Positions 1-64,000 of a stretch of 64,000 nt of DNA are shown one piece after another. Source of the stretch: Panorpa germanica (taxonomy: Eukaryota; Arthropoda; Insecta; Mecoptera; Panorpidae); contig OY783208.1 in NCBI GenBank assembly GCA_963678705.1, positions 13,079,782-13,143,781 on the forward strand, in the 5' to 3' direction. Positions within the stretch are counted from its first letter, which is position 1, and every line of letters starts with the position of its first letter. The notes beneath the pieces were generated by a model. The model made no database searches, had not been told where the DNA came from, and saw only the letters and a list, made by a program, of their open reading frames with translations. A program made the position numbers and the translations under genes.

Positions 1-997
1 TAAGTTGGGTAATATTAAATTACACACTGAATTAATAATACTTGATGTCTTTATTTTTAACCGCATTTAAGGGAATATCTTTACTCTGAGAGTTCTAAAT
101 TTCGTCTAACTTAAATCGCATATTCTCCTAACTTGCATTATGCTAATGAAGAATCCTCTGTTACATAATGACCTCTCTTTTAGGCTCATTATATCATGTT
201 ATCATAAATACTGATATCATAAATACTGATAATATATATTTATGTATCGATACCATAGAGAGAACTTTGAATACGACGTCAGTTTTTGAACGCAATAAAA
301 ACACACTCCGCGCAGGACACTTTATTTTGACATACCTATCACTGAATGTCCTATAGGCAGGACAGATTGTAATAATTTTTAGTATTTAAATAAAAAAAAA
401 ATGTTAGTAACATAAATAGTACTTTATTTTCTCAAAAGTATTTTTAAAATTCTTATTTTGCATTTTGTATTTAAATACTTTTAAAAAGCATTTGTAACTG
501 TCATAACCTCACTTTTTAAAAACAAGTAGAAGCAGGTGATTCGCCAGAGGGTGTTAATCCGCCACTGCCTATTTCACATTTTTATGGCCGCACAATTAAA
601 TTAAATTAAATATTTTGTAATAAGATTAATGAATCACCACATCGTAATAATAACAAGTACAATTCTTATCAATTTCAAAACAATAACCAATTATACTTTT
701 GTTATCACTACCACATACACCTGTGTACCTGCATTTCTAGCTAAATTTAATTGAATTAAGTAAACTTAATCTTAAAGACTTAGAGACATGTCGAACAAAT
801 TCCCTTGATGATATTGGAAGGATGGTGACCGAAGGACCAGCACATTGTGTAAGGAACAGAGAAGACAGTGACAAAAGAGGGAGGGTAGAGACAAACGAGG
901 GGAAAAGATAACAAAGTAGATGACAACGCAATTGTTGACATACGTTTTAGAACAACCTGGGAGTGAATCTAATTTGTCCGTTTGATGAAATATTTAA
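1..997. other. AT-rich spacer, no gene recognised
   Basis: Both strands were read for domains, splice-flanked exons and repeats. Nothing is convincing. A more purine-rich stretch at about 780-915 has short open frames but no recognisable motif. Confidence 0.6.
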
Positions 998-1171
998 TTA
1001 ATATGCTAAAGTAAGTTGAGACCAACCTTCAATCAAAGTGTTGTTGATCCACTGCAGATCGTGGTAGACGTTGGTGAAGATTCCTTCATGGTCACGGCAA
1101 ACGGGAAAGCACCGCATGCTCAATACTACCACTAAAACTCCTTTAACGACCAAACCGCTCCCGTTGTGAAG
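998..1171 (-). CDS. Last exon of an S1 (trypsin-like) serine protease, partial
   Basis: A 57-codon open stretch ends in TAA (998-1000). It is preceded on the minus strand by a pyrimidine-rich acceptor, TTTCTTCTTGTAG, whose AG lies at 1172-1173. The peptide has the pattern of the C-terminal end of an S1 protease: a hydrophobic strand (LVVKGVLVVV), a cysteine, then EGIFTNVYHDLQWINNT. The last part matches the family's closing (V/I)(Y/F)TxVxxYxxWI helix. The catalytic Ser motif (GDSGGP) would sit in the previous exon and was not found upstream in this window. The entry reading phase is 0. It may be a real terminal exon whose gene continues at higher coordinates across transposon-filled introns, or a stranded fragment. 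The family call rests on motif reading only. Confidence 0.5.
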   Translation of the reverse strand, partial: LHNGSGLVVKGVLVVVLSMRCFPVCRDHEGIFTNVYHDLQWINNTLIEGWSQLTLAY

Positions 1172-2429
1172 CTACAAGAAGAAAGACATTACAGATTAAT
1201 ACATCAATTAGAGATTTGAATAAATGTATAGTCTGTAACAGAACCATCGCGCGTAAAACAGTTGTAACGAGTGGACTATACTAGCTAAAACATTTCATCT
1301 AAATGTTTACAGCGTGACTTCTACTTACTTCCTAATTTAAACCCAATATCACATCTGATCACGTAGTTTTGAGGCCATGTTATTTTAAGTACTGTGTAAT
1401 GCTAGTTATCCAATTGTACATTTGCTAAAAAACATTTTGTTCAATGATGGCATCAAACAAAACCAAATCCTTGGATGTTATCGTATGCGTGGTACACGTT
1501 TTAGAGACTTCATCATGCGACATTTAACATTTGCTGGAAGAAGTTGGACAACACTTTCATTGAATTCTTTCATACTTCAAACGAATTCTTTTAACCTGTT
1601 TTACAAAAAATATGTTAAGAATAACTCAGTTCTTTAACAATAGGGGTCTGCTCTACATATGTTGCGCCAAGGATCATGTTTATTTTCCCTGTATTTATAC
1701 TTCACAATCTTATGATTCCAAAGACATGTATATTGTCCTTTTAGAAACCATTTTCTTTTATTTTTATTTATTTACTAAACACAACTAAAGAAAAGGTCAA
1801 AACACACTAAGATCATACTAGATTATTTTATTATCTAGTTATGTATATAAATAGAAATTATGATACATTAAAAAAACAGCACTTATTTTAATAAGTGTAT
1901 TTAAGAATAACCACAACATATTATTTCTAATTTTATTAATAAATAAACAGTATATTTTATTATAAATAAGATCTATTAATTAGGTGTTTTGGCTACGTCT
2001 AGTTTCTGATTCTAATGGTTGTATTTTCTTAACTGTTTTTCATTTTCCATATAATTTAACGCCGTTTCTTCAAACGTAGTTAAATTATTTAAAGCCATAC
2101 TTCTTAGAGATGTCATTTTTATTAAATTAATATAAAGCGCAATAAAAAGTAATAAAAAAATTTTAGGTTAACTTCATGAAATATTTATTTTTTTGACATT
2201 TCTAGAAATCTTCCAAATACTCTTGCCTGAAACAGTGATAACTAATAAAAAACACTAAAATTTACTGTTCGATCGTACGTTCGCAAGCTAAATAGTCGAC
2301 GTGCAAATGTTCACTTTTTTGCTCGATTTCTCTGCTCGTAAATTTTCTTAAAATTTTCAGGAATAGCACTTTTGAGTAAATCGAGTGATTTTTACGGAAA
2401 GAAGAAGTGTTTACGATTCGATTGAACTC
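1172..2429. other. AT-rich spacer or possible intron, no gene recognised
   Basis: Strongly AT-rich with only short unconvincing frames. The stretch around 1690-1735 (CCAAAGACAT and flanks) resembles 42690-42725, suggesting an old shared dispersed repeat. If 998-1171 is a live exon, this is the adjoining intron. Confidence 0.45.
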
Positions 2430-2627
2430 AGGAATAGCGCCCCTGAAGACTGTTCCTCAGAGGGATGCAAAGTTCGAGATAGTGTTTGCGCAAGAGAGTC
2501 ATTGACGTTCATGTCATGTGAGCTGTGGCTCCATCGTAGTAAATCCAGACATCCAACATATCCATTTACTTAAGTTTTAAAAGAATAACTTATCAATCAT
2601 CTGGATATAACGCTCAGAAGTGACTGT
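2430..2627 (-). pseudogene. Mariner/Tc1-type (IS630 superfamily) transposase relic
   Basis: Minus-strand translation in two frames gives a segment like VTSERYIQMID, then DVWIYYDGATAHMT, a stop, and TSMTLLRKHY. The D-GATAH-T core followed by a helix ending in LLR is the hallmark around the second catalytic aspartate of DD(34)D/E mariner-like transposases, usually WFQQDGATAH. The frame is interrupted by at least two stops and a shift, and the third catalytic residue is not evident. Terminal inverted repeats were not identified. This is a decayed fragment of about 200 bp with no expected activity. Confidence 0.6.
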
Positions 2628-3329
2628 AATTGCCCTAACGTTATCTGAAGTAAATCATGGAGTAGTAATGCTAATTCTGAATGATGCACATTAACAGTCA
2701 CACTTTGTCTCCTCGCTGAGGCAGGTTTTCTTCAGTTTGAATAGTCGTCACTCCCGCGCCGCACCCTTTAATAGATAAATTATTTTTGTATAAAACATGT
2801 TTTTCTAATTAAGTTACAGAATTTCAATGCCTAATTATTTATACAAATATTAACAGATTGCCGGCTCTCTGTTAAATGATAGCTTGGTTATACCGTCACA
2901 AACAAGGACTCTAGCTGTGCGAACTATAAATAAAGATAAGTGCAGGGAAATATCTCCGAGAAATGTAAAACAATTCTTGACACGGGACAAATTTTGTTCA
3001 CAATTTGTCAGTAGTAACGGTAAAACATCTTTTAAATTATTTATAGGTTACTCTTTTTTTTATAATGTTACCTTTAGCTTGTTTAGTTTTCTTTTCACAT
3101 TCATTTAGAAAAATTAACATTCGTAATATACAAACTTTTAATTACTAAAATTAGAAACGTAATATTAACTAAGGTGTACATTTTCGTATATTTACTATAC
3201 TAGTTATTATCATTATATTATATTAATTGTCCGCCTTTCGGCTTTACAATCTACATTCCTAATACATTTAATAGAACTTCAACTTGAAATTAAACTTAAA
3301 CTATTCTTGACCTTTTTATTTTCAAAAGT
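2628..3329. other. AT-rich spacer, no gene recognised
   Basis: The 2628-2770 part may be more upstream sequence of the transposase relic. The rest is AT-rich with no motif seen. A plus-strand 74-codon frame at 2884-3108 has no recognisable domain. Confidence 0.5.
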
Positions 3330-3960
3330 ACTTTCTGATTCTTCTTCTCTTGACTCTCTTCCTTCATTTTCCTAGTCTTCCTTCATTCTCACCGTTTCGT
3401 CACCTCTTGTCTTCTTTGTCTCTTCTCGGCAAACCGTTTCCTGCTTCTCCTTCCTTATTGCCTGTATCTTCATCTGTCACCTCTTGCCTTCCTTGTCTCC
3501 TCTCGACAAACCCTCTATTATATTTTCACTATCCTTCCTGCCTTCTCTCTTCGTTTTCACTTCTATACTTATGTCTATTGCAGGCATAGACGCTCTATCT
3601 TTACTATTTCCTCTTGACTCTCTTACTTTACTCTTTCTCTACCTTTACTATGTTATTATTGTCTCTATCTCCGTCATCTACCTCTTGTCCTTATCTCCTT
3701 TCCGAAAATCCTCTATTTTTCTGGACTAAAGTTTAACTGTTTCCTCGCAACTTCTTTCTTTCTCCTGCTTCCCTTCACTGCCTCTTTTAGTACTTCCTCT
3801 CTCTCATGTTCCTTATGCAACCCAGACACAAGCTTATTTATTGTCCTGTTTTTCCTTTCCTTTTTAGTATTTCCGCCATCCACCTCTTTCCTTCACTGCC
3901 TCCCTTTAATAGCTGGCCAATATTCCTTTCGTTCACTACTTTTTCCTTAGACTCAAAGTA
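3330..3960. repeat. Polypyrimidine-rich tract, strand-asymmetric
   Basis: About 630 bases of the plus strand are dominated by C and T (TTCCTT, CTCTC, TCTTC words) with few G. The overlapping open frames here, which read Ser/Leu/Pro-rich, are a by-product of this composition. A shorter tract of the same character, with matching wording around CACTTTCTGATTCTT, occurs at 42840-43020. This suggests a dispersed repeat family with a pyrimidine-rich body. Confidence 0.6.
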
Positions 3961-4310
3961 ACAAACTAGTTCTTTGTTGGAATATGATATTCAACCAGCA
4001 TGCTTAGTAAGAATGTGTTCATATTTATAACTACTTGCTAGGACTGCACTCTTACAAAAAATCTTTATAAATTTTATAACATTTCTAAAGCTAATTTTAA
4101 AACCATTGAAAAAAGTCAGATCACAGTATAATAATGTTTCTGTTATTAACCATAACTGAATTTATGTAAAAACTGCACTGTATATTAATAAAGTTCTTAA
4201 ACTAAGATCATTCTCAATCATTTCTCTAAAAAAATTTACGTTTTTATTAGTTGGTGATGTGCCTAGATATCTAGGAATTACCAGTTCTGAAACACAAAAA
4301 AACCGCTACC
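3961..4310. other. AT-rich spacer, no gene recognised
   Basis: Nothing beyond AT-rich sequence was recognised between the pyrimidine tract and the reverse-transcriptase scrap that follows. Confidence 0.5.
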
Positions 4311-4385
4311 GATATCAATAGTTACAGACCTACATCCGTAACAAACATCTTACGCAAATTATTGGAAAATATCAGATAACAGATA
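4311..4385 (+). pseudogene. Non-LTR reverse transcriptase scrap
   Basis: One plus-strand frame reads SYRPTSVTNILRKLLENI, which matches the conserved NYRPISLxSxxxKxxExI block at the start of LINE reverse transcriptases. It is followed by a stop. Nothing else of the element was recognised on either side. It is a very short old remnant. Confidence 0.45.
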
Positions 4386-4691
4386 ATAATTAACTGAGTA
4401 ATAGTAATTGATTGAGAATTATCAAAGGTTTAAGTTTCCTTTAATGTTTTCAAATTGTTTTCTTTCAAAAAATGATGACAATGTTTCTAAACACATATTT
4501 GAATACTATCTGAGACAACACAATATTAATATCTTTCACGTCATACAAAAAACAGTGAAATTTAGCATAAAAATCGCACCAGTTAACTGATATACCGCGA
4601 TGTTGACAGCAAAACAAATTTCACCCTTTATAATTTTACTCTGTAAGTGTTTATCTATGTACCTAATAATGATAATATTGTTAAACTGCAG

Positions 4692-4936
4692 ATGGTGATT
4701 GTGTTCTGGGAGAATCAGTAGAAGGCAGCGGAATATTCGACAACAAACGATTTTGGGGATGCACGGTACATTACATTAGGGGGGTTGTAACTCATGAGAT
4801 AAACCAAAATACTGTAATGTCTACAAGCATTGCACATTATATGGACTTTTTACAAAATAACGAAGTCCATAGAAATATTAAGCCATTTAGGTGTAGCTCT
4901 GGTGAACACATTAATGTAGAAAACACATGTGATGGT
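4692..4936 (+). CDS. Internal exon: S1 protease C-terminal end plus start of an LDLa module
   Basis: Bounded by an acceptor (CTGCAG, ending 4691) and a donor (GGT|GTAAGT, exon end 4936). From 4694 there are 81 uninterrupted codons. The first part looks like the end of a trypsin fold: WGCTVHYIRGVVTHE, then SIAHYMDFL, corresponding to the usual GVVSWG...YxDWI segment. The last 17 residues, FRCSSGEHINVENTCDG, are the first half of an LDL-receptor class A module (C...G..I....CDG). A protease domain followed directly by LDLa is seen in modular insect proteases such as Nudel. It lies on the strand opposite to the other protease exon, so they are separate genes or a rearranged locus. No partner exon was found. 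The family call is inference from motifs. Confidence 0.5.
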
Positions 4937-5197
4937 GTAAGTATCAGTTAATGGTAGAGATTTATTAGATATGTTAAAGATGTATGAACACGTATAATAG
5001 ACATGACCAGATATGATCAAATATTTCAATAATTTTTATGATTTAAAATTCTCATATATTATCACGTATGAGCATGAGTAATCATTCTTGGTTATGGATG
5101 ATTAAGCATGACCTTAAATAAAATTTTGTATTAAAGAGCATAATTCCTTTTAATTAGACATGAATGGTTCTACACGGTCAATCATGATCATATCTGA

Positions 5198-7915
5198 TCA
5201 TGCATGGTCTAAGCTTAAGTTATTATATCTATCAAAACTAGTTAAAAGTGCCGGTTTTTTATGAGTTGTCCAATATGGTTTATTATAAAGAACATATAGT
5301 TTAGATAATCTTGTATTTAAGGGGCCGCATGGGTTATGTCTGTTTTTACAAAAGAAACTGTCTGATATTTGTTGTATTTTGATATTTACCGGAGGAATAT
5401 TAGTTTGATAGTTGAGGATTTGGATTGGTGTTGAAACCATCGCACCTAATATTATTCTTAAACATTTGTTTTGTATAATTTCAATTTTTTTTAATCTTGA
5501 GTTATTTGCGGTGCAGATCATAGTACTAGAATAGTCAATATGCGGTCTAACAATAGCTTTATATATTTTTATTAAGGTTGTTGGGTGTGCGCCCCATTTG
5601 TATCCTGCTATACATCGCATCAAATTTAAGCCTTTTTGACATTTGTTAATAATATGTGCAATTTCTTTCGCCCAAGTGCTTTTCGTATAAAAGAATATAC
5701 CCAGAAATTTGGTATTTAATCTAACAGTTATATTTTTATTTCTGATGGTTATTTTTGGACTGCAGTTTATTCTATGCCTTGTAAATATAACTATTTTACT
5801 TTTTTCTGACGATATATTTAATTTGATTTCCTTTAGTAAAATATCTAGTTTTCCTAATTTTGATTGTAATCTGTTTTTAGCTATATCTTGTGTATGACCC
5901 ATACTATAAATAACCATGTCATCTGCATACATCAGTACTGTTGTGTTGTTATCTGATAGTGTTGTTAACTTTTCTGTGTATATATTGAATAATAAGGGAG
6001 ATAATATTGAGCCTTGTGGAATTCCGTGATTACATAGTATAGGACCAGTTAACTTATTATTGTATCTAACTATTATTTCTCTATTTTGGAAGTAGTTAAT
6101 AATCCAGTTGGATATTTTGGAAGATATACCTATGTTTTCTACTTTTTCTTTTAATATTTTAAGATTAACATTGTCATAAGCAGCTTCAATGTCAATGAAA
6201 GCAGCTATCATATAATGATTTTTACTATATGTTCTTTGAATATCGATATTCAATATGTTTAAGTTATGCTGCGTACTTCTTGTTTTTCTAAAAGCAAATT
6301 GTAACTCAGGTAATCTTTTATGATGTTCGAGATACCATTCCACTCTGTTTTTGATGATTGATTCCATAGTTTTGCCCACACATGATAGTAAAGTAATTGG
6401 TCTGAATGATTCTTCTTTGTTTGGATCTTTTCCTGGTTTTAATATAGGAACAACAATATGTTTTTTCCAGTCTAATGGTATATCAGCAGTGTTTAATGAG
6501 AGATTATATATTTGTGTAAGATGATTTATGGCATTGTCAGGTAGGTTTTGTATCATTTTGTAATTTATTCTATCAAATCCTGTGCTACTGTTTTTATTAT
6601 GATTTAACGCGAAATTTACTTCATTTATATTTATGTTATTATCTAGGAAATTATCTTTTATGGTGGTGGTGGTAGTAATATTTAAATTGTTGTTCTGTGG
6701 AAATTTTTTTTTAATGAATTCTTCTATTTAATTTTCATTATCACTTATCCTTTTAGTATTATAGCTTTTATTGTGTATTTTTCTTATATTATTCCGGACA
6801 ATGTTGGTTGTTGTGTTTGGGTTTAAATTGTCGCAGAAATCCTGCCATTCTATTTTTTTCCTGGCTCTAAAATATCGTCTGGTTTTAGCTTGATGTTTTT
6901 TATAATTTAAATAATTCGCCATTGTCATGTTTTTATTAAAAATAGTTAATGCTAATTTTCTTTGAGCTATCATTTTATTGCACTCTGTGTCCCACCAAGA
7001 CGGTTTTATTTTATTAGGAGTTATATTATACAATCTGGTAGATGGAGTATGTATGTCTGCCGAATCATTAATAACATCTCTAAATTGTTTGTATTTGTTT
7101 TCAACATATTGGGGATTACTTGTGATAAGGTTTGAAATTCTGCTTTCTATTTCAAGGCTATATTTCTCCCAATTTGCTTTTCGGAAATTTCTCCTTGTTA
7201 AATATTCTGATGTACGGTAACGGTCTTTATTATAGTCATTCAGACAGAAAAAAATTGGGTAGTGATCACTACCTAAGCTATCTGCAAGAACTTGCCACGA
7301 AGTAATTTGTTGTGTTAACGTCATAGATACCAATGTGAGATCCAATATACTGTCCCTTGTACTGAGATTGCTTACTCTGGTTGGTTTATCATCGTTGATG
7401 ATATTTAGATTTTCGTTTTCTATGAATTCTAACAATTCGTTACCTTCATACTGACTACCTGGACAGTTTATATCCCAAGCAAGATTAGTCGCGTTGAAAT
7501 CTCCAGCCAGTATAACAGGAACAGTTATTTGTTGTTTTATCTGTGACCAGTTTGAATTAGATAGTTTATGATTCGGTTTAGCATAGATTGATAAAATACA
7601 TATTACATCAGTTTCGTTATGTGATATAATTATTCCAGATATTTTGACCGAATTAAATGGGTTATTTAGCATTACTCGTTTATATTTTATAGATTTATGA
7701 ATCAAGATAGCAACACCCCCGTAGAGATTATAGTTTGTATTCTGTATCCTATCTTCTCTTTCAATAAAATAGCCTTTGATGTTGAAATTGAGATTTTTTG
7801 TTAAAAACGTTTCTGATAGTATGCATATATGTATGTTATGCTTCTGTTACATATGTTGTAGTTCCTCTTTAATATATCTGACTCCTCTGCAGTTCCATTG
7901 AATAAAATTTATCAT
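5198..7915 (-). pseudogene. LINE ORF2: AP endonuclease plus reverse transcriptase, two stop codons
   Basis: One continuous frame from ATG at 7915 to TGA at 5198, about 905 codons, broken only by in-frame TAA at 7847-7849 (after 22 codons) and 6728-6730. The N-terminal endonuclease shows MINFIQWNCRG, LSETFL, AGDFNA and SDHYPI, carrying the metal and catalytic residues. The RT shows FRPITLLS, AFIDIEAAYD (motif A), GIPQGSILSP (motif B) and MYADD (motif C, near 5925). The thumb and C-terminal part end in LRIILGA...TPI. Function is target-primed reverse transcription in the nucleus. With two nonsense codons this copy cannot make full ORF2 protein, but the catalytic motifs are intact, so decay is recent. 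Confidence 0.85.
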
Positions 7916-8076
7916 TTTAACTGTTTTAATTTATGATTAATTTTTATATCTGATGTCTTGTTTTTCGATTTATTTATATATTTTATTTTTTCTTTATGTT
8001 TATATAATTGTTGTTGATTTAATATTTTGGTAAATTTATTAACCGATTAGGTTTAGTGATGTGAATAGAGTTTTTA

Positions 8077-9276
8077 TTAAAAAATAAACTTAATTATATA
8101 TCGATGTTTTCTTGAGTTTGGCCATTGTACACTAGATATTTGTTTCTTGTAGCTTCTAAGAGATTGGGATGTAATATTTGGGTCTTTGTTTGTATCTTTA
8201 ATTTTGTCATCATTATTTTTATTATATATTGATGTATAGCAGGTATCATTATCATTGTTTTCTATTGTAATATTAGGTTTCTCTTGGTTGATTTGCTTTC
8301 TGTTTTTTCCTTGATTAGTTTTCTTAAGGAATGTGTCACTTTCTTCATTGTTAGGTTTCTTTTCTTCTCTTCTTCTTTTTGGAATTGGTTCTTTAGTGGA
8401 TGTCGTAGGTTGTGGTTGACTGTAAGATCTTTGTAATGAGTTACCTGTATTTGATTTATTCACTCTAGTATTGGTTCTTCTGGTTAAAGGGTTTAATTTG
8501 TATGTTGGTATTATGTTGATACTATTGTATTTATTTGTGATATTAGGAAAAGTCTCATTGTAGTTTAGAGCTTCAAAAGAGTTTTAAGTTCTTACTGAGT
8601 ATAAATAGTCTGTATTTTTTTCTATTAATTCTAATTTTGCTTCATAAAAACTGAGATTGTGTTGGGCCATGAGATCTTTTATCTTAATTTGTCTTTTTTT
8701 TTCAGGACATTCATTGTCTGTAGCCTCGTGGTTAAGTTTACAATTTATGCATGTCGGGTTAGGAGATGTGCATGCAGTACGTAAATGATCTTCACTTCCG
8801 CAGAATTTACATTTTGCTACTTTTGCTCTACATTTTGTGGCTGCATGTCCAAATTTAAAACAATTATAACATTGTATCGTCTGTTGTACAAATGGTTCAC
8901 ATGCTCGTCTCACTCTCCACATGTAAACATAAGCAGGAATTGCAAGTCCTTCAAAGAATAGTTTCACTGTTGTACTGGGTTCATATTTTATAGCTCCGTC
9001 AACTCTTATTTTTCGATTTAGCCTTTGCACTCTCGTTACTTTAAAAGGTGGACACTCTATATTATTTAAAATGGTATCTTCCGTATATTCTATATCAACA
9101 CCTTTTATAATAGCTACTTTTGTGCACCAGTAAAATGGGATAAACGCTTCATATCCATTGTTTTTCAGCAATGTTGATTTGGTAATTTCGTTAGCTAGTA
9201 TTGCATTAGCACATTGAACGATAACTCTATTTCTTCCCACTTTTTTAATTTCTATTATATTAAAAAAAAAGATCAC
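8077..9276 (-). pseudogene. LINE ORF1: Gag-like protein with three zinc knuckles, one stop codon
   Basis: Open minus-strand frame interrupted by a single TAA at 8584-8586. The N-terminal half is an RRM-like esterase-free ORF1 region. Knuckles follow: CYNCFKFGHAATKC, CKFCGSEDHLRTAC and CINCKLNHEATDNEC. After the stop, the tail is basic and Asn/Lys/Ser-rich (PIPKRRREEKK), typical of the disordered ORF1 C-terminus. Role: RNA binding and RNP formation with ORF2 protein. The frame's first codon at 9276 is GTG after a T9 run and no ATG is in frame, so the true N-terminus was probably lost by slippage in that run or by the Copia insertion 30 bp upstream. Confidence 0.75.
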
Positions 9277-9306
9277 TATTTATTTTATTGTTTTGTTTAT
9301 TGTAAA

Positions 9307-9656
9307 TGTTATTTTATGTCTATTTTGTATCGACAATATCAGTCAATGTGGCGGCACGAACCACTAGATTTAATAACGACACGTTGTTAAAACAGACAAC
9401 CATAGGTTTTGAGTATAGCAATTGTTTTTAAGTACTCATTCTCTTGTTAAAAATAATAACGATGTACTTTTAGATTCTGTTAAGAATAAACTTGATTTAA
9501 ATTAATAAACATAGTAGTCAAAAATACTACATCAATTATACCAGTAGTGCCATCTACCTTTAACTATGTAATACTGTTTGTTTATATGAGTAGTAAATGT
9601 GAGATTTGGAATAAAGTTTAGTTCGTATCTGTGACTCAAGCGTTTGATTTATTAGA
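9307..9656 (+). repeat. Left (5') LTR of outer Copia element
   Basis: 350 bp; 189 bp longer than the right LTR because a second LTR inserted at 9347. Ends directly against the PBS at 9657. Confidence 0.9.
9347..9531. mobile_element. Solo LTR inside the left LTR
   Basis: 185 bp starting TGTGGCGGCACG and ending ACTACA (TG...CA). It is flanked by TCAA on both sides (9343-9346 and 9532-9535). The right LTR of the outer Copia has the empty site, CAGTCAATTATACC, which proves insertion. No coding sequence. The size and TG/CA ends fit a solo LTR; a small non-autonomous element is the alternative. If the duplication is read as TCAAT, the borders move by one base. Confidence 0.7.
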
Positions 9657-9670
9657 GGTTATGGACCCAG
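9657..9670 (+). other. Primer binding site (initiator tRNA-Met anticodon arm)
   Basis: GGTTATGGACCCAG immediately follows the 5' LTR. Copia-family elements prime from an internal fragment of initiator tRNA-Met (complement CTGGGCCCATAACC); here there is one mismatch. Confidence 0.8.
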
Positions 9671-9765
9671 TATTTTTTTAGTTTTTCTCGCAATTCTCGT
9701 GGACATTATTAGTGAAATAGTCTTTGCAGATTGAGATAAACTGTAATTAACGCAGTGACTGTCGG

Positions 9766-12756
9766 GAGAATTACAGTGAATGGGCTTTCGCGGCTGAGAA
9801 TTTCTTAATTCTGGAGGGGCTGTCTGATTGCATCAAGTCGGAGACAGTACCAGAAGAAATAGGAGCAGCAGGTGACGCGAAAACCAGAGCCAAACTTATT
9901 CTCACAATAGATTCGTCGCTGTACGTACACATAAAAGATGTACAAACGACCCATGAGCTGTGGAAGAAATTGAAGAACCTATTCGATGACTCAGAATTTA
10001 CGAGAAGGATCAGTTTGCTGAGGAGTTTGATTTCCATTCGACTCGAGAATAGTGTTTCAATGACTTCGTACGTGACACAGATAATTGAAACAAGCCAGAA
10101 ATTTAGTGGTACAGGTTTCAACATTAATGATGAGTGGGTCGCATCGCTTTTGTTAGCGGGATTAACAGAAAAATATTCCCCTATGATAATGGCGATCAAG
10201 CATTGCGGCATACCATTGACAGCAGACGCCATTAAAACAAAGTTGTTGGACATGGAAGAAAGCGAAAACGGTGGCGACAGCAGCGCTTTCAATTCCAGTG
10301 GTGTGTTTGCGAGTTATAAGAAGAACCGGAATGTTGGTGGCACTTCAACCAGAGACAATGCCCATATGTCAAAGTCAAAACCAAAGGTCATAACATGCTA
10401 TAAATATAAACAAACAGGGCATTACCGTAATCAGTGTACATTTTCGAACAAAAATTCATGGAATACAAACAATAATGAACGTACAAGTAGTAATGCGTTT
10501 AGCGCCGTGTTCTTGAATGGTGAATTTTGCAAAAGCGATTGGTATATTGACTCCGGGGCGAGTGTTCATCTTACCGCGAACAAAGAATGGTTGTCAAATG
10601 TGTCGCGGGATCTTAAGATTAAGGAAATTGTCGTGGCAAACAAAAATAAAATACCTGTATTATGTACTGGAGATGTGCAGATTACGATAAAGACGCACGC
10701 CAGTGAATACGATATTACAGTGGAAGGTGTATTGTGCGTACCAAAGTTGACTACAAATCTGTTGTCTGTTAGTCAACTTATATCCAAAGGAAACAAAGTT
10801 TTATTTAACAACAATGGTTGTCAGATTTTCAATAAGGCAGGAGTACTTGTGGCTACAGCATGTCTGTTGAATGGTGTATATAAACTGAATATGTCTGAAT
10901 ATTGTTCAGCAACTGCAATGACTGTGTCCAGTGAAGTTTGGCATCGACGTTTAGGTCATGTCAACAGCCAGTATTTGAACAAGATGCAAGATGCTGTAGA
11001 TAGATTGACAATTGATAGTAAGATTGATATGTCCAAATCATCATGTGTCGCATGCTGTGAGGGCAAGCAAAGCCGGTTGCCTTTTCCCAAAGAAGGTAGC
11101 AGAAGTACTGAGTTGTTACATATTGTGCATACCGATCTCTGTGGACCAATGGAAAATCGGTCAATAGGTGGTTCGAGATACTTCATGCTGTTCATCGATG
11201 ATTTTAGTCGTATGACATATATTTATTTCCTAAAAACAAAGGATGAGGCGTTGAAATGCTTTCAACAATACAAAGCAGAGGTTGAGAATCAACTTAATCG
11301 CAGGATTAAGATTTTGAGAAGTGACAATGGGGCAGAATTCTGCAACAGCAAGTTTTATGATTTTTTTATGTCGCATGAGATAGTACATCACAAAACAAAC
11401 CCATACACGCCAGAGCAGAATGGACTCTCGGAGCGATATAACCGGACTATTGTTGAGAAAGCCAGATGTCTGTTGTTCGATGCAGGTCTCGAGAAAAGGT
11501 TTTGGGCAGAGGCTGCACACACTGCAGTGTACTTACAGAACAGGACTGTGACTACATCATTAAATTATAAAACTCCTTTCGAGATATGGACAGATAGAAA
11601 GCCTGATGTAAGTCACCTACGTATTTTTGGTAGCATAATTATGGTACATGCGCTAAAACAAAAGAGATTGAAATGGGACAGAAAAGCTGAAAAGTGTATC
11701 CTTGTCGGCTATTCTAAAGATGTCAAAGGGTACAGAATTTACAACCCGAAGTCTAATGTCATCACTACCAGTAGAGATGTTATAGTATTGGAGAAGATAG
11801 AGACAGAGAATAATCTTCTGGAGGTACAGGAACATTGTTCAGATGATGTGAATACAGTTCCAGTAGGGGAAGAAAATTTGACACTTCAGGAAGATTCACA
11901 TGAACAATCAGATAGCTTGAACATGGATGACAGTGGTGAAATGTATGTACCTTATGAAGATGAAACATTAGATAGCTCAGAGTCTGGTGCAACAGACAGT
12001 GAAGACTCCATAACACTCAACAATGTCAACACAATAAGTGGTCCTCGGCGTAGAAAGCAGCCAGACAGATTTGGATTTGCAAGTGCTTGCATAGAAGATG
12101 ACCAGATGTTCACGGGTGAGATATTGTTGCAAGAAGCCTTGGAAGGATCTGAGAAAGCACAGTGGTTAGCGGCAGTGCAGGAAGAGCTACAGTCGTTCGA
12201 GAAAAATAGTGCGTGGGAACTCGTAGATGTTTCAAAAGATGGTACTATAGTGCAGTGCAAGTGGGTGTTGCGGAAATAGTACGATAGTGAAAACAATGTG
12301 CGTTACCGTGCTCGTCTAGTCGCAAAGGGCTTCACGCAAAAACATGATGTGGACTATGCTGAAACATTTTCGCCTGTAGTGAGACATACAACTCTTAGAC
12401 TATTATTTGCATTGTCTGTAAAGTTAGGTTTAGATGTCACTCATTTAGATGTTAAGACTGCGTTCTTAAATGGTGATTTAGAGGAAACCATTTACATGAA
12501 AATGCCAGATTGTTATAATAGTAGTAGTTCAGTTAGTAAAGTATTAAAACTTAAAAAGGCCATTTATGGACTTAAGCAGGCCTCTAGGGCCTGGAATAAA
12601 AAGGTAGATGATTGTTTGATCAGTAATGGTTATGAAAGATCAAAAATAGAGCCATGTATGTATATAAAGGATAATAACAAATGTAAGACCATTGTAACAG
12701 TCTATGTCGATGATTTCTTTATATTTTCCAATAATAAAACTGAAACTAAGAGCTTG
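9766..12756 (+). pseudogene. Outer Copia gag-pol, 5' part up to the insertion
   Basis: Single frame with Gag (UBN2-type; ENYSEWAFAAENF at the start), knuckle CYKYKQTGHYRNQC and protease WYIDSGASVH (Asp near 10549). Then come the pre-integrase WHRRLGH...C..C and integrase HTDLCGP, RSDNGAEF, EQNGLSERYNRT (D, D and E present), followed by RT with LDVKTAFLNGDL and the catalytic YVDD at about 12703. Defects: the initiator region is degenerate, with stops before 9766 and no ATG found; the second knuckle cysteine is tyrosine; TAG at 12277-12279 lies between integrase and RT; and the frame is cut at 12756 by the inner element. The reading frame resumes in phase at 16966. Confidence 0.9.
12752..12756. 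repeat. Target-site duplication GCTTG (left)
   Basis: Identical GCTTG follows the inner element at 16961-16965. Five base pairs is the Copia length. Confidence 0.9.
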
Positions 12757-13005
12757 TGTTAAAATTAGCAGAGATAAACTATTAATTTATATTAATCAGG
12801 TTTATTATATTTAACAAAATGTACACATGCTTTTATGATGTCACGGAGTATATAAAACATAGTGGTACGGTATTACAGAGTATAGTATTAACTACGTAGT
12901 ATTACGGTATTACAGAGTACTGTATTACCTACAGTACTACCGAGTATAAAAACAAAGATAGAATAGTGTCAATACCGAGAGGTAGCGCTAAATTTAAATC
13001 CAACA
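12757..13005 (-). repeat. 3' LTR of the inner, prominin-bearing element
   Basis: 249 bp. The minus strand begins TGTTGGATTT and ends AATTTTAACA. Contains internal degenerate repeats of ACGGTATTACAGAGTA. Immediately preceded (minus sense) by the polypurine tract AGAGGGAG at 13006-13013. Confidence 0.9.
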
Positions 13006-13013
13006 CTCCCTCT
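13006..13013 (-). other. Polypurine tract
   Basis: AGAGGGAG abutting the 3' LTR on the minus strand. The same octamer followed by the same LTR start recurs at 13257-13250 as a scar behind the prominin frame. Confidence 0.8.
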
Positions 13014-13026
13014 AAATTTAGACATT

Positions 13027-13210
13027 CTAACAACAAATTATAATTAATTGAGTGTCAAAAAACATGAAAATATTAATCAAGTTATAGTACAAGATATTCT
13101 TAATTACACTGATGGCACTTTGATTATCCAAATGTAAACACATAGTGTCTTGTTTATATTCACCAATATCACATAAAACTTGCTTTATCCACATAGTACA
13201 GTATTGTAGA
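13027..13210 (-). pseudogene. RNase H C-terminal fragment of the inner element's pol
   Basis: The minus-strand frame contains MWIKQVLCDIG and LDNQSAISVIKN, matching the Copia RNase H core (WLkqlL..lg...l..DNQSAi.l.kNp). It is followed by a degraded equivalent of the KHIDIKYHF motif. Directly after it come the polypurine tract and LTR, its normal place in Copia pol. Only about 60 codons remain. Its presence downstream of the prominin frame shows that the host sequence replaced the middle of pol rather than the end. Confidence 0.75.
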
Positions 13211-13257
13211 AGTGTCAATTACTAGAGAGCGCTAAATTTAACTCCAACACTCCCTCT
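13211..13257 (-). repeat. Relic polypurine tract plus LTR start (U3 scar) fused to prominin tail
   Basis: On the minus strand AGAGGGAG (13257-13250) is followed from 13249 by TGTTGGAGTTAAATTTAGCG and ends in ATTGACACT. The true LTR start reads TGTTGGATTTAAATTTAGCG and also runs to ATTGACACT. It is therefore a second, truncated PPT/U3 junction of the same family. It is translated as the last residues of the prominin frame, including EGVLELNLALSSN, so that tail is element-derived. Confidence 0.8.
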
Positions 13258-15186
13258 TGTAGCTTGACATGAGCGCAATTGCAGTTGTTATTGTTTGATT
13301 CAACAAGAGGTCCAGGATAAGGATCAGATTTTTGGTAAAGTCCTGACAATTTCACGCTCAAAATAATGCATGGTATAAATAACAAAATGCACCATCTCAC
13401 TCCAGCCCAGAATCCATTAAATGGGTCTAATATTCTGTTACATCCAGCGACTAATATGGAATCATATACATTAGCCACAGGACCGCAAATTCCCACTTTG
13501 AATTTTAATTGACCAACGATATACGAAAAGTAATCCTTAATATTAGTCTCAATTCCCTCTGCAAATGTTCTTATTAACTTTTTAACTAATAAGGTTCCCT
13601 CATTATTTAACTCATCTTCTGCATGCGTAACTTCTTCGATAACTTTGTCTATAGCTTCATTAAAATTGTTATGACCAAACTTTAATTGAACATCTAGTTC
13701 TGCAGCTTTATCTGATAAATATTTGCTACTTGAGATCATAGGGTCAACTAAATTATCCTGGTAAGACCTCAAATGTAAAGCTTGATTTCGTAAAACTAAA
13801 CCAACTTCAGGTTTGTAAGAAGGTGGAAGTTTATTTGCAGCATCAGCCAATTTATCAGCAAGTTCAGCAAGATTGTAGTTAGTAATATTTCCACCCAGAT
13901 TGTCAACATATTTATAAAATGAAAAATCACTGAGAGAGCTAGTTTGCATATCTCTTACTCTATCCTTAGCTACGTCATTCATTATATGTACAGTTCCATC
14001 TAATTTAAAATCGTCCATTAACTCCGATAGTGTTTTATGTATTCCAAACTTGTCAATATATTCTGTAACTGTATCCAAATCCAAAATGTTTTGCATTTTT
14101 AACGTCGTATAAATAGTCTTATTTGTGCGACAATCTTCAATAATATCACTAAGAACAAGCTTGTCTTTATGATCTTTTGAATATAGTTTATCACCTATAT
14201 TCAGTAATTCATCAACTAAACTAAAAAGTTGATCATTCGCAGGATTATTTAGTGGTACGCAAACTCCTCGATATGCAACTAGTCCAATTACAAAATAGAT
14301 TAGGGCAAAGGCAGCTAAAATAGTTGTAGTCAAAAACATCAGTCCGACGCCACACATAAAAAATGTACTTCCAGCTCCTTTATTGCAACAATCATCACCA
14401 TATCCAGAGACACAGCATCCGTGACGTTAGCAAGTTCATTTGATATTATAGCACTGCCGGCATCTAAAGATTTTTCAAGCCCTTTTTGAACTTCATCAAA
14501 ATTGTCGACTAAGATATGTCTAACATGCTTTGCTGTACTCTCCAAATATTTCACAGAATCTCTTGAAGCGATTCTGACAGAGTTAGGAGCTAGTTTAATA
14601 CCATCTTCCATATAACTGTTTGTAACAAAAGCTACAACAACACCAAATAGCATGGCAGTCGCTACCCCTATTAACACCAACCCCAAAATGACTCGTCGGC
14701 AAGTGTTATGTTTTTTTTTTTTTTTTTATAAAAGAGTTGCGTTCTCGCACCACAAGAACCAGCGCAACGACAGCAACAGAAACAAAATCCAATAATTGGC
14801 ATCAAAATAGCAATAAGTAAACCTAGAATAATGATCACAATCAAGAATGCATAGTGTGATGCTAAAGTGGTCCATTGTGTAGCAAAATCACCAACCACGA
14901 AATTGCCGTCCTTCACAGTTAAAAAGCCATCTGGAACTGCTTTTTCACCGACAACTGCATTGAGAACCACGTGTGTCCCATTATACAAGGGTGCCATCCC
15001 CTTAGCGCTGAACGCTGTGCCAGCTTCGTATTTTGCATGGCTTTGGTATTCTGTGAATTCAACTTTGCCTAAGTCGATGGCCCTTTCCAATAACTCGACC
15101 ACTTCTTTCCTATTACTATGTTGACTACTTCCACTACTCAATAATGTAGTTAATATTATAAAAACAAATAGTTTTAATTTAGCCAT
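13215..15186 (-). pseudogene. Prominin-like (CD133 family) cDNA captured in an LTR element
   Basis: Prominins are five-pass glycoproteins of membrane protrusions. The likely start is ATG at 15186: MAKLKLFVFIILTTLLSSG, a signal peptide. An extracellular region of about 90 residues follows, with an N-glycosylation site (NGT), then TM1 and the diagnostic cytoplasmic FCFCCCRCAGSCG. Next are TM2 (LVLIGVATAMLFGVVVAF), loop 1, TM3-TM4 (LMFLTTTILAAFALIYFVIG), loop 2 of about 270 residues, TM5 (WCILLFIPCIILSVKL), and YPGPLVE. Three overlapping frames (15213-14671, 14686-14339, 14357-13215) give two frameshifts, the first at an A-run (14709-14727). Loop 1 has about 100 residues where the family usually has over 200. 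No introns and no 3' poly(A). The family call is firm; function of this copy is doubtful. Confidence 0.88.
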
Positions 15187-15381
15187 TTTTTGATTGTTTG
15201 TCAACATCGTCAATATTTAAGACCAAGAAAATAAACAAAAAGTTTTTCATAAATTTAACACTTATATAAATAAACTACACTAATTATATAATTTTATGAA
15301 GCACAATTAATATTTATATATCACTTTTAATATATACTTCAGTTATATTTGTATATATTTTTATAATAAAGAAATATATAT

Positions 15382-15975
15382 TCATTGAGCACTACATCTC
15401 CCATCTATCGTCCGATGTATCGAACCCGAGGGCATAGTATCAAATACTCGGTGCCCATTGTTCGAACCTTCGGTTTTTGAGATCCACTTCGAACCCGAGA
15501 ACATAGTATCAACTACTCGGTGTCCATTGTTCGAACCTTCGGTTTGTGCAAATCCCTTAGCACAAAGTCTCGATTTGAACCGTGAACCCGTTGACTCTTC
15601 CTTTATTCGGAACAACCATTTACTGCCGATCACTTTGGCATTCGGAGGTTTTTCTATCAATGTCCAGGTTTCATTTTTCTTATGAGCATCAAGCAGACCA
15701 GAGAGCAGCAATGTCCCGTGCCACTCATCGTCCACTTTAAAGCCAATGTTGCGCAGCTTGTGAGCTGTTGGCATAATTTTGCTCACATACTCTTCTATAC
15801 TTTGACATCCACTGAGCAATGTGTTACATAAATCACGCAGAAGACCAACTCGGCGTGTAAGTCCGGAGTCGTCGTACGCTGCGGCCAATTTGTCCCAAAC
15901 TCCTTTGGCCGTGTTTTCCTCTTGGATATGAACGTAATTGATCGGATCAACCAGAAGAATTAACTTTGTTTTCAC
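15382..15975 (-). pseudogene. Gag-RT fusion fragment of the inner element
   Basis: One frame. Residues 1 to about 95 are Copia Gag (UBN2-type: NTAKGVWDKLAAAYDD, LRDLCNTLL, DEWHGTLLLSGL). It then jumps directly to the start of the RT domain (KKNETWTLIEKPPNAKVIGS, KSRLCAKGFAQ). Knuckle, protease, integrase and most of RT are missing. The C-terminal 60 residues (GSNNGHRVFDTMPSGS and a near-repeat) are translated tRNA-like SINE heads, not protein domain. This is a recombination or template-switch product upstream of the prominin frame. Confidence 0.8.
15411..15555 (-). repeat. Two tandem tRNA-like SINE-head copies
   Basis: On the minus strand the unit AATGGGCACCGAGTA(T/G)TTGATACTATG..CTCGGGTTCGA occurs twice, about 70 bp apart. 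It contains a B-box-like GGGTTCGA. The same unit, better preserved, is part of the SINE at 16213-16294. Confidence 0.6.
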
Positions 15976-16019
15976 TTTTGTATCACGTTTTGAATTGAAC
16001 TACGCTCTGCTACCATTTT

Positions 16020-16100
16020 TGAGATCGGGTTCGAACACGATACCCTGGGCGTTTGTGGGCTACCTTGCTAGGCACTGCACCACCTCGGACGCTTTCAGGC
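16020..16100 (-). repeat. Possible third tRNA-like SINE head
   Basis: The minus strand has GGTGGTGCAGTGCCTAGC (A-box-like) followed about 35 bp later by GTGTTCGAACCC (B-box-like). Wording differs from the neighbouring SINE heads, so it is a different family or a coincidence. Confidence 0.4.
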
Positions 16101-16212
16101 ATGTTCAGCCGGTACATGTTATTTACAATGCTTGTAGTTGTTATTATTTGATTCTTACTGTTTATGATCAAACAGCCTGAGACATCAAATTTCACATGAT
16201 AACAACCAAATA

Positions 16213-16294
16213 AACCAGAAAATATATAACTCTTATCCGGGGATCGAACACCTGAGGACATAGTATCAAATACTCGGTGCCCATTGTGTCGTCC
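16213..16294 (-). repeat. tRNA-derived SINE fragment
   Basis: Minus strand starts GACGACACAATGGG, carries the B box GTGTTCGATCCCCGG and ends in ATATATTTTCTGG. Start, B box and end all match the longer SINE at 52928-53200. Confidence 0.7.
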
Positions 16295-16330
16295 CAAGTT
16301 ATATATTTTTATTTATTTTACTTTTTACCA

Positions 16331-16420
16331 ATCCCAGAAAATATATTTCTGACCCGAGAATCGAACTCGGGACCACAGTAGTTCGAGTCAAGCATTATTC
16401 CACTCGACTATCTGTGGGTG
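16331..16420 (-). repeat. tRNA-derived SINE fragment interrupting gag
   Basis: Minus strand: GATAGTCGAGTGGAA (A box), then CCGAGTTCGATTCTCGGG (B box in a perfect T-arm-like palindrome), then AGAAATATATTTTCTGG. It breaks the gag frame that starts at 16553. Confidence 0.7.
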
Positions 16421-16553
16421 ACTCCGGGTTAACCTCAATACAATCCCATAATTCTTCGTGTTGTAGGTATGTTTTCACTGCGAATTGCCAAGTCGAATAG
16501 TTTTCACGGCCGGTTAACTTCTCGATTAATGCCAGTGAATTATTCGATGCCAT
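16395..16553 (-). pseudogene. Gag N-terminus of the inner element
   Basis: From ATG at 16553 the frame reads MASNNSLALIEKLTGRENYS then TWQFAVKTYLQ, the standard start of Copia Gag. It ends after about 50 codons in the SINE fragment. The longer upstream methionine at 16640 lies in leader sequence and is unlikely to be used. Confidence 0.8.
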
Positions 16554-16696
16554 TTTTATTCGTTGAGAACACTTTAAACACAAAAAAAACAGAAACAGTT
16601 TCAACAGCCACGTTTTTTTTTTTAAGGTTATGTTCACCACACTAAAAGTCTTTATCCACTTTTCCGAAAAACACTTACTAAACGTCTCTGGATTTA

Positions 16697-16711
16697 TCTG
16701 GGCCCATAACC
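16697..16711 (-). other. Primer binding site of the inner element
   Basis: Minus strand GGTTATGGGCCCAG directly after the 5' LTR is a perfect complement of the initiator tRNA-Met anticodon arm (CTGGGCCCATAACC). This fixes the element's orientation as minus. Confidence 0.9.
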
Positions 16712-16960
16712 TGTTAAAATTAGCAGAGATAAACTATTAATTTATATTAATCAGGTTTATTATATTTAACAAAATGTACACATGCTTTTATGATGTCACG
16801 GAGTATATAAAACATAGTGGTACGGTATTACAGAGTATAGTATTAACTACGTAGTAGGACGGTATTACAGAGTACTGTATTACCTACAGTACTACCGAGT
16901 ATAAAAACAAAGATAGAATAGTGTCAATACCGAGAGGTAGCGCTAAATTTAAATCCAACA
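16712..16960 (-). repeat. 5' LTR of the inner, prominin-bearing element
   Basis: 249 bp, identical to 12757-13005 except for two adjacent bases. Followed at 16961-16965 by the target duplication GCTTG. Confidence 0.92.
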
Positions 16961-17859
16961 GCTTGAAACAGATTTTATCTAATAAGTTTAGCATTAAAGA
17001 CTTAGGTGATGTTAAACTATGTCTTGGAATGAATGTAACTTTTAACAAAGATAAAGGATATGTAACTTTGAGCCAGCAAACTTATATTGATCAATTATTG
17101 AACAAATTTAATTTAAGTGATTGTAAGGTTGTTGATACACCTATGGAGGTCAAATTAAATGTAAGTAAAGGTGAAGTAGGTGTAAATAAATGTGTGCCCT
17201 ATCAACAACTAATTGGTAGTTTGATGTACCTGTCAGTCTTAACTAGGCCAGATATTAGTTATTCTATAAGTTTTTTGAGTCAATTCAATAATTGCCATAC
17301 TAAACAGCATTGGGAATATGCAAAGAGATTATTGAGATATCTTAAAAGAACTAAATCTTATGGAATAAAATATTGTAAAGATGGTAACTCAGAAATAAGA
17401 GGCTATGTTGATGCTGATTGGGCTTCTAACTCTGAAGATAGGAGATCATATACTGGGTGTTTTTTGTTGTCTCATGGTGTAATATCATGGGAATGTAGGA
17501 AACAGAAATGTGTAGCAATCTCCAGTACTGAATCAGAGTATATTGGTCTATCTGAGGCATGTAGAGAAGCATTATATCTTAAGGAATTACAGTATGAAAT
17601 AACCAATAAGATGTACACAATAAGCATATTCAATGATAACCAAGGCGCACAGAAGTTGTGTGCAAACCCAGTCTTTCATAAACGTACAAAGCATATTGAT
17701 ATCAAATATCATTTTTGTCGTGATTTAGTAAAAGATAAAATTGTTTAAGTACTATATGTGCCAACAGCTGATATGCCAGCTGACATTTTAACGAAAAGTT
17801 TATGTTCAGCAAAGCATTATAAATTTATGTTACTTCTTGTGATAGTTTGTTTAGATTAA
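16961..17859 (+). pseudogene. Outer Copia pol, 3' part (RT thumb and RNase H)
   Basis: After the duplicated GCTTG, the pol frame resumes at 16966. Visible are SIKDLGDVKLCLGMN, PYQQLIGSLMYL, RPDISYS and the RNase H motifs GYVDADWASN, SSTESEYIGLSEA, FNDNQGAQKL and HKRTKHIDIKYHF. A TAA at 17746-17748 interrupts the frame. The C-terminus (PTADMPADILTKSL, the conserved Copia ending) continues in phase to TAA at 17857-17859. It is thus a nonsense mutation, not the natural end. Confidence 0.9.
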
Positions 17860-17902
17860 ATTTGTATTTATCTGTAATAGTGGATATTACGATAAGTAGG
17901 GG

Positions 17903-18063
17903 TGTTATTTAATGTCTATTTTGTATCGACAATATCAGTCAATTATACCAGTAGTGCCATCTACCTTTAACTATGTAATACTGTTTGTTTATATGAGTAG
18001 TAAATGTGAGATTTGGAATAAAGTTTAGTTCGTATCTGTGACTCAAGCTTTTGATTTATTAGA
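17903..18063 (+). repeat. Right (3') LTR of outer Copia element
   Basis: 161 bp, preceded by AAGTAGGGG. Carries the empty site of the solo LTR found in the left LTR. Confidence 0.9.
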
Positions 18064-18068
18064 GTAAA

Positions 18069-18120
18069 CACGTGCGCTCACCAAGGAGTCTCGATGCGAA
18101 CTCCCGATTGATTGTAACAA
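18069..18120 (-). mobile_element. Probable 5' UTR remainder of the LINE
   Basis: Short GC-richer stretch directly behind the GTAAA duplication, hence contiguous with 9301 before the Copia insertion. Unlike the AT-rich Polinton that follows at about 18121. Assignment is by position only. Confidence 0.4.
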
Positions 18121-18361
18121 CTACCACCTTTTAAGGAAATTTTATGAATTTGAAAAATTAGGTTATAAAATAAGTGAGGTAGCAAAATTAGAATTAAAAT
18201 TAAGGAAAGAATTTGAATTTAAATATAATATAAAACCAGATTTGAAACATAACAATTTTAAAAATATTCTAAGAGCATTAAGAACGGGCTATTTTGATGA
18301 TTTATATGATGCATATATATTTCAAAAATTACGTTATTTTGATTTTGGTAATAAGTTATAA
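18121..18361 (+). CDS. Unrecognised Polinton ORF, 5'-truncated
   Basis: An open frame of about 78 codons ends in TAA (18359-18361) and has no ATG. It starts at the edge of the Polinton-like sequence. The predicted peptide is Lys/Glu/Phe-rich and helical (EVAKLELKLRKEFEFK, then NILRALRTGYFDDLYDAY). It is probably the C-terminal end of a gene cut off at the element boundary. No family recognised. Confidence 0.45.
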
Positions 18362-18387
18362 ATTTTAATTTACTTAAATATTTATAT

Positions 18388-18595
18388 ATGCTAGATCAGT
18401 TTAATTATATTTCTTATTCCAAATAAGAGAAATTAAAGGCAATTGAAAAGTATCAGTTACATATAGAACTGGAACCTGATAAATTTGATTATTTTGAAAG
18501 TGAAAAAAAAACAAAAATATTCTAAATCATTATCTTCATTAGAAGAAGAAGAAAAAGAAATTTTATATTTGGATACCTTTTGGTTTGATTTCTAA
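18388..18595 (+). pseudogene. Unrecognised small acidic ORF, broken
   Basis: From ATG at 18388, 12 codons, a TAA, then EKLKAIEKYQLHIELEPDKF and, after a shift in an A9 run, KSLSSLEEEEKEILYLDTFW to TAA at 18593. The pieces read as one acidic helical protein of about 68 residues with one nonsense and one frameshift. No family recognised. Confidence 0.4.
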
Positions 18596-18652
18596 GCCAG
18601 TTATATATGTTACTTTCATTTTATATATATTTAAATTTCTATCTCTGGTATA

Positions 18653-18880
18653 ATGTATATTAGAAGTTATAGTCCCCGCTTATTATTTGAATTGAATGAA
18701 GGAGATAATATTTTTATTTTACCCAAGTTAATAAATATTAATATAAATTTTCGGTCATTTATAGGGTGTTCTGAATTAGTACTAACTGTATTAATTGATA
18801 ATGTTGATGTGATTTATTTACATGTACTACATATTGCAAATGAGTTTAGTCTATGTATAGATTTGAAATTAAATTGTTAA
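18653..18880 (+). CDS. Unrecognised small ORF, 75 codons
   Basis: Complete ATG-to-stop frame in the Polinton accessory region. Its middle alternates hydrophobic and Ile/Asn residues (LPKLININI, VLTVLIDNVDVIYL), suggesting beta strands. No signal peptide or motif recognised. It may be a composition-driven frame. Confidence 0.35.
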   Translation: MYIRSYSPRLLFELNEGDNIFILPKLINININFRSFIGCSELVLTVLIDNVDVIYLHVLHIANEFSLCIDLKLNC

Positions 18881-18895
18881 TTAGAGTCTCATTTA

Positions 18896-19087
18896 ATGTT
18901 GGATTTTAATAGGTTTGATGAGTTTCAATTCTATGACCGATACGTTACACACAAAAGTACTTTTTATAGAGATTTTAGGAACGGTCTATTTTATAAGCTT
19001 GGAGTATCAGATTCCGGCTACGGAAGTATGGATTCCTTAGAATGGATAATGGCAGACGAAGAATTAGAAGTTAGTAATAATGAGTAA
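18896..19087 (+). CDS. Small ORF with a DSGxxS phosphodegron-like motif
   Basis: 63 codons, ATG 18896 to TAA 19085. The N-terminal half is aromatic-rich (FDEFQFYDRYV), followed by SDSGYGSMDSLEWIMADEEL. DSGYGS fits the DSGxxS consensus that beta-TrCP ubiquitin ligases bind when both serines are phosphorylated, here within an acidic tail as in known degrons. The motif is seen directly; any ligase interaction is inference. It has a more even codon composition than neighbouring AT-rich frames, arguing for a real gene. No homologue recognised. Confidence 0.45.
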   Translation: MLDFNRFDEFQFYDRYVTHKSTFYRDFRNGLFYKLGVSDSGYGSMDSLEWIMADEELEVSNNE

Positions 19088-19089
19088 GG

Positions 19090-19170
19090 TAGATAGCGCA
19101 GTGAAAGAAATCGTTGATACTTGATGCTAGACAACTGTGTTTTCGGGTTCGATTCCTGAACCGGAGCAAT
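19090..19170 (+). repeat. tRNA-derived SINE head
   Basis: GATAGCGCAGTGA (A-box-like) and, 47 bp later, GGGTTCGATTCC (perfect B box), then CTGAACCGGAGCAATACC. Overall layout matches the other SINE heads in the window, but the fold of a functional tRNA is not apparent, so it is not called as a tRNA gene. Confidence 0.6.
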
Positions 19171-19273
19171 ACCATAAAAAGTGCTAATAACTTTGAAAGA
19201 TAATGCATTTAAGGTTGGGTTTTGAAATAAGTTTTAATTTTAATAAATATAGTATAGGGAGGGGGGATTAGAG

Positions 19274-19281
19274 TATATAAG
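19274..19281 (+). promoter_or_regulatory. Putative TATA box
   Basis: TATATAAG follows a G-run (GGGAGGGGGGATTAGAG), 79 bp upstream of the preferred ATG at 19353. A transcription start near 19305 would suit it. It is the clearest core-promoter-like site in the Polinton left arm. Confidence 0.4.
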
Positions 19282-19352
19282 CTGTGGATATTTTATATTT
19301 TCTTCAGTTACAAATAAATATTTTAACAAGTTTACCTAAACATTTTATAATA

Positions 19353-19907
19353 ATGGCTTATCGTTACAAACCATATCCAATGTTTAATAAAAATAAAAAG
19401 TTAAGTTTTGATATTGATGAATCCGATTCTAAAATAATATATGATGATTCTATATATTTATTAAAATCATTATATTATTTAAATAACAGTAAATCAAAAC
19501 AAGCATTAGTTGGAATTAAAGTAAATAATTTATGTGAAGCCATTTTGAAAATAGAAAAGGTTAAAGGAAATGGCGTTATTATATCAGAGCAAGATTGGAA
19601 TACCCTGTTAAATAATAAAAACAACATTTCCAATTATTTTAAAGGAAGTGAATATTTAGATCAGCCTCACATAACCTTATCAAATTACACAATACATTTT
19701 CAAACTTTCTATGAAAAGCCAACTATGGTTCTTGAACAAAATATACAATGTCAACAGCAAGATTTCAATGAACAAAAACTTAAATCATCTTCTGTTAATT
19801 TACAGAAAGAATCTTGGGACAACTTGCTTAATATATCTCATTGTATAACAGTGACATTAAAAAATTATAATTTGTGTTCTAAATTAGTGGATAAATCTTT
19901 ATATTAA
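19353..19907 (+). CDS. Unrecognised Polinton protein with internal repeat-like halves
   Basis: 184 codons from ATG 19353 (MAYRYKPYPMF), preferred over 19284 because it lies suitably behind the TATA-like site. Two segments look alike: ISEQDWNTLLNNKNNISNYF in the first half and LQKESWDNLLNISHCI in the second, each after a beta-rich stretch (QALVGIKV and PHITLSNYTIHF). This suggests a duplicated small fold. The next ORFs (19920-21000) may belong to the same family. No enzyme motif, transmembrane segment or signal peptide seen. Probably an element-specific structural or DNA-associated protein; function unknown. Confidence 0.55.
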   Translation: MAYRYKPYPMFNKNKKLSFDIDESDSKIIYDDSIYLLKSLYYLNNSKSKQALVGIKVNNLCEAILKIEKVKGNGVIISEQDWNTLLNNKNNISNYFKGSEYLDQPHITLSNYTIHFQTFYEKPTMVLEQNIQCQQQDFNEQKLKSSSVNLQKESWDNLLNISHCITVTLKNYNLCSKLVDKSLY

Positions 19908-19919
19908 GTTCAAAATAAT

Positions 19920-20177
19920 TTGTTTAATGTGTTAAAGGATACTCAAAGTATAAATTATAAAAATCACAATAATAATTTTTATAAGTGTTTTATTAAAAAT
20001 AATATAAATAACCATATTGATTTAAATAATAATTTAAGCCATATATCATCAAAAATAAACTTGGAACTGTTGGAACAAGAAATAAAAATTTTGTGCATAG
20101 ACTTTTTTAAAATTAAATTATACAATAACGCTCAAGAATATATATATGACTTATCAAAAAATGGAATCGATTTTTGA
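19920..20177 (+). CDS. Unrecognised small ORF
   Basis: About 85 codons, Asn/Lys-rich, overlapping the next gene's ATG at 20146. Its initiator is TTG in the reading given; the nearest ATG is at 19926. It may be the broken C-terminal continuation of the preceding ORF, since only 12 bases separate them. No family recognised. Confidence 0.35.
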   Translation: MFNVLKDTQSINYKNHNNNFYKCFIKNNINNHIDLNNNLSHISSKINLELLEQEIKILCIDFFKIKLYNNAQEYIYDLSKNGIDF

Positions 20178-21000
20178 TTTGGAAGATTTATTATTTGTAG
20201 AAAATATTCATATTGATGATAGCGAGCTATTAAATTTAGATATTGATCCTTCACTTTTTGACGAAGATTTTTTATTAACTGAATCATTAAATGCAGACAT
20301 TGAGATACAGAAAATATCAGAAATTTTAACTTCTTTAAACAATGAGGAGGATTTTAAAAATTTTGAACCTATTAACACAAATTTGACTTCTACTAAATTA
20401 ACAGCAGTTCCATTTTTATTTAATGAAGTACCTATATTATTAAAGGAAGATATGTATTCAATCAAAATAGGATTAAATTGTACTAATCAGTTTGAACCAG
20501 AAATTTATATTTACAATAAATACAATTTTGGGCTAAAATTCAATTTAGGTGATTATTTTGAACTTATAGAGCACATACAGCAAATGATTAATATGTTTAA
20601 TGGACAATTGTTTATACCATCCAATGTTCTAATAGGATCAAATTATAAAATAAATATATTTAATCCAAATAGTATTTCAATTACATCAAATTGTAAAACT
20701 TATATATCCGCGTTTTTAAATATTTATGATTTAATACATATCATGTCTTTAAATTATTATAATAATTTTAGTATTACTCATTTTTCTTGCATGCAGATTA
20801 ACTTATTAAATACATATAATCTATTTTTAAATAAAATCGTAATATGTTTAAAAAATAAAAATATTGGTGTTTCCAAAGAGGTTTTAACTCAATTTTTATT
20901 TCATGAATGTCAAGAAATAAATTATGATGATATACTATTAAGAATGATAATATTATCAAATATTATAATCAATATTATCAAAGTCTTATGTATTGGATGA
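20146..21000 (+). CDS. Unrecognised Polinton protein, 284 residues
   Basis: Open frame. A better start is probably ATG 20161 (MESIFDLEDLLF). The first 75 residues are strongly acidic with hydrophobics (IDDSELLNLDIDPSLFDEDF), resembling an activation domain. The remainder is beta-rich (YSIKIGLNCTNQF, YKINIFNPNSISITS) and may share the repeated fold of the 19353 ORF. It is co-directional with the three ORFs before it and convergent with the minus-strand capsid block. No homologue recognised; a transcription regulator is one possibility. Confidence 0.5.
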   Translation: MTYQKMESIFDLEDLLFVENIHIDDSELLNLDIDPSLFDEDFLLTESLNADIEIQKISEILTSLNNEEDFKNFEPINTNLTSTKLTAVPFLFNEVPILLKEDMYSIKIGLNCTNQFEPEIYIYNKYNFGLKFNLGDYFELIEHIQQMINMFNGQLFIPSNVLIGSNYKINIFNPNSISITSNCKTYISAFLNIYDLIHIMSLNYYNNFSITHFSCMQINLLNTYNLFLNKIVICLKNKNIGVSKEVLTQFLFHECQEINYDDILLRMIILSNIIINIIKVLCIG

Positions 21001-21067
21001 AATATCAAAAATATTGTAATTCCATCATTTATAATATATAAAAATTTAAAATGTATTTTTTTTTTTT

Positions 21068-21442
21068 TTATTTATTTATTAAGGTATAACTATTTCCATA
21101 AGAATCATAGTATAAATTAAAATTACAATCACAACAGTTTCTTATTTGACATGGAGGTTCATCTCTTTGTATTCTTCCTTTGTTATAATGTTTGTAGCAT
21201 AACCGACGCCCCTGCATATTGTGATCTACTTTTAAATGTATTGGAAGCCGGTTCCAGTTTTGTTCAATATCGGTGGAAAACATTATATAATGCAAAAAGA
21301 ACTCTATTGGTAGTAAATGCAGCTCATCGTCCGTAAGATTATCTAGTAAACACTCACTTTCTTTGTATTTTTTTAGAACAGCTCCAACTTTTGAAATCGT
21401 TTTCGAAACTTGTTCATGATCATTTAAAAATTTATAATCCAT
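21068..21442 (-). CDS. Unrecognised Cys-rich small protein
   Basis: 124 codons, intact. The N-terminal part is helical (VSKTISKVGAVLKKYKESE, then LTDDELHLLPIEFF). The C-terminal third has C-x-H and CQIRNCCDC clusters that could bind zinc. It lies just downstream of the major capsid gene on the same strand. No known domain recognised. Confidence 0.5.
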   Translation of the reverse strand: MDYKFLNDHEQVSKTISKVGAVLKKYKESECLLDNLTDDELHLLPIEFFLHYIMFSTDIEQNWNRLPIHLKVDHNMQGRRLCYKHYNKGRIQRDEPPCQIRNCCDCNFNLYYDSYGNSYTLINK

Positions 21443-21505
21443 TATTTGGTTATGAGATGGTTACTCTTTAATGACTTTAAAGATACTAATCATTATTTAT
21501 AATGG

Positions 21506-22713
21506 TTATGTAATTTTATTAAAAATTCCAGATAATGGTTTATACTCAACAATCCGGTCATGTAATATTAAACAATAAGCATGAACGTAGTCTACAATAT
21601 TTTCAGATGTTTCTAATTCAAGCCTTATATCAACTGGAGCAGGTTTTAGAAATTCTTTCTGTTTTGAACAATCTATTACTATTAAAGGTGCATTTTCTTT
21701 AAAATTCTTTAAATTTAAAATGGGATTCGGCTCTTTATCATAGTATGATTTTTGGAAATTAGCATACATTTCATATGCTATTGCATACTTATTATTGTCA
21801 TAATCAAGATTAGGATTATCATAGGGGTAGACATCAGAATTAAGTATAGTTTTACGTTTCTTAAGGTACAAGTGTGAAATTTACTCATATCCTTTGTAAT
21901 ATCGTCTTTACCTTCTCTTTGTAACCCTAATATAACATAGCGTGGCTTTTCAAGTGCTGTAGATGTTTTAATAGACCAAGATTTATTTGTCGTGCGTGGC
22001 AACGCTGGATATTCGTACAAGTCCCAACTTCGAAAGCCAATATACAATGATTTATCGAGTTCTATTGTTTGTAATAATTCTAATTTCTTGTTGTCTGATA
22101 CATTTATATTAGGCATACGCCATTGAATCTTTTCAATTGTTATTGATGGTGTTATTTCTTCCTTTTTACTTATCCAAATTGCGTTATTATCGTTTTTTGA
22201 TCGAATTAATATTAATTCATGCTTTACTGGTAATATAATTTTTTTAAAGTCTTCACAGAATCCAAATATTGTTTTAAGAGGAATACAAACACTAAAATTT
22301 CCGTTATCATCTAATAAATTGTTACTTTTATAACGCCACCCCAAGTTTTCAAGTTGCAACTCATTGTTATTATATGAAACATGTCCTTTCATAGTAGTGG
22401 TTATACCAGGATTTTTATTTGAATCAATTTTAACCGAATTTATTTCATATTTTATACTTTCAAATAGGTATAAAATACCATTTAATATGAAAACAGGTGT
22501 AGATTTTGAAGTGTCTTTTGTTCACCTTACCTTTTTGTTACCTTCAATGTATAAGTAAGATTCCGAGGGTAATGTATATACATTATGTTGATTTATTGGT
22601 ATACGAATTTCGTCATTATATTCATAGCTGGTTGTGTTATATGGACTGTATGAATGTATTTCATATTGGCTTAATGATTCGTCAAAGAGAATTTTATCTT
22701 CAATATTAAGCAT
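21506..22713 (-). pseudogene. MCP: Major capsid protein (double jelly roll), frameshifted
   Basis: Three minus-strand frames together cover a Polinton major capsid protein. 22713-22522 holds the N-terminus (LFDESLSQYEIHSYSPYNT, NDEIRIPINQ, YTLPSESYLYIEG). 22519 to about 21860 holds IEKIQWRMPNI, GFRSWDLYEYPALP and TALEKPRYVILGLQ. 21871-21506 holds YPYDNPNLDYDNNKYAIAY, IVIDCSKQ, PVDIRLELE and AYCLILHDRIVEYKPLSGI. Two frameshifts, near 22520 and 21865, break it. The protein would form the icosahedral capsid lattice. Family assignment rests on several characteristic blocks in the right order and on the capsid-gene neighbourhood. Confidence 0.85.
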
Positions 22714-22868
22714 ATGAGCGGGTATTGTAGAGTATTTATTTTAAATCCTAACGACTTAAGAAACTGTTTATTTTTTAATGTTATCCTCTTAAAAGGCTTG
22801 GTTGGACTACGCTGAGTTTGATTAAACGACGAAATATATATTGTTTTTAAATTATGAGATATACCCAT
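22671..22868 (-). CDS. Small conserved-type Polinton protein between the capsid genes
   Basis: 65 codons. The segment RITLKNKQFLKSLGFKIN resembles the short C-terminal signature of small Polinton proteins, usually ending near LGxKx. Here the frame reads on for about 19 more residues into the major capsid gene start. Its ATG overlaps the stop of the minor capsid gene (TAATG at 22866-22870), suggesting coupled translation or a compact bicistronic message. Function unknown. Confidence 0.5.
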   Translation of the reverse strand: MGISHNLKTIYISSFNQTQRSPTKPFKRITLKNKQFLKSLGFKINTLQYPLICLILKIKFSLTNH

Positions 22869-23605
22869 TATTGAATCTTTCGTATGTGTAATCTGCAGGA
22901 AATTTTTTCTTTTCTAAAATTGATAAGTTCACCTTCTTTATTAACAATTTTTATAGAAATATTATCTATTTTCTGTACAACGATTGGAAGATAAATGATT
23001 TGCTTTGGAATTTCTATTATCTTATATCCTGGTGGAACAGCAGGTGAAAACTCATGAATTGTGTGTACTAAACGTCCGTTTAGATAGGAACCGGATGTAA
23101 TATTACATTCAATACGTATGTTATTTACTTTAATAATGTTTACCGGTAAGTTAGATATATGTAATTTATTAGGGTCTAATACTTGCTTATTAAATCCTAG
23201 TAATGAACCAATACAATTATCTTTCGAAAAATCAATTTTTTCCGTACATATTATCTCACTTTGAAGGGTATTTGTATTTGCAGTTAAATTTAAAAATACT
23301 TCTTTTATTTGCTTATCAGCTTTGTCCTTAAATTCGCTGTTGTGTTTTATTACTCTAGAATCACCAATGCCTAACCTTAAATATTCCTGAATATCTTCCA
23401 ATTCATATGAACCCACTGGTATTGAAATAACTTTACCATCTCCATAATAAAATTTATTGTTAGTGTCGTAAATGTTTGGTATTGAATTAAATGTCTGAAA
23501 GTCGACTATTCTCAATTCAAACTGTTCATCATACAAATCTATAGGAGGAAAAATATCGGCGCTTAATACGGATTCATTTCCAATAATTGTAAATGTCATA
23601 GACAT
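22868..23605 (-). CDS. mCP: Minor capsid (penton-like) protein
   Basis: 245 codons, intact; ATG at 23599 (MTFTIIGNES) is the likelier start. Blocks typical of the Polinton single-jelly-roll minor capsid are visible: FPPIDLYDEQFELRIVDFQT near the N-terminus, GSYELEDIQEYL, DNCIGSLLGF, and the C-terminal GYKIIEIPKQIIYLPI followed by NFRKEKISCRLHIRKI. It would occupy the fivefold vertices. Neighbours are the protease upstream and the small LGF protein downstream. An A/T homopolymer run (23607-23624) just before the start is the only irregularity. Confidence 0.8.
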   Translation of the reverse strand: MSMTFTIIGNESVLSADIFPPIDLYDEQFELRIVDFQTFNSIPNIYDTNNKFYYGDGKVISIPVGSYELEDIQEYLRLGIGDSRVIKHNSEFKDKADKQIKEVFLNLTANTNTLQSEIICTEKIDFSKDNCIGSLLGFNKQVLDPNKLHISNLPVNIIKVNNIRIECNITSGSYLNGRLVHTIHEFSPAVPPGYKIIEIPKQIIYLPIVVQKIDNISIKIVNKEGELINFRKEKISCRLHIRKIQ

Positions 23606-23695
23606 ATTTTTTTTTTTTTTTTTAACCTTTCACGATAAGCTTAGATACAGTAATAACAAAAATAAAAATAAAATTCATGCATTTATACGAATATG

Positions 23696-24046
23696 TTATT
23701 TATTATAAATATAAGAATTTGAATACAAAAAGTGTAAGCATAAATGTCCACAATTTACAGTATTAAATTTTTGAAATCTATCATAGTTATATTGAATAGT
23801 ATTACTTTTAAAGTATTCAATTGCTTCTATTGGAGGTTGAAGGTTACCAAAACTATCAAAATATAAAATATTTTTATTTCTTTTTATGTAAGCTACCCAA
23901 TGTGTTCCTGCTGATGTTTTATCATCTAAATTTATTATACCAGATTTATTTATATACATTTTTTTAGGCAAATTATTTCTCATGAATACCCCTCTAAAGT
24001 GAGGGATATTGAATTTTTTTGCATATTTTTTTAAATCAACATCAGT
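23696..24046 (-). CDS. PRO: Adenain-like cysteine protease (C5/Ulp1 fold)
   Basis: Open frame from about 24046 to 23696. An ATG occurs at 23983, but the frame and likeness continue upstream (LKKYAKKFNIPHFRGVFMRN), so translation probably begins inside the end of the preceding gene. Motifs: GTHWVAYIK (catalytic His), YFDSFGN (acidic residue), QYNYDRFQKFN and NCGHLCLHFL (catalytic Cys with oxyanion region). It processes capsid proteins in adenoviruses and is assumed to do so in Polintons. The C-terminus after the Cys block is short but within family range. All catalytic residues are present. Confidence 0.8.
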   Translation of the reverse strand, partial: TDVDLKKYAKKFNIPHFRGVFMRNNLPKKMYINKSGIINLDDKTSAGTHWVAYIKRNKNILYFDSFGNLQPPIEAIEYFKSNTIQYNYDRFQKFNTVNCGHLCLHFLYSNSYIYNK

Positions 24047-24050
24047 AGCT

Positions 24051-24896
24051 TTAACGGAAGTTTTTTGGATACGGATTAATATATAATCCTAACCCTTTTT
24101 TATAAGGTTTTAAATAAATTCCTTTGCCAGATTTTTCAATAGCAATTGCCTCCATAGTTTGGTTATGTTTTTGAGTTTCTGCTAACATTTTTTTTGCATC
24201 CTTTGCCTCATTTATTGCTTTTGCAACACCTGCAACACCACCTGCCAATCCACCTAGTGCTGATAATCCCGCAAATAATGGAATTAGAAATGGTAGAAAA
24301 CCACCTACTTTTGGTATAGGAATTATTTTTAGTTTATTAACTTTAAATTTTGACTTTTTATTAATTGATTGTTTTGCGGCTTGTGATGCAATTTTAATAG
24401 CTTTTGACACACTTTTAGGATTATCAGGGTTAATTAAAGTATATTTTAGCGCACCACGAGCATTAAGAATAGCTTTCTTTAATGCTGCTATACTATGCTT
24501 GACCTTTCCGCTACCCTTTATTTTCTTCTTTTTAATTTTTTTATTTCGTTTCAACCCCATTCCAAGTTTCGGTTTTATATTCATGATATTAGCAACAAGT
24601 AATGATGCTAAACGTTCACTTAACTTTGAATCTTTAGAAAAATATTGATTCCAAGCTTTCTCAATCAGTATTTTATCAGCTACGTGTCTTTTACTTAAAT
24701 CTTTATAGCGGTGATATGCAATGTCATGTTCTTTGCAAGATGAGTCCAATGCATTAACTCCTTAAACTCCATGGTTTAAACGTTTTATTAAACGTGTTCC
24801 AGGACCGCAATAGTTGTACCCAGGCAAATGCAATTCAAAAGGTAATTTATTGATTAGTTTATCAATAAGTCCATCTCCCTTCTTAACTTTTATCAT
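24051..24896 (-). pseudogene. PLA2-like (parvovirus VP1-type) capsid-associated protein, one stop
   Basis: 281-codon frame from ATG 24896 interrupted by one TAA at 24762-24764. Before the stop it has LPGYNYCGPGTRL, the calcium-binding loop of the VP1-type phospholipase A2. After it come DSSCKEHDIAYHRY (catalytic His-Asp pair) and KHVADKILI-like helices. Then follow a Lys-rich region (NKKIKKKKIKG), a hydrophobic Ala/Gly/Leu segment (LIPLFAGLSALGGLAGGVAG) and a C-terminal YLKPYKKGLGLYINPYP. The layout of PLA2 domain, basic linker and membrane-active helix suggests membrane penetration during entry. The domain is known in parvoviruses and some Polintons; the role here is inference. Confidence 0.75.
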
Positions 24897-25009
24897 ACTG
24901 AACAAAGTATGTGCTTTCAACCAATTTTATACTTTATAATATTTTAATATATAAAGATTAAACATTTAAAATGTATTCTATTAGTTTATAACACATGCCT
25001 GGTTAAACA
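24897..25009. promoter_or_regulatory. Divergent promoter region
   Basis: Only 113 bp separate the minus-strand capsid block from the plus-strand ATPase. It holds TATATAAAG on the plus strand (about 24950-24958) and TATAAAGTATAAAA read on the minus strand (about 24926-24940). Each is at a plausible distance from its ATG. Promoter activity is inferred. Confidence 0.4.
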
Positions 25010-25710
25010 ATGAAGTTTGTAAAGCAAAAACAAACTCTTTCTGTAAAGAATGTAGAAAATCAAAATAATTGTTACATTATTAATCAAAGACATGGACCAC
25101 TTTTACCAAACGACATTAGATGTATTATTTGTGGACCTGCAAACTGTGAAAAAACTAATGTTATGTTTAAGCTGATTAAACATCTAAATGGGTTGCGGTT
25201 TAAAAATATATACATTTATTCAAAATCTTTATATCAACCAAAATATCAAATGTTACAACAAATTTTAAATAAAATTAAAGGTATGGGATACTATACATAC
25301 TCTGATAACGATGAGATTATTAGACCTGAAAATGCAAAACCACATTCAATTTTTATTTTTGATGATGTTGCATGCGATAAACAGAATAATATTCGTAATT
25401 TCTTTAGCATGGGCCGTTACAATTTGATAGATTGTATTTATTTATGTCAGACATATAGTAAAGTTTAAAACAGTTGATACGAGATAATACTAATTTTATT
25501 ATATTATTCAAGCAAGATGACTTAAATTTAAAGCATATATATGACGATCATGTCAACTTTGACTTTCCGAGTTTTCAAGAGTTTAGGCAAGTTTGTAATT
25601 TATGTTGGAACTCTAATAAATATGCATTTATGGTAATAGATAAAAATTGTGACTTAAATAAGGGGCGATACAGAAAAGGATTTGATATGTTTTTAGATAT
25701 AACCAAGTAA
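25010..25710 (+). pseudogene. ATP: Packaging ATPase (FtsK/HerA type), frameshifted
   Basis: First frame 25010-25468, second about 25467-25710; a one-base loss near 25465 shifts the frame. Visible are IICGPANCEKTN (Walker A region), HSIFIFDDVACDKQ (Walker B), FFSMGRYNLIDCIYLCQTYS (sensor-like), and after the shift IRDNTNFIILFKQDDLNLKHIYDDHV. The P-loop has Glu where the second invariant Gly is expected, explained by a single G-to-A change, so ATP binding would be lost even without the frameshift. It would pump DNA into the capsid. Divergent from the capsid operon-like block. Confidence 0.85.
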
Positions 25711-25870
25711 CTTTTGCAATAATAATCAGTGTTGAGGTAACCATCTTGATAATAACATACGCACCTACACATTTATATCAACGTAATCTTAATAAACGTA
25801 GAAATTACGTTACTTTACGTTTAAATATACGTTAATTTACGTTAAAATATATGTCACAGTACCTGTTACC

Positions 25871-27134
25871 ATGTTTAAATCCAAGAAATATACAAAAAAA
25901 GCAAACAAAAAAAATTATGAAGGATTAAATAGAAATAATAAACATAAAATTGATAATATTAGTAGTAATAAACATAAATATTAACAAATAACACGTGATA
26001 TTATTAAATCAAGCGATTCTATAAGACAAAAGTATCTTGCATTAAAACTAGGGAAATCTGAGGCACAAAGGTACCTTGACAAACAGCTTGAACCAATAAC
26101 TACACCACTAAATATACCAGCTAATAAAAGTACTTCAAATATTAAATTAGTGCAACCAATCAAAACAAGATATTGATACAAAACCGTATGACTTAAAGGT
26201 TAAAACAATTAAATATAAATTAGATAAAATATTAAAAGAACCACTAGACACCACATCGACACCAGAAAATATATCATTAGCAGGTGAAAAACCAAGTATA
26301 ACGCAAGAACCAGCAATGGAACTTAGTCAGTTAGATGATGAGGTTTTTGAAACAAATGAACCCTTAGAATATAGTAGAGTACAAGATCCAAACTTATTTA
26401 AGACATCTATAGAACTGTCTGAAGTTGAAGAGAATCTTAAAAAACAAGTTGATAAATACGCCTTTCAATATTTAATTGATTTTAATAGACGAGAAGGTGA
26501 TCCTAGTATATTTGATCATACATTTGGTATAAATTTAGAAGATGGTAATTTAATATTAGGAAAAACACTGGTTACGTTTGATAAAGAGGGTATTATAATA
26601 GGAAATAAAAAATATAAGTCATCTCCCGGATTATATGAATTGCTTTTTAAAATAGATCCAAGCGCAAATATTTATAGTCAGGAAGATTTAGAGAATTATA
26701 AAACAATTTTAACTGATTCAAATGCACATAGAACATTATATTTACCTAGTGGTAAAACTAAATCTAACAAAGGTATAAAATATAAAAAAATTTTATCGCT
26801 ATTATTTCCTCCTCAAACAAAATTAAGTGCCCCAGCGTCTTCAACATCATATTCTTCAGAAAGATTACAAAACGTTCGATCAAGACTTTTGCAGAGTACG
26901 TCCTCAGTTGGTTTACAAAATAAAAAACGTTTAGGAGGTGGCTTAAGTAATTTAATACCAAACTTTATGACTTTAAATAATAATTAAAAGGATTTCATTT
27001 ACTGGGATGACCCAAATGAATTAGTTAAAAGATTACGACTACTTATTAGTTCAAAAATGGCGGGCAATACATCACATGATAATGAAATTATTTCAGTAAT
27101 TGAAGAGTTAAAAGAAGCTAATATTATTATATAA
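25871..27134 (+). pseudogene. Conserved Polinton protein (WDDPNELV type), broken
   Basis: Start ATG 25871. The frame is stopped by TAA at 25982-25984, shifted near 26165, open 26181-26984, stopped by TAA at 26985-26987, then in phase again to TAA 27132-27134. Blocks: IRQKYLALKLGKSEAQRYL, PSIFDHTFGINLEDGNLILG, YKSSPGLYELLF, YKTILTDSNAHRTLYLPSGK and the C-terminal YWDDPNELVKRLRLLISSKM...NEIISVIEELKEA. This domain set (I believe Pfam DUF8207) is typical of Polinton-borne genes. Function is unknown. Position after the ATPase and before the integrase fits the element type. Confidence 0.75.
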
Positions 27135-27190
27135 ATACTTAAACACATTTCCTTCTTTTTCATTAATTTATAACTACTCATGTAAGTAAC

Positions 27191-27418
27191 ATGACTATTA
27201 ACAAATTTGGAGTACACATACATAAGAAAAAAATTACTCGGCACGAAACAGTATTAAAAAATGATTTAATTATTATAGATAGACGTTTAAAAGCTGCAGA
27301 GAAAGATATTCATGATGCTTATATTAATAACTTTCAAAACTTTATTGAAGTAAATAAAAAAATTGCAACATTAATTACAGAATTAAAAACAAAACATAGT
27401 TTAGATATTAGTTCTTGA
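27191..27418 (+). CDS. Small conserved-type Polinton protein
   Basis: 75 codons, intact, ATG 27191 (MTINKFGVHIHKK). Lys-rich, helical (VLKNDLIIIDRRLKAAEKDI, then a coiled-coil-like heptad pattern to the end). It lies 28 bp before the integrase gene on the same strand, the place of a short helical protein in many Polintons. Function unknown; possibly a virion or integrase-associated factor. Confidence 0.55.
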   Translation: MTINKFGVHIHKKKITRHETVLKNDLIIIDRRLKAAEKDIHDAYINNFQNFIEVNKKIATLITELKTKHSLDISS

Positions 27419-27446
27419 TAAATTGTGTATAATAATAATAATAAGT

Positions 27447-28376
27447 ATGAGCAAAACAAAAATAGGTATAATTAATGAGTTACATAAACCTGCACGTAAA
27501 AACTATGAACGTAGACATGTAATTATTAAAGGATTAAATGAGAGCTGGCAATCTGATATAGTAGAAATGATCCCGTATGCAAAAGAAAACAAAAGTTACA
27601 AGTATTTACTCACAGTAATTGATATATTTTCTAAATATGCATGGGCAGTTCCAGTAAAATCAAAATCAGCTAAAGATGTTACTGTTGCATTTGAAAATAT
27701 TTTATTAAAAAATAAGAATAAGGTTCCGAAAAACTTACAAACAGATAACGGAAAGGAATTTTATAACTCTGAATTTAAAAAAGTAACAAATTATTATGGC
27801 ATAAACCATTATAGTACATTTAGTAATACGAAAGCATCGATTGTTGAAAGATTTAATAGAACTCTAAAAAATGCCATGTGGAAAGATTTTAGTATAAAAG
27901 GCAACTATAATTGGATTAATAACATTATTGCACTTGTTAAGAAATATAATAATTCTCATCATTCAACAATTAATATGAAGCCATCTCAAGTATCAATAAA
28001 AAATGAAAAAGAATTATTAGGAAATGTATACAATAGAATAAAAAGGGTCGGTTTAAGTCGAAATAAAGTTGGAGATTATGTTCGTTTAAGCAAAACCAAA
28101 TCATTATTTGCAAAAGGGTATACTCCTAACTGGGGTACCGAAATATTTACTATATCAAAAGTACAACTAACTAATCCAGTCACATATTTACTTAATGATT
28201 CTCATGGCCAATCAATTGCAGGCGCGTTTTACAAACAAGAACTACAAAAGACAAAATATCCAGATATATATCTAGTTGAGAACGTTTTACAGAAAAAAGG
28301 AAAAAGAGTTTTTGTAAAGTGGTTAGGTTTAGATAAATCTCATAACAGTTGGATAGATGCTAAAAATATTGTATAA
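27447..28376 (+). CDS. INT: Retroviral-type integrase with C-terminal chromodomain
   Basis: 309 codons from ATG 27447 (MSKTKIGI); the upstream methionine at 27423 adds a run of Ile and is less likely. The DDE core shows D37 (WQSDIVEM), D100 (TDNGKEF) and E134 (SIVERFNRTL). Then come a beta-rich DNA-binding region (VGDYVRLSKTK, FTISKV) and a chromodomain at residues 270-309 (YLVENVLQKK, VFVKWLGLDKSHNSWIDAKN). The frame is intact. It joins element ends to target DNA in the nucleus; chromodomains can steer insertion to marked chromatin. It is the best-preserved enzyme in this Polinton and could act in trans. Confidence 0.92.
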   Translation: MSKTKIGIINELHKPARKNYERRHVIIKGLNESWQSDIVEMIPYAKENKSYKYLLTVIDIFSKYAWAVPVKSKSAKDVTVAFENILLKNKNKVPKNLQTDNGKEFYNSEFKKVTNYYGINHYSTFSNTKASIVERFNRTLKNAMWKDFSIKGNYNWINNIIALVKKYNNSHHSTINMKPSQVSIKNEKELLGNVYNRIKRVGLSRNKVGDYVRLSKTKSLFAKGYTPNWGTEIFTISKVQLTNPVTYLLNDSHGQSIAGAFYKQELQKTKYPDIYLVENVLQKKGKRVFVKWLGLDKSHNSWIDAKNIV

Positions 28377-28441
28377 CATTTTAAATAAATAAAACTATTG
28401 GTTATTATAAATATGTATTTATTTTTACATTATAAATATAC

Positions 28442-31400
28442 TTATAACAATAAATCGCTATCACTAAAACTATCAAAACCCCAAGGCAAAGTATCGGTAC
28501 TATTTTTTTATAATACACCGTTTATCATCAAAAGGACTTAAAGCAATTTGTTTGCTTAATAGAGTACACATTATGCAATTTTGAAACTATTCCTCTTTGA
28601 GTACAGTTTTTTATTTAAAGTTCTTAAACAATATTCATAATCTTCAAAAGAAATATGGTTTTTTACTACACTTGTCTTTATTCCGTTTATTTTTTTTATA
28701 ATATCATTATTATTAACTTTTATTGTATACATTTTCGATCTAAGTCCTATAAAGTGAGTCATAATTTTACAGTTATTTTCATCCTTCATTAAACCCAATA
28801 CCTTTTTATTTACACGGGAATTATTATATTGATTGTTTTCTTTATAATCACTTGTATCAAACTTACTTATATCGCGTTTTATAGTTTCATAAATATCTGA
28901 TGTGATAATTTCATATATTAACGAGTCAGTATCAATATATAATAACTTTAAATTATTATTAAAAAATTCTTTTTGCATATAATTATAATGAAAATCATAC
29001 ATTACTGTTTTAGATAAATCTAATATTGAAAAGCCAACATATATAGGTTTATTAAATGTAATATTAAGTTTTAACAGTTCAATAGCCACAACATTTTTTT
29101 TAAAAATTGTTCGGCTATGAAAATTAGGTCGTGCTATTAAACTTTTTACTCCATAACGATTATCATATTTTGTTTTTAATTTTAAATCACGATGTTTTCT
29201 AACATTTTCCATTGTCTTACCAAATACACTATTATTCATTAATTTATACAAGTTTTATTCAAAATCATTGGTAGCCATTTTTCTTTTTTCTGTATTTAAA
29301 TCGATATAGCTTTTAAGCCACGGTGATTGACTAAATTTTAAAACTCGATGTATTTTTGATACTTGCATTCCTAAATGTATACATTGCTTTAAATTACTAT
29401 AATGAATTATATATTTCTCCTTATTATATAAAGTAGTTAAAAGTTTTTTATGTTTACTTCCCGGTGGAATACAATGGTTAGGACAAAGCGGTAAATCTTT
29501 ATGGAGATTATGTAAACTTTGAGGATAGGTTAAATCTACTTCTAAAATGTAACCAGTATTGCTAGTTTCTGACAAATTGCATATAGTATTACTTATTTCC
29601 AAAACTTCTTGTTGACCTAACCATTAAAAATGTCCATGTGGTAGGAATTGAGACATTGCATGACCGTATGAGTTATTAACATCCAGATACATTAAATATT
29701 TAGAAGGTAATTCAGGTTTATACTTTTCATTCATGTATTTGTTATTGGCCTCTGCATATCTGTTTGAACATTGACTTATACCACCTCTGATACCCTTCTC
29801 TATAAATAGCCACATATTTATATCAGTAAACAATTCAAGTTTAATTTTTGTCATTTTTAACATAGAATCTCAAGATAACCCTGGGGCAGAAACATAATGC
29901 ACTGGATCTAAATAATACGTGTCTAAACAATTATCTCGAAAATTTTCAAATATGTCACAAAGTAATAACACATCGGTTTTTAAGTACAAATCTGAATATT
30001 CACCTAGTGTTTTAATATGAAATGTATTCCATATGTCTTGTGCATGTTTGTAATCTGTATCTGATAAGTAATTCTCATTTAATAAATTTAAAAAAATATT
30101 CTGAGGTGGTAAAGCTGTCTTATTTAACTTTTCCCAGGAATTTATATAATCATAAGGAAATACACCTTTTTTACTTAACAAAGTAAATTCTGATTTTAAA
30201 TATTTTAGTTTATTATTTGGTAAATAAGATGCTAAATTACTTAAAGAACTAGCCATAAATCGATATTAATCAATAAATCTTAATGAAATATTAGTTCCAT
30301 ACACATATTTCGTAAATGAAATATATTTTTCTTTATTAATTGGTAGCACAGAGATTCTTCCACTTATTCCGGTAGCTAAATCAATTATTATAAAATGTGA
30401 ATCATAAGATGATAAATTGTGAAAAATTATTGGAATCACATATCTTTCATTATAATTTAAATTACATTCATTATGAGCTGGTCCTCTATAATTTCCTGTT
30501 AAATGACAATGATCTCGAACATGGTCTTGTTGCAACGGTTTTTCACATATATGACAATTAATTGCATTTAAATATTCCATCTTTTGTTGAGCCGTCAATG
30601 TTTTCATTGGTAATACATTTTTTATTATATCCTCAACATTATAAGCAATCTCTTTTAATTCATTTACAAACCACTGAACGCAATTTTCACCACGATAACT
30701 ATTATAATAAGATTTAGAGTCATCATATGAATATTTTACATAATATCCAACGCTATGTGCAATATGTGTTTGATATACCCCCTTGGTTTCAATATTTGTC
30801 ACATTACTATTTAATATACTTTCAAAGTCTGCATAAATAACACATGCATTTCTAATTTTTCTCTTAAAGTTTTTAAACTCAAGTATATTAGAATTTTCAA
30901 CTGGAATTATTAGTTTAACTGGTCTCAGTCCTAATTTAACGCAGTCTTGTAAATGTTCCTTTAACTTGCACTCATATCTAAAGAAATGTAAACATCGAGC
31001 ACATATAAATTTCTTACAATTTGTTTTTGAAAGTTGATTACTAACAAGTCTTGATAAATTCTTTATCCAACAAAAATGAAATTTTATTTTATTGTCGCAT
31101 TCCTCATTATTACTTTCAACAACATCTTCTTCATCCTCTTCTTCTTCTTCTTCTTCTTCATCTTCTACTTCATAATCACTTTGAATCATTAATAAATGAA
31201 TATGTTTACTTTCATATATTTTACTTACATATACAGGAATAGTTACAAATGTTTTCTTGCTCTTTTTTAAAATATACACATTGATTGATATATTATTTAG
31301 TTTTTCAAATTTAGAAATTTGGGATAACGTCATTGGAAATTTAATACCATTTAAATTAAGACAGTTTATATATTTCTTATAAGACGATACTCTCTCGCCA

Positions 31401-32217
31401 TGAATTTTTGATGGATAAAGTGCAGATAATACTGCCCATACAAAACATTTATCATCTTCATTCTGAACATTTAGTACGGCTCTCTTTTGTTTTATTTCAA
31501 CTGGTAAGTCAATAAATGATGAACCATAAAATGGAACAAATTGATTTATATTTACTATCATATTCACTATTTTATATAGAGCCCATCCACTTTGATTTTC
31601 TTAAAATTTTTCTAAATCTTTTAATACAATGTCAATAACATTTTCCTTATACCAATGTTTTAAGTCTGTTGATACAAAAATTTCATTATTTTTAGTATTA
31701 AAATATTTGTATTCAAATATATGTTCTTCTTCTTTAGCTGATGGTAAAACAAATTCACCACAAAATATTACGTTAACTTTTAAAGCACTATATTTTTTTA
31801 AGCATTTTTAATTCTAGATGCAAACATATAAAATGCATCATTTAAAAATTGTAATGGATCAATATGACTTAAATTATTTAACACTCCTGTTCTAACACGT
31901 CCTTTAAATGATGAATTTATTTCCTGCCATTTAATTCGATCACTGCATCTTGAACTATTTATAGGTCCTCCTCCAACTTTTTGTTTATTTTCTAACAATG
32001 TTTGAAAATATTTTAAGACACTTATATTGCTTTCAATACTTCGCTTATATCCAATTGAATAGGTATTTTTATTATTTTTTAATAACTTATTTAACAACCT
32101 TATATTTATTTTATTATAATCAGACCACTTTTTCCACTGAATACTTGAATAATTTAAACTATTCAAATGTTCAATAATTGTTCTCATATGCTTAATAATC
32201 TTACAACCGTTATCCAT
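28442..32217 (-). pseudogene. POLB: Protein-primed DNA polymerase B, multiply broken
   Basis: Minus-strand coding runs from ATG 32217 to TAA 28442-28444, about 1250 codons in several frames. The N-terminal region (INSSFKGRVRTGVLNNLSHI) is at 32217-31798 and EDDKCFVWAVLSALYPSK and the exonuclease at 31567-30266. Exo I is YADFESIL, Exo II HNLSSYDSHF and Exo III YLKTDVLLLCDIFE. Polymerase motifs: [15 protein letters not shown] (A, 29863-29624), [17 protein letters not shown] (B) and [11 protein letters not shown] (C, near 28935). Breaks lie near 31798, 31600, 30260, 29866, 29610 and 29253, with further ones at the C-terminus. A poly-Asp/Glu tract (about 31100-31160) is an insertion unusual for the family. 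It would replicate the element; this copy cannot. Confidence 0.9.
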
Positions 32218-32324
32218 TTTAAATTATATATTTCAGTTTCAAAATCAAAATATAAATAACAATTGCTTTTAAAAGTTCATTTATTTATAGAATTTTACAT
32301 TAAAAAAATGCATTAATCACTATG

Positions 32325-32681
32325 TTATACTTTTACAATTTCGTCATCAGAGTCTAACACTTGTACAGATTCATCGTCCGAGTCTAATATTTCAATCACT
32401 TCACTATCACTCTCTAATAAATCTATGATTTCCACATCATAATCTTCTTCCTGTATTTCAATTTCTTAATGACCTATTAATATTTCATCAGCATAACTCT
32501 CTATAATTTTCTCGTATGTCTTCTTTTCTTCATCCGTCATATCCTCTGGATCACAGTCATCTATATCAAAATCGTCAGTTATATTCTGCACATAACATCT
32601 ATCATCACTATCAATGCCGACGCGTATATCCCCCGAATCCAATAACCATGGTACGCCTGGAATATTCTTAAATCCGTTCAT
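32325..32681 (-). pseudogene. Small acidic protein with three SUMO-interacting-motif-like repeats
   Basis: ATG 32681, TAA at 32466-32468, then in phase to TAA 32325-32327; 118 codons if the internal stop is ignored. The first part has DDFDIDDCDPEDMTDEEKK. The second part contains VEIIDLLESDSE, EVIEILDSDDE and VQVLDSDDE: a hydrophobic V/I/L core followed by Ser inside an acidic run. This is the layout of phospho-regulated SUMO-interacting motifs, with CK2-like SDDE/SDSE sites. It lies upstream of the polymerase gene. Multi-SIM proteins bind poly-SUMO. The motifs are seen; SUMO binding is inference. No homologue recognised. Confidence 0.5.
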
Positions 32682-33284
32682 ACTATTAAACTTTAGTTTG
32701 AACTAAGAAAACATTACTCTGTAATTACATCTAAACATCATCTCTATTTAAGTGACATTTATACATGAATTTGCCATCTCTACCACTCCATATTAAATCC
32801 CACCTCCACCAAAAGAATCTCGTTACATATGCATACATGCATCAAAATGCATAAGTGGGAATATATATGAGTATATACTTGCAGTAGTACCAACTATGTC
32901 TTTTTAACGTAATCATAATTACAACTAATAATAAGAAATACGCTATGATCTTATACTGACTGCATCCACAGATACATCTAGGACACGAACATAAACGATT
33001 AGTTTCCGGAAATTGACGAAGAATGCAATAATTACGGCCATATCTTCTACACCAATACTAACACACACGTAATACTCATTATCGCTATCTCACTCTTTCA
33101 TATTACTGCTTTCTCACTCATATCCTAGGATATTGTAGGTACTGTAATCTTCTAAACCAATCACAACACAGCTTATCCACTTACCCCCTCACTCCTCACC
33201 CCACTATTACACCACACATTGTCTAGCCACGCCCCCTCTGCATATCGTGACCAAAATGCATCCCCATCCCAATAATTTCCAACT
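32682..33284. other. Polinton right flank, no gene recognised
   Basis: The composition changes from AT-rich to C-rich on the plus strand (33160-33240). Short related phrases recur (CTTCTAAACCAATCACAACAC and CTTCTACACCAATACTAACAC, about 120 bp apart). It may contain the terminal region of the Polinton, but no inverted partner was found at the left end. Confidence 0.4.
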
Positions 33285-33980
33285 CAACTTTAAAACTGTC
33301 CTTAAACCCGCTTTGTACAACTACTAGTGTGCAACATAACAGAACAATCGTCCATGGCGGCAGTGCTGAAAGAGTCTAAAATTACCATTTGGGATGAATG
33401 CACTATGGCACACAAACATTCGCTTGAGGCATTAGATAGGATATTAAAAGATATAAAAAACAACGACAAACTATTTGGCGGCACTCTGTTACTCCTTTCA
33501 GGTGATGTTAGACAGACACTTCCCGTTATTCCACGTTCAACGTACGCTGATGAAATCAACGCTTGCTTAAAATCATCGCGACTGTGGCGTAATGTTGAAA
33601 AAGTACAACTGATAGTGAACATGCGCGTCCATATGCTTCAAGATGCATCTGCCATCAACTCACAAAATACTCTCATCGACAATATATTTTCCGATGTACA
33701 CATAAAATACAAAAACCTTGAGTGACTGGCAGAAAGAGCGATTTTGGCAGCAAAAAATGTGGACGTCAATGTATTAAATTCTAAGATACAACTGTTGTTG
33801 CCAGGGGACTTGATGTCATACAAATCTATCGATGCTCTTTGCGATGACAACGAATCTGTGAATTATCCAATTGACTTTTTGAATTCATTGGATATGCCGG
33901 GCAAATTCACATATCACGCATGTTCACTGTCAGTTGTACTTTTTCAACATTACGCCACAGTCGCGATGATTGTACGTTGA
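33285..33980 (+). pseudogene. Helitron helicase (Pif1-like) fragment
   Basis: Frames show CNITEQSSMAAVLKESK, IIWDEC-type Walker B (ITIWDECTMAHKHSLEALDR), FGGTLLLLSGDVRQTLPVIP (motif III), ADEINACLKSSRLWRNV and LIVNMRV. A later frame gives ERAILAAKNVDVNVLNSKIQ, LLPGDLMSYKSIDALCDDNE and YPIDFLNSLDMPGKF. The stop at 33722 and the shift near 33730 separate the two halves; Walker A is absent because the N-terminal part is lost. It would unwind DNA in rolling-circle transposition; this copy is inactive. Confidence 0.85.
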
Positions 33981-34142
33981 ACTTGGAACAACGCTTCATT
34001 TCTCTTTGAATTATAATGACATCCCCACATACTTATAGTATTAGCTATTTTTAAAAATATTTCTTAAAAAAAAATATTTATTAAAAAAGTATTTCCTAGA
34101 AATGACGTATATAGCAAAACAACGTTTGCCGGGTCAGCTAGT
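33285..34142 (+). mobile_element. Helitron remnant with Pif1-like helicase and 3' terminus
   Basis: Carries the C-terminal part of a RepHel helicase and ends at 34138-34142 in CTAGT after CAACGTTTGCCGGGTCAG, the classic Helitron 3' end (CTRRT). The next base is T, as expected for insertion between A and T. The Rep nuclease and the 5' end are missing. Confidence 0.75.
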
Positions 34143-34329
34143 TTATTTATAAAAATTTGTTTACAACTTTCAAAACAAAAATGTAGGTGAACCGAATAAT
34201 TACCCGAATATCTACAGACAATAAAATAAATATAAAAATTATAAAATATAGAAAACATAATACCTGATTGATATAATTATTAATATTGCAGCTTTGTTTT
34301 ATGTAAGATATAAATGTGTTTAACTTTGA

Positions 34330-36142
34330 CGGTTTGAAAAAAAGTATGTTAATGTGGGAATATGGGTTTCAGTATTTGCTTATACAAAAACGGTTTGTTG
34401 TGCACTGTAAGCTGAGAATGTTTTCCCATAAGCCAGTGCATTTTTTTGAATTTATTATTAAGCTGTTTTTTTATATCTTAACATGCCCCTTCCACTTGAG
34501 TTTCGCGTCTAGCGTCATGCCAAGGTATTTCTCTGTGTTGGAATAAGGTATTTTTTGGCTGTTGATAGTAACTGTGAGAGGAGTAGTTAATAGATTTGTA
34601 AAGTTGATGTGCGTGGATTTGGTTTCGTTTATCTTGATTCGCCATTTTTTTGTCCATTTGCAAACCTCGTCTAGTGAATGCTGTAGTTTTCTGGTAACCT
34701 CTTCCTCATTTTTCCCAACAACCATTATCGCTGCTTCATCTGCGAATTTGGCTACTGTAGTGTTCTTAGGGTGTGGTATATCCCGTGTATATAATAAGTA
34801 CAGAACTGGACCAAGGACGCTGCCTTGCGGCACTCCTGCTTTTATCTGTTTCATATCTGAGTCTTCGTCCACTTTCACTCTAAAGCGTCTACATTCGAGA
34901 TAAGATTTGAGAATATGGTACCCATCAGCAGGTATATCTTTTTTAAGTTTCCAAATCCTTTATGCTATACTTTGTCGAATGTCTGTGCTACATCAAGAAA
35001 GACGCTTGAACATATTTGTTGTGATTAAAGAGCTTTTTTAATAATATTGGTAATTCGATGGACTTGTTCAATGATCGTGTGCTTACTTCTGAATCCGAAT
35101 TGATGGTCAGGGATTAGATTTATTTCAGATAATATTGGCTTCAGTCATTTCAGCAATAGCTTCACAAATATTTTTGATAATAATGGTAATAATGAGATTG
35201 GTCGATAACTTGTAACCTAATTTGGAGGTTGACCAGTTATTATTATTATTACCACTTCAGCTACTTTCCATTGACTAGGAACATATAGGTCTGATAGCTG
35301 CATTGTAGTGATCTTGGAGCTTTCTCAATGCTATATCAGGTAGTTACTTTATTACCTTACCTGTTATATGATCAAATCCTGGGGCCTTTTTAGCATTCAA
35401 GTCGCTCTTTATTAAATTCTTCAGTTCCTTAAGAGTGACTGAAAGAATTTTTTGGTTGTCCATTCTTCTGCTGCATCTGATTTCTTCCTCACTAGTCTGT
35501 CGTGGATACGGTTTGAATGTCTTTTCTAAGTGATCAACGAATTAGTCGGCTTTTTGTTTGTTGTTAACCATCCAAGATCCGTCTCCTTTTTTGATAGGTG
35601 GGTTCTGATTCTTCGGTCTCTTTATGGGTTTTGCTGCTTTCCACAGTGAGTAATCTGTGTCTTTTTCTTCAGAGAGTCCGCTCAGGTACCAACTGAAGTT
35701 ATTATTCTTAAATTCTTTCAGCAGCTCTTTTAATTTTTTTCTAATGAATTTAGTGTGGTTTTGTCCTGTGTTGCTCTAGTCATTTGTCATTTCCTCCTAG
35801 CTCTCCGCTTTTTACTTACAAGTTCTCTTACCTCTTGTGGGAACTTCATATCAAGATTTCCTTTACTTTTCACTACCGGAGTATCTCTCCACGCTGCGTT
35901 TTGGATTTCTTTCACTAAAAGTCGATGTCGTCTTCTAGTTGTTTCGATGTTTAGCGGTGTTTTGTAGGTTTATTCTTTGCTGAAGATTTTCACGGTATCT
36001 TTCCCAGTCGGTTCTATTATTAGTAAGGCTTGGTGGTGCACTTTTTATTATTACTGAGCTGCTAATGGTAAGTATAATTGGAGTGTGATCCGACGCTATT
36101 GTTTCATCACTAAAAATGTGCACATAGTTCCTCGACAGTCGT
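34330..36142 (-). pseudogene. LINE ORF2 3' part: endonuclease end and reverse transcriptase
   Basis: Starts at the insertion point with NYVHIFSDETIASDHTPIIL (endonuclease SDH motif). About 1 kb of RT follows, with many stops and shifts. The best block (34878-34471) shows IKAGVPQGSVLGPVLYLLYT (motif B), VAKFADEAAIMVVG (motif C, with FADE where FADD is expected, removing a catalytic Asp), and YLGMTLDAKLKWKGH. Jockey-clade wording. Dead copy. Confidence 0.8.
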
Positions 36143-36146
36143 TTAA

Positions 36147-38549
36147 GGATGTATGAGAAAGAAAATAATTTTCGATTTAAGGGCTCAAAATTTTTGTACG
36201 TGTAGATTCCTGGTCAATGAATTTACTGTTAAAATTTCAGGGTAACCGTTCATATTTTAAAGAAATTAATTGTTGAAAATTGACATAAAATACATTGGTC
36301 TTATGGGGAAATGGGTACAAGTGATCATAAATCAATAAATATGAGTATGTTCTGTATTACGTAGCATAAAAAAAAACTATGCATTAGAAAGGTGAATATT
36401 GGCGTCACACGTCAATATTTTAAAAATACTATGTAACCGTTCATCCTGGAAAGATAATTAGAAATGAAATTCAAATTATGATATTTAAAAAAATATTTTT
36501 CGCCATATTTGACACTTGGCAACGTTGCACTGCTATAATAAGCGTTACAGCACGGCAGCGGCAAAAACGGTACAAACAAATTTAAATATAACCTCATTCA
36601 GAGCTGTCAAAATAAATATTACGTGATAGTAACAGCAAAAATTAGGTACAAAAATTAAGAAAATAGCATATATATAGAATTAAAATATTTATTAACACTT
36701 TAATAATTTAATAACATAACACATTTCAACAAAAATTTATTTTTGTTAATTTTATGAAGGATAAAAACCCTTCTGCAGCCAAGTTAATAGACACAGTGTC
36801 AACTTTAGCAGATTGTAAAAATTATTTTCCTCCATTAGTTGTAAGATCATTAACAGCAGACGCACTCGGTGGTATTCCTCTTGTCGGTAAAATGTAAACA
36901 TTATATTCTGAGTAGTTGTACTTTGCTGCAATCTGAATTGTTTCACTGGCTTTTCCAAAACCGGTGGTTTCTAAATCAAAAAACACAACTGCTGCTGCAT
37001 TATTAATCGCAATTGAACTTTTCAATCCCAATGTCTAATTCACTCTGCGACTGATAACAAAATGTAATCAAATGTAGCATGATTCAAATCAGACCATTTT
37101 ATAATTTGATGATCAGCTTCTTCCCGTAATCTAGCAATTCTACTTGAATCATCATCTCAAATTAACACCCCAATTTTTACACGTTCAGCTGTAAAGTCTT
37201 TATACTGTCTTTATAACTGCGTACAAGCATCTTAACAGTCATGTCTGGCTCCATGGCCTTTGAACTCCTACTGAAATTTTCACGGCAGTCATGATCATTT
37301 TTATCATGTCCTTTCACATCTCATGCATTGTTTATTTCTCGTACTATATGCAACAACGTAGAATGACCTAAGAAAAACCAATTGTAATAATTCGAAATAA
37401 ATAAATTTAAAAAATTTTTAATCTTAAATATTTATTACCAGTTAAACTATTATACGTTCTTCCTGCTTCCTTTTTTGCCACCCAGCATCTATACTCAATA
37501 TGAACACTACTGTATCCTCCTTTGAAATAACTTTAGGTGATTTTGAACTATATTTTAAGGAAAAAAATGCTATATTAGTAATAATATAAGTCATTTTTTA
37601 GTTTAAAATAATGTTAATGAATCGTAATACCTTTGATGAGCTATTGGGAAACTTCTTTCTATTGTCATGCAAATTCGGCAACTTATTCGAACAATATTTT
37701 CAATAGCGATCCCTACGCAAATCAAATCGATTCATATCGTTTTAGAAGAGTATGGTCAACTGTTGGAATATTGGGGCAAACTGGAATATTGTTTAAATGA
37801 GTTATTCTAATCCCACCGGTTAGAGTTGTTAGAAAATAATAGTCATAATTAAAGAATAGAAAAGAAAATAAATTGAATATTACTATCTTTTTATAGAAAT
37901 ATTTACCCATAGCAGTTTCTCCATTAATAACATATTTACCATAGTGGTGGTTTGTTGTGATGTTTTTTTCTCGGACATTTTTTTTACATCTTCTGATATC
38001 TTCTTTTTTACAAATCGCAAAGACAGGGCATCAGTACACGAATCACTATTTTAGCGCTATTTTATTGATGTCAATAATTCGTCGGCCTTCAACAATTGAT
38101 CCTAAAATGTTAAACTGCATAGTGAGGTTTTATGAAAGATTCAATGCGTATGTTTGATGATTGTGAAAGTACCAAACATCCGACAATGTCTAAAAAAAAT
38201 TGTAAACAATTTACATTTATACATGAATAATATAAAATATAATATTAAATACAATCATTATACATACCGTAGTTCCAAACACATATTAAATGAATTATTA
38301 TCTATTTCTGGTGGTCGTTCTTTACAAAATAATCCTTTCTTGTCAAGCTTTTGAGGTATATCCATTTTTAAATGTCAAAAATTTAAATTTACTCAAATGT
38401 CATATGGAAGAAAGTAAACAAAATTTAAGCTGTGTTGCCAAATGTAAAATCACGTCACGTGATGGTTTTCTTCCCTTCTCCCCGCAAATGTCATGCCTAT
38501 CCCCACCCTTCAATATTCAGTATTAGACCACACCCTCGCTCATACATCC
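36147..38549 (-). mobile_element. TTAA-target DNA transposon (Kolobok- or piggyBac-like), 2.4 kb
   Basis: Inserted in the LINE endonuclease. TTAA at 36143-36146 and 38550-38553; terminal inverted repeat GGATGTATGAG at the left with CTCATACATCC at the right. Coding traces run on the minus strand. TTAA duplication occurs in piggyBac and Kolobok; the transposase-like text does not look like piggyBac. Confidence 0.8.
36750..38365 (-). pseudogene. Transposase gene relic with DEDDh exonuclease-like exon
   Basis: A candidate first exon runs from ATG 38365 (MDIPQKLDKKGLFCK) to a donor at 38267 (ACG|GTATGT). Downstream traces include GSIVEGRRIIDINKIA (near 38090), CPNIPTVDHTLLKRYES (near 37750), and FSRSSKAMEPDMTVKMLVRS with DDDSSRIARLREEADHQIIK and WSDLNHAT (37330-37080). 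These resemble the Mutator-like transposase domain of insect genes (Pfam 'Mutator-like transposase'). At 37031-36822 comes VVFFDLETTGFGKASETIQI with ASAVNDLTTNG, the Exo I block of a DEDDh 3'-5' exonuclease. Many stops. The combination of exonuclease and transposase in a TTAA element is the notable point. Confidence 0.6.
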
Positions 38550-38553
38550 TTAA

Positions 38554-39121
38554 TAATAATGAAGTCAATCAGGTCTGCAATTTTATCACAATCTCTTAGC
38601 CAGTACGTCGTTATTCCTGTGGAGAAGAAGTCGCACTTTTGTTCGCATCCAACCTGGTAGAGCTCCTTTCCTTTGGCCGTGGTTAATCGAGAGCTCCAGA
38701 AAGTATTTTTGGCGTTGAGATCTGCACCAATAATAAATTTGTTGACTAATGTTTTAAACAGGTTTGCGTAGTTTTCTTTTTTTAAGTTATATCTCGGAGG
38801 ACAATATATGGCTGATATTTTGTACCTTTGATTTTGCATATGCACTGACACTATTGTCACTTGCATTTCCTCTGTTTTAATCTTTACTTCAGCGTTATGT
38901 TTGATTCTTTCATGAAATATTATGGCGGTTCCTCCCCTCGCTTTATTTGCCGGATGAATTGACTTGTATATGTTAAAGTTATTAAGCTTATTATACGACT
39001 CTCGTGTAAAATGTGTTTCCGACACAAGGCATATATCAATTTTCTGTAAGCGCATGAATAGCTCTAGTTCATGAATGCATCCTTGTAATCCGTTTGCATT
39101 CCAGGCAGCTATTGTTACCAC
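38554..39121 (-). pseudogene. LINE ORF2 endonuclease, 5' part
   Basis: ATG 39121 (MVTIAAWNANGLQG), then LVSETHFTRES, GGTAIIFHERIKHN, YKISAIYCPP and IIGADLNAKNTFWSS; these are the successive AP-endonuclease motifs (N, E, Y, D-N). The frame runs open into the TTAA transposon at 38553 and resumes at 36142. It starts 1-2 bases after the ORF1 stop, the tight coupling usual in Jockey-type LINEs. Confidence 0.85.
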
Positions 39122-39122
39122 G

Positions 39123-40420
39123 TTATAAATTTCTATTTCTTAGTCGCATTGTTTTCAATTCAGTTTCTAAACTCTGATTTTTTTCAAATATTTGTTTGTT
39201 GACAATTTGCTGTTCATTCATGCTGTTTAAAGTCAAGTTAAGCATTCCTTTAATTGTTGATTGTTCTTCTACTCCGCTGACAGTTTTGCTATAAAGTTTT
39301 CTTGGCATTTCGCTGCTTACGCTAGAAACGGAATAATTGTCCTTTTCTTGCGTATAGGTCTGGGTTGTGTCTGTTGCTTCGGCTTTAATAGATTGACTCT
39401 TCTACTTTGAAGTTCTATGGCCACTACACATCCTCTGTAGCTAGCTGAACGACCGCCTTTACAGTTAACGCATATGGGCGTTGTATTTTTGCTAACCGTG
39501 CAGTTCAGGGCATTATGTTTGCCAGCGCACCTAACACATCTCGGATCTTTCTTGCAATAGCTTGCATTGTGGAATTAACTGAGTATTTTTACGTATTGGT
39601 TCTATTTTAACAATTATGTTTAGTATGGTTCTAATGGCGTAAATTTTTTCTATACTCTTATTGCTATAATGATAAGCATGAAAAGTGGTAGTCCTCGCTT
39701 TGTAGTTACTTTTGCACCATTTTCCTAAATCCTTGTATCTTTGTTAATGATGTTTACTGCATCCAACACGTTTAGTCCCTTAGCTTTGAGATATTCAATG
39801 ATGTCATCTTTTTCACATGAAGGATGTAATCCTTTAGCCATGACCTTGATTGATCTCTCATTCTTGTCTTCATATGTGTGCCACTAAAATTTTCCCTCAT
39901 TCAATTTATGCGCTAATGCTCAGTACGCATTGGGATCAGGCGTATTAATTTTCCATGCGTTATTATTCAGTGCCGTTACCTTGCATTCTTGATCGGTTGT
40001 ATTTTTTAAGATTTCATAGAGTATCTTATATTCCTTTATACCCCCTACATTAATAGGTGGCGGACGAACACTTGTCTTAATTGGTTTCTCATTTCGTTGC
40101 TGATTAATTTCAGTATCCTTTTTAACTTGTGCTTGGTTTTTGATTACATCTTTTTCAGGAGAGATGTAAGGTGATGTATTTGCTTTGCGTTTTTTGGATT
40201 TTCTCTTTTTTACGACACAATCGGTCGCTCTATTTAGTTCTTTTTCATCTGTCTCATATTTATCAGTTTTAATTGAAATACTTGTTTTGTAATCACCCCG
40301 ACTGCTTTCCTTTTCTTCCTATTGGCGCATCTGCGTTTCCAATTGTTCGACTTTTTCAAGTAGTTTTATTTTTTTTGTTTTTTCCTTTTCCTGTGTAGTA
40401 TATAACTGTTCACTTCAAAA
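39123..40420 (-). pseudogene. LINE ORF1 (PRE_C2HC and zinc knuckles), decayed
   Basis: Several frames: a Lys-rich N-terminal region (near 40400-40000), SIKVMAKGLHPSCEKDDIIE and YLKAKGLNVLDAVN (PRE_C2HC domain, 39870-39740), knuckles CVRCAGKHNALNC and CVNCKGGRSASYRGC (39540-39420), and a C-terminal coiled coil (39308-39123, QIFEKNQSLETELKTM). At least five stops. RNA-binding partner of ORF2. Confidence 0.7.
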
Positions 40421-40539
40421 TATTCATGTAATGTAAGTGGTAAGATGCATCATACTTTGATGCACTTATCTCCGTCCACCTCTGAACCACCTTAAAATGA
40501 TTTAGCTATATCATCCACCTCTAGTGATACTTTCACATC

Positions 40540-41760
40540 TTAAATTCTAAATGTTAATCAAACTTTGCTTTCTACAGCATTAGTTGAAGACATTGATGAT
40601 AAAGGCAAATCGATTATAGCAAGGGCATAACTTGATAATGGAAGTCAAATTAGTATAATAACTAAACATCTAGCTCGTAAATTAAGTAATTATTTAACAA
40701 ATACTATTGTACTTATATCTGGAATTAGTACAAATATCACTTCCAAAATAAATATACATTCTTTAACTACACAGTATACAGCAATGATTGATTGTCTAGT
40801 TATTGACAAAATAACTAACAAAATACCGCACTATGAAATAAATATTTAAATTTATTGATTCCAAAATATATTAAACTGGAAGATCCACATTTCAATAATC
40901 CAGGCCGTGTTTATTTAATATTGGGAGGTAATATCGTCTGGAATTTACTTAGGATCGGAAAGATAAAGTTACTTAATAATTAATTAAATATCCAGAAAAC
41001 CACTTTAGGTTTGATAGTTATAGGAACCAATATGTCTGATAGACATAAAGCCTCACATTGTTACCACTCACAACTTCAGCTAACCAAATTCTTGGAAGTT
41101 GAGTCAGTAGAAAACTGTGGTATTCTTACTGCAGAAGAAATGGCTTGCGAAGACCATTTTAAGCGAAACATATTTCGTGATTCGTAATACTGGCAGATTT
41201 GTAGTCACTATTCCATACATCAAACCTATTACTCTATTAGGTGACTCGAAAGCAAAAGCGACTAAATGTTTTTTGTCTCTCGAGAATAAATTAATTCAGA
41301 ATACTGAATTAAAAAGTATGTATGACGCATATATATTTCACTCGGACATATGTCTGTAAACCCACAACAAAATATAACTGATGCTTCATATTTCTTGCTA
41401 CACCACGGCGTTTTAAAACCTACAAGTACCACTAGTAAGCTAAGAGGTGTTTTTAATGGATCCATGCCTACGTCAATTGGTATTTCTTTAAATTAATTAC
41501 AAGCAACTGGACCTACTATTCAGAGTAGCTTATTAACTTTACTCACTAAATTTCGTTTACACACATTTGTTGTTATTGCGAATATTTCCATGATGTATAG
41601 ACAAGTATTAGTAAATCTGTCACAAAGTGATTTACCACAGATATTTTGGCGATTGAATTCTGAGGATTCGTTATTGTCTTACCAATTAAATACTGTCACG
41701 TATGGTACCACATCGGCATCATTTCTATAAATTAGGAGTTTAACGCAGTTAGGTTGTGAA
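40540..41760 (+). pseudogene. BEL/Pao pol relic (protease and RT)
   Basis: Plus-strand frames with many stops read as Pao pol. There is a protease-like LDNGSQISIITKHLARKL (near 40630) and a GGNIVWNLLR-like 'LLGADV' region. The RT N-terminus shows TGRFVVTIPY (41190), YFLLHHGVLKPTSTTSKLRG (41390), IQSSLLTLLTKFR (41520) and TVTYGTTSASFL (41700). The catalytic YADD region is not reached. It belongs to the same superfamily as the element at 45205-50333 but is far older and in opposite orientation. Confidence 0.7.
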
Positions 41761-41795
41761 TATTTTATTTTGATGATTTAATAACAGGTTCTTTT

Positions 41796-42530
41796 AAGGG
41801 CTGGTATCTGTGGCATTGTAGAACTTCTTTAAGAACAGGTGTCACAGGTGTTTTGGAACTTCTTTTAAAACAGGTGTCACTTGCAATTTAGAACTTCTTT
41901 AAGGGCAGGTGTCACAGGTATTTTAGAACTTTTTTAACGGCAGATTTCACAGGTATTTTAGAACTTTTTTAACAGCAGATATCACAGGTATTCTAGAACT
42001 TCTTTAAGCGCAGGTGTCACAGGAATTTTAGAACTTTTTTAACGTCAGATGTTACAGGTATTCCAGAACTTCTTTAAGGGCAGGTGTCACAGGTATTCTA
42101 GAACTTCTTTAAGGGCAGGTGTCACAGGTATTTTATAACTTTTTTAACAGCAGATGTTACAGGTATTTTAGAACTTTTTTAACAGCAGATATCATAGGTA
42201 TTCTAGAACTTCTTTAAGGGCAGGTGTCACAGGAATTTTAGAACTTTTTTAACGGCAGATGTTACAGGTATTCTAGAACATCTTTAAGGGCAGGTGTCAC
42301 AGGTATTCCAGAACATCTTTAAGGGCAGGTGTCACAGGTATTTCAGAACTTCTTTAAGGGCAGGTGTCGCAGGTTTTCTAGAACTTCTTTAATAGCAAGT
42401 GCCACTAGCATTCAAGAACTTCTTTAAGGGCAGGTGTCGCAGGTTTTCTAGAACTTCTTTAATAGCAGGTGTCCCTAGCATTCTAGAACTTCTTTAAGGG
42501 CAGGTGTCACAGGTATTCTAGAACTTCCAT
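41796..42530. repeat. 35-bp minisatellite, about 21 copies
   Basis: Head-to-tail units of about 35 bp built on GGTATTCTAGAACTTCTTTA followed by AGGGCAGGTGTCACA. Two unit variants interleave: AGGGCAGGTGTCAC and AACGGCAGATGTTAC. There are no spacer-like unique sequences between units, so this is not a CRISPR-type array. It directly follows the BEL/Pao relic. Confidence 0.85.
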
Positions 42531-43126
42531 AAATTAAAACTAAGTAAATATAAATGTAAACAACTAAACACCATGCATAGTTTGCAAGCTTTTTTTTCGT
42601 TTTAATGACTTCCTTTTTATTTTCACACTTTATTGCTTTACAAATGTAGCTCAAAGCGACATATTTTTATTTTTTTTTTTCATACTTCATGTTCTTGATA
42701 CTCCAAAGACATTGATATTGTCTATATTTTTTAAATAAACTTATACAAATTTCAATTGCATTTGAATTCATATTTTACACGGATAATTGCGTTGTTCACA
42801 ATAAAGGTGATACAAGTTAAGTTAATATGTGTATGTTAAACTTTCTTTGCACTCTCTATCTCTCTCTCGTTACCACTCTCTCGTTAAAACTGAGAAACAT
42901 TTATTCATTTTAATAATTCAGAAAACACTTTCTGATTCTTATACTCTTGTTCTTATATTTTTTTGCTCCTCATTGTTTCCCTCCCTTTTCCTTTTCTCTT
43001 TCCTTCACCCTTGTACATTTTTAGGTTATGTTGCTTATTAACAGATATACAATTTGAAAGACGGTAATTATTAATTTAATAAAATTATTTCTTTTCTTAA
43101 TATATGTTTTAACTTTATATAACAAT
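42531..43126. other. Spacer with pyrimidine-rich stretch, no gene recognised
   Basis: AT-rich, then CT-rich (42840-43020). Resembles parts of 1690-1735 and 3310-3420, indicating an old dispersed repeat. Confidence 0.5.
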
Positions 43127-43905
43127 ACTAGCTTTTACCCCCGTCGCAAGCGACGTTTGTTTTTAATAAGTGGCTTGAACTTCATGTCAAAATATAATTC
43201 CATTTTTAAATTGAAATAATAAATTAACTCGTCCTATATTGATTTTAAATTTAATAACAATTAATTTTTCATACAAACTGACTAAGAAAATACATTTTTT
43301 ATATCAAAATAAAAAATATTTTGAATTTATGCGATATTTGGACAACTTTTTTTCAAAATTTGTGTTTTTTTTTTCGATTCGTAAATAAGTTACCAAGGTT
43401 AGCCTATATACAAAATTTAAACTTTCTAGCACAATTTTTACTCTCGGCAAATACTGCCCCCGTGCCCCCCAATAAAATTTTGAAATTTTGCATTTTTTTT
43501 TTTAATAGTATACTTATTATTCTAGAATCCAGAATATGAACTTTCTCCAAAGTTCCCTACCGGGCCCCCGAATTTCTTCAACCCCTTCTTTTTCACTTCT
43601 TGAATTTCTAATTTTTGAGAAATGTCAGCATTGAATACCTTAATACAGATACAAAATTTCAACTTTCTATCTCTTTCCAACTCAAAGTAATACAGCAAAA
43701 AAGGGCTCACTTTTTTTCCAGTTTTTCCAAAATAACGGGTTTCCAGGAAATTCAGGCAAAAATATAGTGACGCCAAAAGTCTTAGAATTTTTTTCTCTAC
43801 GAAATAGGAAATTTTCAAAAACTTCCCTGGAGCCGTTTTCGCGCTGCCATACAAAATTCACTACCAAACATATAAGATCATAAGATCATAAGAATATAAA
43901 CAAAC
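43127..43905 (-). mobile_element. Non-autonomous Helitron-like unit, family H1
   Basis: Minus-strand 3' end at 43127: hairpin CGTCGCTTGCGACG, then GGGGGTAAAAGCTAGT. The 5' side ends in short TATAAGAA/TATAAGATCA runs (about 43868-43900). No protein-coding signature: open frames are composition effects. Related copies lie at 53284-55470 and 60042-61305. Confidence 0.75.
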
Positions 43906-43927
43906 AGTTGGAACATTATAATATAGG

Positions 43928-45204
43928 ACTAGCGCTTCGCCCCGTCGCAAAGCGACGTGTATTTAATATTTGTTAATAAATAGAAGTTATTTGATAAATT
44001 GAAAATAATGCAAAATATTATTATTAAGTAATTTTCGCTAAAATATATCATTTGTTAAATTTATATTTCCTTATTTTGTTATAATTCCTTTATTCACTGT
44101 AATAAAGCACTGTATTGGCAAGTCTCCAGTGCCCCCGCCCATAAGCCCAAATCGTCACCTCTTGGCTCCATGCTTTCCTACGTTTCCTAACTTTTAATTT
44201 GATTCCTCTATACTTCCGCCATGGAGCGCCTCCTACTTTTAGCACTCTGCATCGCTTCTTCCCTGAGCATCGTCGGTCTTTAGAGTACTTTCACAGCGCC
44301 CCCGCTTTAGCGCTATAATTAAATAGTCCTTCGCTTCCTCCTCCCTGCGTAAAATTATCAATAGCCATAATGAAGCACAGTATTGAACAATGTCCAGTGC
44401 CCCGCCCCTAAACACCAATCATCACCTCTTGGCTCTTCTTTCAATTGTATTCGTCTGCACCTCTGCCATAATGCGCCCACTTGCAACATCACAGTCCACC
44501 TGAGCATCATCGTTCATTAAGGCACTTTCCTATCGCCTTCGTTTTCGCGCAATCATTAAATATTCCTGCGCTTCCACCTCCTGCGTTCTAATCTCTTAGC
44601 AATTAGTTTTCAAAATTAATACTTTACTGACAACCTACATACTAAATTTCATCCATAGAAGTACATTGTTTTTTAATAATTATTCGATAAGATAAATGCT
44701 TTATAAAATTTATTTTTACTCATTTTAATGTAAACCTAATAATTACATTAATTTATTTATGTTTTTAAGAAAGCCTAGCGGTTCGCTTCAAATAATCCAT
44801 CTCTAGCACTTATCCTTCCCGTTATTGCACTTTCGATTTAATCCCCATGCACCACCGCATACACTTCCAGCACCAAAGCACATGTTATCTGCACACGGTT
44901 ATCTCCCAGAGTCATTATAATCTTAGTACTGAACCTCAGCGCCATTCTCTTCTCTAATCAGGCACTACCAATTCGATACTACAGCAATTCATTTACATAA
45001 TTAAAACTGCACTGTAATGTTACGTTCTAATTTTCGTATTTATATTTACGATATAATATTAGTCTCTCCATTAATCCCCGCTCCTGAAATAAAATTGTCA
45101 AATTTTAAGCATAGCAATCTATTTTGCTCGTAACAATTCTCTCTACCTTTATAACCTTTATCTACCTCTACTTTTATAAATGATCGAAATTTCAAAATTG
45201 AGTT
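43928..45204 (-). mobile_element. Non-autonomous Helitron-like unit, family H2, 3' part
   Basis: Minus-strand 3' end at 43928: hairpin CGTCGCTTTGCGACG then GGGCGAAGCGCTAGT. It is continuous with 50334-53270 once the BEL/Pao element and one GAGTT are removed. The intact counterpart is 61378-63945. Confidence 0.75.
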
Positions 45205-45267
45205 TGTACGAAATAAAACCATGCGAGTAAAATTTGAATGAATATTTTATTAAATATTCAAACTTAA

Positions 45268-46194
45268 GGGGTTAGGGGTACTCAGAGGCCTGAAAAAATG
45301 ATGATTTTCAATAATTTTTTTTTTGTAGTTAATTACTTTATTTGACAAAAATAAAAACATATCTTTATTAGAACACGTTTCGACTTGACTTCACGAAAAT
45401 TTCAAAAAAAAAAATTAATAATTTAAAAAGTTATCGCTGTTTTTGTAGAGCCCGTTCCTCCCGAAGTCCTTTGCGGTGATCATCATAAGTCGTTGGAGAT
45501 TCATCTAAAATCAATCGGACAAGAAAAATTAGTTTTAATAATAGATAATCTTGTGCCTGATCGAAGCTTTTTTTTTTTTTTTCGAAATTAACAAAATGGC
45601 GGCCTAAGGAAATTTTTTCCAAATTTTCAAGAAAAAAACCGACAGTTTATTGTTAAAAAAAAATCGAAATTTTTGAAAAAAAGAAATCCTTCGATCAGGC
45701 ACGAGTTTTTAATGTATTTCAAAAGTACAAGAAATTTTATTGAAATCTACCGAGCAGTTTTTAAGTTACAGTGATCACCAGTTCAGAAAACATAGTTTTC
45801 AGAAAAACGCATTTATAGTTTTGCTATGGATTTATGTCGAATTATAAGAATTATTTAATAACTTACACTGAGTCATCTATTCCTGGACCATATAATAGCT
45901 CTTCAGCCGTCATAGCAGCTTCCAAAATATCGATTTGCTGGTGCCTACGTTGCAATCGACCTTCTCGGGTGTTATCATTAGCGCGCTTATCTGCTACTTT
46001 GATACGTGCAGCATCCATTCTTTCTGCATACCGATGAGATACTCTGGTATACCTTTGGTCATTGTTAAATAACTCGAAAAGAATTTGTCGGATTCACTTC
46101 AAATTTTCACACAATATTTTTAAAATATAATACTTTAAGAAAATGCAAAAAAAAAAAAAATCGATTTTTTTAAATTCTGACTACCCCTAACCCC
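45268..46194 (-). mobile_element. 927-bp TTAA-flanked DNA element
   Basis: TTAA at 45264-45267 and 46195-46198; inverted ends GGGGTTAGGGGTA and TACCCCTAACCCC, extending with one mismatch to TCAGA. The other LTR gives the empty site. On the minus strand 46075-45870 encodes an uninterrupted exon-like peptide. The rest is AT-rich with homopolymer runs. Probably a deletion derivative of a larger piggyBac- or Kolobok-like element. Confidence 0.85.
45865..46075 (-). CDS. Exon-like ORF inside the TTAA element, unrecognised
   Basis: About 65 codons open on the minus strand: DQRYTRVSHRYAERMDAARI, KVADKRANDNTREGRLQRRH and DILEAAMTAEELLYGPGIDD. A GTGTAAGT donor-like site follows. Basic helical then acidic, with conserved-looking wording and GC content above the surrounding sequence. 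It looks like a transposon- or host-derived coding exon, but I cannot name the family. Confidence 0.4.
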
Positions 46195-46513
46195 TTAAAT
46201 TAATTTACACTTTTTCTTAAATAACTGTATAGTTTTTATTGTACAAAATGGTGGTGTAATCGTGACACTGCAAGTGTAAGGAACAGAATGAATATCTGCC
46301 TTGATATATGCCCGTGGCATCCACTCCAATATTAATAATGTTGCCCTGTGTGTGATTTCTACCAGAGACAACAATTACTTCACAATATTGAAATGCTACC
46401 AGAGACATATTTTATGTTCTGTACTGAACATAAGTTGCGGGCCAAGGAAAAATAGATGAGGTCACAACCTTTTTCAAAATTATACAAAATTACATAAAAA
46501 TATTATAAACTTC

Positions 46514-48627
46514 TTAATTCAATGATAGTCTACATAATTTTGTGATAGGTCTATTGTATACCTTATCACCAATCTTTATTTTTGCCACTCTCACCTTGTC
46601 ATCTTTACCAGAAAAGACTTTGTAATTCTGGGCATCGGCCAACTTAGTGAAGGTGAGTTTAAATGTTTTACAATAACTAAATCACCTTCTTTTAAGTTTT
46701 CATTAGCATATTTCCACTTGGGACGGCTTTGAAGCTGTGTGAGGTAGTCTTTTGACCATGCTTGCCAAAAGTCTTGTTTTAATTTTTTGACAATATTCCA
46801 AAACTTAAGACGATTGACTGGTACATCTGTTAAGTTAACCTCAGGGTATTCTGTCAGAGCAGTGCCGAGTAGAAAATGTGCTGGAGTTAAGTATTTATAC
46901 TCATTTGGGCTGAGAGGAAGCAGTGGTCTCGAGTTTAGCACTCCTTCAATTTGTATGACAACAGAATTTAATTCCTCATAAGTTAAGGTCAATTTTCCAA
47001 CTACTCTCTTAAGGTGGTGCTTCACACTTTTCACCCCTTCTTCCCATATACCACCAAATTCAGGAGCATAACTAGGTATAAACATAAATTTAATATATAT
47101 ATTATTACAAAAATTTATAACAGTGTCTCTATGAGACATATTACTCTGTAGATTATACAGTTCTTTTAATTCATTAGCGGCACCCTTAAAGGTTTTAGCA
47201 TTATCACAGTAAATTTTAGTGGGCATGCCGCGTCTAAAAATAAAACGATTAAGACATGCCAAAAATGTTTCAGTTTTTAAATCAGAAACTACTTCCATGT
47301 GTATGGCCTTTGTTGAAAAGCAAACAAATACAGAAATGTAGCCTTTTGTAATTAATGGTTTGCGTATGCGAGCTATCTTTATATTAAAAGGTCCACAAAA
47401 ATCTATACCTACGTTAAAAGAAACTTTGTTTTTAGAACGCATACTTCCATCAAAGACCACACGCAATTTAGTAGTCTTGCTGTCATTATTGGTTACTGCA
47501 TGATGCGCTAGAAAGTAATTAGGAGCATTATAAACATCATAAGAACCTATATCAATTTCCCTGGCATGTCCCATCTCTACATATTGATCAATAAATTTTT
47601 TATATACCTCCAATAGTGAAGGATTTCGTTTAAATCTCTTTTCTAACACATAATATCTTTGCAGGGCGACTGAGAAAGAATCCCCCAATTCTAGTTCATT
47701 TACTGGGCTGACTAATGGCAAATCAACAGTAAAAGTATTATCTTTAAGTACTACTGAATTTTGAAAAATATGTTCAGCCTTTAAATATTCCTCAGAAAAC
47801 CTATCTGTTTCCTCTGGGACTTTCTCAGTCGTCCAAAATTGTTCCATAACATTTTCAAGTTTTTTGTGGTTACAAATAACAAAATTAGATACAATATTAT
47901 TATATGAATAATTATTTTGATTGTGCAATTTACCTGCAACCACATATCCAAATGTAGTGTTTTGTAAAACTGACCCATTATTTAACTTAATACAGCCACC
48001 TAATAGAATGGCAAAATATACATCAGCTCCCAATAGCAATGATATTTTCGACGGTACATTGTACTGCTCATCAGCTAGTGTAATATTTTTGGGAAGAATA
48101 ACTTTAGATGTATCAATTAAAAATTGAGGCAAAGGCGTAGTGATAGACTCAACTACATGACAGTTCACATTGTATTTAATATTCTTGTTATGATAGGACT
48201 GTATGCTCAAATTTGCTGACTGGTATAATTTTAAGGCTTTATTACCTATACCAATAATGTTACTACATTGAGCAGTTGTGCGTAAACACAATTTTTTTAA
48301 AAGTTCAGTAGTCACAAATGACGCTTGGCTACCACTGTCGAGCAATGCACGAACTAGAAACTCGCGACCAAATTTGTCAACGATTTTTACCTTTATAATA
48401 GGCAGCAATATGGTACCACCCAAATTATCATTGCTAGAGCACATTACAACTGGAGCTTCAGTTTTATCACATAACAAAATGTTATGTATACCTTTACAAA
48501 TGTGACATTTATATTTATTTTTAAAGGAACACTTGCCATTATGGGCAAAGCGACACTTGTTATACAAACATACCGAACATAATTTATGTTCTTCAATAAA
48601 GGATTTGCGAGTCTCTATAGGGACCAT
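46514..48627 (-). pseudogene. BEL/Pao pol: protease joined to integrase, RT mostly deleted in frame
   Basis: 678 codons open (48627-46591), then after a frameshift near 46600 the natural C-terminus (VRVAKIKIGDKVYNRPITKL) runs to TAA 46514. N-terminal zinc knuckles (CSVCLYNKCRFAHNGKC; CHICKGIHNILLC). Protease LLDSGSQASFVT with D97. Pao RT N-terminal region: FSVALQRYYVLEKRFKRNPS and LRVVFDGSMRSKNKVSFN. At about residue 405 it passes directly into integrase: VGIDFCGPF, STKAIHMEVVSDL, YCDNAKTFKGA and PEFGGIWEEGVKSVK (D, D and E present). The RT palm with YADD/YVDD, RNase H and the integrase zinc domain are missing without loss of frame. Non-autonomous. Confidence 0.88.
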
Positions 48628-48651
48628 TTTAAATTTTGGACATTTATAAAT

Positions 48652-49623
48652 TTAATGGTCCATATCACAATATCTACATGCTACATTGGAGCGAGGACAT
48701 GCTACATTGGAAACCCCTGAGTGTGAATTTTCTTTATAATTTTTGTCATGTGACATATTTTTATAAGGTGAACTATCTTCAAGTGCAACTGCACGTTTTT
48801 CAAAAAAGGAAATAAATTCTGCCATAGTAGGCAGTTTTTCTAAATTTCTTTCCATATGGAAAGTGCGGCTAGTAAACATATCTAACTTCCTGCCTAAAAT
48901 TAATATTAAAATCATGTCCCATTTGTCAACAGGCTCATCAAGATTTTTTAAAGCTTGCAATTGCTGTTTAACTTGACATAAAGAGGTCCTTATAGCGACT
49001 GCAGTACCTTTTTGCATGTTTGGAATATCAAGTAGTATATTAATATGATTAGAGATTAAGCGTGCTTTATTATCATAGCGCGCTAACAATAAATCAAGCG
49101 CCTCTTTATATGAGCTGTTCACAAGCGGCAGATTTATAATTATTGAAAGAGCTTTATCAAGGAGATACTTTCTCAAATAAAAGAGCCTTTGCACATCTGA
49201 CAATGAGGTATTATTATGAACAACCGCTTGGAAAAGCTCATAAAAGGGCTTAAATCTAGATATATCCTTGCCATCAAAGGTTGGAATTTCCACTGCTGGA
49301 AGTTTCGATGCAACTAAGCTAGGACAAGTAGGCTTATTAACTTCTTTTAATTTAGCTATACTAGCATTTAATTTGGCTAGAATATTAAAGTATTTTTCTT
49401 CAACTTCCTCTATATCTTCATCATCCTGTTCATCAATCTCTAAAATACTGGACTGTGTGAGCTCATACGATTGATATGTAGTCAGCAACTTTTCTTTTTT
49501 CGCCTCTAACAACTCCACAGTACCGGATTCGAGAGCTCTTGAATCGTTAACGTAATTGTCCATCCTTGATATTGAACCTTTCGCTGTTGTCCGGGCAGTT
49601 TTAAGCCTTTTCAGTCCCTTCAT
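48652..49623 (-). CDS. BEL/Pao Gag (DUF1759 type)
   Basis: 323 codons, ATG 49623. The helical N-terminus (KLNASIAKLKEVNKP) is followed by the core LPAVEIPTFDGKDISRFKPF, VQRLFYLRKYLLDKALSIIN-like region, YKEALDLLLARYDN and FISFFEKRAVALED. This is the standard BEL/Pao capsid region. The C-terminal CRYCDMDH is the start of a zinc knuckle; the frame ends there, 24 bases before the pol frame, so Gag and pol are probably one polyprotein separated by a stop or shift. Forms the particle that packages element RNA. Confidence 0.85.
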   Translation of the reverse strand: MKGLKRLKTARTTAKGSISRMDNYVNDSRALESGTVELLEAKKEKLLTTYQSYELTQSSILEIDEQDDEDIEEVEEKYFNILAKLNASIAKLKEVNKPTCPSLVASKLPAVEIPTFDGKDISRFKPFYELFQAVVHNNTSLSDVQRLFYLRKYLLDKALSIIINLPLVNSSYKEALDLLLARYDNKARLISNHINILLDIPNMQKGTAVAIRTSLCQVKQQLQALKNLDEPVDKWDMILILILGRKLDMFTSRTFHMERNLEKLPTMAEFISFFEKRAVALEDSSPYKNMSHDKNYKENSHSGVSNVACPRSNVACRYCDMDH

Positions 49624-50038
49624 TCTTTATACGTGATAATACCGTACTTTTATGATAGACGAGACATAGATGACAAACCGAATCCAGGCAACTTAGGAAG
49701 CTGTTAATATTTTGGAACTTGTAGGTAGTAAAAAAAAATTGTACCTTGATGAGTAAAAGAATATTTTACCCTGTTCCAGCGTCCTTGTATTCCCTTTCCG
49801 AGTTGATATTTTTCTTGAATACTTTTTCTTGAAATGTAAGTATGTAGTATTTAAATCGTCTGTAAATCCGTTTAAATAAAGCGTTGCATTATTAAATCAA
49901 TGGCAATTGATGACTTCTCGAGCCGCCATGGGGTAAATGTAAAAACGCCGGTACACGTGTCGGCTACTATATGGATGTAACCTCAAAACACAACGAAATC
50001 ACACGCGGTTACTATATGCTCGAAGGACCAACTTCGCA
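49624..50038 (-). other. BEL/Pao 5' untranslated leader
   Basis: Between the 5' LTR and the Gag ATG. Contains the PBS-like TTGGTCCTTCGAG next to the LTR. No other feature seen. Confidence 0.6.
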
Positions 50039-50333
50039 TGTACGAAATAAAACCGTGCGAGTAAAATTTGAATGAATATTTTATTAAATATTCACACTTA
50101 AATTAATTTACACTTTATCTTAAATAACTTAATAGTTTTTATTGTACAAAATGGTGGTGTAATCGTGACACTGCAAGTGTAAGGAACAGAATGAATATCT
50201 GCCTTGCCATATGCCCGTGACATCCACTCCAATATTAATAATGTTGCCCTGTGTGTGATTTCTACCAGAGACAACAATTACTTCACAATATTTAAATGCT
50301 ACCACAGACATATTTTATGTTCTGTACTGAACA
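50039..50333 (-). repeat. 5' LTR of the BEL/Pao element
   Basis: 295 bp, starts TGTACG and ends TGAACA on the plus strand. Followed by the GAGTT duplication. Confidence 0.9.
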
Positions 50334-52853
50334 GAGTTCTTTGGCAAAGCCTTTCCCGCCCCCACTTCCCCAATTTCACGCCGCATTTAAGGTTAAATTT
50401 ATTTTCGCCAATATGCACATGCATAGTTTCTTTTTTTTTAATTTGATATTTGGGGCTGTAAACTATTTCCCCTCTATACCCCTAACTCCTGTTTAATTTC
50501 GCAGCACAAAAAACGCACCAAAAATTAATCCAATTCTACTACTGAATGTTATTTGAATATCTAACTTATAGAGAACTATTGTGCTTCTATTTAATATTCT
50601 ACATGCAAAATATAATCGTTCTACCTCCATATTGTTCTTATACTCGGTTTATCACCTCCCACTCTAATGTTACATTTAGGAAAATGTAGTTTTTTTATAT
50701 TTTCGATATTAATATGTCAATCTATCTGTCAATTTATATCTGCATACCAAATTTTAGCTTTGTACTTATATTTTAGCACTAGTTCCTCCCACATACTATC
50801 GCTACTGAACAAATTTGTCAAATCTCAGCACTGGGATCTATTTTGTTTGTATCTAAGAACATATATTTTATATTATAGTCTTTCATCACTATGTATTGTA
50901 CATTTCCGGTTTTTAGCCACCCGCCACTATTTGAAATTTGTGTTTTCTATGGTTTGTCTTATATTTCAACGTTCTAGCTTTGTTGCGACATTGTCCCCAA
51001 AAATTCGGGCCGCTACTGAATAATAATTTTAGTGTTATAATTATTAGCAAATATGGCAATTAGTGTCTTAATACATGGCTCAAGTTTTAATTTTCTTAAT
51101 TTAATATTTCTGGCCTTTACTGTCTCAGTTCTCAAGTTTGGAGTTTTTAATATTTATTCTTTGCAGTCTACTGCGAGCCTTCATACTAAATTTCAACGTT
51201 GGAACTCTTTTCTAACAATACCCTCAAAAAATCGCACCGCTTCTGAATATAATATGTGGTTTTTTAATTATTGGCAAATATTTACAATTAGCGTATGTAC
51301 TCGTATATACATATCGTAAGTTGAAATTGTCTTTATTCAATATTTCTAGATTTTACGGTTCTAACTTCCGCCGCCACAGGAAATTTAGAGTTTCCTATTT
51401 TTGTTTTTATAAGTTACTGTCTACAGAGTGCTTACCTACAAATTTAAATATTCTAACTCTATTCTTACATAGCCTCAGAAAATCGCGCCGCTAATAAATT
51501 ATAAATTTGGTGTTCTAATTATTGGCGATAATGCACAATTAGTGAATCTATACATGTCGCAAATTAATATTTTTTTATTAAATATTAAAGTAATAAATTT
51601 TAAAATTATAATAAATTTTAGGGTTTTAACTCCCACCGCCACTGGAAATTTGGAGTTTTCAATTTTTTCCCTTAATTAGGATTATTGCACTTCCACCACC
51701 CAGTGTACCAATCTCTAAACAAATAATTTGCTAAATTTATTTTTTACTGTTAATCGCTCTGCACCGCCACCCACACTTTAAGCACAACGACTCATCGCTT
51801 GCAACGGAGATACATTCTACCGCCACTACTTCAAGCGCTACCTCTACTTTGCGTACTGACCCCCACTGAATATCTATTTAATATTCTACATGCAAAATAT
51901 CATCGTTGTACCTCTATTTTGTTCTTAAACTCGGTATATCAACCCTCACTCTAGTGTTACACTTAAGAAAATGTAGTTTTTTTTTATATTTTTGTTAATA
52001 ATATGTCAATCTATATCTGCATACTAAACTTCAGCTTTGTATTTATATTTTACCATTAGTACCACCCACATTTCTGCGCTACTGAACAAGCTTGTCAAAT
52101 TTTAACACACGGATCTATTTTATTTGTATCTAAGAACATATATTCTAAACTATAGTCTTTCATCTCTATATATTTCATATTTCTGGTTTATAGCCCCCAG
52201 CGCCCGGCGCCTCTGGAAAGTTGCAGTTTTCTATAGTATGTCTTTAATGACACTCTATATAGGTCCCACGTTCTAAATATCAACGTTCTAGCTCTGTTGC
52301 AACATTGCCCTCAAAAAATCACGCCGCTACTGAATTAAAATTTTGGTAATCCAATTATTGACAAACATGCGCAATTAGTGTCTCAATACATACCCTAAGT
52401 TTTAATACTACTTTTTCAATATTTCTGGCTTTTACTGTCTCAACTCCCCGCGCCACTGGAAATTTAGGGCTGTTTATTTTTTTCATTAATAACTGTCTAC
52501 AGCGAGCATACAAATTAAATTTGAACGTCCTAACTCTATTCTAACATTGCCCCCGGAAATTCGCGCCGCTACTGAACTCAAATTTCAAATGTCCAACTAT
52601 TGGCAAATGTGCACAATTATGATCTCAATACACATACCAAATTTCAGTTTCCTATCTTTTCTAGTTCGTCAGATATTTGCAAAAGTATTTTTTCAAATTT
52701 TACAGTTTTTCCAGAATAATTTTTTCCAGGGAAATTCAGGGATAAATTCAGGGACGAAGAAAGTCTTAGAAATTCGTCCTTTAGATAATATCAAAATTTA
52801 AAAAACTTTGTAGGCGCCGTTTAGAAGATACCATATAGATTTTGTTACCGGAA

Positions 52854-52856
<3 letters not shown>

Positions 52857-52927
<71 letters not shown>
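52857..52927. repeat. (TA)n microsatellite
   Basis: About 70 bp of TA repeats in the H2 unit. A SINE is inserted in it; the counterpart copy at 63865 has a short TA run with no SINE. Confidence 0.9.
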
Positions 52928-52930
<3 letters not shown>

Positions 52931-53180
52931 ACGACACAGTGGGCGAGAGCATTGATGCTTGACGCCGACTGCTGTGTCTTCGGGTTTGATCCCCGGACCA
53001 GATATATATTTTCTGGGTTTGGTTATTATGAACTTATATTGATTATGGTCATACATAATCGTACAGTTATTAGGCAGTGGTGTAGCCCACATATATGAGG
53101 CCACGACACCATAAATACTGCCAACATTGAAGGAGGTCGTCGGTGATAGGACTCAGCATCGGAAATAAGCCGACGTTAAA

Positions 53181-53200
<20 letters not shown>
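52928..53200 (+). mobile_element. tRNA-derived SINE, full length
   Basis: Starts TTGACGACACAGTGGG, has the B box GGGTTTGATCCCCGG, then a tRNA-unrelated body (CAGTTATTAGGCAGTGGTG ... GGAAATAAGCCGACG) and ends in an A16-18 tail followed by (TA)n. The H2 copy at 63840-63890 lacks it, proving insertion. The target duplication is masked by the TA repeat. The same family's heads lie inside the prominin-bearing Copia element. Confidence 0.8.
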
Positions 53201-53215
<15 letters not shown>

Positions 53216-53283
53216 TAAATATCTATGAGTTCTTATGAGTTTTCCATGTTAAATTGGAACATTACGAACATTATAATAGCAAG

Positions 53284-55470
53284 ACTAGCTTTTACCCCCG
53301 TCGCAAGCGACGTCTGTTTTTTGTGAGTGGCTTGAATTCCATGTCAAAATTTAATTCCATTTTTAATTTGAAATAATAAATAAACTCGTCCTATATTAAT
53401 TTTACATATAATAACAATTAATTTTTCATACAAACTGACTAAGAAAATATATTTTTAATATCAAAATAAAAAATATTTTCAATTTATGCGTTATTTGACC
53501 AACTTTTTTCAACATTTGGGATTGTTTTTTTCGATTCATAAATAAGTTACCAATATTAGACTATATACAAAATTTTAACTTTCTAGCACAATTTTTACTT
53601 TCGGCAAATACTGCCCCCCGTGCCCACAAATAAAGTTTTAAAATTTTGAATTTCCTTTTATTAATAATATACTTAATTATTCTAGAATCTAGAATATGAA
53701 CTTTATCCAAAGTTCCCTACCGAGCCTCCGAATTTCTTCAACCCCCCTTTTCTCAATTTTTGAATTTCCAATTTTAGAGAAATGTCAGCACCTTGATACA
53801 CATGCAAAATTTCAACTTTCTATCTTTTACGAATTAAAAGTAATACAGCAAAAAAGGCAATTTTTTTTTCCAGTTTTTCCAAAATTACGACTTTCCAGGA
53901 AATTCAGGAAAAATCCTGGGACCCTAAAAGTCTTAGAATATTTTTCTCTACGAAATAGGCAATTTTCAAAAACATTGACGATGCCGTTTTCGCGCTGCCA
54001 TACAAAATTTACTACCAAACTTATAAGAATATAAGATCCTTAGAGTTTACCCCCGTCGCAATGCGACGTCCTTTTGTCGTGTATGATTTGAATCCAATAA
54101 AATAATTCGTAATTACATTTCATATTTAATTCTATTTTTAAATTGAAATAATAAATAAACTCGCCCACATATAAATTGACTAAAAAAAATTATTTTTTTT
54201 ATCAAAATAAAAAATATTTTCAATTTATGCATTATTTGACCAACTTTTTTTCAAAATTTGGGATTTTTTTTTCGATTCGTAAATAAGTTACCAATATTAG
54301 CCTATATTCAAAATTTCAACTTTTTAGCACAATTTTTACTCTCAGCAAATACTACCCCCGTGCCTTAAAATAAAATTTTGAAATTTTGAATTTTTTTTTA
54401 TTAATAAAATACTTAATTATTCTAGAATCCAGAATATGAACTTTCTCCAAAGTTCCCTACCGGGCCCCCGAATTTCGTCAACACCCTCTTTGTCAATTTT
54501 TGAATTTCTAATTTTTGAAAAATGTCAGCACTGAATACCTTAATACACATGCAAAATTTCAGCTTTCTATCTTTTACGAATTAAAAGTAATACAGCAAAA
54601 AAGGCTCACTTTTTTTCCAGATTTTCCAAAATTACGGGTTTCTAGGAAATTCAGGGGAAAATCTGGGGACGCTAGAAGTCTTAGAATTTTTTTCTCTTTA
54701 AAGTCTTTAAAGTCTCTTTTAACGTCTAGAGTTTACCCCCGTCGCAAAGTGACGTCTTTTTGGCGTGTATTATTTGAATCCAATAAAATAATTCGTAATT
54801 AAATTTCATATTTAACTGTTCTATTTTTAAATTGAAATAATAAATAAACTCGCACATATACATTGACACATATAAATTGACTAAAAAAATATATTTTTTT
54901 TATCAAAATAAAAAATATTTTCAAATTATGCGTTATTTGACCAACTTTTTTTCAAAACTTGGTATTTTTTTTTTCGATTCGTAAATAAGTTACCAAGGTT
55001 AGCCTATATACAAAATTTCAACTTTCTAGCACAATTTTTACTCTCGGCAAATACTGCCCACGTGCCCCCCAATAAAATTTTGAAATTTTGAATTTTTTTT
55101 TATTAATAATATACCTAATTATTCTAGAATCCAGAATATGAACTTTCTCAAAAGTTCCGTACCGGGCCCCCGAATTTCTTCAACAACCCCTTTTTCAATT
55201 TTTGAATTTCTAATTTTTGAGAAATGTCAGCATTAAGTACCTTAATACACATGCAAAATTTCAACTTTCTATCTTTTACGAATTAAAAGTAATACAGCAA
55301 AAAAGGGATCACTTTTTTCCAGTTTTTCCAAAATTACGGGTTTCCAGGAAATTCAGGGAAAAATCCGGGGACGCCAAAAATCTTAGAATATTTATCCCTA
55401 CGAAATAGGAAATTTTCAAAAGATCGCGGGAGCCGTTTTCGCGCTGTTATACAAAATTCAGTACCAAACA
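53284..55470 (-). mobile_element. Tandem array of H1 Helitron-like units, left arm
   Basis: Three minus-strand units with 3' hairpins at 53284, about 54046 and about 54728. Spacing is 680-760 bp. The first ends in CTAGT; the inner two have GAGTTTACCCCCGTCGC with CTAGA or no CTAGT. Unit bodies share AGAATATGAACTTTCTCCAA, CAAAATTTCAACTTTCTATC and TTTTCGCGCTG phrases. Open frames across them are non-coding by-products. Confidence 0.7.
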
Positions 55471-58400
55471 TATAAGAATATAAGAATATAAGAATATAAG
55501 AATATAAGAATATAAGAATATAAGAATATAAGAATATAAGAATATAAGAATATAAGAATATAAGAATATAAGAATATAAGAATATAAGAATATTAGAATA
55601 TAAGAATATAAGAATATAAGAATATAAGAATATAAGAATATAAGAATATAAGAATATAAGAATATAAGAATATAAGAATATAAGAATATAAGAATATAAG
55701 AATATAAGAATATAAGAATATAAGAATATAAGAATATAAGAATATAAGAATATAAGAATATAAGAATATAAGAATATAAGAATATAAGAATATAAGAATA
55801 TAAGAATATAAGAATATAAGAATATAAGAATATAAGAATATAAGAATATAAGAATATAAGAATATAAGAATATAAGAATATAAGAATATAAGAATATAAG
55901 AATATAAGAATATAAGAATATAAGAATATAAGAATATAAGAATATAAGAATATAAGAATATAAGAATATAAGAATATAAGAATATAAGAATATAAGAATA
56001 TAAGAATATAAGAATATAAGAATATAAGAATATAAGAATATAAGAATATAAGAATATAAGAATATAAGAATATAAGAATATAAGAATATAAGAATATAAG
56101 AATATAAGAATATAAGAATATAAGAATATAAGAATATAAGAATATAAGAATATAAGAATATAAGAATATAAGAATATAAGAATATAAGAATATAAGAATA
56201 TAAGAATATAAGAATATAAGAATATAAGAATATAAGAATATAAGAATATAAGAATATAAGAATATAAGAATATAAGAATATAAGAATATAAGAATATAAG
56301 AATATAAGAATATAAGAATATAAGAATATAAGAATATAAGAATATAAGAATATAAGAATATAAGAATATAAGAATATAAGAATATAAGAATATAAGAATA
56401 TAAGAATATAAGAATATAAGAATATAAGAATATAAGAATATAAGAATATAAGAATATAAGAATATAAGAATATAAGAATATAAGAATATAAGAATATAAG
56501 AATATAAGAATATAAGAATATAAGAATATAAGAATATAAGAATATAAGAATATAAGAATATAAGAATATAAGAATATAAGAATATAAGAATATAAGAATA
56601 TAAGAATATAAGAATATAAGAATATAAGAATATAAGAATATAAGAATATAAGAATATAAGAATATAAGAATATAAGAATATAAGAATATAAGAATATAAG
56701 AATATAAGAATATAAGAATATAAGAATATAAGAATATAAGAATATAAGAATATAAGAATATAAGAATATAAGAATATAAGAATATAAGAATATAAGAATA
56801 TAAGAATATAAGAATATAAGAATATAAGAATATAAGAATATAAGAATATAAGAATATAAGAATATAAGAATATAAGAATATAAGAATATAAGAATATAAG
56901 AATATAAGAATATAAGAATATAAGAATATAAGAATATAAGAATATAAGAATATAAGAATATAAGAATATAAGAATATAAGAATATAAGAATATAAGAATA
57001 TAAGAATATAAGAATATAAGAATATAAGAATATAAGAATATAAGAATATAAGAATATAAGAATATAAGAATATAAGAATATAAGAATATAAGAATATAAG
57101 AATATAAGAATATAAGAATATAAGAATATAAGAATATAAGAATATAAGAATATAAGAATATAAGAATATAAGAATATAAGAATATAAGAATATAAGAATA
57201 TAAGAATATAAGAATATAAGAATATAAGAATATAAGAATATAAGAATATAAGAATATAAGAATATAAGAATATAAGAATATAAGAATATAAGAATATAAG
57301 AATATAAGAATATAAGAATATAAGAATATAAGAATATAAGAATATAAGAATATAAGAATATAAGAATATAAGAATATAAGAATATAAGAATATAAGAATA
57401 TAAGAATATAAGAATATAAGAATATAAGAATATAAGAATATAAGAATATAAGAATATAAGAATATAAGAATATAAGAATATAAGAATATAAGAATATAAG
57501 AATATAAGAATATAAGAATATAAGAATATAAGAATATAAGAATATAAGAATATAAGAATATAAGAATATAAGAATATAAGAATATAAGAATATAAGAATA
57601 TAAGAATATAAGAATATAAGAATATAAGAATATAAGAATATAAGAATATAAGAATATAAGAATATAAGAATATAAGAATATAAGAATATAAGAATATAAG
57701 AATATAAGAATATAAGAATATAAGAATATAAGAATATAAGAATATAAGAATATAAGAATATAAGAATATAAGAATATAAGAATATAAGAATATAAGAATA
57801 TAAGAATATAAGAATATAAGAATATAAGAATATAAGAATATAAGAATATAAGAATATAAGAATATAAGAATATAAGAATATAAGAATATAAGAATATAAG
57901 AATATAAGAATATAAGAATATAAGAATATAAGAATATAAGAATATAAGAATATAAGAATATAAGAATATAAGAATATAAGAATATAAGAATATAAGAATA
58001 TAAGAATATAAGAATATAAGAATATAAGAATATAAGAATATAAGAATATAAGAATATAAGAATATAAGAATATAAGAATATAAGAATATAAGAATATAAG
58101 AATATAAGAATATAAGAATATAAGAATATAAGAATATAAGAATATAAGAATATAAGAATATAAGAATATAAGAATATAAGAATATAAGAATATAAGAATA
58201 TAAGAATATAAGAATATAAGAATATAAGAATATAAGAATATAAGAATATAAGAATATAAGAATATAAGAATATAAGAATATAAGAATATAAGAATATAAG
58301 AATATAAGAATATAAGAATATAAGAATATAAGAATATAAGAATATAAGAATATAAGAATATAAGAATATAAGAATATAAGAATATAAGAATATAAGAATA

Positions 58401-59841
58401 TAAGAATATAAGAATATAAGAATATAAGAATATAAGAATATAAGAATATAAGAATATAAGAATATAAGAATATAAGAATATAAGAATATAAGAATATAAG
58501 AATATAAGAATATAAGAATATAAGAATATAAGAATATAAGAATATAAGAATATAAGAATATAAGAATATAAGAATATAAGAATATAAGAATATAAGAATA
58601 TAAGAATATAAGAATATAAGAATATAAGAATATAAGAATATAAGAATATAAGAATATAAGAATATAAGAATATAAGAATATAAGAATATAAGAATATAAG
58701 AATATAAGAATATAAGAATATAAGAATATAAGAATATAAGAATATAAGAATATAAGAATATAAGAATATAAGAATATAAGAATATAAGAATATAAGAATA
58801 TAAGAATATAAGAATATAAGAATATAAGAATATAAGAATATAAGAATATAAGAATATAAGAATATAAGAATATAAGAATATAAGAATATAAGAATATAAG
58901 AATATAAGAATATAAGAATATAAGAATATAAGAATATAAGAATATAAGAATATAAGAATATAAGAATATAAGAATATAAGAATATAAGAATATAAGAATA
59001 TAAGAATATAAGAATATAAGAATATAAGAATATAAGAATATAAATATAAGAATATAAGAATATAAGAATATAAGAATATAAGAATATAAGAATATAAGAA
59101 TATAAGAATATAAGAATATAAGAATATAAGAATATAAGAATATAAGAATATAAGAATATAAGAATATAAGAATATAAGAATATAAGAATATAAGAATATA
59201 AGAATATAAGAATATAAGAATATAAGAATATAAGAATATAAGAATATAAGAATATAAGAATATAAGAATATAAGAATATAAGAATATAAGAATATAAGAA
59301 TATAAGAATATAAGAATATAAGAATATAAGAATATAAGAATATAAGAATATAAGAATATAAGAATATAAGAATATAAGAATATAAGAATATAAGAATATA
59401 AGAATATAAGAATATAAGAATATAAGAATATAAGAATATAAGAATATAAGAATATAAGAATATAAGAATATAAGAATATAAGAATATAAGAATATAAGAA
59501 TATAAGAATATAAGAATATAAGAATATAAGAATATAAGAATATAAGAATATAAGAATATAAGAATATAAGAATATAAGAATATAAGAATATAAGAATATA
59601 AGAATATAAGAATATAAGAATATAAGAATATAAGAATATAAGAATATAAGAATATAAGAATATAAGAATATAAGAATATAAGAATATAAGAATATAAGAA
59701 TATAAGAATATAAGAATATAAGAATATAAGAATATAAGAATATAAGAATATAAGAATATAAGAATATAAGAATATAAGAATATAAGAATATAAGAATATA
59801 AGAATATAAGAATATAAGAATATAAGAATATAAGAATATAA
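55471..59841. repeat. (TATAAGAA)n octamer microsatellite, at least 4.37 kb
   Basis: About 546 uninterrupted copies of an 8-bp unit. I see only two irregularities: a base change at 55594 and a 2-bp loss near 59043. It runs into the assembly gap, so the true length is unknown. The long minus-strand open frame (repeating YILIFLYS) exists only because 8 copies of 3 make 24 nt without a stop. Short seeds of the same octamer occur at the 5' edges of H1 units (43868-43900, 54018-54035, 61306-61346). Confidence 0.95.
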
Positions 59842-60041
59842 NNNNNNNNNNNNNNNNNNNNNNNNNNNNNNNNNNNNNNNNNNNNNNNNNNNNNNNNNNN
59901 NNNNNNNNNNNNNNNNNNNNNNNNNNNNNNNNNNNNNNNNNNNNNNNNNNNNNNNNNNNNNNNNNNNNNNNNNNNNNNNNNNNNNNNNNNNNNNNNNNNN
60001 NNNNNNNNNNNNNNNNNNNNNNNNNNNNNNNNNNNNNNNNN
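59842..60041. other. Assembly gap (200 N)
   Basis: 200 N, a conventional placeholder size. It lies at the far end of the octamer array. Confidence 0.99.
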
Positions 60042-61305
60042 TACTTTGAGTTGGTAAGAAGATAGAAAGTTGAAATTTTGCATCTGTATTAAGGTATTCA
60101 ATGCTGACATTTCCTCAAAAATTAGAAATTAAAAAAATTGAAAAAGGGGGGGTTAAAGAAATTCGGGAGCCCGGTAGGGAACTTTGGAGAAAGTTAGGGA
60201 ACTTTGGAGAAAGTTCATATTCTGGATTCTAGAATAATTAAGTATATTATGAATAAAAAAAAATTCAAAATTTCAAAATTTTATTTGGGGGCATGGGGCA
60301 GTATTTGCCGAGAGTAAAAATTGTGCTAGAAAGTTGAAATTTTGTATATAGGCTAACCATGGAAACTTATTTACGAATCGAAAAATCCCAACTTTTGAAA
60401 AAAAGTTGGTCAAATAGCGCATAAATTGAAAATATTTTTTATTTTGATAAAAAAATATATTTTTTTAGTCAATTTATATGTGGTTATGAATATGTGCGCG
60501 AGTTTATTTATTATTTCAATTTAAAAGTAGAGTTAAATATGAAATGTAATTACGAATTATTTTATTGGATTCAAATAATACACGCCAAAAAGACGTCGTG
60601 TTGCGACGGGGGTAAACTCTAGACTTTAAAAGAGACTTTAAACAGAAAAAAATTCTAAGACTTTTGGCGTCCCCTGAATTTCCTGGAAACGCGTAATTTT
60701 GGAAAAACTGAAAAAAAGTGAGCCCTTTTTGGTGTATTACTTTTAATTCGTAAAAGATAGAAAGTTGAAATTTTGCATGTGTATTAAGGTATTCAATGCT
60801 GACATATCTCAAAAATTAGAAATTTAAAAATTGAAAAAGGAGGGGTTGAAGAAATTCGGGGGCTCGGTAGGGAACGTTGGAGAAAGTTCATATTCTGGGT
60901 TCTAGAATAATTAAGTATATTATTAATAAAAGAAAATTCAAAATTTTAAAATTTTATTTGGGGGCACAAGGGCAGTTTTTGTCGAAAGTAAAAATTGTGC
61001 AAAAAACTTGAAATTTTGTATATAAGCTAACCTTGGTAACTTATTTACGAATCGAACAAAAAAATTCCAATTTTAAAAAAAATGTTAGTCAAATAACGTA
61101 TAAATTGAAAATATTTTTTATTTTGTTAAAAAGAATATATTTTCTTAGTCAGTTTATATGAAAAATTATTTATTTTTGTATGTAAAATTTATATAGAACA
61201 AGTTAAATATTTGAATTTTAAAATGGAAATTACATTTGACATGAAATTAAAGCCATACACAAAAGACAGACGTCGCTTGCGACGGGGGTAAAAGCTAGTA
61301 AGAAT
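60042..61305 (+). mobile_element. Tandem array of H1 Helitron-like units, right arm
   Basis: Two plus-strand units with 3' ends at about 60620 (GTCGTGTTGCGACGGGGG then TAAACTCTAGA) and 61305 (CGTCGCTTGCGACG then GGGGGTAAAAGCTAGT). These are the reverse complement of the left-arm units, so the two arms point outward from the octamer array. The first unit contains a short local duplication (GGGAACTTTGGAGAAAGTT twice, 60177-60213). Confidence 0.7.
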
Positions 61306-61377
61306 ATAAGATCATAAGAATATAAGAATATAAGATTATAAGAATAGATTCAAACAGTTGGAACATTATAATATAGG
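61306..61377. repeat. Octamer seed and junction between H1 and H2 units
   Basis: AAGAATATAAGATCATAAG, a few TATAAGAA copies, then CAGTTGGAACATTATAATA, identical in layout to 43868-43927. Confidence 0.6.
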
Positions 61378-63945
61378 ACTAGCGCTTCGCCCCGTCGCAA
61401 AGCGACGTGTATTTAATATTTGTGAATAAAAAAAGTTATTTGATAAATTGAAAATAATGCAAAATATTATTTTAAAGTAATTTTCGCTAAAATATATCAT
61501 CTTTTAAATTTATGTTTCCTTATTTTGTTATAATTCTTTCATTTACAGTAATAAAGCACTGTATTGACCAGTCTCCAGTGCCCCCGCCCATAAGCCCCAA
61601 TCATCACCTCTTGGCTCCATGCTTTCTTTCGTTTCCGAACTTTTAATTTGATTCCTCTAAACTTCCGCCATGGATCGCCTCCTTCCTTTAGCACTCTGTA
61701 TCGCTTCTTCCCTGAGCATCGTCAGTTCTTAGTGTACTTTCACAGCGCCCCCGCTACAGCGCTATAAATAAATAATCCTTTGCTTCCTCCTCCCTGCGTT
61801 AAATTTTCTAGTTTACGTTAATGAAGCACAGTATTAAACAATGTCCACTGCCCAGCCGCAAAACACCAATCATCACCTCTTGGCTCCATGCCCTGTATCG
61901 TTCTCGCACTTTCAATTGTATTCCTCTGCACCTCTGCCACAATGCGCCCATTTGCAACACCACAGCCCAACTGAGCATCATCGCTCATTGGGGCACTTTC
62001 CTATCGCCCCCGTTTTCGCGCAATCATTAAGTAATCCTGCGCTTCCACCCACTGCGTACTAATCCCTTAGCAATTAGTTTTCAAAATTAATACTTTACAA
62101 CCTGCATACTAAATTTCATCCTTAGAAGTACATTATTTTAAAATAATTATTCGATAAGATAAATGTAAACCTACCAATTACATTAATTAATTTATGTTTT
62201 TAAGGCCTAGCGGTTCGCTCCTAATAATCTCATCTCTAGCCCTTATCTCTCCCGTTATTGCACTTTCGATTTAATCCCCATGCACCGCTTACAGTTCCAG
62301 CACCAAAGCACATATTCTGCAACACGGTTGCCTTCCAGAGCCATTATAATCTATCGTCACTACTTCTAACACCACCGTTACCTACTGAACCCCAGCGCCA
62401 CACTCTCCTCCAATGAGGCACTACCAATTCGATATTACAGCAATTCATTTACATAATTAAAACAGCACTGTAATCTTATGTTCTAATTTTCGTATTTATA
62501 TTTACGATATAATATTAGCCTCCCCATTAATCCGCGCTCATGAAATAAAATTGTCAAATTTTAGGCATAGCAATCTATTTTGCTCGTAACAATTCACTCT
62601 ACCTTTATAACCTTTATCTACCTCTACTTTTATAAATGATCGAAATTTCAAAATTGAGCTCTTTGGCAAAACCTTTCCCGCCCCCAATTTCAAGCCGCTA
62701 CTAAGATTAAATTTATTTTCGCAAATATGCACATGCATAGTTTCTATTTTTTTTAATTAGATATTTGGGGCTGTTAACTATTTCCCCCCTATACCTCTCA
62801 CTCCCATTCGATTTCGCAGCACAACAAACGCACCAAAAATCAATCCAATTCTACTACTGAATGTAATTTGACTTTTAAAGTTATAGAAAACTATTGTGTT
62901 TCTATTCAATATACTACATGCAAAATATCATCGCTGTACCTCTATATTGTTATTATACTAGGTTTAACACCCCCTGCTCTAATGGTACACATAAGAAAAT
63001 ATAGTTTGTTTATATTTTCGTTATTAATGTGTCAATCTATATCTGCATACTAAATTTCAGCTTTGTATTTTTATTTTAGTACCCCCCACATACCTCCGCT
63101 ACTGAAGAAGTTTGTCAAATTTTAGCACAGGGATCTATTTTGCTTGTACCTAAGAGCATATATTCTAAACTATAGCCATTCATCTCTATATATTTCATAT
63201 TTCTGTTTTTTGGCCCCCAGCGCCCGCCGCCTCTGGAAAGTTGCAGTTTTCTATAGTTTGTCTTTAATGACACTCTATATAGGGCCTACGTTCCAAATAT
63301 CAACTTTTTACCTCTATTGCGACATTGCCCCCCAAAAAATCACGCCGCTACTGAATTAAAATTTTGGTAATCCAATTATTGGCAAACATGCGCAATTAGT
63401 GTCTCAATACATACCCTAAGTTTTAATACTACTTTTTCAATATTTCTGGCTTTTACTGTCTCAACTCCCGCCGCAACTGGAAATTTGGGGCTCTTTATTT
63501 TTTTTCATTAATGACTGTCTAGAGCGAGCCTACATATTAAATTTGAACGTCCTAACTCTATTCTAACATTGCCCCCGGAAATTCGCGCCGCTACTGAACT
63601 CAAATTTCAAATGTCCAACTATTGGCAAATGTGCACAATTATGATCTCACTACACATACCAAATTTCAGTTTTCTATCTTTTCTAGTTCGTCAGATATTT
63701 GCAAAAGTATTTTTTCGAATTTTCCAGTTTTTCCAGAATAATTTTTTTCAGGGAAATTCAGGGAAAAATTCAGGGACGTAGAAATTCGTCCTTTACATAA
63801 TATCAAAATTTAAAAAACTTTGTAGGCGCCGTTTAGAAGGTACCATACAGATTTTGTTACCGGATATATATATATATAAATATCTATGAGTTCTTATGAG
63901 TTTTCCATGTTAAATTGGAACATTACGAACATTATAATAGTAAGA
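61378..63945 (-). mobile_element. Family H2 Helitron-like unit, uninterrupted copy
   Basis: 3' end at 61378 (GGGCGAAGCGCTAGT after hairpin CGTCGCTTTGCGACG, minus strand). It aligns with 43928-45200 and 50334-53270 in direct orientation but lacks about 1.6 kb of the middle sub-repeats, the BEL element and the SINE. It provides the empty site for both insertions. No coding signature. Confidence 0.75.
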
Positions 63946-64000
63946 TAGTCTTTAAGTAAGTGTTAAACAAACTTCTAACTATTTATCTAAATATCGTGAC

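Follow-up and report, generated by a model that had tools for sequence, protein, structure and literature searches.

The question raised by this locus is how a prominin gene came to reside within a Copia-type LTR retrotransposon, and whether it has travelled with that element and serves any function there. In the window, the whole stretch of 64,000 nucleotides of Panorpa germanica DNA analysed here, the element spans positions 12757-16960, with its sense direction on the minus strand, as is the case for all its features described below. The LTRs (5' LTR, 16712..16960; 3' LTR, 12757..13005) are 249 bp long each and 99.2% identical, with two mismatches at adjacent positions; within the 5' LTR, a 37-bp repeat is present in two units. 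The element is flanked by the target-site duplication GCTTG (12752..12756 and 16961..16965) and contains a Copia-type primer binding site (GGTTATGGGCCCAG, 16711-16698), which we take to match the inner part of the initiator Met tRNA, and a polypurine tract (PPT) GAGGGAG (13012-13006). The LTRs, duplication, primer binding site and PPT were all found as stated in the first-pass annotation; along with the TG...CA ends of the LTRs, the 5-bp duplication, primer binding site and PPT are structural marks of Ty1/Copia elements.

The coding capacity of the element is reduced to remnants, including Copia-type gag and reverse transcriptase pieces (PF14223, PF07727). The gag start (MASNNSLALIEK..., 16410..16553), which contains a DUF4219 domain, is separated from the middle part of gag (15695..15995; PF14223, tblastn) by an extra segment (15996..16409) that, by sequence comparison, holds tRNA-like SINE sequence along with a displaced piece of pol. 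The copy L040 has most of this segment too, and L051 has part of it, near the 3' end of the latter; the segment is missing at this place from the other prominin copies in which the region is covered. The start of the reverse transcriptase (15535..15694; PF07727) is joined directly to gag. On the other side of the prominin region, a second PPT and the start of a related LTR are buried inside the element (13211..13258), the LTR start being 88% identical to the element's own LTR end over 49 positions, and are followed by an RNase H fragment (13094..13196) that is weak at the protein level, with matches to two of 120 Copia proteins (E 0.003-0.005). Protease, integrase and most of the reverse transcriptase were not found in the element by Pfam, tblastn or DNA comparison, so the element is non-autonomous. 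A Rfam search of window positions 12700-17000 gave no match, and ARAGORN returned nothing for the window.

A related coding Copia family, with many young copies and the same gag start, is present in the assembly. The search for such relatives yielded at least 71 matches, 54 of these without a stop, which are lower bounds given that 60 of 3046 candidates were scored. In two relatives, L057 and L058, the first 130 bases of gag from the ATG are identical to those of the element in the window, and the RNase H fragment is 97% identical at the DNA level to the corresponding part of both. L057 is colinear with residues 368-1317 of the Copia protein P0129 and L058 with residues 450-886 of P0146, and the integrase precedes the reverse transcriptase, which is the Copia order. 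Both show a gap of about the length of the 37-bp repeat at the place in the LTR where the element in the window carries its repeats. This family is likely the helper of the chimera, in line with the earlier proposal of a related autonomous element, and would be the one that supplies it with proteins.

The prominin region itself (PF05478; E 7.8e-87 for the largest piece) is derived from spliced host mRNA. A search of the same 464 Mb assembly, whose COX1 sequence matches Panorpidae (scorpionflies) and which was used both for the host gene and for other copies, identified a multi-exon prominin gene on contig C8, and its 12 GT-AG introns, one of them 18 kb long, are precisely missing from the captured sequence. 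The region comprises 5'UTR exon 1 of the host gene (15208..15415; 98% identical to C8:15860922-15861129), a first coding block ending in TDAVSL (14407..15186; 97.7% to the host exons) and a second coding block from GYGDD to PGPLVES (13297..14406; 98.6%). Identity to the window copy is 96-99% for 11 of the 12 host exon pieces and 89% for the remaining one, because of an A-run insertion in the window copy, where a run of 17 A (14711..14727) reflects an insertion of 11 nt that is specific to this copy and causes a frameshift. Aligned to the joined host exons, the copy L039 shows no indel. Thus, the description of an intronless prominin between gag/pol and RNase H, in the same orientation, is borne out. 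Contrary to what had been supposed, the gene is not full: about 209 internal residues (257-465 of P0001) and the C-terminal tail beyond PGPLVES are missing, and both the internal deletion and a frame break are common to the whole family. In the prominin tree, the captured copy falls between Diptera and other insects. A test of invariant columns did not discriminate: the captured copy departs from five of 61 columns that are invariant in all else, and the corresponding figure for each of 29 other prominins is 0-8 of 60-69. The second prominin block, used as the query of a PDB sequence search, gave no match.

The chimera is not confined to the window. Altogether, 17 loci of the family, at 13 apparently independent sites with different flanks, are found on several contigs; the copy counts from the LTR search are lower bounds, with 40 of 672 candidates scored. 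L044, L048, L052 and L053 are segmental duplicates, L054 is a fragment with prominin pieces in inverted orientation, and L055 lacks prominin. Nine of the 13 sites retain both LTRs and a perfect 5-bp duplication, and across 11 LTR pairs the mismatches range from 0/187 to 9/248, so that the insertions are recent; L040, L042, L050 and L051 have 0-1 mismatches between their LTRs. For L041, L047/L048 and L050, the similarity of the flanks to one another is 74-82%, these being related repeats, and the independence of these sites therefore rests on their different duplications. As the first-pass annotation had inferred, the chimera itself was reverse-transcribed and inserted, and this occurred repeatedly.

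The family has a single deletion joint (14405..14408), with the exact 16-mer across it found in 14 of the 16 prominin loci. In the alignment to the host gene, this joint shows a 1-nt overlap. Exon skipping as the source of the deletion was rejected, given that both ends lie within exons and there is no GT-AG. At one RNase H joint, AATAT may be shared, as judged by eye. At the other end of the captured segment, the match to the host gene starts about 4 nt inside a TCAGTT motif in the fullest copies, six of the 11 compared; this motif resembles the initiator consensus.

These observations make it highly probable that a defective Copia RNA took up spliced host prominin cDNA in a particle and gave rise to a non-autonomous family moved by a helper. 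The starting RNA would have belonged to the Copia family and already lacked protease, integrase and most of the reverse transcriptase. During reverse transcription in the virus-like particle, the host mRNA would have been copied, the reverse transcriptase entering it at an inner exon end, or via a splice next to that end, and proceeding back almost to the cap. About 209 codons would have been jumped during that copying or in a later round, followed by a template switch to a Copia/SINE-like RNA. The product would have retained the LTRs, primer binding site, 5' leader and PPT, and could be moved in trans by proteins of the closely related coding family. We infer the template-switch steps, the particle and the order of losses.

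The 3' limit of the capture is the feature that pure template switching does not predict. Prominin stops precisely at the end of a host exon (GTTGAATC, followed by gtaagt in the gene), with no poly(A), and is succeeded by 38 nt (13259..13296) and then by sequence of a diverged Copia, namely its PPT and the start of its LTR. This arrangement leaves room for a possible, if rather doubtful, origin from a spliced fusion transcript, in which a related Copia element resided in or behind an ancestral prominin gene. Splicing would have linked the last captured exon to that Copia sequence, and the fusion RNA, once packaged, would have been connected to the element through a switch at the 5' end of this RNA. 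Packaging of fusion transcripts followed by a switch has been proposed for gene transduction by retroviruses. A pattern search of the assembly agrees with this scenario insofar as a 28-mer and a 22-mer from the 38-nt segment occur in element copies only, at 15 and 16 places, respectively (reversed patterns, used as the control, gave 0 matches), and the 22 nt have no match with up to two mismatches outside the element copies. However, the same result means that the assembly holds no such sequence outside the elements, and a host exon sought as the source of the segment in the prominin gene and the assembly was not found. Moreover, a 5' switch would be needed all the same, and the exon end could be a coincidence or reflect a short unrecognised exon. 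An ordinary processed prominin pseudogene within one element copy, or an assembly chimera in the window, is extremely improbable: intron loss is all that was found in its favour, whereas the same joints recur with different duplications at 13 sites on several contigs and the end of prominin carries no poly(A), contrary to the independent retrocopy with its own poly(A) in a single copy that had been considered at the outset. In passing, no separate target duplication was noticed around the cDNA.

It is also very unlikely that the prominin frames are kept by selection, with the protein serving the element or the host. The second frame, of 403 aa, is whole in three of the 16 loci (the window copy, L039 and L040), the first-block frame of 262-281 aa in six of the 16, and the point value of copy-copy pN/pS is 0.70 for block A alone (1.29 for block B). 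A separate open-frame listing also gave 403 aa for L041 and L043, which our own reading did not. Against selection, the overall copy-copy pN/pS is 0.99 (12 copies, with L044, L048, L052, L053, L054 and L055 dropped and columns with fewer than five copies skipped), the private changes comprise 93 nonsynonymous and 32 synonymous ones and 7 stops, compared with 7.8 stops expected, and three additional stops are common to some copies. The frame break is family-wide, most loci have broken or shortened frames, and the open frames of a few copies fit the youth of the family. The decay of prominin since the common ancestor of the copies looks neutral, which speaks against the suggested role for a mobile prominin protein. 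Because the changes among copies look neutral, as opposed to the two nonsynonymous and 11 synonymous differences fixed between the host gene and all copies, the captured prominin is most likely a passenger; it is conceivable that the element was under constraint ahead of the burst. At synonymous sites, the fixed difference from the host gene is about 2.8% and thus larger than the depth of the copies, 0.6-1.6%; a capture of the reference allele immediately before the burst therefore does not fully account for the data.

Acute transforming retroviruses are likewise defective elements with host cDNA that are moved by a helper; the chimera differs from these in that neither an envelope nor a selected function is seen. 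The plasma membrane H+-ATPase is a multi-pass protein. The maize element Bs1, as outlined in the available accounts, carries part of the gene for that ATPase and, like the chimera, is an LTR element with cellular gene segments, but resides in a plant and captured segments from three genes (PMC13317346, PMC5408686, PMC7264820). LTR retrotransposons of metazoans, insects included, are reported to capture genes, and the process described as LTR-mediated retroposition (Tan et al. 2016, Genome Res; as covered in PMC5408686, PMC8232201, PMC9674220) similarly involves template switching, through which spliced host mRNA is copied in between sequences of an LTR element, LTRs included. Its hallmark, that LTRs enclose a copy of a multi-exon host gene from which the introns are missing, is present here; compared with the cases outlined in these sources, the scorpionfly product is a family at 13 sites with one common deletion joint, and the captured piece starts close to the cap and reaches as far as the end of an exon. 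In Plutella xylostella, the Masculinizer retrocopies Pxyfem, as summarised in PMC9674220, are also multicopy in an insect and consist of partial spliced cDNA joined to LTR-retrotransposon gag, with template switching proposed. They form tandem arrays on the W, with LTRs not identified and with silencing RNAs that have a role, in contrast to the dispersed scorpionfly insertions, which have LTRs and no known role. The earlier claim that such a capture is not described thus holds only narrowly, for these sources already report gene capture by LTR elements in metazoans and insects and, in Bs1, a membrane H+-ATPase; capture by template switching is known, and what is unusual is that the product has reached 13 sites in an animal.

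The chimera is a clear natural record of an animal LTR retrotransposon that takes up a host mRNA and then amplifies, with the source gene, possible helper relatives, a common joint and many descendants all in one assembly. The captured gene can be followed after capture, and since no selection is seen on the amplified prominin, amplification alone is no evidence of function. The family also offers a way to test whether host cDNA, once repeated, directs small-RNA silencing at the gene from which it came. It is conceivable, although unlikely, that sense transcripts or antisense small RNAs from the copies put the host prominin under Piwi/siRNA control, which would amount to a homology-based switch of the family's own making, as in Pxyfem; antisense RNA could come from copies in inverted surroundings, and L054 has inverted prominin pieces. 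An allele captured from another population or species, a further twist on this possibility, would account for the surplus of synonymous changes that separate the copies from the host gene.

The element is itself nested in an older Copia element on the plus strand, whose pol gene it interrupts; the approximate limits of the older element, 9307..18064, are set by Pfam and by alignment to the relative P0107. The first match in this alignment ends at 12756 (residue 1016) and the second begins at 16945 (residue 1010), where the initial 16 bases are the LTR end of the inner element. The best named match of the older element is from a moth.

The Copia-type element at positions 12757-16960 of the window lies in the minus-strand orientation, is limited by 249-bp direct repeats with mismatches at two neighbouring bases, and is flanked on both sides by GCTTG. 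The 5' LTR (16712-16960, minus strand) is directly followed by a Copia-type primer site, GGTTATGGGCCCAG, which presumably matches the initiator Met tRNA, and GAGGGAG is located directly upstream of the 3' LTR. In the sense direction, the LTR and the primer site are followed by the gag start, an extra piece, the middle of gag and a short start of RT fused straight onto gag; next come SINE-like repeats, the prominin sequence, 38 nt, a buried second polypurine tract with the start of a related LTR, an RNase H fragment, the polypurine tract and the 3' LTR. The extra piece (16409-15996, minus strand) combines a displaced fragment of pol with sequence resembling a tRNA; it is missing here in the other prominin copies that span the site, where gag is continuous. 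Most of it recurs, rearranged, in locus L040, and a part near the 3' end of locus L051. The tRNA-like repeat located in the element at approximately 16327-16416 has a counterpart with 74% identity at 52935-53023. Neither a protease nor an integrase was found in the element by domain, protein and DNA comparisons, so that it should be non-autonomous and should not move unaided.

This element interrupts pol of an older Copia element (approximately 9307-18064): alignments with the relatives P0106-P0108 stop at 12756 and restart at 16945 with the residues in register, the restart comprising 16 bases of the LTR end and pol afterwards. A Copia protein from the moth Eumeta japonica shares 91% identity with the outer element (83% of the query), and further proteins share 84-86%; a moth-like element in a scorpionfly-like host suggests possible horizontal transfer.

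The first-pass annotation described a mobile, prominin-bearing Copia-type unit from a single copy; this unit is real, and the assembly makes the case stronger. A DNA search with the window prominin (20 of 20 candidates scored) yielded 34 matches, of which 21 are pieces of element copies, at 17 loci, and 13 are pieces of host exons. Judging by flanks and duplications, L044, L046, L052 and L053 (contigs C121 and C189; upstream flanks 99% identical) represent one insertion in four segmental copies, and two loci on contig C6 are segmental copies of another, which leaves 13 sites. The four copies on C121 and C189 could reflect either segmental duplication or unplaced repeats. With flanks that resemble each other at 74-82%, L041, L047/L048 and L050 entered related repeats; these loci are counted apart because their duplications differ. 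Nine sites (the window, L040, L042, the L044 group, L045, the L047 group, L049, L050 and L051) retain both LTRs and a perfect 5-bp duplication, that of L051 being weak evidence because it sits in an AT repeat; in the remaining four (L039, L041, L043 and L054), the element is cut short or no clear duplication is seen. Mismatches in the 11 LTR pairs range from 0/187 to 9/248. Among the at least 28 LTR places at ≥92% identity (40 of 672 candidates scored), 27 of the 28 listed fall in prominin loci; the other, L055, has only an LTR and a gag start within the 5 kb examined. Locus L054 (C3:16536500-16540000) consists of two tandem 889-bp units, each with an inverted 185-bp prominin piece, 100% identical to the window prominin, beside an LTR piece.

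The host's own multi-exon gene was located in the same assembly, on contig C8. Identity to the window copy is 96-99% for 11 of the 12 matched host exon pieces and 89% for the twelfth, because of an A-run in the window copy; the 5'UTR exon was captured as well (98% identity). Twelve GT-AG introns, one in the 5'UTR (~18 kb) and 11 in the coding region, are exactly missing, and L039 aligns with the joined host exons with zero indels. In six of the 11 copies compared, the host match starts ~4 nt inside a TCAGTT motif, which resembles an insect initiator; in the window copy, L042, L047, L049 and L051, it starts ~14 nt later, beside a deletion. The 3' limit is an exact host exon end, GTTGAATC, followed in the gene by gtaagt, and the insect prominins compared diverge from the same position onwards, just past PGPLVE(S/A). 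Two probes from the adjoining 38 nt, a 22-mer and a 28-mer, occur in element copies only (16 and 15 places, respectively). In the prominin tree, the captured sequence branches between Diptera (support 100) and the other insects (support 99). The COX1 of contig C249 matches Panorpa and Cerapanorpa proteins at 99-100% identity across 98% of its length; both results agree with a scorpionfly host. Nineteen more COX1 matches on other contigs are probably mitochondrial insertions.

The earlier suggestion of a complete, useful prominin is not borne out. Residues equivalent to 257-465 of the compared prominin P0001 are missing and the frame shifts at the deletion joint; the window copy carries a further 11-nt insertion at the A-run. 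The deletion runs from inside one exon to inside another, and its joint shows a 1-nt overlap and no splice signals, which fits a jump by reverse transcriptase. An exact 16-mer over the joint is shared by 14 of 16 loci (L054 left out), L041 aligns across it with one change, and L053 is truncated ahead of it; most likely, a single capture and a single deletion preceded all copies.

Across 12 independent copies (620 codons), the changes found in a single copy number 93 nonsynonymous, 32 synonymous and 7 stops, compared with a neutral expectation under the same mutation spectrum of N:S 0.73:0.21 and 7.8 stops (ratio 0.83, p 0.39). A further 15 nonsynonymous changes, 5 synonymous changes and 3 stops are common to some copies. 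The pooled copy-copy pN/pS is 0.99 (0.70 in block A, the coding block upstream of the joint, and 1.29 in block B, downstream). Three of 16 loci keep the 403-aa second frame intact, and in 6 of 16 the first block retains a frame of at least 262 aa. Fixed differences that set all copies apart from the host gene amount to 2 nonsynonymous and 11 synonymous (ratio 0.05). The simplest reading places the origin of these differences in the constrained host gene and has prominin decaying freely once in the element. At ~2.8%, the synonymous divergence fixed between host and copies exceeds the copies' depth of 0.6-1.6%; the captured allele could have been diverged, or the gene could come from another population. 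Sets of copies (L042, L051, L045, L047-L049 and others) share some stops and synonymous changes in ways discordant with the tree, and all copies but one have three synonymous changes in common, suggesting recurrent change or exchange between copies.

A coding relative, proposed earlier as a helper, is represented by the L057/L058 family, which has the same first 130 gag bases as the inner element and LTRs that differ by a gap of about one 37-bp unit. Long open frames of both loci align with Copia polyproteins, and at least 71 matches to L058 pol at 92-100% identity (60 of 3046 candidates scored), 54 of those listed without a stop, indicate that coding relatives are numerous and young; these might supply proteins to the inner element.

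Excerpts of published work cite LTR-mediated retroposition in animals as established (PMC5408686, PMC8232201, PMC9674220) and describe part of a membrane ATPase gene aboard Bs1 in plants (PMC13317346, PMC5408686, PMC7264820); a review, likewise in excerpt, gives one or a few copies for transduced frames in plants. Among the papers listed on prominin with LTRs or retrotransposons, or on LTR gene capture in insects and animals, titles and abstract starts mention no prominin-carrying element. In contrast to the known captures, the prominin family has dispersed to 13 sites in an animal, and its source gene and possible helpers are visible as well.

Elsewhere in the window, a gene row at 20000-32000 resembles, by eye, a Polinton/Maverick element, with an integrase near 27405-28376 touched by the protein search and polymerase-like frames at 28571-31600 recognized by eye. 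A 35-bp tandem repeat occupies 41793-42527 (21 copies, 81% matches), and an 8-bp tandem repeat (ATATAAGA) extends over ~4.4 kb at 55470-59841; it is 99% uniform and has an N stretch near the right end.
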